Virus record (IMG/VR): IMGVR_UViG_3300025379_000052
Location: 1 to 29,030 of that record
DNA: 29,030 bases
Direction: 5' to 3' (one strand)
DNA from: a virus
The position numbers and the translations under genes are program-made. Position 1 is the first letter of the stretch, and every line of letters starts with the position of its first letter. The notes under the pieces are model-generated. The model did not search any database. It was given only the letters and a program-made list of their open reading frames with translations, and was not told where the DNA came from. This document shows, piece after piece, positions 1 through 29,030 of the stretch.

Positions 1-111
1 GACCCTGGCCAAACCGGTCGCAACTACAGTCTTCGACTTACTGATCTAGGCCAAGTAGCTTTGCGTACCTTGAATAATGGCGAAGGTATTGATATTACTG
101 GAAAATATTAA
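1..111 (+). CDS. 3' end of an unidentified gene
   Basis: Frame 1 is open from the first base to a TAA at 109-111 and encodes 36 residues ending in ITGKY. The composition (Leu, Gly, Asn, Thr, charged residues) looks like real protein. The start is outside the window, so the family cannot be assigned. It converges on the minus-strand gene that follows, with 17 bases between them and no obvious terminator hairpin. Confidence 0.55.
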   Translation, partial: DPGQTGRNYSLRLTDLGQVALRTLNNGEGIDITGKY

Positions 112-128
112 CTTTATAGTATTCTAGA

Positions 129-570
129 TCAATCTTTGGCAACAGGCACTGCTGTCTTGGCCCGATCCAAGCCAAGATCGATTTTCAGTTCCGGTGTGGG
201 CAAGACAGCTGGGCTGGCAGCGCCCAAGTCCTGCTGTATGATGGTGTCGACATCTCCAAGCTTGATGTTTTTCAGCATATCCAGTGTGTCTTTGTCAATG
301 ACCTTGAGGGATCTAAAGGCATTCAGTATGGTCATGGCAGCCCGCAAGAGTGATGTGATAGGTTGATGTTTACCACTGCTGATGTCAACTGGAAAAGGCA
401 TTGGAGATCGCCAAATCCAGCTGCTCAGCCGTGATCTCAACAGCATGGTCAGCCATTAGGCTGCGGATGTCTCGCACACGCATAGCAGGCTGGCCAGTTC
501 CGGCACCAACTGATCGCGAGTCCTGATGTCAAAAAAACAAGTCAAACACAAAAGGAAGATTTTGTTCCAT
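129..570 (-). pseudogene. Frame-disrupted gene of unknown function
   Basis: A good promoter (-35 at 620-625, -10 at 598-603, 16-bp spacer) and AAGGAG site lead to an ATG at 570, but the frame closes after 13 codons at a T7 run (531-537 on the plus strand). Protein-like sequence continues in other frames: DIRTRDQLVPELASLL, then VRDIRSLMADHAVEITAEQ, then PVDISSGKHQPITSLLRAAM to a stop at 129. Three small indels, at T7, a GTGTG repeat and T4, would restore one protein of about 145 residues. It is either a decaying gene, programmed slippage, or assembly error; the lesions sit in slippage-prone repeats. No function recognised. Confidence 0.6.
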
Positions 571-641
571 GTCGCTTGCTCCTTGCTTGCAGAGCCAATA
601 TAACAGTCTGGGCCTGTGGTGTCAACCAATGTTTTGCGGAT

Positions 642-872
642 TCAGTTGTTTTTTAGATACTCCGCTTCTGTCCAAAACCATTCTGGATCAAACTCCTCCA
701 GCTTGCATACCAATCCCAGCTCGGTCAGCTCATGATGCACGCGATCCCTGTCTTCCTGGTTGGCAAAACGATACAGGTATGTATCATAGTCATAGAACCA
801 TTTGGTGCTGTCAAGCCTGGCTGGCAGCTGATCATGGCAGGCCCGCCAGCGTACCACGTCATTGTGAGCCAT
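642..872 (-). CDS. Unknown protein, 76 aa
   Basis: The ATG at 872 has a GGAG nine bases upstream. The protein is rich in Trp, Tyr, Asp and Glu (WFYDYDTYLYRF, EEFDPEWFWTEAEYL), typical of small acidic phage proteins. It has no promoter of its own and lies 39 bases downstream of the TAG that ends the preceding gene, in the same frame. Either it is the second gene of a pair or the C-terminal half of a protein interrupted by TAG at 912-914; the separate ribosome site favours a separate gene. Confidence 0.65.
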   Translation of the reverse strand: MAHNDVVRWRACHDQLPARLDSTKWFYDYDTYLYRFANQEDRDRVHHELTELGLVCKLEEFDPEWFWTEAEYLKNN

Positions 873-911
873 GTGATCAATCTCCAGGATCCAAGGATGT
901 GCTGAATAACG

Positions 912-1157
912 CTAGAAGAAATATTCAAAATGCTGTTGGTCAAAAACTCCGCTGACCCGGCGGAGGCTTTTGCAGTGGTCGCCCCAGACCATGACAAACA
1001 GTACCTCATCCTTGATGTAACGAAACCCCATCATGGTATTATATTCGCCGTTGGTACGCCAGGTTTCGCTTGTCCACCTGTGATCTTGTTGGCCTATATT
1101 TTCCAGCAGCCACTGATGCATTTTCCAATGCCAGCGGACCAAAAGGTCATGCTGCAT
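912..1157 (-). CDS. Unknown protein, 81 aa
   Basis: Starts at an ATG at 1157 preceded by GAGGGGGG, a plausible ribosome site, and ends with FEYFF and TAG. Trp-rich (RWHWKMHQWLLEN, MVWGDH). A strong promoter (-35 at 1301-1306, -10 near 1278-1283) serves instead a short ORF from ATG 1251. Removing one G from the G6 run (1166-1171) joins that short ORF's frame to this one, except for a TAG at 1198-1200. The gene may therefore be an internal re-start of a longer, mutated protein. Function unknown. Confidence 0.6.
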   Translation of the reverse strand: MQHDLLVRWHWKMHQWLLENIGQQDHRWTSETWRTNGEYNTMMGFRYIKDEVLFVMVWGDHCKSLRRVSGVFDQQHFEYFF

Positions 1158-1197
1158 GGGAATTTCCCCCCTCGAGCTCCACGGATAGATATCGACC

Positions 1198-1251
1198 CTA
1201 GACCCGCATCTGCGGCCACTTGGGAAGGCTGACATTGTCGATGTCAAACAT
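1198..1251 (-). CDS. 17-codon leader ORF or broken 5' end
   Basis: The ATG at 1251 has an AAGGA site and sits directly behind a complete promoter. It encodes MFDIDNVSLPKWPQMRV and then TAG. After the TAG the same frame continues with GRYLSVELEG before meeting the next gene's frame across a G6 run. It could be a regulatory leader peptide or the original N-terminus of the following protein, cut by an amber mutation plus a one-base insertion. Confidence 0.4.
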   Translation of the reverse strand: MFDIDNVSLPKWPQMRV

Positions 1252-1302
1252 GTTTTGGTTCCTTGCGCTTGACCAACACATTAGCATGCCTGCTGGTGCA
1301 GG

Positions 1303-1590
1303 TCAATCGTTATAGATCCTCACCCGGGTTTTTTCTGCCCCGTCGACGCTGCCGGTCACCGGCAGCAGCTCCCAGCTCAGCACATCGCCCTCACAGTTCC
1401 TGATGGTGGTGGTGATGGCATAGCGCACCGTCTCACCTGTGCGGGCACTGACGATGTCAATGCAGTCAGCAGAATCTTTCCACGACCTGTGCCAGATCAT
1501 GCGCTGACCGCCCTGGCTGAGCTCGCTGATCTCCGCCGAAAACACACCGGTATGGCCGTCATAGGCAAAGTTGTTGCTGGAGAATTGCAT
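1303..1590 (-). CDS. Unknown protein, 95 aa
   Basis: Starts at ATG 1590 (MQFSSNNFAYDG) with a strong AAGGAG site; promoter -35 at 1640-1645 and -10 at 1618-1623, nearly the same sequence as the promoter of the broken gene at 129-570. The protein looks beta-rich, with alternating Thr, Val and Ile near its C-terminus. Its TGA stop lies inside the -35 box (1301-1306) of the next gene, a packing seen throughout the window. Probably a small cytosolic phage protein; function unknown. Confidence 0.75.
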   Translation of the reverse strand: MQFSSNNFAYDGHTGVFSAEISELSQGGQRMIWHRSWKDSADCIDIVSARTGETVRYAITTTIRNCEGDVLSWELLPVTGSVDGAEKTRVRIYND

Positions 1591-1652
1591 GTGATTGGCT
1601 CCTTGCTTGCAGAGTCAATATAACAGGCCGGACCTGTGGTGTCAACCACAGA

Positions 1653-2189
1653 TCAGTCTGCATGCTGCTGCTCGTGGAACCAGCGCAGCAGCGTGGCAGT
1701 GCTGGCAGCATCATCGGCCACTTCCTGCAGATGTTCTTCTTCAGCGTCGTATTCCTTGCCCAGCGCTCGTTCGTAGGCCGTTTCCCAACCAATGCGCCAG
1801 TGCTCGTGAGAGCACTCCTCGTCAACCTCGTCGTAGGGATTGTCAGTGATCCGCAGCCCGTCGTCGTAGGCATTGTATCCGGCCTTCTCACAAAGGGCCA
1901 GATCAATCTCGTCCTGGTCCGAAAACTCAAAACGACGGGCCCACAGCCGGGCCGCCTCGGCTTCCGAAACCTCAAACAGCTGGTAGTCAGGTTCGTCGTC
2001 CTCAAACTCCATGTTGCCGTGCCATGCCTCTTGGATGCTTTCGTAATCCATGTCAACGATCAGCACGTTGGAAATCACCATCACCTCACAGTCAAGCAAC
2101 AGTGACATGTTTTCGGTGCTGTTTCCGGTGCGAGAGCAGGGCTTGCCTGTGCTGAGACCAACGAGGTAAACGGTGTTGGGATCGCGCAT
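1653..2189 (-). CDS. Unknown acidic protein, 178 aa
   Basis: Starts at ATG 2189 (MRDPNTVYLVGLSTG) after an AAGGA site; in-frame codons upstream run through the promoter and are not used. The promoter has -10 TATTAT (2223-2228, minus) with a palindromic TTTATGC/GCATAAA flank. The C-terminal two thirds is highly acidic (EFEDDEPDYQLFEV, DAEEEHLQEVADDAA) with Trp-containing helices. Acidic phage proteins of this kind can mimic DNA, but nothing here proves that. No family recognised. Confidence 0.75.
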   Translation of the reverse strand: MRDPNTVYLVGLSTGKPCSRTGNSTENMSLLLDCEVMVISNVLIVDMDYESIQEAWHGNMEFEDDEPDYQLFEVSEAEAARLWARRFEFSDQDEIDLALCEKAGYNAYDDGLRITDNPYDEVDEECSHEHWRIGWETAYERALGKEYDAEEEHLQEVADDAASTATLLRWFHEQQHAD

Positions 2190-2211
2190 GGTGTTGTTCC
2201 TTGTGGCGTTG

Positions 2212-2260
2212 TTTATGCCGTGATAATAGCATAAATCGCTGAAAAAACAAGCGAAAACCG
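2212..2260 (-). promoter_or_regulatory. Promoter of the 178-aa gene, with palindrome
   Basis: Reading minus: -35-like TTGTTT, 16 bases, -10 TATTAT (2223-2228). The arms TTTATGC (2212-2218) and GCATAAA (2229-2235) are perfectly complementary and flank the -10 box. Confidence 0.55.
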
Positions 2261-2368
2261 AGTTTTTAGGCGGTTTTTTGGGGGTTTTTGGCGGTTGACA
2301 TTTCAGCAGCGTGCCCGGCGGCAACTATGGCAACAGCGCAAGCATTGCTGCTTGCGCTGTCGTCGGTG

Positions 2369-2650
2369 TTACTCGTAGTAGCCGACAAAACGCTCGTAGT
2401 CAAAAAACCCGCAAATCTTGCCGTTGCGATAGTAAAGCATGACAGCTCCCACATCGCGGCTTGTGTCGTAGTTGCACAAGCTTTCAAAGCGATCGTGCAG
2501 TATCTCTTGCTTGTTTTCGTAGTCTTCGCGAGTTTTCACTTCATCGCTGTAGTCGACATTGTATTCATGGGTGTTGACGAAGTAGTCTTCCTCATCAGCC
2601 CACACGTTGCCGTGCTTGTCGACGATCCCGTCTTTGGTGACAACTTGCAT
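2369..2650 (-). CDS. Unknown acidic protein, 93 aa
   Basis: Starts at ATG 2650 (MQVVTKDGIVDKHGNVW) with an AGGGG ribosome site. Asp, Glu and Tyr rich (DEEDYFVNTHEYNVDYSDE), ending FDYERFVGYYE. The promoter is not clear; the upstream bases become part of the TGC-rich low-complexity zone. No family recognised; the intact frame and ribosome site support a real gene. Confidence 0.7.
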   Translation of the reverse strand: MQVVTKDGIVDKHGNVWADEEDYFVNTHEYNVDYSDEVKTREDYENKQEILHDRFESLCNYDTSRDVGAVMLYYRNGKICGFFDYERFVGYYE

Positions 2651-2834
2651 TGTTGCATACCCCTATTCGCTTGTAAAAGAGCAGTAGCGTTACAGCGTTA
2701 GCGTGCTGTTGTTATGCACTAGCAGCGCGTTGTGTGTTGCGTTGTGCATGTGCTGCTTTTAGCTGTTTGCCATGTGCAATGCAAGCGAAAAATATGCTAG
2801 CTAGCAAAAAAACTGCACATGCACGCTAGCAGTG

Positions 2835-2918
2835 TTTTAAGCTTGCTACAGCATGCTGCAACGATAACAGCTAGTGCAGCACACACAGCACATACAACGC
2901 GCTGTAGCGTGCTTAAAA
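2835..2918 (+). ncRNA. Long-stem RNA element, copy 1
   Basis: TTTTAAGC-tt-GCTACAGC (2835-2852) pairs with GCTGTAGC-gt-GCTTAAAA (2901-2918): 16 Watson-Crick pairs, one U.G pair and one U-U mismatch if transcribed on the plus strand. The loop contains a smaller CTGCA/TGCAG hairpin. A second copy is at 5758-5840. It lies about 130 bases upstream of a small-RNA promoter. No promoter of its own was identified; role unknown. Confidence 0.5.
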
Positions 2919-3046
2919 TAGCTTGTAGCAGCATGCACACGCACATGCACATTCACGCGCAAAACACATGCAAGCATGCGTGGTCTAGCAATATTTTTGC
3001 ATGTCAGCTATGTGCAGATTTTGCTTGCATTGTGCAGTGGGTGTGC

Positions 3047-3166
3047 TATTATACGGACATAAAGCAGCAACCAACAGTGCGCAGATGCCGAAATCTGAGC
3101 CCAACGTTGCAGCAACAAAACAAAAATCAGCACACAAAAAAAGCGCACCGTCAAGTGCGCTTTTAG
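3047..3166 (+). ncRNA. Small RNA of the GCCGAAATCTGA family, copy 1
   Basis: Extended -10 TGCTATTAT (hexamer 3047-3052) with a -35-like TTGCAT, predicted start near 3059. Contains GCCGAAATCTGAGCC (3087-3101) then CAACGTTGCA, and ends at a perfect terminator (3139-3164). About 105 nt, no credible reading frame. CAGAT and ATCTG (3082-3086, 3093-3097) can form a hairpin presenting GCCGAA. The start of the transcript (ACGGACATA) matches the leaders of the minus genes at 3714 and 4100. Function unknown. Confidence 0.65.
3139..3164 (+). terminator. Intrinsic terminator of small RNA 1
   Basis: AAAAGCGCAC, loop CGTCAA, GTGCGCTTTT: ten perfect pairs followed by the T run. It can work in both directions, so it may also end the minus-strand gene at 3199-3714. 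Confidence 0.8.
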
Positions 3167-3198
3167 TGCGGCAGCCCTGCGTTTTTAACGCAGGCTTT

Positions 3199-3714
3199 TC
3201 ACTTCCATTCCTGTCCGTTGGCACGCAAGGCAACAATGCTGTCCAGCGCAAAGGTGCGAATCTGCACACGATTTTCTTCGCTGAGCCCGCCTTGAGCTTG
3301 TGGATTGACAGTGGGCTCGTCAAGCCCTTCAATGTCGTGCTTGCTGATTTCCACACCGTCGAGGAAATAGGTTGACTTGCCGGCACGCATCATGATCACT
3401 TCCAGATACTGCTTGCCACAGTGTTCCACAAAGCAAGTGCCTGGAATGCGCTCACCCCAGGCACGCGGACCCAAAACAAAGTCTTTGGCTGCCTTGCCCT
3501 CAGCTGCCAAGCGACGCCGCACCATGTTCTCGTAGGCGTTGCTATTGCTGTTGGAAAAGCACATCACCTGTGCGTCTGTGATCAGCTTGGTAACACGTGC
3601 CTGCATGGGATTCTTCTTGCCGCCCTTGAGCTTGACCTGCGTCAGCGAGTCCAGCCCAACGAAGGTGCCGCCTGCCAAACCAGCCAAAGCGTTGTTTGCA
3701 GTAGCTTTGTCCAT
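3199..3714 (-). CDS. Unknown protein, 171 aa, paralogue of 6072-6683
   Basis: Starts at ATG 3714 (MDKATANNALAGLAGG) with AAGGA upstream. Its middle section aligns end to end with the protein at 6072-6683: VTKLITDAQVMCFSN against VKVTVANVQLFNN, KQYLEVIMMRAGKSTYFLDG against TQYLYCLLNNNNAKSAYYIDG. Gly- and Lys-rich near residue 30 (KLKGGKKNP). Promoter on the minus strand: -35 TAGACA, -10 TATTAT (3749-3754) with a nine-base perfect palindrome. Composition is normal, unlike its paralogue. Function unknown. Confidence 0.8.
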   Translation of the reverse strand: MDKATANNALAGLAGGTFVGLDSLTQVKLKGGKKNPMQARVTKLITDAQVMCFSNSNSNAYENMVRRRLAAEGKAAKDFVLGPRAWGERIPGTCFVEHCGKQYLEVIMMRAGKSTYFLDGVEISKHDIEGLDEPTVNPQAQGGLSEENRVQIRTFALDSIVALRANGQEWK

Positions 3715-3739
3715 TTGCCTAAGTCCTTGTGTTTGTGTC

Positions 3740-3780
3740 TATGTCCGTATAATACACACGGACATAAACACTGTCTACCA
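3740..3780 (-). promoter_or_regulatory. Palindromic promoter of the 171-aa gene
   Basis: TATGTCCGT (3740-3748) and ACGGACATA (3758-3766) are perfect complements around the -10 TATTAT (3749-3754, minus). The -35 is TAGACA at about 3771-3776. Confidence 0.75.
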
Positions 3781-3803
3781 CTTTCTTACCGTTGACCAAA
3801 GAT

Positions 3804-4100
3804 TTATTTGGCCGCCGCAGCCACCGCCGCAGCTCGTTTGGCAGCACGTGCCGCTGCCATGCGTGCAACAAAATCTGCCTTCTTTGCAGCAACAGGATCA
3901 ACTTGTGCTGCTTGCTGAGCTTGCAGCCAAGCAATGGCTTGCACACGTGTCATTGGCTCGGGCAGTGTTTGCAAATGCACTTGCTCAGCCCCGTGATAGC
4001 GTAGCTTGTATGTGCGTCGGGCCACAGTGCCTGTGGCAACACGGAAGGATTCTACACCATCAAACACGGCAGTACCAGCAACAGTAAACAGCTTTTCCAT
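3804..4100 (-). CDS. Small TVAGT-family protein, 98 aa
   Basis: Starts at ATG 4100 (MEKLFTVAGTAVFDG) after an AGGAG site. First member of a three-gene family here (also 14913-15392 and 21382-21882), sharing an opening FT-[VI]-AGT-[AS]-V, a G-x-ATG-type strand and a L-x-x-LP-x-PM motif near residue 50. The C-terminus is an Ala/Lys/Arg-rich helix (RMAAARAAKRAAAVAAAAK) that could bind nucleic acid; this is inference. Promoter -10 TATTAT near 4134-4139. Function unknown. Confidence 0.8.
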   Translation of the reverse strand: MEKLFTVAGTAVFDGVESFRVATGTVARRTYKLRYHGAEQVHLQTLPEPMTRVQAIAWLQAQQAAQVDPVAAKKADFVARMAAARAAKRAAAVAAAAK

Positions 4101-4174
4101 GGTCAGCTCCTGTGTTGTGTTTTCCTATGTCCGTATAATAACACATCTACATGCTGCGTCTACCAGCAATATTG

Positions 4175-4215
4175 CAGGGCAGCAGTGCGTTTTTTGCACT
4201 TGCACTGCTGCCCTG
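4175..4215 (-). terminator. Hairpin at the end of the 85-aa gene
   Basis: CAGGGCAGCAGTGC (4175-4188) and GCACTGCTGCCCTG (4202-4215) are perfect 14-base complements just past the stop codon at 4222. No long T run follows on the minus strand, so it may stabilise the 3' end rather than terminate alone. Confidence 0.65.
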
Positions 4216-4221
4216 GCAGTG

Positions 4222-4479
4222 CTAACTGCCGTTGCGTTCCAACAAACCTGCTACATCTTTTTTAATGTCCAGCTCCACATCACTGCACTTGTATTGCATT
4301 TGCAAGTTGGCCAGCACTGTGTTAATGTCCTGCTGTGTTGCGTAGTCACTGACGTCCAGCTCTTCCAGCGCATACTTGTGCACAGGCAGTGCATAGCTGA
4401 CACGCAATTTAAGGCATATCACAGCGTTGCTGATGGGGCGACGCTTGTAACGAAGTGTGGCAAACAGCGTGTTGTGCAT
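4222..4479 (-). CDS. Unknown protein, 85 aa
   Basis: Starts at ATG 4479 (MHNTLFATLRYKRRP) with a GGAG site. The first half is basic (LRYKRRP) and the second acidic (ALEELDVSDYATQQD, DVELDIKKDV). The promoter on the minus strand has -35 TAGACA and -10 TAATAT. It ends at a perfect 14-bp hairpin. No family recognised. Confidence 0.7.
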   Translation of the reverse strand: MHNTLFATLRYKRRPISNAVICLKLRVSYALPVHKYALEELDVSDYATQQDINTVLANLQMQYKCSDVELDIKKDVAGLLERNGS

Positions 4480-4554
4480 TGTAGCGACTCCGTTGTGTTG
4501 TTAACCAGTGCATATTAGCACAAAACACAGTGATGTCTATTGCGTTTTGTGCAT

Positions 4555-4589
4555 GACAGCTGTGCAAACTTGTTGCTTGCACAGCTGTC
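4555..4589 (-). terminator. Hairpin at the end of the 64-aa gene
   Basis: GACAGCTGTGCA (4555-4566) and TGCACAGCTGTC (4578-4589) are perfect 12-base complements ten bases past the stop at 4599. Confidence 0.6.
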
Positions 4590-4598
4590 TGTGATCAA

Positions 4599-4793
4599 CT
4601 ATGCTGCCGCAGCTGCACGTTCAAACACTGCAATAATGCGCCGATCCGCTGCTGTAATTTGTGTGTAGCGTGTTTCAAACTGTTTGCCTGCGTTGTGCAG
4701 TTTCTGCACAATGCGTGACACTCGCACGCTCAACACATCGTTGTTTGTCGTCGCAGCAAACTCGCCCATGCGCTCAATAATGCTTGCGTTCAT
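4599..4793 (-). CDS. Unknown small protein, 64 aa
   Basis: Starts at ATG 4793 (MNASIIERMGEFAATT) after AGGAG; longer in-frame starts run through the promoter and have no ribosome site. Predicted mostly helical (NDVLSVRVSRIVQKLHNAG, DRRIIAVFERAAAAA). The promoter has -35 TAGACA and -10 TAATAT on the minus strand. No family recognised. Confidence 0.7.
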   Translation of the reverse strand: MNASIIERMGEFAATTNNDVLSVRVSRIVQKLHNAGKQFETRYTQITAADRRIIAVFERAAAAA

Positions 4794-4917
4794 TGTGTGT
4801 CTCCTGTGTGTGTGTTGCGTTAACCAGTGCATATTAGCATGTTTTGCTGTGTTGTCTATTGTGTTTTGTGCATGGCAGCTATGCAAAATTGTTGCTTGCA
4901 GTGCTTGCTGCTTGTGC

Positions 4918-5036
4918 TATTATGTGCTTGTTAAACAGTAACAAGCAGTGCGTAGCAGCCGAAATCTAACTTGTTTGTTGCACTTGTGTAATAAAAAAAC
5001 ACACACAAAAAACGCGCTATTGCTAGCGCGTTTTGT
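4918..5036 (+). ncRNA. Small RNA of the GCCGAAATCTGA family, copy 2
   Basis: -35-like TTGCAG, 16 bases, extended -10 TATTAT (4918-4923). Predicted start near 4930. Contains GCCGAAATCTAAC and ends at the perfect terminator 5009-5034. The sequence is nearly identical to copy 3 just downstream, so it is probably a recent tandem duplication of about 170 bases. No reading frame of note. Confidence 0.7.
5009..5034 (+). terminator. Intrinsic terminator of small RNA 2
   Basis: AAAACGCGCTA, loop TTGC, TAGCGCGTTTT: eleven perfect pairs with T run. Identical hairpins end copies 3 and 5. Confidence 0.85.
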
Positions 5037-5084
5037 GCATAGCAGCTATGCAAAATTGTTGCTTGCAGTGCCTGCTGCTTGTGC

Positions 5085-5202
5085 TATTATACGCACATAA
5101 ACAGCAACAAGCAGTGCGTAACAGCCGAAATCTAACTTGTTTGTTGCACTTGTGTAATAAAAAAACACACACAAAAAACGCGCTATTGCTAGCGCGTTTT
5201 GT
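5085..5202 (+). ncRNA. Small RNA of the GCCGAAATCTGA family, copy 3
   Basis: -10 TATTAT at 5085-5090, start near 5097, terminator at 5175-5200. The 5' part can fold as ACGCAC with GTGCGT, and AGTGC-gt-AACAG can pair with TTGTT-GCACT around a loop beginning CCGAAATCT; the two foldings compete for GTGC. It converges on the minus gene at 5235-5531. Confidence 0.7.
5175..5200 (+). terminator. Intrinsic terminator of small RNA 3
   Basis: Same 11-bp hairpin with TTGC loop and T4 run as at 5009. It is palindromic and can also stop the minus-strand gene at 5235. Confidence 0.85.
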
Positions 5203-5234
5203 GCATAGCAGCTATGCTAGCTTTGCACTTGCGT

Positions 5235-5531
5235 TTACTCCCACTCGCCCATGTAATAGTCAGTTTGCAAGTTATTAACAACGTAAGCATAATACTCTCG
5301 CACGTAAGAATCTTGCTGTGCAATGCTGTTAACAAGCTCGTCTACGTCGCGCGTTTTAGCAAACTGTTTTAAGCAGCGTTTTGCATATGCAGTGTCTGCA
5401 CGTTTCTCGCGCACAGTGCTTGCGCTGTTGTTTGTATAGTCTTGTATGCATTCTTGCACAATGTCAACAATAGCTGCATAAGCAGCGTTGTTTGCAATGT
5501 TGCAAACTTTTGTATACTCGTTAACATACAT
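5235..5531 (-). CDS. Unknown protein, 98 aa
   Basis: Starts at ATG 5531 (MYVNEYTKVCNIANN) with a GGAG nine bases upstream; the longer in-frame start at 5579 would use the transcript leader and is rejected. Rich in Tyr, Ala, Asn and Val, C-terminus NNLQTDYYMGEWE. The minus-strand promoter (-35 TTTACA, -10 TATTAT) gives a leader starting GCACTTGTTAAACAGCAACA, the same 20 bases that begin small RNA copies 4 and 6. No family recognised. Confidence 0.7.
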   Translation of the reverse strand: MYVNEYTKVCNIANNAAYAAIVDIVQECIQDYTNNSASTVREKRADTAYAKRCLKQFAKTRDVDELVNSIAQQDSYVREYYAYVVNNLQTDYYMGEWE

Positions 5532-5757
5532 AGCAGTAAGCTCCGTGTGTTGCTGTTTAACAAGTGCATAATAGCACAAAACGCACTGCTGTAAATTGCG
5601 TTTTGTGCATGGCTGCTATGTGTATTTGCTGCTTGCACTGCACGCTGCTTGTGCTATTATGCACTTGTTAAACAGCAACAAGCAGTGCGTAACAGCCGAA
5701 ATCTATGCCCGCTGTTGCACTTGTGTAATAAAAAACAGCACATGCACGCTAGCAGCG

Positions 5758-5840
5758 TTTTAAGCGTGCTACAGCGTGCTAAGTAGCAAGCAGCTAGTGC
5801 AGCGCAACAACACATACAACACGCTGTAGCGTGCTTAAAA
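5758..5840 (+). ncRNA. Long-stem RNA element, copy 2
   Basis: TTTTAAGC-gt-GCTACAGC (5758-5775) pairs with GCTGTAGC-gt-GCTTAAAA (5823-5840). The central gt/gt pairs as two G.U wobbles in plus-strand RNA, giving an unbroken 18-bp stem; the complementary strand would have two A-C mismatches. That asymmetry points to a plus-strand RNA. Confidence 0.6.
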
Positions 5841-5878
5841 CGTGCTTAGCGTGCTTGCAGTATGTTTAGCGTGCTTGC

Positions 5879-5912
5879 AGCAAAAAAACTTGCTGTAGCG
5901 TGTTTTTTTGCT
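5879..5912 (+). terminator. Terminator-like hairpin with T7
   Basis: AGCAAAAAAAC (5879-5889) and GTTTTTTTGCT (5902-5912) are perfect 11-base complements around a 12-base loop, with the T run inside the descending arm. Confidence 0.55.
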
Positions 5913-5933
5913 TTACATATGCGCTGCTTGTGT

Positions 5934-6051
5934 TATTATACGCACATAAACAGCAACAAGCAGTGCGTAAAGGCCGAAATCTATGCCCGCTGTTGCACTA
6001 ACAAAACAAAAAAACACACACAAAAAACGCGCTATTGCTAGCGCGTTTTGT
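5934..6051 (+). ncRNA. Small RNA of the GCCGAAATCTGA family, copy 5
   Basis: -10 TATTAT at 5934-5939 with a -35-like TTTACA, start near 5946. Contains GGCCGAAATCTATGCCCG and ends at the perfect terminator 6024-6049. The outer AGTGC/GCACT pairing is kept, the inner AACAG is changed to AAAGG and no longer pairs. It converges on the minus gene at 6072. Confidence 0.65.
6024..6049 (+). terminator. Intrinsic terminator of small RNA 5
   Basis: Third copy of the AAAACGCGCTA-TTGC-TAGCGCGTTTT hairpin, placed between converging transcripts. Confidence 0.85.
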
Positions 6052-6071
6052 GCATAGCAGCTATGCAGTTT

Positions 6072-6683
6072 TTACACTTGCACAGTTTGCTTTTGTGCAA
6101 CAATGCTTACAATATTTTGCAATTTGGGCGTAAACACTTTTACAGTGTGCTCTATGTTATTTGTAATATTGTGTATTGTGTTTGTTGCGTTAAGCAAGTT
6201 TTTTGCTGCACTTGCAGACAAGTATTGTGCAACTTGCTCTTTTGTAACGCATTGTCCATCAATGTAATATGCACTTTTAGCATTGTTATTGTTTAGCAAA
6301 CAATACAAGTATTGTGTGCCGTTTGTTTTGTGCTGCACAACGCTAAAGCACGCAGTGTGCATGTAATATGTTTCTTTTGTAACAAACTGTTGCACATTTT
6401 GTGTGTCGTTTGTTACAATTTGTGCTGCGCTACGTTTAACAGCAGCAGCATACACATTGTTAAATTGTTTAACATTGTTAAACAGTTGCACATTTGCAAC
6501 TGTTACTTTAACAATGTTTACATTTTTATACTTTGCAGCAGTAGCAACAGGCGTTACTTGCGTTACTGTAGCAAATGTAACGCCGTGCACGTTTTGTAAC
6601 AGTGCAGTAACTTGTTGCGCTGTTATTAAATTATTGTTAGCATGTGCAGCAATAGCAGCTTGTGCAATAGTAGCGTTTAGCAT
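6072..6683 (-). CDS. Asn/Ala/Val-rich paralogue of 3199-3714, 203 aa
   Basis: Starts at ATG 6683 (MLNATIAQAAIAAHANNN) after CGGAG. Only about 11 of 203 residues are D, E, G, P, R or W, while Asn is near 26; this follows from the near-absence of GA, GG, CC and TC in the DNA. Despite that, residues 45-155 align with the normally composed protein at 3199-3714, with no stop codons, so it is a maintained gene evolving under a severe sequence constraint. The promoter and leader match those of the gene at 5531. Function unknown. Confidence 0.75.
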   Translation of the reverse strand: MLNATIAQAAIAAHANNNLITAQQVTALLQNVHGVTFATVTQVTPVATAAKYKNVNIVKVTVANVQLFNNVKQFNNVYAAAVKRSAAQIVTNDTQNVQQFVTKETYYMHTACFSVVQHKTNGTQYLYCLLNNNNAKSAYYIDGQCVTKEQVAQYLSASAAKNLLNATNTIHNITNNIEHTVKVFTPKLQNIVSIVAQKQTVQV

Positions 6684-6803
6684 GTGCGTTGCTCCGTGTT
6701 GCTGTTTAACAAGTGCATAATAGCACAAAACGCACTGCTGTAAATTGCGTTTTGTGCATGGCTGCTATGTGTATTTGCTGCTTGCACTACACGCTGCTTG
6801 TGC

Positions 6804-6890
6804 TATTATGCACTTGTTAAACAGCAACAAGCAGTGCGTAACAGCCGAAATCTGAGCCTGTTGTTGCGTTTGTGTAATTAAAAATGCTAG
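6804..6890 (+). ncRNA. Small RNA of the GCCGAAATCTGA family, copy 6
   Basis: -10 TATTAT at 6804-6809, start near 6816, leader identical to copy 4. AACAG pairs with CTGTT, and AGTGC can pair with GCGTT using two G.U wobbles, which conserves the copy 4 fold with changed bases. No clear terminator; the 3' end is a guess. Confidence 0.5.
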
Positions 6891-7021
6891 CACAAATAAA
6901 CACGCATGTCAACCAGTAAATTTGCTGTTTAGCTATGCTGTTTTTGCATTTGCATTTTACAAAATATAGGGCACTGTTGGGGCAAGTGAAAATGTTTGCA
7001 CAACAGCAACAATCACGTTTG

Positions 7022-7136
7022 TGCAACAGTTGCAGTTGTGCAACAGTTGCAGTTGCACAACAATTATGAGTGCGTAACTGTAGCAGTTGCGTAACTGTAG
7101 CAATTGCGTAACTGTTAGGCTGGTGCAACAGTTGCA
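7022..7136. repeat. Short tandem palindromic repeats
   Basis: TGCAACAGTTGCA, a perfect six-base palindrome around one A, occurs at 7022-7034, 7039-7051 and 7124-7136. Between them GCGTAACTGTAGCAGTT-type units repeat two to three times with a period of 17-18. The cluster lies just upstream of the promoter at 7155 and could be operators or replication iterons. No gene was found between 6890 and 7214. Confidence 0.6.
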
Positions 7137-7213
7137 GTTGCGTGCTAGAAAAACGGTTGACAACACAGTTGTTTGTGCTACAACAAACACGTGGTCAGCA
7201 AAGGGTCAATGAC

Positions 7214-7540
7214 ATGCAAGCTCAAGCAACCCGTCGACGTCGTCGTTCAGACACCAATCACATCATCTATTGCCTCACTGCTCCGGATGGGCAACAGTAT
7301 GTGGGGGTGACTGTCAAGGATCCCGGCCCTGTTAAGAAAAGTCTGCATCGTCGCTGGATGAAGCATGTCTATCGTGCTCGCAGCGAAAACAAAGCATGGA
7401 CACTGTATGAAGCCATGCGACTGCACGGTGCTGATGCGTTTCGTGTAGAAGCATTGGAAGTGGTGCGTGGCAAGGCTCCTGCACATGCACGTGAGCGTGT
7501 GCTTACACGTGAGCTTGGTGCAACACTCAACACTCACTGA
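7214..7540 (+). CDS. GIY-YIG nuclease, 108 aa
   Basis: The motifs are IIYC near residue 17 and YVG at 29-31, followed by an Arg-rich helix (SLHRRWMKH) holding the expected catalytic Arg and a Glu near residue 79 (FRVEALEVV). This is the compact GIY-YIG fold alone, the size of phage-encoded single-domain nucleases; it cuts DNA with a divalent metal. The N-terminus is a basic stretch (RRRRR). Start at ATG 7214 with AAAGGG eight bases upstream. Promoter TTGACA near 7155 with a GTTTGT/ACAAAC palindrome at the -10. It may be a homing or a repair/defence nuclease. Confidence 0.8.
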   Translation: MQAQATRRRRRSDTNHIIYCLTAPDGQQYVGVTVKDPGPVKKSLHRRWMKHVYRARSENKAWTLYEAMRLHGADAFRVEALEVVRGKAPAHARERVLTRELGATLNTH

Positions 7541-7848
7541 AACACAGTGTCAAACATGTTGACACTGTTGACAATGATGTTATCATGCAGGTGTTGCAGT
7601 GTTGTAGAGGTGTTGAACACGGTTGCCAACAGTGTTCAACAAGGTTGACAGCAGTGAGTTGGCTACACAGTCAAAGGTCAGCATCATTGATACGTCTGCA
7701 CACAGTGTCAATCTAGTTGACACGCACATCACAGCTGATACTTGACGCATGTCAGCTGAAAACTAGAGTAACTATCCAACTGGTCCCCGCAGCATCAACA
7801 CCTGGTCCCCGCAGCGGTTAGCAGTTGGTACTAACAAGGAGCTTGACA
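7541..7848. promoter_or_regulatory. Non-coding control region with paired palindromes
   Basis: About 300 bases without a gene. GTGTCAA-N5-TTGACAC occurs at 7547-7565 and again at 7705-7723 with different spacers, as expected for an operator bound by a dimer. GTTGAACAC (7612-7620) and GTGTTCAAC (7632-7640) form another perfect pair. Two GGTCCCCGC elements follow at 7782 and 7804. It could be a switch region, an origin, or both. Confidence 0.6.
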
Positions 7849-8079
7849 ATGTATTACATTCTCATCAACGACGAAGAAAATTGTGCAATGACCTTTGATT
7901 CGTTTTCCCGAGCACAATCTGCCTACTATCACCAATGGCGAAACAATGATGGTTCCATTCCTTGGAAGATACTGCAGGCTGATTATGAGATCAATGCTGC
8001 TGATGGCAACATCATGCACAGCTCTTGAGCAACACCTCAGCAACATTGCTGTAAACAAAACTAGGTCCCCGCAGCGGTT
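7782..8079 (+). repeat. GGTCCCCGCAGCGGTT elements, cluster 1
   Basis: Copies at 7782 (partial), 7804-7819 and 8064-8079, all on the plus strand and all in gene-free sequence upstream of small genes. The element contains CCGC-A-GCGG. A second cluster is at 27251-28047. Confidence 0.8.
7849..8028 (+). CDS. Unknown protein, 59 aa
   Basis: Starts at ATG 7849 (MYYILINDEENCAMTF) with AAGGAG. No TTGACA is seen; TACTAA at about 7829 with the GGTCCCCGCAGCGGTT element nine bases upstream may be its promoter, which would make it the one gene whose control depends on that element. Aromatic-rich single small domain (FDSFSRAQSAYYHQW). No family recognised. Confidence 0.7.
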   Translation: MYYILINDEENCAMTFDSFSRAQSAYYHQWRNNDGSIPWKILQADYEINAADGNIMHSS

Positions 8080-8138
8080 TGCCATTGACATATAACAAGG
8101 CTGTGCTATTATACACAAACACACAAAGGAACAGCAAC

Positions 8139-8594
8139 ATGGGCACACGTAGCCGTATTGGCATCCGCAATGCTGATGACACTGTGGATTCGATCTACTG
8201 TCACTGGGATGGCTATCCCGAACACAATGGCCGGCTGCTGGTCGAACACTACACAGACCAAGCTAAGGTGCGTGAGCTGATCGCGCTGGGCGATCTCAGC
8301 AGCCTGGGCGAGGAGATCGGCGTCAAGCATCCGTTTGACACGCACGACTTTCCGGGCGGCTACGACAAGTATAACCAGCTCTACGGCAAGATGTGCACGG
8401 CCTATGGCCGGGACCGCGGTGAAACTGCGGTCGATGCCGAGCACAGCCACAGCGTTGATGCGTTCCTCCGCATTGACTGTGGTGCCGAATACTACTACAT
8501 CTTCCACTATGGTCGCTGGATGGTACGCAGCGGCAGCAACTGGGTGCTGGTGGAAGATGTGTTGCAGGCCAAAGCTGAGGACCAAGAAGCCTAA
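8139..8594 (+). CDS. MGTRSRIG-family phage protein, 151 aa
   Basis: Opens MGTRSRIGIRNADDTVDSIYCHWDGYP, a sequence I recognise as a widespread conserved phage protein of unknown function; the HWDGYP and LIALGDLSSLG motifs are kept. The length is in the usual range. Promoter TTGACA, 16 bases, TATTAT immediately downstream of a GGTCCCCGCAGCGGTT element; start with AAGGA upstream. GC content is higher than its neighbours. Confidence 0.85.
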   Translation: MGTRSRIGIRNADDTVDSIYCHWDGYPEHNGRLLVEHYTDQAKVRELIALGDLSSLGEEIGVKHPFDTHDFPGGYDKYNQLYGKMCTAYGRDRGETAVDAEHSHSVDAFLRIDCGAEYYYIFHYGRWMVRSGSNWVLVEDVLQAKAEDQEA

Positions 8595-8684
8595 CAAAAA
8601 TCTGTCTCTGCATCAGTTTGTCATTGACAGCTGGTACAAACAGTGTTATGCTAGAACACATCAAACACAACAGGAAACACCATC

Positions 8685-8984
8685 ATGCGTAACTCAATTG
8701 TTGCAGATTCAAATCGGGTAAGTGAAGAAGTTCGTCGAGCACACAGCCGGGCTATTCGTGCTCGAGAACAGTGGCGTCGTCGTTATGCAGTGCTCACCAG
8801 CAGCATACGCAATACCAAACGTGCCATAGCTGATGCACATCGCAACAATACAGTGAATTGTGCCGGCGAGATTGAACTGCGAGCTCTGCGGCACTATGCC
8901 AATCTCATGATGATGAGGCGTGATTTCATCACGGATGATCTACGTGCCACTGCTTATGAATATGTAGACATCATTGCTGTTTAA
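8685..8984 (+). CDS. Unknown basic helical protein, 99 aa
   Basis: Starts at ATG 8685 (MRNSIVADSNRVSEE) with AGGA. The sequence from residue 15 on is Arg-rich and likely helical or coiled (AHSRAIRAREQWRRRYAVL, RDFITDDLRATAYEYV). Promoter TTGACA near 8627 with -10 TTATGC. Nucleic-acid binding is possible from charge alone. No family recognised. Confidence 0.75.
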   Translation: MRNSIVADSNRVSEEVRRAHSRAIRAREQWRRRYAVLTSSIRNTKRAIADAHRNNTVNCAGEIELRALRHYANLMMMRRDFITDDLRATAYEYVDIIAV

Positions 8985-8990
8985 TATCGG

Positions 8991-9030
8991 TTGACAACGC
9001 CAGCACACCTGCTATTGTGTGCTGGCAACA
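8991..9030 (+). promoter_or_regulatory. Palindromic promoter of the MGLDMYL gene
   Basis: -35 TTGACA 8991-8996, -10 TATTGT 9013-9018. GCCAGCACAC (8999-9008) and GTGTGCTGGC (9017-9026) are perfect ten-base complements centred at the 5' edge of the -10. Confidence 0.85.
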
Positions 9031-9041
9031 AGGAGGCCATC

Positions 9042-9287
9042 ATGGGTTTGGATATGTATCTCAATGCTCGCCGCTTTCTTTGGACCAGCTGGGGTCCTCA
9101 GCACCGTGGCAAGGACGATGATGTTGCCGATGCCATCCAGGCCGCCCTGCCTGAGATGGGCAGCATGCGGCCCAAGTATGTGGAATACTACCACGAGCAG
9201 ACCGCCTACACGCGGGATCGCATCCGCGAGCTGCTCGGAAACGAGGATCTTGCCAGCTGGGATTTCCAGTACCATTCCAGCTGGTGA
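9042..9287 (+). CDS. MGLDMYL-family phage protein, short form, 81 aa
   Basis: Opens MGLDMYLNARRFLW, a start I recognise from a common phage family of unknown function; related proteins are usually longer, so this is a shortened version lacking the C-terminal part. It has the acidic stretch (GKDDDVADAIQAALPEM) that typically follows. The ribosome site AGGAGG is strong. Its promoter carries a ten-base palindrome. Confidence 0.8.
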   Translation: MGLDMYLNARRFLWTSWGPQHRGKDDDVADAIQAALPEMGSMRPKYVEYYHEQTAYTRDRIRELLGNEDLASWDFQYHSSW

Positions 9288-9367
9288 TGGGCAGCAACTG
9301 TGAATCAATATGGTTGACATCATCATTGCAGGTGCTATAATGCATGGACAAGCAAGGAGCAGCCAAC

Positions 9368-9553
9368 ATGACCTATCGTGAGTTAATGGAATACTTGTCG
9401 GGGCTCGACAGCAGCCAGCTTGACTGCGATGTGACTGTGTATCTCACTGAGACAGAAGAATACTTTTCTTTAGCGAATGATTACCCTGTGGCAGAAACAA
9501 ATACAGATGTTTCGGATGTGCTTGATCCAAATCATCCGTATCTACGGATATAA
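9368..9553 (+). CDS. Small MTYRELMEYL-type phage protein, 61 aa
   Basis: Starts at ATG 9368 with AAGGAG; promoter TTGACA 9314-9319 and TATAAT 9336-9341. Opens MTYRELMEYLSGLDSSQLDCDVTVYL, resembling a common small phage and prophage family in which a helix is followed by a beta strand with a V-T-V-Y motif. Acidic. Function unknown. Confidence 0.75.
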   Translation: MTYRELMEYLSGLDSSQLDCDVTVYLTETEEYFSLANDYPVAETNTDVSDVLDPNHPYLRI

Positions 9554-9611
9554 ATTAGTTGACAACACCCATGCTGGTGCTATAATACCCACACAGAACA
9601 AGGAGGCTGGG

Positions 9612-9896
9612 ATGCCGCGCAAGACGTTCAATATCGACGATTTCCGCCATCGTGCCAACGAAACACTTGCCAGCAGCACTGGCAGTGCTGATCAGCGTCA
9701 AGGCATCATGTGGGCCATTGAGCATGTGCTGTTGGACACAGGAAACTATCGCGGGTTTCGCTATCTCACTGCCAATGAAGTGCCTGCAGGACATGTTCCT
9801 GGCATCAACATCAGCCCCATCGACGGGCAGCACATGGAAGACCATGAGGCTCGCTTTACCAACACAGATCGCACCCGCGTCAGCTATTTCAGTTGA
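9612..9896 (+). CDS. Unknown protein, 94 aa
   Basis: Starts at ATG 9612 (MPRKTFNIDDFRHRANE) with AGGAGG; promoter TTGACA 9559-9564 and TATAAT 9581-9586. A basic N-terminus precedes a helical section (RQGIMWAIEHVLLDTG) and a flexible tail. The TGA stop is inside the TTGACC -35 box of the next gene. No family recognised. Confidence 0.75.
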   Translation: MPRKTFNIDDFRHRANETLASSTGSADQRQGIMWAIEHVLLDTGNYRGFRYLTANEVPAGHVPGINISPIDGQHMEDHEARFTNTDRTRVSYFS

Positions 9897-9946
9897 CCAT
9901 GCCCAGGTATGTGCTATAATGCATGGGCAAGCAAGGAGTTAGACAC

Positions 9947-10519
9947 ATGGAACTGAACCGTTTTGAAGCCATTCGCAACAAAACCGCTGAGGTGCTGGAC
10001 AAGGCCCGGCTGCTTTACGGTGTTGATCTCAAGCCTGTGGTCAGCTTTAATCTACGCGGTCGTGTTGCAGGTTGGGCCAGCTGCCGGCATTGTGCAGGAC
10101 AGCGTGTATACACTTTGCGTTTCAATCGCGAGCTGATTGCCAGCGACCACTTCGAGGACATTCGCGACAACACAGTTGCTCATGAAATTGGGCATCTCGT
10201 CTGCTATGCTCGCCCAGAATTGGGCAAGAATCATGATGCTGGCTGGCGTCGCGTGTGTCTTGCTCTGGGTGGCAACGGCAATGCCCGACATGACTATGCT
10301 GTCACTTATGCCAACGGCAGCTGGGATTACATCAGCACCGGCGGGCACAAGGTCACCGTCAGCAACATACGCCACAAGAAGGTGCAGCAGGGCACTGTCT
10401 ACACACTTAAAAACGGTCTAGGACGCATTGATCGTTCTTGCCGCTTTGCAGCCCATGGACGCCCCATGCCGGAAAATTCGCCCACAGTGTTGCCAAACCA
10501 GCATACACGAGCTGCATAA
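9947..10519 (+). CDS. SprT-like zinc metalloprotease, 190 aa
   Basis: HEIGH at residues 79-83 supplies two zinc ligands and the catalytic Glu; NHDAGW (His 96) matches the third-ligand position of the SprT-like family. A SCRHC sequence near residues 45-49 may add a metal site. SprT-like and Spartan proteins cut DNA-bound proteins in cellular organisms; the phage versions are uncharacterised. The C-terminal 50 residues are basic and may bind DNA. Start at ATG 9947 with AAGGAG; promoter -35 9893-9898, -10 TATAAT 9915-9920, flanked by TGCCCA/TGGGCA. Confidence 0.85.
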   Translation: MELNRFEAIRNKTAEVLDKARLLYGVDLKPVVSFNLRGRVAGWASCRHCAGQRVYTLRFNRELIASDHFEDIRDNTVAHEIGHLVCYARPELGKNHDAGWRRVCLALGGNGNARHDYAVTYANGSWDYISTGGHKVTVSNIRHKKVQQGTVYTLKNGLGRIDRSCRFAAHGRPMPENSPTVLPNQHTRAA

Positions 10520-10576
10520 AAGGTTGACACTGCAGGGATATGTGCTAATATACGGTTGTAAACAAGGAGCAAGCAC

Positions 10577-10822
10577 ATGAGCAAGATCAACGCTTGGAAC
10601 TTTATCAATGTCAACAGCATTGGTCGTCTCGCCCTAACCAACATCCTCAACCAAAGCGGGTATAGTGGAGTGAAGTTAGATGATGCCTGCTTCTCTCACA
10701 TCAACTCCTCGGGCAAGGCAGTGTTTAACATCGAGTTCTGGGATGACCACGAAGGTCTTACTAGCGAAGGACTGGTTTACGTGGAGATCAAACCCAACGG
10801 AGATTTTTCCGCAGATTTTTAG
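10577..10822 (+). CDS. Unknown protein, 81 aa
   Basis: Starts at ATG 10577 (MSKINAWNFINVNSIG) with AAGGAG; promoter TTGACA 10524-10529 and TAATAT 10546-10551. Probably a small alpha/beta domain with C-terminal strands (VFNIEFWDDH, GLVYVEIKPNGDFSADF). It ends in TAG directly before the next promoter, which argues that TAG is a true stop here. No family recognised. Confidence 0.75.
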   Translation: MSKINAWNFINVNSIGRLALTNILNQSGYSGVKLDDACFSHINSSGKAVFNIEFWDDHEGLTSEGLVYVEIKPNGDFSADF

Positions 10823-10832
10823 CCATTGGGGC

Positions 10833-10868
10833 TTGACAGTGTCCATATATGTGCTAATATATGGACAC
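10833..10868 (+). promoter_or_regulatory. Palindromic promoter, 12-base arms
   Basis: -35 TTGACA 10833-10838, -10 TAATAT 10855-10860. GTGTCCATATAT (10839-10850) and ATATATGGACAC (10857-10868) are perfect complements, the longest such pair in the window. The AAGGAG site of the 50-aa gene follows four bases later. Confidence 0.9.
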
Positions 10869-10885
10869 AACGAAGGAGCAAGCAA

Positions 10886-11038
10886 ATGAGCAAGGTTGCT
10901 ATTAAGTTGACCGTCAAAGCCCCCAAGCAGCGCAATCCTGTTGCCAAGGCATTGTGCTGCAACGCCAACTTCAAACCGCGCATTGTGCGTGATAAAACCA
11001 TTTACAATCGTAAGACTCAAACTCGTAACTGGGATTGA
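10886..11038 (+). CDS. Small basic phage protein, 50 aa
   Basis: Starts at ATG 10886 (MSKVAIKLTVKAPKQRNP) with AAGGAG. The opening K-APKQRNPVAKAL and the closing RIVRDKTIYNRKTQTRNWD resemble a small basic protein common in tailed phages. Net charge is strongly positive, so nucleic acid binding is plausible but unproven. Confidence 0.8.
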   Translation: MSKVAIKLTVKAPKQRNPVAKALCCNANFKPRIVRDKTIYNRKTQTRNWD

Positions 11039-11076
11039 TCTGCTACTATACCTCTACCAAAACTGGAGAAGTGCCA

Positions 11077-11277
11077 ATGGTTTATGTGCCCTGTCGCCAA
11101 TACACCAACAAGATACTGGAGGCCGTCGCTGATGGTCTATTGGACCGGGATCAGGTTATCCTAGCCTGCCTCAACCGGATGACCGATCGCGATGTCCAGC
11201 TGATGGCCAAGGCCAATGAGTTCCTTGAGGAAGACAAAGAGGATGATGATGTGGACAAGGACGACTGGATATATTGA
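11077..11277 (+). CDS. Unknown acidic-tailed protein, 66 aa
   Basis: Starts at ATG 11077 (MVYVPCRQYTNKILEAV) with TGGAG. Helical body (DRDQVILACLNRM, DVQLMAKANEFLEED) and an extremely acidic end (EEDKEDDDVDKDDWIY). The extended -10 TGCTACTAT is present but the -35 is poor. A second frame opens at its 3' end (11243). Confidence 0.7.
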   Translation: MVYVPCRQYTNKILEAVADGLLDRDQVILACLNRMTDRDVQLMAKANEFLEEDKEDDDVDKDDWIY

Positions 11278-11353
11278 CGCAATCGGTCATGCAATTGAAG
11301 ATGACTGGTTCTGTCCACGAGAATTTTTGTTTGAACCACAAAAAATCTCTTGA
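11243..11353 (+). CDS. Overlapping small ORF, 36 aa
   Basis: Begins inside the acidic tail of the 66-aa gene at three tandem ATG codons preceded by AGAGG, and encodes YIDAIGHAIEDDWFCPREF and LFEPQKIS before TGA. The sequence beyond the upstream stop looks like real protein. It could be a separate coupled gene, a product of frameshifting from the upstream gene, or a frame-shifted C-terminus. The stop lies in the next -35 box. Confidence 0.4.
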   Translation: MMMWTRTTGYIDAIGHAIEDDWFCPREFLFEPQKIS

Positions 11354-11404
11354 CACACAGGTGTTAGGTGTTATAATGCACCTACCAACTGAGGAATAGA
11401 GCAG

Positions 11405-11659
11405 ATGAATAAACGCTATCAGGTTGAGATCTGGGATTACCACCACCCCATTGACCTAGGGGAGGTGGAAATTCTTGATAATCAAGATCTTATCTGCGCT
11501 ATTGTTTCCCGAGCGGTGGCTAAATTTGGCACAGAGCAGGCCTTTCTGGACTATTGTCGTGAATGGAACAGCCCTGAGCACACATTCACCACAGCACGAG
11601 ATCTAGTTCTCTTTGCCGGTGAGTTCACAGAGATCTTTGATGAAAACCTCGAAAACTGA
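11405..11659 (+). CDS. Unknown protein, 84 aa
   Basis: Starts at ATG 11405 (MNKRYQVEIWDYHHPID) with GAGGA; promoter TTGACA 11350-11355 and TATAAT 11372-11377, the latter flanked by TAGGTG/CACCTA. Alpha/beta pattern ending FAGEFTEIFDENLEN. No family recognised. Confidence 0.75.
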   Translation: MNKRYQVEIWDYHHPIDLGEVEILDNQDLICAIVSRAVAKFGTEQAFLDYCREWNSPEHTFTTARDLVLFAGEFTEIFDENLEN

Positions 11660-11723
11660 AAAATCAGTTGCATTATCCCGGTTAGCGTGCTATGATGCAC
11701 AGGTAATCAAGGAGCAAGAACTC

Positions 11724-12311
11724 ATGAACACATTTGACTTTGAAGATGGCAATGGACCTGTTGCTGCTCATCAGCACTCCAAGGGTGGCGGCTGGGTGGC
11801 TGATACCGCCCATGTCGCAGATACAGCCTATGTGGGTGTAAATGCACGGGTCTTTGGCACTACCGATGTCTCCGACAATGCTCGCATCACTGGCAAGGCT
11901 CAAATCGATGACGATGCTCGGGTCTGCGACGATGCTGTGGTCAGTGGCAATGCTCGGGTCACTGACAGTGCTGTGGTCAGTGGCAGTGCTGTGGTCAGTG
12001 GCAGTGCTGTGGTCAAATACCTGGCTTGGGTCACTGACAGTGCTGTGGTCACTGACAGTGCTGTGGTCAGTGGCAGTGCTGTGGTCAAAGACCGGGCTTG
12101 GGTCACTGACAATGCTGTGGTCAAAGACCGGGCTTGGGTCTGTGGCACGGCTGTGGTCAGTGGCAGTGATGTGATCAGTGGCAGTGATGTGATCAAAGAC
12201 AATGCTCCGTCCCCAGGCACCACCTCCTTGAGTCTGGATGATATGATAACAGCGGCCAAATGCCTGTCAGAAAATGATCGAAAGGCATTGGTGCTGTCAT
12301 TGACCTCTTGA
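11724..12311 (+). CDS. Hexapeptide-repeat beta-helix protein, 195 aa, expanded copy
   Basis: After MNTFDFEDGNGPVAAHQH the protein reads GGGWVADTAHVADTAYVG and then about 19 six-residue repeats of the type [S/D]-[G/S/D]-[S/N/R]-A-[V/W]-V, the left-handed parallel beta-helix signature. A capped C-terminal helix (DDMITAAKCLSENDRKAL) follows. It resembles bacterial YdcK-like and phage beta-helix proteins of unknown role. The near-identical shorter paralogue at 24017 differs in repeat number. The -35 is a weak TTGCAT; the stop lies in the next -35 box. Confidence 0.85.
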   Translation: MNTFDFEDGNGPVAAHQHSKGGGWVADTAHVADTAYVGVNARVFGTTDVSDNARITGKAQIDDDARVCDDAVVSGNARVTDSAVVSGSAVVSGSAVVKYLAWVTDSAVVTDSAVVSGSAVVKDRAWVTDNAVVKDRAWVCGTAVVSGSDVISGSDVIKDNAPSPGTTSLSLDDMITAAKCLSENDRKALVLSLTS

Positions 12312-12361
12312 CAATCTGAAAATATCGGCTATAATGCCCTTATCAACACAGGAGAATATCA

Positions 12362-12703
12362 ATGTCAGCAAACAATGCCTATTTTTCGGGAAAGCGAGCG
12401 GTCAAGCCTGAGGCCCTGGAATATGTTCGCCTGGGTTGGGAGGATGCCAGGCAACAGCGTCCTTGGAACCCCAACTATGACTGCTGGCCTGTATGGGCAC
12501 AAAATAACTATGAGCGCGGTCGTTTGCGTGCTGTGAATGTTCGCGCTGCAGGATTGGAACCTCGTGCCTTTACTCGCTTGGCTAAAAGCTGTCGCCAAGA
12601 TGGACGAATTGAATTGCTGCCCAGCATCAAGGCACAGATCACCTATGCTGTTGATCTCATTGGCAACAGCGAACCATATGGAAATTGGCTTCCTGCTGAA
12701 TAA
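12362..12703 (+). CDS. Unknown protein, 113 aa
   Basis: Starts at ATG 12362 (MSANNAYFSGKRAVKPEAL) with AGGAG. Arg- and Trp-rich (ARQQRPWNPNYDCWPVWAQNNYERGR); the repeated pattern of Trp, Asn and Arg is typical of small phage proteins. Promoter TTGACA 12308-12313, TATAAT 12330-12335. No family assigned. Confidence 0.75.
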   Translation: MSANNAYFSGKRAVKPEALEYVRLGWEDARQQRPWNPNYDCWPVWAQNNYERGRLRAVNVRAAGLEPRAFTRLAKSCRQDGRIELLPSIKAQITYAVDLIGNSEPYGNWLPAE

Positions 12704-12763
12704 TTTATCTTGACATTCCTGATAACTGTGCTATTATACCTTCATCGACACTGGAGAACTGCA

Positions 12764-13099
12764 ATGGAACTGAAGATCTCTTTGGCTGAAATCCACAACC
12801 AAGCGTTGGTTGCTGCTCGTGCTGCTGCAAAGTCTGCTCTGGATAACAATGGTGGACGAGACAATTATCCCTGTGGCTTCTCGTGGGTCACAGTGTATGG
12901 TGTCAAGATGAATACCCGGCTGGGCAAGCAATTTGCCGGTCTGGGTTTCAAGAAAGAGTATGGTGGTGGTATCCAACTGTGGAACCCCAGTGGTTCTCCG
13001 GTGCAAAGCGTGGATATCAAAGAAGCCGGTGCACAGGCATATGCCAATGTGCTTCGCCGCTATGATATCAAGGCATTTGCCAACAGCCGACTTGACTGA
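12764..13099 (+). CDS. Conserved phage protein, 111 aa
   Basis: The core CGFSWVTVYGVKMNTRLGK, then GIQLWNPSG and VQSVDIKEAGAQAYANVL, ending SRLD, matches my memory of a conserved phage protein of unknown function with the G-[FA]-W-V-x-[IV]-Y-G-[IV]-K motif. Helical Ala-rich N-terminus. Starts at ATG 12764 with TGGAG; promoter TTGACA 12710-12715, TATTAT 12732-12737. Confidence 0.8.
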   Translation: MELKISLAEIHNQALVAARAAAKSALDNNGGRDNYPCGFSWVTVYGVKMNTRLGKQFAGLGFKKEYGGGIQLWNPSGSPVQSVDIKEAGAQAYANVLRRYDIKAFANSRLD

Positions 13100-13106
13100 T
13101 ATTGGT

Positions 13107-13140
13107 TGACTTTGTTGGCATTGCTGCTAGTATGCCAACA
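13107..13140 (+). promoter_or_regulatory. Palindromic promoter of the 65-aa gene
   Basis: -35 TTGACT near 13106-13111, -10 TAGTAT 13128-13133. TGTTGGCAT (13113-13121) and ATGCCAACA (13132-13140) are perfect nine-base complements. Confidence 0.8.
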
Positions 13141-13160
13141 GCAAGCAAGGAGTTACAGCA

Positions 13161-13358
13161 GTGGTAAACCTAGAAAACATCAGCATTGATTGGGCATTGC
13201 TGCGTCTACAAAAAAGCTGGTTGTGGCAACACCAATGTCAGGAGGCAGACGGGTTGCTCAATTTGATCGATGCCATTCAAGATCAAGCTGTGCTGTCAGG
13301 CCGTTTTACCGAACAACAGGTATTTGGTCTGCAACAAGATTCTGTTGCCGAGACATAA
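13161..13358 (+). CDS. Unknown helical protein, 65 aa, GTG start
   Basis: A GTG at 13161 is the only start well placed for the AAGGAG site. The protein is Leu- and Gln-rich (LLRLQKSWLWQHQCQEADGLLNLIDAIQDQ), probably two helices. No family recognised. Confidence 0.7.
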   Translation: MVNLENISIDWALLRLQKSWLWQHQCQEADGLLNLIDAIQDQAVLSGRFTEQQVFGLQQDSVAET

Positions 13359-13419
13359 ACCGGTTGACAAGCCTGTATAGTGTGTTAATATGTCGATGTT
13401 GAAACAAGGAATGCCTTAC

Positions 13420-13800
13420 ATGTCTAGTTATACTGAAGTCGTCAGTGACAGCAATGTTGCTGCCTCGCACACAGCAGCCGTGCATTGTTACGTGGATGCT
13501 GCCAAACGCAGCCGTTCAGCTGTGAACAAGCATCAAAAGTTCTTTGACAGTGATCATCTCAATCGTGTCGATGCTGCCAAGCAGATGGTTGTTGATTTCT
13601 TTCCTATCACGTCTGACGTGTATGTCAATCATCGCGGCGGACGTGGACAGCCCTTTTCGGTGGTGAAGGTTGCCAACATTGGCAATTGGCCCGCAAACAG
13701 AACAAAAACCCAAGCTCTCTATCAAAAGCTGGCAGCACTGGGCATGTATGAAGTTTGCTATATGAAACGTTCCAACAGCTATATCTATCGCATTCGCTGA
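13420..13800 (+). CDS. Unknown basic protein, 126 aa
   Basis: Of two close ATGs, 13411 touches the AAGGA site while 13420 is at proper spacing, so 13420 is chosen (MSSYTEVVSDSNVAASH). Central GGRGQPFSVVKVANIG looks like a strand-turn-strand; the C-terminus is basic and Tyr-rich (MKRSNSYIYRIR). Promoter TTGACA 13364-13369, TAATAT 13386-13391. No family recognised. Confidence 0.75.
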   Translation: MSSYTEVVSDSNVAASHTAAVHCYVDAAKRSRSAVNKHQKFFDSDHLNRVDAAKQMVVDFFPITSDVYVNHRGGRGQPFSVVKVANIGNWPANRTKTQALYQKLAALGMYEVCYMKRSNSYIYRIR

Positions 13801-13809
13801 AAAAACCCA

Positions 13810-13845
13810 TTGACACAGCCGCATAGTGTGCTATTATGCGGCTGT
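13810..13845 (+). promoter_or_regulatory. Palindromic promoter, 11-base arms
   Basis: -35 TTGACA 13810-13815, -10 TATTAT 13832-13837. ACAGCCGCATA (13815-13825) and TATGCGGCTGT (13835-13845) are perfect complements. Confidence 0.9.
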
Positions 13846-13869
13846 AGGGCAAAACAACGGAGCACTGCA

Positions 13870-14196
13870 ATGTTCAAAATTGAGTCTGCCAAGCTGTATG
13901 CACATCGTAACAATGTCAGCAGCCGTGCTGCAAATAAATCGCGCATTTACTTCTGGCCCCGGGGCGAAAGCATCCTGGAGAACCTGGAAAACCGTCGCAC
14001 GCGGCCCTACAACGAGTACCGCCGGCTGCTGCCCAATGTGCTGCAAGCGGTGGGCGTGGAAGATGGTAAGAACCTTGACATCCGCTGGAGCCAGAAGGCA
14101 GGCTGCGGCTGTGGTTGCAGCCCGGGCTTTGTTGTCAACGGCTGGAATGGTGTGCTGAGCCGCAAAGACGTTCACGTTGATGTGTCAATGGGTTGA
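13870..14196 (+). CDS. Cys-cluster phage protein, 108 aa
   Basis: RIYFWPRGESILENL, RPYNEYRRLLPNVLQ and QKAGCGCGCSPGF match a conserved phage family of unknown function known to me by the GC-x-CGCSPGF motif. The three Cys in C-G-C-G-C could bind metal. Starts at ATG 13870 with CGGAG. The stop codon sits in the first of two TTGACA boxes upstream of the next gene. Confidence 0.8.
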   Translation: MFKIESAKLYAHRNNVSSRAANKSRIYFWPRGESILENLENRRTRPYNEYRRLLPNVLQAVGVEDGKNLDIRWSQKAGCGCGCSPGFVVNGWNGVLSRKDVHVDVSMG

Positions 14197-14268
14197 CATT
14201 GCGGTTGACATGCTGCGTTTTAATGCTATTATGTTTTGGTAAACAGCAAACAAAGATAGGTGAATACA

Positions 14269-14835
14269 ATGCCCAATTGGTGTTACAATCAAGTCAAGCT
14301 GGTCCATGCCAATACTGCAGAGATCAAGCGTGTAGTTGATGCCTACAACGGCACAGGACTGATGCAGGAGTTTTATCCCTGCCCGCAAGAACTCATCGAT
14401 ACTGTTGCTGGTCACGTTGGCACTGCTGATTCGCCCGAACAGCTGGCTCATCAAGCTCGCATGGATGAAAACATTGACAAGTATGACTATGCCAACTGGT
14501 ATGATTGGCGAGTCAACAACTGGGGAACTAAATGGGATGTCAATGACCCCAACAGCTTGGTTTACACAGACGGTGACACTGCCATTGAGTTTTTCTTTGA
14601 CACTGCTTGGGCACCGCCTATTGCATTCTACAACCAAATGCTGGAACTGGGTTTTGAAGTAACTGCCTACTACTGGGAACCGGGCATGTCATTTTGTGGT
14701 AGCTACAGCAACGGTGGTGACGAACACTACGATGTTGTTGCCAATGCTGACTGGGTGTTGGAAAACATTCCCGAGGACATCAATGAGGCCATGGGCATTG
14801 CCGACAGCTTGGCAGATTGGGAAGATGAAGAATAA
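14269..14835 (+). CDS. Api92-like protein with ferredoxin-like fold, 188 aa
   Basis: Opens MPNWCYNQVKLVHANTAEI, the signature of the Api92-like/DUF1281 family of phage, prophage and plasmid proteins, whose members carry a ferredoxin-like domain and have no established biochemical role. WYDWRVNNWGTKWDV and the Trp/Tyr-rich FDTAWAPPIAFYN and YYWEPGMSFCG motifs are all present. Length is typical. ATG 14269 is chosen over an upstream in-frame GTG because of the family start. Promoter TTGACA 14205-14210, TATTAT 14227-14232. Confidence 0.9.
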   Translation: MPNWCYNQVKLVHANTAEIKRVVDAYNGTGLMQEFYPCPQELIDTVAGHVGTADSPEQLAHQARMDENIDKYDYANWYDWRVNNWGTKWDVNDPNSLVYTDGDTAIEFFFDTAWAPPIAFYNQMLELGFEVTAYYWEPGMSFCGSYSNGGDEHYDVVANADWVLENIPEDINEAMGIADSLADWEDEE

Positions 14836-14912
14836 AAAACGGTTGACTACGGACTAGAGTTTGCTAAAATACCCAAGTTGAAACACACAACACACACAAA
14901 GGAGCTTAAAAC

Positions 14913-15392
14913 ATGACCAACTCTAAAATGTTTACCATTGCTGGTACCTCCGTGCTCAACGGGCAGCTGACCTATCGCTTTGCCACAGGCAATGTCAAAG
15001 TGCGTGTCAACAAACTGATCAAGACTGGGCACAGTGACATCAATTTGCAGACATTGCCTGCTCCAATGACCAAAAGCGACGCTGTGTCGTTTTTGCAAAG
15101 CCAGGGCATTGATGCAGTGTTGCCCAGCGGTGGCAAACACAAGGCCGTGCCGCCCACTGCTGAACAATCTGCTGCGGCGGAAAAGGCTGCCAAGGCCGCT
15201 GCGTTTACCCAGCGCATGGCTGCGGCACGAGCTGCCAAGGCCGCTGCCAAACAGGCAGCTGAGGATGCAGCGTTCTTTGCTGCCCAGTCTGGTGATACAG
15301 CGGGTGCTGCGGCACTGCTGGCAGCTGCCGAAGAGCACGGTGTGGAAATTGAACGTGAAATGGCCATTGCTGAAGGCACTGTAGAAGGCTAA
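14913..15392 (+). CDS. TIAGT-family protein with long Ala/Lys helix, 159 aa
   Basis: The N-terminal 60 residues (MFTIAGTSVLNGQLTYRFATG, LQTLPAPM) match the 98-aa protein at 3804 and the 166-aa protein at 21382. From residue 80 there is a long charged Ala-rich helix (RMAAARAAKAAAKQAAEDAA) extended relative to the 3804 protein. Promoter TTGACT near 14843, TAAAAT 14865-14870; AAGGAG before ATG. A nucleic-acid role is inference from the helix only. Confidence 0.8.
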   Translation: MTNSKMFTIAGTSVLNGQLTYRFATGNVKVRVNKLIKTGHSDINLQTLPAPMTKSDAVSFLQSQGIDAVLPSGGKHKAVPPTAEQSAAAEKAAKAAAFTQRMAAARAAKAAAKQAAEDAAFFAAQSGDTAGAAALLAAAEEHGVEIEREMAIAEGTVEG

Positions 15393-15538
15393 ACTGTTTT
15401 GGTGCTGGCAGGGACATGCCCGTAAGCCCAGCACTGTGTGCTGTCCAACATCTGCGTTGACAATGAGAAGCTGGACTAAACCAGCTCAACATCAGCAGAT
15501 GTTGGACCACTTGACTTGATACACAAAGATAGGACAAC
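15393..15538 (+). promoter_or_regulatory. Structured leader with nested palindromes
   Basis: GTGCTGG (15402-15408) pairs with CCAGCAC (15428-15434). Further on, TCCAACATCTGC (15444-15455) pairs perfectly with GCAGATGTTGGA (15495-15506), and inside it AGCTGG (15469-15474) pairs with CCAGCT (15481-15486). A TTGACA at 15457-15462 lies inside the large stem without a good -10. The AAGATAGGA ribosome site of the 264-aa gene follows. It may be an operator or an RNA switch. Confidence 0.6.
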
Positions 15539-16333
15539 ATGGCACAGAAACTGATTCGAACAATGCCTGTGGAATTTGCAGTGTTCAAGTCCAGCTGTGC
15601 TGATCATGGCTACACTGAACGTGTCAGCGACTGTGGGTCATACTATGTGATGTTCACTAAAAATGGCATCAAGACTGAAATCAAAGCCAGATGGTATACC
15701 GTTGGCTACGGTCGCAGTCAAAGCGAACTGGATGTGCTGGAACGTGAATTGCAAGCTCACGGGTTTCCCATCAAGGATCGCAAGAATTCTGTTATCAACA
15801 TTGCCTATGAGCAAGGCTTTGATATCCTAGAACGTTTCTGGGAAATCGTTGCCATGGAAGAATCCATTGATGCTATAGTGGCAGCGTCGCGTGGCACTGC
15901 CACCAAGGTATTCACTCGTGAGCAAGCGGATTCTGCCATTTTCAGCAAGATTGCCGGTGCATACCGATTTGCCATTGACAATGAGCACCAATACATGCTA
16001 GACGACCATCGCACCATGCTGTGTGCAGATGCTGTGGATCATTTGATCACCATAGGATCAAGTCTAGCACACAATGCCGAGGACAGCTATCGTGAGCATG
16101 TGGTGCCTTGTGTGATGATACACAACAGAGCCATTGAACTGACTCGTGCAGGAGAGCCTGCCTGCGTGGTTGCGGCAATGATTGCTGCCAACATGATGAT
16201 TGTGCAGATTACCAACAGTGAAGCTGAACTGCTGGACGAAACTCTAGGTCTTAGAACCAGCATGCCGGAAGGTTGGCAGTGGGGTGACAGCCCGCTGGCA
16301 CGTTTGAATTTTGCTGGTATCAAGCTGGCATAA
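15539..16333 (+). CDS. Unknown protein, 264 aa
   Basis: Among the longest genes here. Starts at ATG 15539 (MAQKLIRTMPVEFAVFKSS) after GATAGGA. The N-terminal third looks alpha/beta (YYVMFTKNGIKTEIKARWY), the rest is helical with a hydrophobic Ala/Met-rich segment near residues 215-235 (ACVVAAMIAANMMIVQITN). That segment is more like a buried helix than a membrane span. No motif or family recognised. Its leader is unusually structured, unlike other genes here. Confidence 0.75.
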   Translation: MAQKLIRTMPVEFAVFKSSCADHGYTERVSDCGSYYVMFTKNGIKTEIKARWYTVGYGRSQSELDVLERELQAHGFPIKDRKNSVINIAYEQGFDILERFWEIVAMEESIDAIVAASRGTATKVFTREQADSAIFSKIAGAYRFAIDNEHQYMLDDHRTMLCADAVDHLITIGSSLAHNAEDSYREHVVPCVMIHNRAIELTRAGEPACVVAAMIAANMMIVQITNSEAELLDETLGLRTSMPEGWQWGDSPLARLNFAGIKLA

Positions 16334-16359
16334 CCCTGCCTACTATAACTAAATACAGT

Positions 16360-16629
16360 ATGCAAGCAAGAGAATTCCTACTAGAAAGTGGAGCTCTAGA
16401 CGCAGCTCTCAAAAGGGGCTGGGTCAAGATAAAATATATCAAACTCAACGGCAAGAGCAGGGTGCTGACAGCAACCACCAACACACGGCATTTCACTTAT
16501 GTATACCAACGTCCTCAACGCAGGATCATGCCGCGACGCAACATACTGGTTTGGGAACGCGGTGTAGGTTGGCGAGCTTTGCGTCGCAACAGAATATTGG
16601 GCTGGGTATCGTTACCATCTGACACTTGA
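16360..16629 (+). CDS. WYL_2 (DUF2693) Sm-like protein, 89 aa
   Basis: VKIKYIKLNGKSRVLTATTN and then ILVWERGVGWRALRRNRILGW match the WYL_2/DUF2693 family, small Sm-like beta-barrels frequent in T4-type phages, probably nucleic-acid binding. There is no ribosome site; -10 TACTAT at 16341-16346 puts the start of transcription about seven bases before the ATG, so the message is nearly leaderless. The -35 is poor. Confidence 0.8.
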   Translation: MQAREFLLESGALDAALKRGWVKIKYIKLNGKSRVLTATTNTRHFTYVYQRPQRRIMPRRNILVWERGVGWRALRRNRILGWVSLPSDT

Positions 16630-16641
16630 ATAACTTAAAAA

Positions 16642-17544
16642 TTAAACATCGTCTAACTTTTTCATTTTATTTGCTTTACGTGAGGCTGTGCGTTTAGCAA
16701 TAGTTTCTGCAGATAATTTTTTTCCTGTTAGCGCAGCTGATATTGCTGCTTTACTTTCCAAAGTATGGGTGTTAAGCGACCCATACCGTTCTAACATTGT
16801 TTCTTTCCATTTTTCCCTCGATTCTTGTGTAGTGGAATTAAGTGTGCCGTTTCTACGTTTTGTTTCTAATCCTTTAGCCACTGATTCTTGTGTAGTGGAA
16901 TTAAGTGTGCCGTTTCTGCGTTTTGTTTCTAATTGTTTTGCAACAGAGCTCGGCAATTTTTTTTGACCTTTACCAGTTGTGCCGTTTCTGCGTTTTGTTT
17001 CTAATCCTTTAGCTATCGAATCTGAAGTTTGTTTATATGTGCCGTTTAACCTGCGCTTATTAATGATCTTTTCTACTGTGCTTGCTGTTCTGATTCCTGT
17101 GCCATTTTTATTTTTAGTTTCTATCATTTTAGCAATAGATTTGGGAGTTTGTTTATACGAATTATTGGCGCGTCTTGTTGCAGTACGTCTGTTTATTTCA
17201 TCAGGCGATAGTTTGAATCCTTTTCTAGTTTTAGCAAATCCGCCATTCCCAGTTTCAGGTTTCAAATTGGCCCAATTATCGCTTTCAACCACGTTCCATA
17301 AAAAGCTGTAATGTTGTCCGTATGTTTTAATCTCGTTAATATCACTTGTGGTTAACAATATTTCAGTGTCGTAATTAACACCGTGTTTAGCTAGATGTAA
17401 AAGCCAGTATTTTCCAGATCCTTGATATTTGTGTGGGTCTTGAGCTTTTGTATAGCCAAGATACTTTAATCCTGTTACAAGATGTGTTTTCACATAAAGA
17501 TAATAGACCGTAAGATGTGTTGAGTTATTGCTATAAATAACCAT
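16642..17544 (-). CDS. GIY-YIG homing endonuclease with repeats, 300 aa
   Basis: N-terminal GIY-YIG domain: YYLY near residue 15, KYLG at 27-30, and the characteristic YQGSGKYW near 40-47. It is followed by NUMOD3-like DNA-binding repeats: SIAKGLETKRRNGT and variants recur about five times between residues 120 and 230, two of them nearly identical in DNA. ATG 17544 has a perfect AGGAGG. AT-rich compared with both neighbours, which fits recent arrival. It lies opposite to the surrounding genes, 12 bases from the WYL_2 stop. No intron borders were seen. Confidence 0.9.
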   Translation of the reverse strand: MVIYSNNSTHLTVYYLYVKTHLVTGLKYLGYTKAQDPHKYQGSGKYWLLHLAKHGVNYDTEILLTTSDINEIKTYGQHYSFLWNVVESDNWANLKPETGNGGFAKTRKGFKLSPDEINRRTATRRANNSYKQTPKSIAKMIETKNKNGTGIRTASTVEKIINKRRLNGTYKQTSDSIAKGLETKRRNGTTGKGQKKLPSSVAKQLETKRRNGTLNSTTQESVAKGLETKRRNGTLNSTTQESREKWKETMLERYGSLNTHTLESKAAISAALTGKKLSAETIAKRTASRKANKMKKLDDV

Positions 17545-17767
17545 GTGCTGTTGCCCTCCTTTGGCAATAGGGTGGTTGGGGATTGCAGTCCCGTGAGCCA
17601 CACCTATTTATGCCAACGGCTTAAAATACGCGCCTACAACGCCGCTACAGCGGGGTCTAGCAACAGGGTCGCTACTAGGGTAGCGGGCAGGTGATCACCC
17701 GGCTGTAGCCGCTTAAAAAACCGGTATGGCGATTGACAGCAAAGGTTGACACGCTGCTGCGATGTGC
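17545..17767 (+). ncRNA. Long-stem RNA element, copy 3 (partial)
   Basis: GCTACAGC (17644-17651) pairs with GCTGTAGC (17702-17709), followed by C and GCTTAAAA as in copies 1 and 2, but the left TTTTAAGC arm is absent. Inside is a perfect CGCTAC-TAGG-GTAGCG hairpin (17670-17685). It again lies just upstream of a GCCGAAATCTGA small RNA. The rest of this gene-free stretch holds only the -35 of that RNA. Confidence 0.45.
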
Positions 17768-17851
17768 TATTATACGGCATGAGAAGCAGGCACTGCCGCA
17801 AAAGTGCCGAAACCTGATGCCAACGTTGCAGGAATGCAACGTATCTTTTTG
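17746..17851 (+). ncRNA. Small RNA of the GCCGAAATCTGA family, copy 7
   Basis: A full promoter: TTGACA, 16 bases, TATTAT (17768-17773). Start near 17780. GGCACT (17789-17794) and AGTGCC (17803-17808) form a hairpin next to GAAACCTGATGCC, and ACGTTGCA-GGAA-TGCAACGT followed by T5 is a textbook terminator. This copy, of about 72 nt and with normal base composition, defines the gene best: promoter, hairpin, conserved linker, terminator. Confidence 0.75.
17823..17850 (+). terminator. Intrinsic terminator of small RNA 7
   Basis: ACGTTGCA, loop GGAA, TGCAACGT, then ATC and five T. The left arm is part of the family's conserved CAACGTTGCA block. Confidence 0.85.
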
Positions 17852-17908
17852 GTTGACGGTGCCAGCTGGTGGTGCTAACATGCGGGCATAGAGCAAGGAG
17901 CAAGCAAC

Positions 17909-18226
17909 ATGCGTGGTATGATCGTCGAGGTCTATCGCAACGGCTACCAGGACTGCACCAATGGCGGGGTCAGCAAGGATGCCCAGAACCTGTTGCTGGT
18001 GGGCCCAGGAGTTCCCGAGATCTTCGAAGCCGGCAATACCCCCGTCGTCCGCTTGGCCAAGGGTCCAGGTAATACCCTGCGTCTCGTGCCTGATGCTGTC
18101 AAGGATAGCTGGCACATGTTCGGCGGTAACTTTGGCTACACCAGCGACAGCCGCTTCGGCGAGCTGGTGCGTGCACACGGCGGCGATGGTGGTCCGATCA
18201 AGATCTTCGATCGCGTCGAAGGCTAG
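17909..18226 (+). CDS. Unknown protein, 105 aa
   Basis: Starts at ATG 17909 (MRGMIVEVYRNGYQDCTN) with AAGGAG. Gly/Pro-rich, beta-type (GGVSKDAQNLLLVGPGVPEIF, HMFGGNFGYTSDSRFG), with GC-rich codons. Probably a small beta-rich phage protein. It ends in TAG nine bases before the next -35 box. No family assigned. Confidence 0.75.
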   Translation: MRGMIVEVYRNGYQDCTNGGVSKDAQNLLLVGPGVPEIFEAGNTPVVRLAKGPGNTLRLVPDAVKDSWHMFGGNFGYTSDSRFGELVRAHGGDGGPIKIFDRVEG

Positions 18227-18288
18227 GATATTGGTTGACACGCTGCCGCGTTGTGCTATTATGCGGGCATAGAGCAAGGAGCTGGAAA

Positions 18289-18615
18289 ATGGCACACACC
18301 GTAGAATCCATCCGTGAACTGCTTCGCACCAACGATCAAGCCGTGGGACGTGCCCTGCTGGCACTGAATGCCCGCCAAACAGCGGATGAGCAACAGCAGG
18401 AGGTCACCAAATACCACAACGAGCAGGGATTCAAGCCATGCCACGCCAAGAAGGGCACTGGCATGGCACAGTTCTATGCGCGTGCGGGCTTTTTGACGGC
18501 TCGCCAAGTTGCATACTGGCGAGTGGTCACACCCAGCGGCAAGAGCCGTATTGAGGTCTATGCGGCTCAGCTGCTGAAGATTGCAAAAGAAAATGCTGCC
18601 TGCAAAACGGACTAA
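18289..18615 (+). CDS. Unknown protein, 108 aa, target of the endonuclease insertion
   Basis: Starts at ATG 18289 (MAHTVESIRELLRTND) with AAGGAG; promoter TTGACA 18235-18240, TATTAT 18257-18262 within a near-perfect TGCCGC/GCGGGCA palindrome. Helical N-terminus, then a C-terminal FLTARQVAYWRVVTP-SGKSRIEVYAAQLLK domain. The same C-terminus is found again at 19415-19528 on the far side of the endonuclease gene, so this gene's own 3' end was probably supplied by the mobile element. Its stop abuts the endonuclease stop. Confidence 0.8.
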   Translation: MAHTVESIRELLRTNDQAVGRALLALNARQTADEQQQEVTKYHNEQGFKPCHAKKGTGMAQFYARAGFLTARQVAYWRVVTPSGKSRIEVYAAQLLKIAKENAACKTD

Positions 18616-19365
18616 TCACTCTTCAAAATAGGCAAAGGTCATGCCCTTTATTGATAACCTTTTGCCTTTCATCACCTTTCGTAGACCCCACGGGCATACC
18701 TTTAATTCTGTTATAACGTCACTAATCGATCCATACACCTTTCCCGTTGTAAGACAGATCACTTTCTTAGCCCCATAGGATTCGCTGCCTTTTGGTTGAG
18801 GTTGTCCTTTTCGAGACTGGCTTATTTTTCTCCGTGTTTCTTCTGATATAATATGTCCTTTCTGTGCATCAGACAACCGTTGTATCTGCTCTGGTGTGCG
18901 CTTTCTTCCAATATTTTTTGCTCGAGCCTTTTCAATTGATTCTTGAGATAGCTTCTTACCAGTATTGGCACGACTCAACGCCTGACAATGGCTTTCGGAC
19001 CTAACACGCCCCTTGAGACCAACAGAAATCTTTCTCTTATGATCCTCTGTCATTGGATGTTGCCTACAAAACACCGCATGACCCTTGTCTTTATCATGAT
19101 ATGTTCTGTTCAATAATAACGGACTCTCCCAGTTTATCTTAATCAATTCTTGTTCGTGCCAGAAAGCATCGTCTATCGAATCAAAGATGCTCAATACCGT
19201 GCTATGCCATAAATGCGGACTTGCTTTTATTTTTTCCTTTACCTTTGGTGACGAACACAAGTATTTCATTAAATCTTCGAGAAGATCCTGTTTCTTTGGT
19301 ACTGCACGGTAACCAATATAGAATTCTCCGGTTATTTGATTGGTATGTTGATACACATATGCCAT
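18616..19365 (-). CDS. GIY-YIG homing endonuclease, 249 aa
   Basis: GIY-YIG domain at the N-terminus (YVYQHTN near residue 3, EFYIGYR at 14-20, catalytic Glu probably in the HEQELIKINW helix). NUMOD3-type DNA-binding repeats follow (HKRKISVGLKGR, TRRKISQSRKGQ) and a C-terminal helix-turn-helix-like module (VYGSISDVITELKV). ATG 19365 has AGGAGG. AT-rich against GC-richer flanks. It is inserted between two copies of the 3' end of the preceding gene, which indicates recent homing with replacement of the target's tail. Confidence 0.9.
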   Translation of the reverse strand: MAYVYQHTNQITGEFYIGYRAVPKKQDLLEDLMKYLCSSPKVKEKIKASPHLWHSTVLSIFDSIDDAFWHEQELIKINWESPLLLNRTYHDKDKGHAVFCRQHPMTEDHKRKISVGLKGRVRSESHCQALSRANTGKKLSQESIEKARAKNIGRKRTPEQIQRLSDAQKGHIISEETRRKISQSRKGQPQPKGSESYGAKKVICLTTGKVYGSISDVITELKVCPWGLRKVMKGKRLSIKGMTFAYFEE

Positions 19366-19414
19366 TTAACTACCTCCTAATTAGCTTGTTCGGTGATGTT
19401 TTATTTATGTCGAT

Positions 19415-19528
19415 CTCACACCAAAACAGTTGGCCTGGTGGCGAGTGGTCACACCCAGCGGCAAGAGCCGCATTGAAGTCTACGCTGCTCAGCTGCTGAA
19501 GGTGGCTGAGGAAAAGAAAGCTGCATAA
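19415..19528 (+). pseudogene. Orphaned 3' end of the 108-aa gene
   Basis: An open frame without a start encodes LTPKQLAWW, then RVVTPSGKSRIEVYAAQLLK and VAEEKKAA before TAA. It matches the end of the protein at 18289-18615 almost residue for residue; the DNA over TGGCGAGTGGTCACACCC is identical, then differs at wobble positions. It has no promoter or ribosome site of its own and is the displaced original end of the gene. Confidence 0.85.
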
Positions 19529-19534
19529 TTTTGA

Positions 19535-19571
19535 TTGACACGGCAGGGTTAGCGTGCTACGTTAGCCCTGC
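19535..19571 (+). promoter_or_regulatory. Palindromic promoter of the winged-helix gene
   Basis: -35 TTGACA 19535-19540, -10 TACGTT near 19558. GCAGGGTTA (19543-19551) pairs with TAGCCCTGC (19563-19571), with one T.G pair that would be a wobble in RNA. Confidence 0.7.
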
Positions 19572-19589
19572 AAGCAAGGAGCAATGCAA

Positions 19590-19880
19590 ATGGGCCGACT
19601 GGTTGATTATATCCCAGAAGTCATTTACGAAGTTCAACAGGCTGGTGAGATTGCTCAGACTGAACTGACTGAGCGAGTATGGGGCACGTCAGGACGAGGC
19701 AACACCAGTCTCACCCAGGTCCTCTTCCCCGAGATGGTGGATCGTGGATACCTGACCATGCGTAAGGCAGGTCGAGCCAAGCTATTCGGCGTCACGCAGA
19801 AGGGACTTGACAAGATGGCAGCCATGTGTCAAGCACGTGGTTACACCGTAGAGCAAGGTAGGACTCCTATCTCGTATTAA
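19590..19880 (+). CDS. Winged-helix protein, 96 aa
   Basis: Helix-turn-helix pattern (AQTELTERVWGTSG, then SLTQVLFPEMVDRGYL) followed by a wing (MRKAGRAKLFGVTQKG) fits a MarR-like winged helix. Probably a transcription factor, and the only clear DNA-binding regulator in the window, so a candidate for acting on the many promoters here. ATG 19590 is chosen over 19584, which is too near the AAGGAG. Confidence 0.75.
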   Translation: MGRLVDYIPEVIYEVQQAGEIAQTELTERVWGTSGRGNTSLTQVLFPEMVDRGYLTMRKAGRAKLFGVTQKGLDKMAAMCQARGYTVEQGRTPISY

Positions 19881-19939
19881 ATTGGTTGACACTGTATCAG
19901 TCCCATGCTATTGTGCCTCTGCAAACAACGGAGCTAGAG

Positions 19940-20101
19940 ATGAAAACCTATTTCTATCAGATTGAGTTTGTAGACGGCCGTGTGGTGCGTCGCGAAGGTG
20001 TTAGCCGGACCATGGCCCAAAGCGTGTATAACGCCTGTGAGTATGAAATGTTGCTGTTGAATGTCAGCAGCGTCAGCTGGGGTAAGATGGAAAAAGGTTG
20101 A
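19940..20101 (+). CDS. Unknown protein, 53 aa
   Basis: Starts at ATG 19940 (MKTYFYQIEFVDGRVVRRE) with CGGAG. Two beta strands and a helix (SRTMAQSVYNACEYEML). The stop TGA is inside the TTGACA of the next gene. No family recognised. Confidence 0.7.
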   Translation: MKTYFYQIEFVDGRVVRREGVSRTMAQSVYNACEYEMLLLNVSSVSWGKMEKG

Positions 20102-20151
20102 CACAAGCTGCAGCCGTGTTATAGTGCAGATGTTGAAACGGAGCAAGCAAC

Positions 20152-20397
20152 ATGGGTGCTACTAGTAATAGCGAAAAGCTGGCAGCAGCTGAGCAGATAC
20201 TGCCTTGTTACAACGCATGGCATCGCAGCTGCATGGAACAATGTGGCGTGCCGCTGCCCCGGCTCGAGCAAGATCTACTGACTGTCGCTGCCCGTTACAA
20301 GCACCTCAAAGTGCCACAGAAGATGGGTGCAGCGGTGGGCAGATGGGCTGCCAAGCAGTTGGGACTCAAGTGGACAGCATTCAACGGCATACAATAA
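20152..20397 (+). CDS. Unknown protein, 81 aa
   Basis: Starts at ATG 20152 (MGATSNSEKLAAAEQIL) with CGGAG; promoter TTGACA 20098-20103. Helical, Ala- and Lys-rich, with two Cys (LPCYNAWHRSCMEQCGVP) and a basic C-terminus (GAAVGRWAAKQLGLKW). No family recognised. Confidence 0.7.
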   Translation: MGATSNSEKLAAAEQILPCYNAWHRSCMEQCGVPLPRLEQDLLTVAARYKHLKVPQKMGAAVGRWAAKQLGLKWTAFNGIQ

Positions 20398-20455
20398 CTG
20401 GTTGACATCGAGCCAAGACCTGTTATTATGTGTCTGCAAGCAAGGAGCAAGCAAC

Positions 20456-20635
20456 ATGGAAAACAACTATTTCATTGACGCTGATGCTGCATACGAAGCA
20501 CGCTGGGAGCGTGATGAAACCTTCGATGACTTCGACAGTGCTGTCACCTGCGAGGAATACTACAACGAGCAAGAGTGGGACGAGCCGGATGTGGGCGAGG
20601 CCCAGGAGTGGGAATCCTTCGATCCCGACTGCTGA
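20456..20635 (+). CDS. Very acidic small protein, 59 aa
   Basis: Starts at ATG 20456 (MENNYFIDADAAYEARWER) with AAGGAG. Nearly a third of residues are Asp or Glu (DETFDDFDSAVTCEEYYNEQ, EWDEPDVGEAQEWESFDPD). Such composition occurs in DNA-mimic anti-restriction proteins, but it is not evidence of that function by itself. Confidence 0.7.
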   Translation: MENNYFIDADAAYEARWERDETFDDFDSAVTCEEYYNEQEWDEPDVGEAQEWESFDPDC

Positions 20636-20641
20636 TTTTCG

Positions 20642-20678
20642 GTTGACACTGCAGGTGCTGGTGCTATTATGCACCAGC
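20642..20678 (+). promoter_or_regulatory. Palindromic promoter of the 116-aa gene
   Basis: -35 TTGACA near 20643, -10 TATTAT 20665-20670. GCTGGTGC (20657-20664) and GCACCAGC (20671-20678) are perfect complements directly flanking the -10. Confidence 0.85.
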
Positions 20679-20695
20679 CAGCAAGGAGCAAGACA

Positions 20696-21046
20696 ATGAT
20701 CAACGTTAATACTGTGTTATACACCTGCGGTGACGGCTACTGGAGCCGTGCGGCACGTGCTGTCACTGTCAAAGGACTGTTTGTCAGCTATGAATCTGAC
20801 AACGCTGAGTTTGGCGAGCTGCGAGTATACTTTGACACTGCCAGCTGGAATGTCAACAAGCTGGGACTGATCTACACTGACAGCCAGTTCGAAACTGAAC
20901 TGTGCGAGTTCCTCACCAGCATAGGGCTGGACGGCAGCGATGTTGGCTACAGCGAACACGGCATGCAGGGCAGCAAATATGTCAGCTTGGACGTGGGCAA
21001 AGATTTCCTCAGCAGCTGGCATGCCAAGTTTGCTGTGGCTGTGTGA
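20696..21046 (+). CDS. Conserved phage protein, 116 aa
   Basis: YFDTASWNVNKLGLIYTD, FETELCEFLTSIGL, and YSEHGMQGSKYVSLDVGKDFL match a conserved phage family of unknown function that I know by the YF-x-T-x-x-W-x-V-x-x-x-GLIYTD and S-E-x-G-MQG motifs. Starts at ATG 20696 with AAGGAG. The downstream promoter is a close copy of its own. Confidence 0.8.
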   Translation: MINVNTVLYTCGDGYWSRAARAVTVKGLFVSYESDNAEFGELRVYFDTASWNVNKLGLIYTDSQFETELCEFLTSIGLDGSDVGYSEHGMQGSKYVSLDVGKDFLSSWHAKFAVAV

Positions 21047-21104
21047 TTTTGGTTGACACTGCAGGTGTTGGTGCTATTATGCACTTGCAAACAAGGAGCA
21101 AAAC

Positions 21105-21323
21105 ATGAAATATATTGTTTATGGCGATTATGGCTATGTCAACGAGCAAGAGCTTTACAGCTGCAACAGCCGCGATCAATCTGTTGCGTGGGCAAAGAAA
21201 TACTGCCGTCGCGACACAGGTGGCTACAACGTCATCGAAGTTGCTTACTTTGCCAATGACGGTGAATATGTGCCAGTGTGGCAGTTTGAAGCTGAAGAAG
21301 AATTGCTCTACGACGAGTTGTAA
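21105..21323 (+). CDS. Unknown acidic protein, 72 aa
   Basis: Starts at ATG 21105 (MKYIVYGDYGYVNEQEL) with AAGGAG. Tyr-rich alpha/beta protein ending in an acidic tail (WQFEAEEELLYDEL). The promoter repeats the upstream promoter almost base for base (TTGACACTGCAGGTG-). No family assigned. Confidence 0.75.
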   Translation: MKYIVYGDYGYVNEQELYSCNSRDQSVAWAKKYCRRDTGGYNVIEVAYFANDGEYVPVWQFEAEEELLYDEL

Positions 21324-21381
21324 AAACCATTGACCATTTCAAACATCGTGCTATAATGATTCTGCAAGCAAGGAGCTATCA

Positions 21382-21882
21382 ATGAGTGATCGTACCTACA
21401 CCGTTGCGGGGACCAGTGTGCAAAATGGCAAAAAGACTCTGCGTCTTGCCAACGGCACTGCTGCTGCTCGCAGCAAGATTTTAATCAAAGCAGGCTGCAC
21501 AGAAGTGAAGTTGTTTGACTTGCCCCAGCCCATGTCTGCACCTGCTGCTCAAGCATGGCTGTTGTCGCAGGGCGATTCAGTGCCTGCCAGCGTGCCCAGC
21601 AGCAACACTGCCAAACAGCGTAAAACTGCAGATCTAGCAGATGCTAGTGCCAGCACAGAGCCTGTGGAAATTGCACACGAAGAGCTGGGGTTTGCTGCAT
21701 CGGGTATGACGCGCGAATACTGGGACAATCAAAGTGTCATTGTGCGGCAAGAGATGTCTCGCAATGCTGCATGGGCTGCAGGCATTGAATGTGCTCGCGG
21801 TACTTATCCAGAGCTGGACATGTGGCTGGAAATGGAAGGCATTTTCACACACAACGATGGCACTTTGCAGGAGGCTGCCTAA
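21382..21882 (+). CDS. TVAGT-family protein, third member, 166 aa
   Basis: Opens MSDRTYTVAGTSVQNGKKTLRLANG with the LFDLPQPM motif, aligning with the proteins at 3804 and 14913 over about 60 residues. Unlike them, the rest is not Ala/Lys helix but a distinct domain (GFAASGMTREYWDNQSVIV, IECARGTYPELDMWLEMEG). So the shared N-terminal module is attached to different tails. Starts at ATG 21382 with AAGGAG. Confidence 0.8.
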   Translation: MSDRTYTVAGTSVQNGKKTLRLANGTAAARSKILIKAGCTEVKLFDLPQPMSAPAAQAWLLSQGDSVPASVPSSNTAKQRKTADLADASASTEPVEIAHEELGFAASGMTREYWDNQSVIVRQEMSRNAAWAAGIECARGTYPELDMWLEMEGIFTHNDGTLQEAA

Positions 21883-21979
21883 CGACGATCTCAATGCTGC
21901 CCGCGGCATAGCAATGGCTGTTGTGCTGTCGGGCATGATCTACATGCTGGTAATCAGCTTGCACTATGTTTTCGGTTGA
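21857..21979 (+). CDS. Small single-span membrane protein, about 40 aa
   Basis: LPNDDLNAARGIAMAVVL followed by SGMIYMLVISLHYVFG gives one membrane helix after an N-D-D-L-N-A-A-R-G-I motif that I recognise from many short phage membrane proteins. ATG 21857 overlaps the upstream gene by 26 bases; the AGGAGG at about 21870 is inside, so the true start is uncertain. Stop within the next -35 box. Confidence 0.65.
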   Translation: MALCRRLPNDDLNAARGIAMAVVLSGMIYMLVISLHYVFG

Positions 21980-22030
21980 CAACAGCGCAAATTCAACTAA
22001 TATACACAGACAACAACGGAGCACACTGCA

Positions 22031-22198
22031 ATGACTATGACTGAAGATCAAATTGAACAGGTTGTTGAGCGTCACATGAACAGCTTGGATAGCCAGCTGC
22101 TCAAGGGTGCAATCACTGATGAAGAATACAATCAGGAAATCCGAGAACTGGACAAGTGGGCTCGTCAACAGTATCTAGCGCAAAATATTGCTGGTTGA
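22031..22198 (+). CDS. Small helical protein, 55 aa
   Basis: Starts at ATG 22031 (MTMTEDQIEQVVERHMNSLD) with CGGAG. LKGAITDEEYNQEIRELDKWARQQY resembles small helical-hairpin phage proteins with the EY-[ND]-x-E-[IV]-[RK]-x-LD-x-WA pattern. The stop TGA lies in the TTGACA of the ATPase promoter. Confidence 0.75.
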   Translation: MTMTEDQIEQVVERHMNSLDSQLLKGAITDEEYNQEIRELDKWARQQYLAQNIAG

Positions 22199-22249
22199 CA
22201 ACTGTAAAATATCTGCTAATATTAGCACGCAACAACGGAGCACGATACC

Positions 22250-23041
22250 ATGCAAACTGACATGGAAATGGTAGAAGAACAACTGTGCGAAATTGACAAA
22301 CGTATCAAGCACACATTTGCCGTGCTGGAGAAGGTGGCACAAGGTGTCATCGATGGGCATATCCGCAGCGTCATTGTCAGCGGTGCTGCTGGCTGCGGCA
22401 AGACTTACACGCTGGAAACAGCTCTCACTCAAGCTGAACAGCAAGAGAAAATTCGCTATCAAAGTGTCAAAGGTGCCATGAGTGCCATTGGCTTGTATCG
22501 TCAGCTGTTTGAGTGCAGTGAATCTGACAGCGTGCTGGTCATTGATGACTGCGACAGCATCTTTGGCGACTTGGATGCGCTGAACTTGCTGAAGGCAGCA
22601 TTGGACACTGGCAAGAATCGCCGAGTGCATTGGAACAAAGAAAGCCGTGTGCTAGAAGGAGAAGGTATTCCTCGTCAGTTTGAATTCAATGGTTCTATTG
22701 CGTTTGTAACCAACATTGACTTCAGTGCTGAAATTGAAGCTGAAAAGAAGATGACTCCGCACTACAAAGCACTGCTGAGCCGTTGCTTGTATGTGGACTT
22801 GGGCATTCACAACAAGCGCGAAGTGTTGGTACGTATTGGACAAGTGGTGTTCAGCGATGAGTTCCTTGCAGACAACAATCTTGCACGTGATCAGGCTGCC
22901 ACTATGATGCGTTGGCTCACTGCCAATATCAATCGTGTTCGCACACTGAGCATTCGCACTATCTTGCAGCTGGCAAGCTTGGTCAAAAGCGATCGCGACT
23001 GGGAAGGCATGGCCAACACTGTGATGTTGCGCGTGCGCTAA
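22250..23041 (+). CDS. AAA+ family ATPase, 263 aa
   Basis: Walker A GAAGCGKT at residues 45-52, Walker B VLVIDDCD at 95-102, sensor 1 Asn in FVTN at 155, and an Arg (LLSRCLYVDLG, near 178) in a finger-like position. The C-terminal helical lid follows. Single-domain AAA+ ATPases of this type are common in large phages; the substrate is unknown and no partner is adjacent. Promoter TTGACA 22195-22200, -10 overlapping GCTAATATTAGC. It is followed by the strongest terminator hairpin among the plus-strand genes. Confidence 0.85.
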   Translation: MQTDMEMVEEQLCEIDKRIKHTFAVLEKVAQGVIDGHIRSVIVSGAAGCGKTYTLETALTQAEQQEKIRYQSVKGAMSAIGLYRQLFECSESDSVLVIDDCDSIFGDLDALNLLKAALDTGKNRRVHWNKESRVLEGEGIPRQFEFNGSIAFVTNIDFSAEIEAEKKMTPHYKALLSRCLYVDLGIHNKREVLVRIGQVVFSDEFLADNNLARDQAATMMRWLTANINRVRTLSIRTILQLASLVKSDRDWEGMANTVMLRVR

Positions 23042-23047
23042 AGTGCC

Positions 23048-23074
23048 AACAGGGGCAGGAAACTGCCCCTGTTT
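23048..23074 (+). terminator. Terminator after the ATPase gene
   Basis: AACAGGGGCAG, loop GAAA, CTGCCCCTGTT: eleven perfect pairs with a stable tetraloop and a short T run. It is one of the few places where transcription is clearly ended between plus-strand genes. Confidence 0.85.
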
Positions 23075-23135
23075 GGTGGTTGACAAACAGCAAATATCTG
23101 CTACAATGCACTTGTTGAAACAAAGGACAGTGACA

Positions 23136-23423
23136 ATGACCATAAACCCAATTTCGCCCTGGCGTGCTGACACAGAGTGTCCGCATCCTGCCTATCCAGG
23201 CTTCAAAGAAGCACTGGGCATGGCTGCCTATCACTTTGCCGACGACTCGGGCAAAGAGTGGGAATTTGGACGTGCCAAGGTTCGAGAAGCTGCTGCAATA
23301 GCCATTGATGCTCGCTTGCCTGTGTGGGCAATTCGGCGTATGGTGGCTGACAGCAAGTGTGGGCTGGTACCCCCTGATGATGTCATTAACCAGATGCTAA
23401 AGATTTTTTATGAGCAAGAATAG
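23136..23423 (+). CDS. Unknown protein, 95 aa
   Basis: Starts at ATG 23136 (MTINPISPWRADTECPHPA) with AAGGA. Helical, ending in an acidic EQE and TAG. ADTECPHPAYPGFKEALGMAAYHF contains a Cys/His pair. Promoter TTGACA near 23080, -10 TACAAT. No family recognised. Confidence 0.75.
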   Translation: MTINPISPWRADTECPHPAYPGFKEALGMAAYHFADDSGKEWEFGRAKVREAAAIAIDARLPVWAIRRMVADSKCGLVPPDDVINQMLKIFYEQE

Positions 23424-23485
23424 AAGTATCACTTGACATGTGTCAATAACCTGCTATACTGCACAGACAAACAGTGGAGCCAGTC

Positions 23486-23641
23486 GTGAGTGAAATAAAA
23501 ATCTATCTCTGGATAGTGGCAGTGGGTGCTTCTGCCCTTATAGTTGGCACCTTTGCCCTTGAAGGTGCCAAACTGGACTGCCGTATCAAGTTGGGCAATG
23601 CTGGACGATCAGTTCAGGACATAGAGCAGATTTGCCAATGA
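23486..23641 (+). CDS. Small membrane protein, 51 aa, GTG start
   Basis: GTG 23486 follows TGGAG. IYLWIVAVGASALIVGTFAL is one membrane helix; the C-terminal cytoplasmic or periplasmic tail is KLDCRIKLGNAGRSVQDI and EQICQ, the pattern of common short phage membrane proteins with a D-C-R-x-x-x-x-x-x-G motif. Promoter TTGACA, 16-17 bases, TATACT. Confidence 0.75.
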   Translation: MSEIKIYLWIVAVGASALIVGTFALEGAKLDCRIKLGNAGRSVQDIEQICQ

Positions 23642-23718
23642 AAATGTTGCGATTAAAAATCACTTGACAACCGGGTAGGATGTGCTATCATGCCCTTATC
23701 AACACAGGAGTAGCAAAC

Positions 23719-23952
23719 ATGGACATCACAGTTAGTTTGCCCAAGTTAATTCAGGCAGTGGATTACCACGATTTTAAGTTTATTCAATCTGTGCTTGAAA
23801 CAGTGATGGGCAATCCTGTCAAGGTGTATGAGGTGGGATACAACAACGATGCCTATATTGGGTTGATTTTTCTGGGAGACCTGCCCTGTGATGACACCAT
23901 CAATCAACTGATTGCAGAGTCTGGTATCATCCTGTTGGATAAAGACGACTAA
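23719..23952 (+). CDS. Unknown protein, 77 aa
   Basis: Starts at ATG 23719 (MDITVSLPKLIQAVDYHDF) with AGGAG. Alpha/beta, acidic C-terminus (LLDKDD). The leader (CCCTTATCAACACAGGAG) is the same as that of the gene at 12362, so the two promoters share a downstream half. No family recognised. Confidence 0.75.
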   Translation: MDITVSLPKLIQAVDYHDFKFIQSVLETVMGNPVKVYEVGYNNDAYIGLIFLGDLPCDDTINQLIAESGIILLDKDD

Positions 23953-23960
23953 AAAAACCA

Positions 23961-24007
23961 CTTGACATTCCACTCAGCAGTGCTATACTGCACAGGCAAG
24001 CAAGGAG
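23961..24007 (+). repeat. 47-base duplicated promoter, copy 1
   Basis: Identical to 24402-24448: -35 TTGACA, spacer, TATACT within GCAGT/ACTGC, and leader to GGAG. It drives the beta-helix gene at 24017, the second copy drives the gene at 24456. Confidence 0.85.
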
Positions 24008-24016
24008 CAAGAACTC

Positions 24017-24406
24017 ATGAACACATTTGACTTTGAAGATGGCAATGGACCTGTTGCTGCTCATCAGCACTCCGCCGGTGGCGGCTGGGTGGCTGATACC
24101 GCCCATGTCGCTGATACAGCCTATGTGGGTGTAAATGTTCGGGTCTTTGGCACGGCTGTTGTCCGAGGCTATGCTCTGGTCTGCGGCGATGCTCGGGTCT
24201 GCGACGATGCTCTGGTCAGTGGCAGTGCTGTGGTTGGTGGCAATGCTCGCATCACTGGCAAGGCTCAGATTAGTGGCAGTGCTCGGGTGATAGACAATGC
24301 TCCGTCCCCAGGCACCACATCTTTGAGTCTGGATGCTGTTATCGCAGCGGCCAAATGCCTGTCAGAAAATGATCGAAAGGCATTGATGCTGTCATTGATC
24401 GCTTGA
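24017..24406 (+). CDS. Hexapeptide-repeat beta-helix protein, 129 aa, short copy
   Basis: The N-terminus through AYVGVN and the C-terminus from NAPSPGTTSLSLD are nearly identical in protein and DNA to those of the 195-aa protein at 11724. Between them it has about eight hexapeptide units (ARVCDDALVSGSAVVGGNAR) against about 19. The pair shows array expansion or contraction in a left-handed beta-helix. Even the ribosome site and the first codons match, so the duplication included the leader. Stop in the next -35 box. Confidence 0.85.
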   Translation: MNTFDFEDGNGPVAAHQHSAGGGWVADTAHVADTAYVGVNVRVFGTAVVRGYALVCGDARVCDDALVSGSAVVGGNARITGKAQISGSARVIDNAPSPGTTSLSLDAVIAAAKCLSENDRKALMLSLIA

Positions 24407-24448
24407 CATTCCACTCAGCAGTGCTATACTGCACAGGCAAGCAAGGAG
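24402..24448 (+). repeat. 47-base duplicated promoter, copy 2
   Basis: Second copy of the 23961-24007 promoter. The beta-helix gene between the two copies could be deleted or amplified by recombination between them. Confidence 0.85.
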
Positions 24449-24455
24449 TTCAACA

Positions 24456-24704
24456 ATGAAGTTTCGTTTTACTGTCGAAGTTGACATTGACTTCGATCTT
24501 GAATGCGATGGCAAAGTCAGCACGGAAGCTGAAAGCATTGACAGCGATGTCGTTGGGCAAACCATTGTCAAAGTGCTGACTGAGCGACACGACGATGACA
24601 CAGTGCAAGACCTGCTCAATGAAATATCCAACAACACTGGCTGGTGCATAAACTCGCTTCGCTTTAACATACCCTCTGCAGAGTGCGTTGATTATCTAGA
24701 TTGA
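24456..24704 (+). CDS. Unknown acidic protein, 82 aa
   Basis: Starts at ATG 24456 (MKFRFTVEVDIDFDLECDG) with AAGGAG. A long N-terminal strand of alternating hydrophobic and acidic residues, then helices (GQTIVKVLTERHDDDTVQDL). No family recognised. Confidence 0.75.
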   Translation: MKFRFTVEVDIDFDLECDGKVSTEAESIDSDVVGQTIVKVLTERHDDDTVQDLLNEISNNTGWCINSLRFNIPSAECVDYLD

Positions 24705-24710
24705 TAGCGG

Positions 24711-24741
24711 TTGACAAACCCTGCAAGATATAGTATCTTGC
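24711..24741 (+). promoter_or_regulatory. Palindromic promoter of the amber-interrupted gene
   Basis: -35 TTGACA 24711-24716, probable -10 TATCTT 24734-24739. GCAAGATA (24723-24730) and TATCTTGC (24734-24741) are perfect complements separated by three bases. Confidence 0.8.
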
Positions 24742-24768
24742 CTGGTGTAACAAAGAAGGTAAAACATC

Positions 24769-25017
24769 ATGTCTAACAAGATTAACACTGTTGCCAATGT
24801 CTTCAAAGAAAATCCCGAATAGTGGGTGCTGAATGAGATGGTCAAACCCTATCTCACGTTGATCAAAGATTTGGAAATCGTCAATGACGATGCTGTCAAG
24901 ATCACCTTCAAGAAAACCACCTCCTGGCCGCAGATTGTGGCTTGTTTGGTCAAGATGAAAGCCAACGAATGCTTGCAAGCCACCGACAACAAACAAGTGA
25001 CGCTTTGGTGGGATTGA
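24769..25017 (+). pseudogene. Gene interrupted by an in-frame TAG
   Basis: ATG 24769 has a GAAGG site and a full promoter and reads MSNKINTVANVFKENPE, then TAG (24820-24822), then WVLNEMVKPYLTLIKDLEI on to QVTLWWD and TGA in the same frame. A single C-to-T change from CAG (giving PEQW) explains it. Downstream ATG 24838 lacks a ribosome site. The full protein would be 82 residues. It may be a nonsense mutant or be read by a suppressor tRNA. No family recognised. Confidence 0.75.
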
Positions 25018-25057
25018 TGCTGCCACAATAACAATAACAACACACATGAACCTCAAG

Positions 25058-25088
25058 GTGCTGCAAGATTGTTTGCAGCACTTTTTTT
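25058..25088 (+). terminator. Intrinsic terminator with T7
   Basis: GTGCTGCAA, loop GATTGT, TTGCAGCAC and seven T. It closes the plus-strand gene run, before the minus-strand genes. Confidence 0.9.
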
Positions 25089-25153
25089 GTGCTGTGTATT
25101 CGTTGCGCCAGCGCATGGACCTGGCACTTTCAAGGAATACCTGTGACGGAGAC

Positions 25154-25181
25154 AAGGCCAACATGTTGCCATGTTGACCTT
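25154..25181 (-). terminator. Hairpin beyond the 58-aa gene
   Basis: AAGG-c-CAACATG (25154-25165) pairs with CATGTTG-a-CCTT (25170-25181), with one mismatch, around a four-base loop. It probably ends the minus-strand transcript. The rest of 25090-25218 holds nothing recognisable. Confidence 0.5.
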
Positions 25182-25218
25182 GACTGTGAGCCTTGCACTA
25201 GACTGAGAGATTGGGTGT

Positions 25219-25395
25219 TTATGAGGCCAAAGCAGCCAGTTCCTGGTTGAAGGTGTCGTTGCAGAGATCAATGAGATCAACCAACAGCTGATAGATCTCA
25301 TCGTCATCGTCAGGCTTGACAGCGGTGGTTTCGCAGAGGTGTTGTGCCGATTCCAAATGTTCCAGCACCTGTGCCAGTAGATCTTTACGCGACAT
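25219..25395 (-). CDS. Unknown acidic protein, 58 aa
   Basis: Starts at ATG 25395 (MSRKDLLAQVLEHLESAQH) with AAGGAG. Two helices with a central acidic turn (KPDDDDEIYQLLVDLIDL). The longer in-frame start would run through the promoter. No family recognised. Confidence 0.75.
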   Translation of the reverse strand: MSRKDLLAQVLEHLESAQHLCETTAVKPDDDDEIYQLLVDLIDLCNDTFNQELAALAS

Positions 25396-25411
25396 TGCAG
25401 TTCTCCTTGCT

Positions 25412-25448
25412 TGCTGGTGCATTATAGCACCAGCATGGACAGTGTCAA
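25412..25448 (-). promoter_or_regulatory. Palindromic promoter of the 58-aa gene
   Basis: On the minus strand -35 TTGACA, -10 TATAAT (25421-25426). TGCTGGTGC (25412-25420) and GCACCAGCA (25427-25435) are perfect nine-base complements flanking the -10, close in sequence to the promoter at 20642. Confidence 0.9.
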
Positions 25449-25454
25449 CCCTTT

Positions 25455-25670
25455 TCAAAAGATTTCAGCGCAGACCTCGCGTTCACGCTCACGCCACAGC
25501 CGATCCTGCTTGCGAGCCCAACGCACCGCAGCAGCGGCCGTTGTGCAGCCGGCCTTGCCTAGATCTTCTGCCAGCTCAGCATCGGTATAGCACTCGTCGA
25601 TGACGGAACATGATCCTCGACCCACTCGACGATCCGCACGCACCGCAGCAATCATAGCCTGTGTGACCAT
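25455..25670 (-). CDS. Conserved small basic phage protein, 71 aa
   Basis: Starts at ATG 25670 (MVTQAMIAAVRADRRVGRG) with AAGGAG. SCSVIDECYTDAELAEDL and RWARKQDRLWREREREVCA match a small phage family of unknown function with the motif G-S-C-S-x-I-D-E-C and an Arg/Glu-rich C-terminal helix. It lies 60 bases upstream of the 58-aa gene on the same strand. Confidence 0.8.
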   Translation of the reverse strand: MVTQAMIAAVRADRRVGRGSCSVIDECYTDAELAEDLGKAGCTTAAAAVRWARKQDRLWREREREVCAEIF

Positions 25671-25724
25671 CTTAACTCTCCTTGCTGTGCTGTTGATTAT
25701 AGCGTTGAAATACTCTATGTCAAG

Positions 25725-25928
25725 TCAATATTGTATCACAACACTGACTTGATGTAGATAGGCCCAGTGTCCAGTTGATGCACCCTGAGCTGTGTAGTCA
25801 ATGCCAGGCAGGTGGTTTTTGATGTTTGATTCCACGCTGTCAACCACTGCACGAACAGGTGCACCAGTGCCGAAATTGCCACGCACCATGACGATGCTGC
25901 CTGGACGAATGTCTTTGAGCTTGACCAT
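25725..25928 (-). CDS. Conserved small phage protein, 67 aa
   Basis: DIRPGSIVMVRGNFGTGAP, VESNIKNHLPGIDYT and WAYLHQVSVVIQY match a small phage family of SH3-like proteins of unknown function with the pattern PG-x-x-V-x-VRG-x-FG-x-G. Starts at ATG 25928 with AAGGAG; promoter TTGACA, TTATAT with a TGTG/CACA flank. Confidence 0.8.
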   Translation of the reverse strand: MVKLKDIRPGSIVMVRGNFGTGAPVRAVVDSVESNIKNHLPGIDYTAQGASTGHWAYLHQVSVVIQY

Positions 25929-26328
25929 GTGATAGTCTCCTTGTTTGCTGATGTGTATATAACACAGCTGAAGACCAGTGTCAATGAGTTTTGTTCAGTA
26001 GAGACAGGTCTGCATCGCCGAGACCAGTGGCCCCACGATGCTGTAGTCAACACGAAAACTTCCGCAGTCAAGCGGTGGTTTGATCAACACCCGGTGTGAG
26101 TTATGGTTGGCTTCCGGCTCGCCGTTGTTTCTGCATTTTTCCGAGTCCAGCTTCTCTTGCCTGTAATGTGCCTGTAATGTGCCTGAGTTGATTGCCTTGA
26201 TATTGTGCCAAGATGATGATGATGTCACACGGTGGCCTGGCAGACAATCCGGTCCAATACCGGGCAAGCAGGTTGGTTGGTGAGATCTTCCTCAACAAAA
26301 CTATTTATCTAGGAACCCTTATTTGAGG

Positions 26329-26430
26329 TTGACTTCACAGGCAAACCTGCTACTATACAGCATGAACAGTGCACTGCACGCAGAAAAGGGCCAAAATCTG
26401 ATGCCAACGTTGCAGATCTGCAACCATCAC
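26329..26430 (+). ncRNA. Small RNA of the GCCGAAATCTGA family, copy 8
   Basis: -35 TTGACT 26329-26334, 16 bases, -10 TACTAT 26351-26356; start near 26363. Contains GGCCAAAATCTGATGCC followed by CAACGTTGCA; GTTGCA-GATC-TGCAAC (26409-26424) is the counterpart of the copy 7 terminator but lacks a T run. It shares CTGATGCCAACGTTGCA exactly with copy 7 although 8.6 kb away. 25929-26328 upstream holds only weak open frames. Confidence 0.65.
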
Positions 26431-26492
26431 TGCCGCTAGCCAAGCCTGTTTGTCAACCTAAATCTTCATCACAGTTCAGCAACCGTGGCTGG

Positions 26493-26620
26493 TCATTACT
26501 TGACCGTAACCATAGCCAATCATTGCGGTGGTGTAACCAAGAGATCATTACTTGACCGTAACCATAGCCAATCATTGCGGTGGTGTAACAATCAAGAAGT
26601 CATTACTTGACAGTAACCAA
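26493..26620. repeat. 52-55-base tandem repeat
   Basis: TCATTACTTGACCGTAACC starts at 26493, 26545 and (with one change) 26600, and the first two units share CATAGCCAATCATTGCGGTG. Each unit contains TTAC/GTAA. No gene found here. Confidence 0.85.
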
Positions 26621-26689
26621 TAGTATTATAACAGCCAAACAATGACCATCCTATGTAGTATAGTTTATTTTGAAAGGGTTTGACAATAC

Positions 26690-26836
26690 AGTTGACAAAA
26701 ATTCTACACCATTTATAATGAAAACCGAGGCCGTCACTGTGTAAAACAACAGGAAAGAATCATTGCTCACCAGCAACTGTGCATGGCTATGGCCATACAA
26801 GCACAACAAGCTGCAATGACAACACTGCTGTTGTAG
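26690..26836 (+). CDS. Possible 24-residue ORF with ATT start
   Basis: TTGACA (near 26692), 16 bases, TATAAT is a good promoter, and AGGA at 26751 is followed at the right spacing by ATT (26762), not ATG. The frame reads AHQQLCMAMAIQAQQAAMTTLLL and stops with TAG at 26834-26836. Either a very small gene with a rare start, a start at an inner ATG, or an untranslated RNA. Confidence 0.25.
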
Positions 26837-26974
26837 TAGTCATCTAGTATTGGTCAATGAAGACTATTATAAAATTGCTGCTGTGATCTAAAGATCAAGC
26901 TGACTTGCCACTGTTTGACCTGCATTGCATGCTTCAAGTATGTGTGTAGACAAAGTTGTTGTTGGTCAAACAGT

Positions 26975-27200
26975 GTCAAATCATAGAATACACTGTTATA
27001 CTATCAGTGATGTGTGTACATGTTGGTGTGTAGACTTGATTGTTGTTGGTAGTCTATGTCAAATCATAGATAATACACTGTTATACTATCAGTGATGTGT
27101 GTACATGTTGGTGTGTAGACTTGATTGTTGTTGGTAGTCTATGTCAAACTATAGAATACACTGTTATACTATCAGTGATGTGTGTGCATGTGTGTGATCA
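26975..27200. repeat. 83-85-base tandem repeat
   Basis: Three units begin at GTCAAA near 26975, 27058 and 27143. Each contains CACTG-TTATACTAT-CAGTG, a perfect five-base palindrome around an AT core, and a GTGTGTACATGTTGGTGTG stretch. No open frame spans it. Candidate replication origin, partition site or regulator-binding array. Confidence 0.85.
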
Positions 27201-27250
27201 ACTGTGTTGTTGTTGATCAATGCTGTACCAACATGCTGATCAACACTATA

Positions 27251-28047
27251 GGTCCCCGCAAGGGTTGAAACTAGGTCCCCGCAGCGGTTATAGTCATGTT
27301 GTTGGCAAAACTAGGTCCCCGCAACTGTTGCTGAGATCAAGCTTGATTTTCAGGTTTTGGAAAAAATTTTTGCTCGAGATCACGTGATAAGGAAAAAATT
27401 TTACTATTTTCTTCCCACTGACACTGATTTTCTGCAGCAAATGCAGATAGGTCCCCGCAGCGGTTCGTCAACGGTGGTGATGTTTCCCAACAATCCTGCA
27501 GGATCAAAATTAGGTCCCCGCAGCGGTTTACACAAGGTCTATACATGCAAAATGAAAAAATGGGCAGCATGGACGAGAGGTGGCTCCCACCACAGTGTCA
27601 ATATCAACCCTGTGATATTGCGCCCATGCGTCAATATCAACCCTGTGATATTGCGCCCACATTCTACCTAGCGCCCATGCATCAACATCGACCCTGTGAT
27701 ATTGCGCCCACATTCTACCTCTCGCCCATGCGTCAACATCAACATTGCCATCTAACGCCCATGCGTCAACTTCAACCCTGTGATGGCTGCTTGCTTGCCT
27801 GCCTCTTGCATGTTTTTTGTGCTTTTCCTTGCCCTGTTGAAAAGGCGCTTTTTTCGCAAATTTTCACTCTTGATATCAACTTGTTAACAGGAACCAACTT
27901 GAGTCTACCTCTAGGCCCACAGATACACCACTTCTACCATCATGCTACAACCTTGTCTCAACAGTGCTGTAACCTAGTCGCAGCTGCTCAACGACACATT
28001 TCTGCCATTGGCGCCACAGTTTTACACATCTGGTCCCCGCAGCGGTT
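27251..28047 (+). repeat. GGTCCCCGCAGCGGTT elements, cluster 2
   Basis: Copies at 27251 and 27314 (variant 3' halves), and 27274, 27450, 27513 and 28032 (exact), all on the plus strand. The sequence between 27330 and 27450 is AT-rich with two GGAAAAAATTTT blocks and no gene. Confidence 0.85.
27600..27785. repeat. AATATCA-ACCCTG-TGATATT tandem repeats
   Basis: A unit of 33-49 bases (GCGCCCATGCGTCAATATCA followed by ACCCTGTGATATT) recurs about five times and degrades toward the 3' side. The AATATCA/TGATATT pair is perfect at 27600-27619 and 27633-27652. Open frames exist on both strands simply because of the repeat; neither has a good ribosome site. 27790-28050 holds no recognisable gene. Confidence 0.7.
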
Positions 28048-28054
28048 TTTGATC

Positions 28055-28088
28055 TTGACATTGTTACACACTGTGTTACTATCACCAC
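28055..28088 (+). promoter_or_regulatory. Promoter of a leaderless message
   Basis: TTGACA 28055-28060, 16 bases, TACTAT 28077-28082. Transcription should start at about 28089, which is the A of the ATG. No ribosome site exists between them. Confidence 0.7.
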
Positions 28089-28592
28089 ATGACACTGCAA
28101 CACAAAATTTATCCAGAAGGTCGCCAAGAATGGTATGTCAATAATCAACTGCATAGAACAGATGGTCCTGCTCGTATCTGGGCAGATGGTGGTCAAGAAT
28201 GGTATGTCAATGGGCAACGACATAGAACAGATGGTCCTGCTCGTATCTGGGCAGATGGTGGTCAAGAATGGTATGTCAATGGGCAACGACATAGAACCGA
28301 TGGTCCTGCTTGTATCTGGGCAGATGGTGGTCAAGAATGGTATGTCAATGGGCAACCGCATAGACTGGATGGTCCTGCTTGTATCTATGCAGATCACACT
28401 CAATTATGGTATGTCAATGGGCAACCGCATAGACTGGATGGTCCTGCTTGTATCTATGCAGATCACACTCAATTATGGTATATCAATGATCTAGATATCA
28501 CTGATCAAGTTCGAGCATGGCAGCAGCAACAAGGGATATCATGGCCTTGGGATCAGGCAACACAAGCACAATTTGCACTGACATTTCTATGA
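28089..28592 (+). CDS. WYVNGQ-HR-DGPA repeat protein, 167 aa
   Basis: After MTLQHKIYPEGRQE come five to six 23-residue repeats, consensus EWYVNGQ-x-HR-x-DGPA-x-IWADG-x-Q, encoded by 69-base DNA units, several nearly identical. This MORN-like Trp/Tyr repeat occurs in proteins of phages, bacteria and giant viruses, role unknown. A C-terminal cap follows (ITDQVRAWQQQQGISWPW, FALTFL). It starts leaderless and overlaps the next gene by ATGA. Confidence 0.85.
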   Translation: MTLQHKIYPEGRQEWYVNNQLHRTDGPARIWADGGQEWYVNGQRHRTDGPARIWADGGQEWYVNGQRHRTDGPACIWADGGQEWYVNGQPHRLDGPACIYADHTQLWYVNGQPHRLDGPACIYADHTQLWYINDLDITDQVRAWQQQQGISWPWDQATQAQFALTFL

Positions 28593-28891
28593 AACCTCAA
28601 CCCAAACGCACTATCTGGGCAGATGGATATCAAGCATGGTTTGTCAATAATCAACTGCATAGAACAGCAGGACCTGCTTATATCCATGCAGATGGCACTC
28701 AAGAATGGTGGGTCAATGGGCAACGACATAGAACAGATGGTCCTGCTTGGATAGGTTCGGATGGACGACAACAATGGTATATGCTAGGGCAAAATATCAC
28801 TGAGGAGGTTCGAGCATGGCAGCAACAACAAGGGATATCATGGCCTTGGGATACAGCTGTACAAACTCAATTTGTCATGACATTTCTATGA
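28589..28891 (+). CDS. WYVNGQ-HR-DGPA repeat protein, 100 aa
   Basis: ATG 28589 overlaps the stop of the previous gene (ATGA), so translation is probably by re-initiation; there is no ribosome site. MKPQPKRTIWADGYQAWFV starts two to three repeats (NNQLHRTAGPAYIHADGTQE, WWVNGQRHRTDGPAW), followed by the same cap (AWQQQQGISWPWDTA) as the previous protein. A shorter duplicate of it. Confidence 0.85.
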   Translation: MKPQPKRTIWADGYQAWFVNNQLHRTAGPAYIHADGTQEWWVNGQRHRTDGPAWIGSDGRQQWYMLGQNITEEVRAWQQQQGISWPWDTAVQTQFVMTFL

Positions 28892-29030
28892 CACCTCAAC
28901 CCAAACACACTATCTGGGCAGATGGCACTCAAGATTGGTGTGTAAATGACCAGCTGCATAGACTGGATGGACCTGCTCGTATTTGGGCAGATGGCCGTCA
29001 AGATTGGTGTGTAAATGACCAGCTGCATAG
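28888..29030 (+). CDS. WYVNGQ-type repeat protein, 5' part
   Basis: ATG 28888 again overlaps the preceding stop as ATGA. It reads MTPQPKHTIWADGTQDW, CVNDQLHRLDGPARIWADG and onward with the repeat out of the window. At least 47 codons are present. It is the third gene of a coupled series, with Trp-Cys replacing Trp-Tyr in its repeats. Confidence 0.8.
   Translation, partial: MTPQPKHTIWADGTQDWCVNDQLHRLDGPARIWADGRQDWCVNDQLH

Follow-up and report, generated by a model that had tools for sequence, protein, structure and literature searches.

A segment of about 4.5 kb in a lake-phage genome is nearly emptied of the dinucleotides TC, CC, GA and GG (C after a pyrimidine, YC, or G before a purine, GR), to the minimum that its proteins allow. 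In the window, the whole 29,030-nucleotide stretch analysed (IMG/VR record IMGVR_UViG_3300025379_000052), we establish the motif, its locality, a floor at synonymous sites, a gradient, a sharp right edge and the directions of substitution. The observed/expected ratio of YC/GR in 500-bp windows falls to 0.08 within 4501–7200, against a mean of 1.01 (SD 0.096, minimum 0.64, n = 3,813) in non-overlapping control windows from all other loci fetched. Positions 6061–6660 hold exactly 13 such sites, the count given in an earlier note on this DNA; the roughly 150 it expected was too high, local base composition giving ~110 and the flank rate ~124. The longest run free of any YC/GR measures 262 bp (5710–5972). 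TC and CC are lost equally, on both strands, in this one segment only. Trinucleotides containing YC/GR all drop, to 0.03–0.37, whatever their third base; the motif is therefore two letters, and a longer one (YYC or a PAM trinucleotide) is ruled out. Purine runs made of A residues followed by at most one G account for 98% in 4901–6900 versus 68% in the flank, and pyrimidine runs made of at most one C followed by T residues for 94% versus 73%.

The loss is graded. Gene by gene, the fraction of avoidable sites kept is 0.83, 0.84, 0.61, 0.56, 0.37, 0.10 and 0.03, from a slight deficit in the 3199 gene to absolute exclusion in the 6072 gene, and the depletion stops abruptly near 7.2 kb, beyond which 0.74 and 1.19 are kept. 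The earlier note placed the loss at 2700–7000: it is strong in 2651–3042 (0.15–0.18) and 4794–7213, but 3199–4480 is only partly depleted. Its view of a local force is right; of the flanks it called normal, 3199–3714 is near-normal and the gene just past 7.2 kb ordinary in composition. The depleted outlier at 2651–3042 does not fit into a simple gradient, unless the block was moved there as a copy; homology to 5730–6081 suggests that it was. An assembly artefact or chimera is ruled out by a second contig (IMGVR_UViG_3300006115_000085), 100% identical to the window over 5641–28413; the sequence left of 5641 comes from one assembly only. Both contigs continue uninterrupted across 7.2 kb, from about which point genes diverge. 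GC skew merely drifts, giving no clear origin call, and an origin signature was rejected on that basis; avoidance of UV damage is ruled out because TT, a main UV target, goes up in the core.

Table. Features of the depleted region and its borders (positions in the window; decimals in the feature column are fractions of avoidable YC/GR sites kept).
Feature	Position	Strand	Remarks
Outlying depleted spacer	2651–3198		2807–2918 and the sRNA unit are diverged copies of 5730–5840 and 5930–6081
sRNA-like unit 1	3043–3174	+	promoter, leader with GCCGAAATCT, terminator hairpin; least depleted copy
Gene, family present in other large phages	3199–3714	−	near-normal composition, avoidable sites kept 0.84
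Small gene, part-adapted (0.61)	3804–4100	−	paralogues at 14913 and 21382
Small gene, part-adapted (0.56)	4222–4479	−	
YC/GR exclusion core	4501–7213		sharp right edge at ~7.2 kb
Small gene, adapted (0.37)	4599–4793	−	coding-strand YC 0.12, GR 1.11
sRNA-like unit 2	4914–5032	+	intrinsic terminator
sRNA-like unit 3	5081–5200	+	intrinsic terminator
Small gene nearly at floor	5235–5531	−	21 sites; minimum 18, expected 47
sRNA-like unit 4	5651–5760	+	without canonical terminator directly after
sRNA-like unit 5	5930–6050	+	intrinsic terminator
203-aa gene at floor	6072–6683	−	13 sites; minimum 11, expected ~86; divergent homologue of 3199–3714
sRNA-like unit 6	6800–6905	+	without canonical terminator
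About eight 17-bp tandem repeats	7002–7158	+	right edge of core
GIY-YIG endonuclease-like gene, ordinary composition	7214–7540	+	just outside core

Coding sequence reaches a floor. With its protein sequence held fixed, gene 6072–6683 scores z = −10.6, with 13 YC/GR sites against ~86 under ordinary codons and an attainable minimum of 11; this floor at synonymous sites, approached also by gene 5235 (21 observed, 47 expected, minimum 18), supports selection. The proposed rule that C is not preceded by a pyrimidine stands. In these two genes every one of the 46 codons that start with C follows A or G; in four genes of the flank 103 of 183 do. The 6072 product contains hardly any D, E, G, P, R or W, while its recognisable homologue at 3199–3714 is ordinary. 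Surviving sites, 96 of them in 4501–6900, lie mostly in apparently constrained elements: Shine–Dalgarno sequences, D/E/G codons and an invariant stretch of the six sRNA-like units. Relatives of the most depleted genes were found only in the same phage, and no close relative carrying the core in diverged form turned up in the searches. The predicted structure of the 3199 family (a moderate model, pLDDT 75) has no solved homologue by fold and matches unnamed viral proteins only.

The same floor bears on the idea that a genome-wide dinucleotide preference (GC and CA/TG high, YC/GR mildly deficient), together with duplication of modules low in YC, was carried to its extreme by drift in a module that is young and under weak constraint. 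The flank is indeed mildly low (~0.85) and biased in the same direction (GC 1.32, CA 1.5), and the spacers contain duplicated modules of 77–189 bp, but a gene that is no repeat sits at the synonymous floor, the ORF-poor stretch beyond 24.7 kb stays at 0.89 and other flank spacers mostly at 0.66–0.94, and the edge at 7.2 kb is sharp; we consider such drift quite unlikely. Relaxed constraint is ruled out, flank spacers being less depleted. Repeat expansion as sole cause, already doubted in the earlier note, is excluded by the unique gene 6072–6683, still depleted at 13 sites versus 86 expected, though the spacers do hold duplicated modules. Between recent module copies, each judged in one background, 18 of 50 mismatches alter the YC/GR count, versus 23.7 expected (P 0.07), a difference too slight to be informative.

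Long exposure to a cytosine deaminase preferring TC and CC had been suggested as one possible cause. Such an enzyme, acting on a region made single-stranded by transcription or an origin, would scar both strands with C-to-T changes. YC is the classic deaminase context and is depleted here (0.08–0.4), GC content drops to 0.38–0.44, AA/TT rises 1.5-fold, core proteins lose H and gain Y, and towards the left edge depletion is stronger in sense than in antisense sequence (gene 4599, YC 0.12 versus GR 1.11), as transcription-coupled attack predicts. The expected rise in C>T/G>A products is nevertheless absent: CT/AG stays at 0.93 while CC/GG falls to 0.15, and the dinucleotides that increase include GC (1.45), TA (1.69) and AC (1.26). 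TTN codons are not raised, Gln (CAR) codons are doubled, and first-position C codons remain frequent, each after a purine. C>T/G>A changes alone could account for only 6 of the 30 lost D/E/G/P/W family positions, and E became K at 0 of 8 lost E positions, in a comparison at ~27% identity where many sites are saturated. Promoter −35 boxes changed from TTGACA to TTGCA followed by C, G or T, or to TTTACA, and not to TTAACA; CGGACA became CGCACA; and of the 17 differences that alter YC/GR between the 3043 and 4914 units, 11 are transversions. Losses thus came by change of either base, and a scan of the window proteins (29 kb) found no deaminase gene. Deaminase scarring is unlikely on these grounds and fits worse than the avoidance of a YC/GR nuclease or modification system that the earlier note offered beside it; a strong deaminase could act as the selective agent through robustness.

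Both strands are hit, as had been claimed, but unequally: on the + strand of 4501–7200 YC stands at 0.28 and GR at 0.12, the YC excess coming largely from D/E/G codons of leftward genes, Shine–Dalgarno sites and the conserved sRNA stretch. Leftward sense is more depleted in 3199–5234 and rightward sense in 6801–7213. Six rightward sRNA promoters are interspersed among the leftward genes; an Rfam search of the units gave sub-threshold matches only, and their pattern matched viral and bacterial collections at chance level, without the promoter. Transcripts might have shed pyrimidine–C dimers because Rho would otherwise terminate early RNAs that are translated poorly or not at all, both strands being exposed where rightward sRNA units and leftward genes share the same DNA. 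The excluded dinucleotide is the one that Rho primary sites bind (PMC9160355), the bias at the edges falls on the would-be RNA strand, and the rightward promoters lie amid leftward genes. Rho reads one RNA strand, however, and the exclusion here is on both; depletion is not confined to the transcribed strand, sense bias appearing at the edges only. Avoiding Rho needs only a thinning of YC-rich, G-poor stretches, not a two-strand synonymous floor in a translated gene. The non-RNA strand of gene 6072 is equally clean (coding-strand YC 0.04, GR 0.04), so pressure on single-strand RNA is insufficient, and with intrinsic terminators on sRNA units rightward RNA would seldom be expected across this gene. 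We judge escape from Rho decidedly unlikely.

The module might have to stay free of some DNA modification placed on the G of GR or the C of YC (for example deazaguanine-type, with a short context). Very short contexts occur among modifications of phage DNA. One paper deals with 7-deazaguanine in such DNA (PMC6884629), and a modification-free early region would account for the locality. Against this, no modification gene occurs within the 29 kb of the window, most modified phage DNAs are read by the host's RNA polymerase, and flank promoters carry GA in TTGACA and seem to work well. This reading is very improbable.

We tentatively favour, while giving it well under even chances, an early-gene-like module held under purifying selection against the 2-bp motif because its DNA enters first and meets a two-base targeting activity. 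The module, part of a large phage, would comprise the small genes, which mostly run leftward, and the sRNA-like units, which run rightward, and selection against 5′-YC-3′ (5′-GR-3′ on the opposite strand) in double-stranded DNA would have been long and effective, each avoidable site going through whichever substitution was tolerable and sites staying only for ribosome binding, essential Asp/Glu/Gly codons or the sRNA recognition stretch. By analogy with the first-step-transfer DNA of T5, the module may enter the cell first and unprotected, when an activity that targets DNA and requires only two bases would be present; the sharp edge and diverging genes at 7.2 kb would be no more than indirect signs of a genome end and first entry. 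Candidate agents are a nuclease that recognises a very short sequence, either host-encoded or the phage's own host-DNA-degrading enzyme, or a PAM-type requirement, YC-like PAMs being known in some CRISPR systems of type I. Our best guess is a nuclease, PAM-dependent or of short specificity, that attacks the DNA entering first. DNA entering later would be spared because the activity is by that time over or blocked; the gradient and single sharp edge would follow. It is possible, if still doubtful, that an unrecognised-so-far DNA-targeting activity reading only 5′-YC/GR in a defined early window of infection drove the rewriting of the early module, proteins included. Several observations count against this reading: both contigs run on across 7.2 kb, the remaining genome keeps the motif, so that whole-genome targeting needs explaining away, and each of the 96 sites left in 4501–6900 must cost little. 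Among the window proteins no nuclease, CRISPR or anti-CRISPR gene could be tied to the motif, GIY-YIG/NUMOD3 homing-type endonucleases being the only nucleases found.

When phages avoid a site, it is usually one of 4–6 bp, and its deficit is modest and statistical. In this segment selection, or something that imitates it, reaches the coding floor for a 2-bp motif and alters the amino-acid make-up of a protein, and the graded gene series provides a built-in natural experiment within 4 kb. Were the agent a defence or phage nuclease with two-base recognition, its specificity would be unusually short; were it a PAM, the earliest-entering DNA would be seen to bear most of the selection.

No equivalent case was found in the literature searched. 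PAM depletion is documented in phages (Kupczok and Bollback 2014, PMC4246573), and there, as is proposed here, purifying selection acts on a motif of very few bases, with codon usage as the yardstick; the window likewise has a two-base motif low on both strands beyond codon usage. That depletion concerns whole genomes of groups of phages whose hosts carry CRISPR, whereas ours is local and near-absolute, in a phage linked to no CRISPR system or spacer. The APOBEC3 footprint in human viruses, as far as the available part of that report goes (PMC7449416), is similarly a depletion in deaminase context (TC), left by or selected against the deaminase; it differs from the equal loss of TC and CC, on both strands of one segment and with no C>T bias, seen here. 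As positive controls the terminal repeats of T5 and SPO1 were discarded: the T5 first-step region is a dinucleotide outlier of another pattern (GA 0.8, AG 0.8, CC ~1.0–1.2), and the SPO1 repeat is no outlier. T5 also supplies a precedent for an early region that lacks a site. Its DNA enters in two steps and is restriction-insensitive (PMC9345386), and T5-like phages have a pre-early region without EcoRI sites (PMC13250531); we found none in T5 1–30,000. As in our module, a small early segment is free of a recognition motif (there a nuclease site, EcoRI) that the rest carries or tolerates, with small hypothetical genes on both strands and a homing endonuclease gene inside. First entry is known for T5 and would hold for our module by analogy; and where T5 lacks a 6-bp site, our module avoids a 2-bp motif for kilobases, as far as its coding allows.

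The dinucleotides TC, CC, GA and GG (YC/GR) show a real, local and extreme loss in this phage. Sliding windows over the whole 29,030-base IMG/VR record, a check proposed in an earlier note, place the depletion locally: observed/expected ratios are ~0.95 at 1–2000 and 0.7–1.0 across most of 8000–29030, and reach their lowest value, 0.08, in the core (4501–7213). Control windows from all other loci analysed, which comprise other phages, bacterial contigs, T5 and SPO1, number 3,813 (500 bp each, without overlap) and have a mean of 1.01, SD 0.096 and minimum 0.64. The 13 sites first reported in 6061–6660 were recovered by count, against an expectation of ~110–124 rather than the ~150 originally given. 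An assembly accident is excluded for the core because the window agrees across 5641–28413, at 100% identity, with another contig that was deposited independently, IMGVR_UViG_3300006115_000085; the two may represent one shared lake population. A limited literature search found no equivalent case of such loss.

For each gene, the expected YC/GR number was obtained by fixing the protein and drawing codons at flank usage, and the minimum over all synonymous codings by dynamic programming (Table). The fraction of avoidable sites kept runs from 0.84 in gene 3199 (genes are named by first position) through 0.61 (3804), 0.56 (4222), 0.37 (4599) and 0.10 (5235) to 0.03 (6072), paralleled by spacer ratios of 0.80, 0.53, 0.39, 0.14, 0.12 and 0.26. 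The gradient therefore increases rightward and stops abruptly at ~7.2 kb, beyond which gene 7214 keeps 0.74 and gene 7852 1.19 (34 right-flank genes: mean 0.92, SD 0.22). The exception is an outlying spacer block at 2651–3198, with a ratio of 0.25; some of this block is a diverged duplicate of 5730–6081.

Features of the record, with YC/GR counts for three genes
Feature	Positions	Strand	Observed	Expected	Minimum
Gene 6072	6072–6683	-	13	86	11
Gene 5235	5235–5531	-	21	47	18
Gene 4599	4599–4793	-	20	34	12
sRNA-like unit	3043–3174	+			
sRNA-like unit	4914–5032	+			
sRNA-like unit	5081–5200	+			
sRNA-like unit	5651–5760	+			
sRNA-like unit	5930–6050	+			
sRNA-like unit	6800–6905	+			
Paralogue	3804–4100	-			
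Paralogue	14913–15392	+			
Paralogue	21382–21882	+			
GIY-YIG/NUMOD3 gene	16642–17601	-			
GIY-YIG/NUMOD3 gene	18616–19365	-			
GIY-YIG/NUMOD3 gene	7214–7540	+			

Within 4901–6900, nearly all purine runs (98%) take the form A...A(G) and most pyrimidine runs (94%) the form (C)T...T, in keeping with the rule proposed earlier that C is not preceded by a pyrimidine. All trinucleotides containing YC or GR fall to 0.03–0.37 of the flank rate whatever the third letter, and two letters therefore suffice as the motif; a longer motif was rejected as the cause, notwithstanding some residual structure (for example, ACC/GGT is the lowest trinucleotide). Most surviving sites are apparently function-bound: they lie in CTCC, which serves leftward genes as Shine-Dalgarno sequence, in codons of the form GAN or GGN, and in the AGCCGAAATCT stretch that does not vary among the sRNA-like units, as expected if single sites cost little and are removed wherever possible.

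Two mechanisms had been proposed, scarring by a TC/CC-preferring deaminase and avoidance of a nuclease or modification system. Sequence comparison shows genes 6072 and 3199 to be true homologues that have diverged (E 1e-6 by BLASTP; E 1.6e-5 by comparison of profiles across 161 columns); the gene 3199 family has ordinary composition in other large phages. Of the 30 conserved D/E/G/P/W positions lost in gene 6072, only six could have changed solely through C>T or G>A, and no E became K, a result that is supportive, not conclusive, because at ~27% identity many positions are saturated. At fourfold sites preceding a pyrimidine, core versus flank frequencies are 9% versus 22% for T, 0% versus 19% for C, 36% versus 22% for A and 55% versus 37% for G. 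TTN codons do not rise in core genes and Gln is doubled; A or G precedes all 46 C-initial codons of genes 6072 and 5235, versus 103 of 183 in flank genes. The usual phage promoter (TTGACA-16-TATNAT) takes the form TTGCA[C/G/T] or TTTACA in the core, and TTAACA occurs 0 times. CC/GG are lost without matching gain of CT/AG, and GC and TA increase. These traits indicate avoidance through any available change, not C>T decay, and avoidance is probably the better supported mechanism. A deaminase could itself be the agent avoided.

On the coding strand of gene 6072, YC and GR both stand at the floor (0.04 each), bearing out the equal effect on both strands described earlier; single-strand RNA pressure (Rho, ribonucleases) does not predict this equality. 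A modest surplus of YC loss on the sense strand at both edges of the depleted region, as in gene 4599, hints that transcription is relevant, so that Rho or transcription-coupled attack may play a part.

The region combines small leftward genes, six rightward sRNA-like units and 17-bp tandem repeats (7002–7158), and gene direction switches at 7.2 kb (leftward to its left, rightward to its right); it looks like a host-takeover module adjoining a putative origin or genome end. Each sRNA-like unit has its own sigma-70-like promoter and a leader with invariant GCCGAAATCT, and four of the six an intrinsic terminator; they match no Rfam family above threshold and were not found elsewhere in the viral or bacterial collections searched. 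Gene 6072 matches PADLOC HamC2 (DUF3223 domain, E 3.6e-7), a match absent for its homologue at 3199–3714 that may be a product of biased composition. Three paralogues, without match to a known family, share an N-terminal domain and differ in their tails; three genes are GIY-YIG/NUMOD3 homing-endonuclease-like.

Elsewhere, 20046–22328 (2.28 kb) is 99.87% identical to two otherwise different phage contigs (3300013094_000036 and 3300013093_004893; L019 7797–10079, and L020) and ends inside an ATPase gene, through either recent exchange or chimeric assembly. Six irregularly spaced copies of (T/A)GGTCCCCGCAGCGGTT lie in spacers at 7787–7824, 8047–8084 and 27257–27533, and coding 69-bp tandem repeats (WYVNGQ.HRTDGPA units) fill 28106–29030, up to the record end. 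The protein at 1653–2189 (-) has a sub-threshold ribosome modulation factor match (Pfam RMF, E 0.0015), and two related proteins at 11724–12311 and 24017–24406 (+) carry VSGSAVV-like repeat units, with similarity over 270–300 nt.

By analogy with T5, our favoured reading is that selection would disfavour YC/GR in DNA to which the cell is exposed early and in an unprotected state; candidate agents would be a PAM-type requirement or a nuclease with a very short recognition sequence, including the phage's own host-degrading enzyme. T5 DNA enters in two steps (PMC9345386), the pre-early region of T5 relatives is without EcoRI sites (PMC13250531) and PAM depletion is documented (PMC4246573). As controls, the T5 first-step-transfer repeat (1–10219) is a dinucleotide outlier relative to the rest of T5 (GA 0.8, AG 0.8, GC 1.5, CG 1.3), but its pattern, with CC at ~1.0–1.2, is unlike that of the core, and the SPO1 terminal repeat is no outlier. 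The analogy to T5 is one of logic, not sequence.
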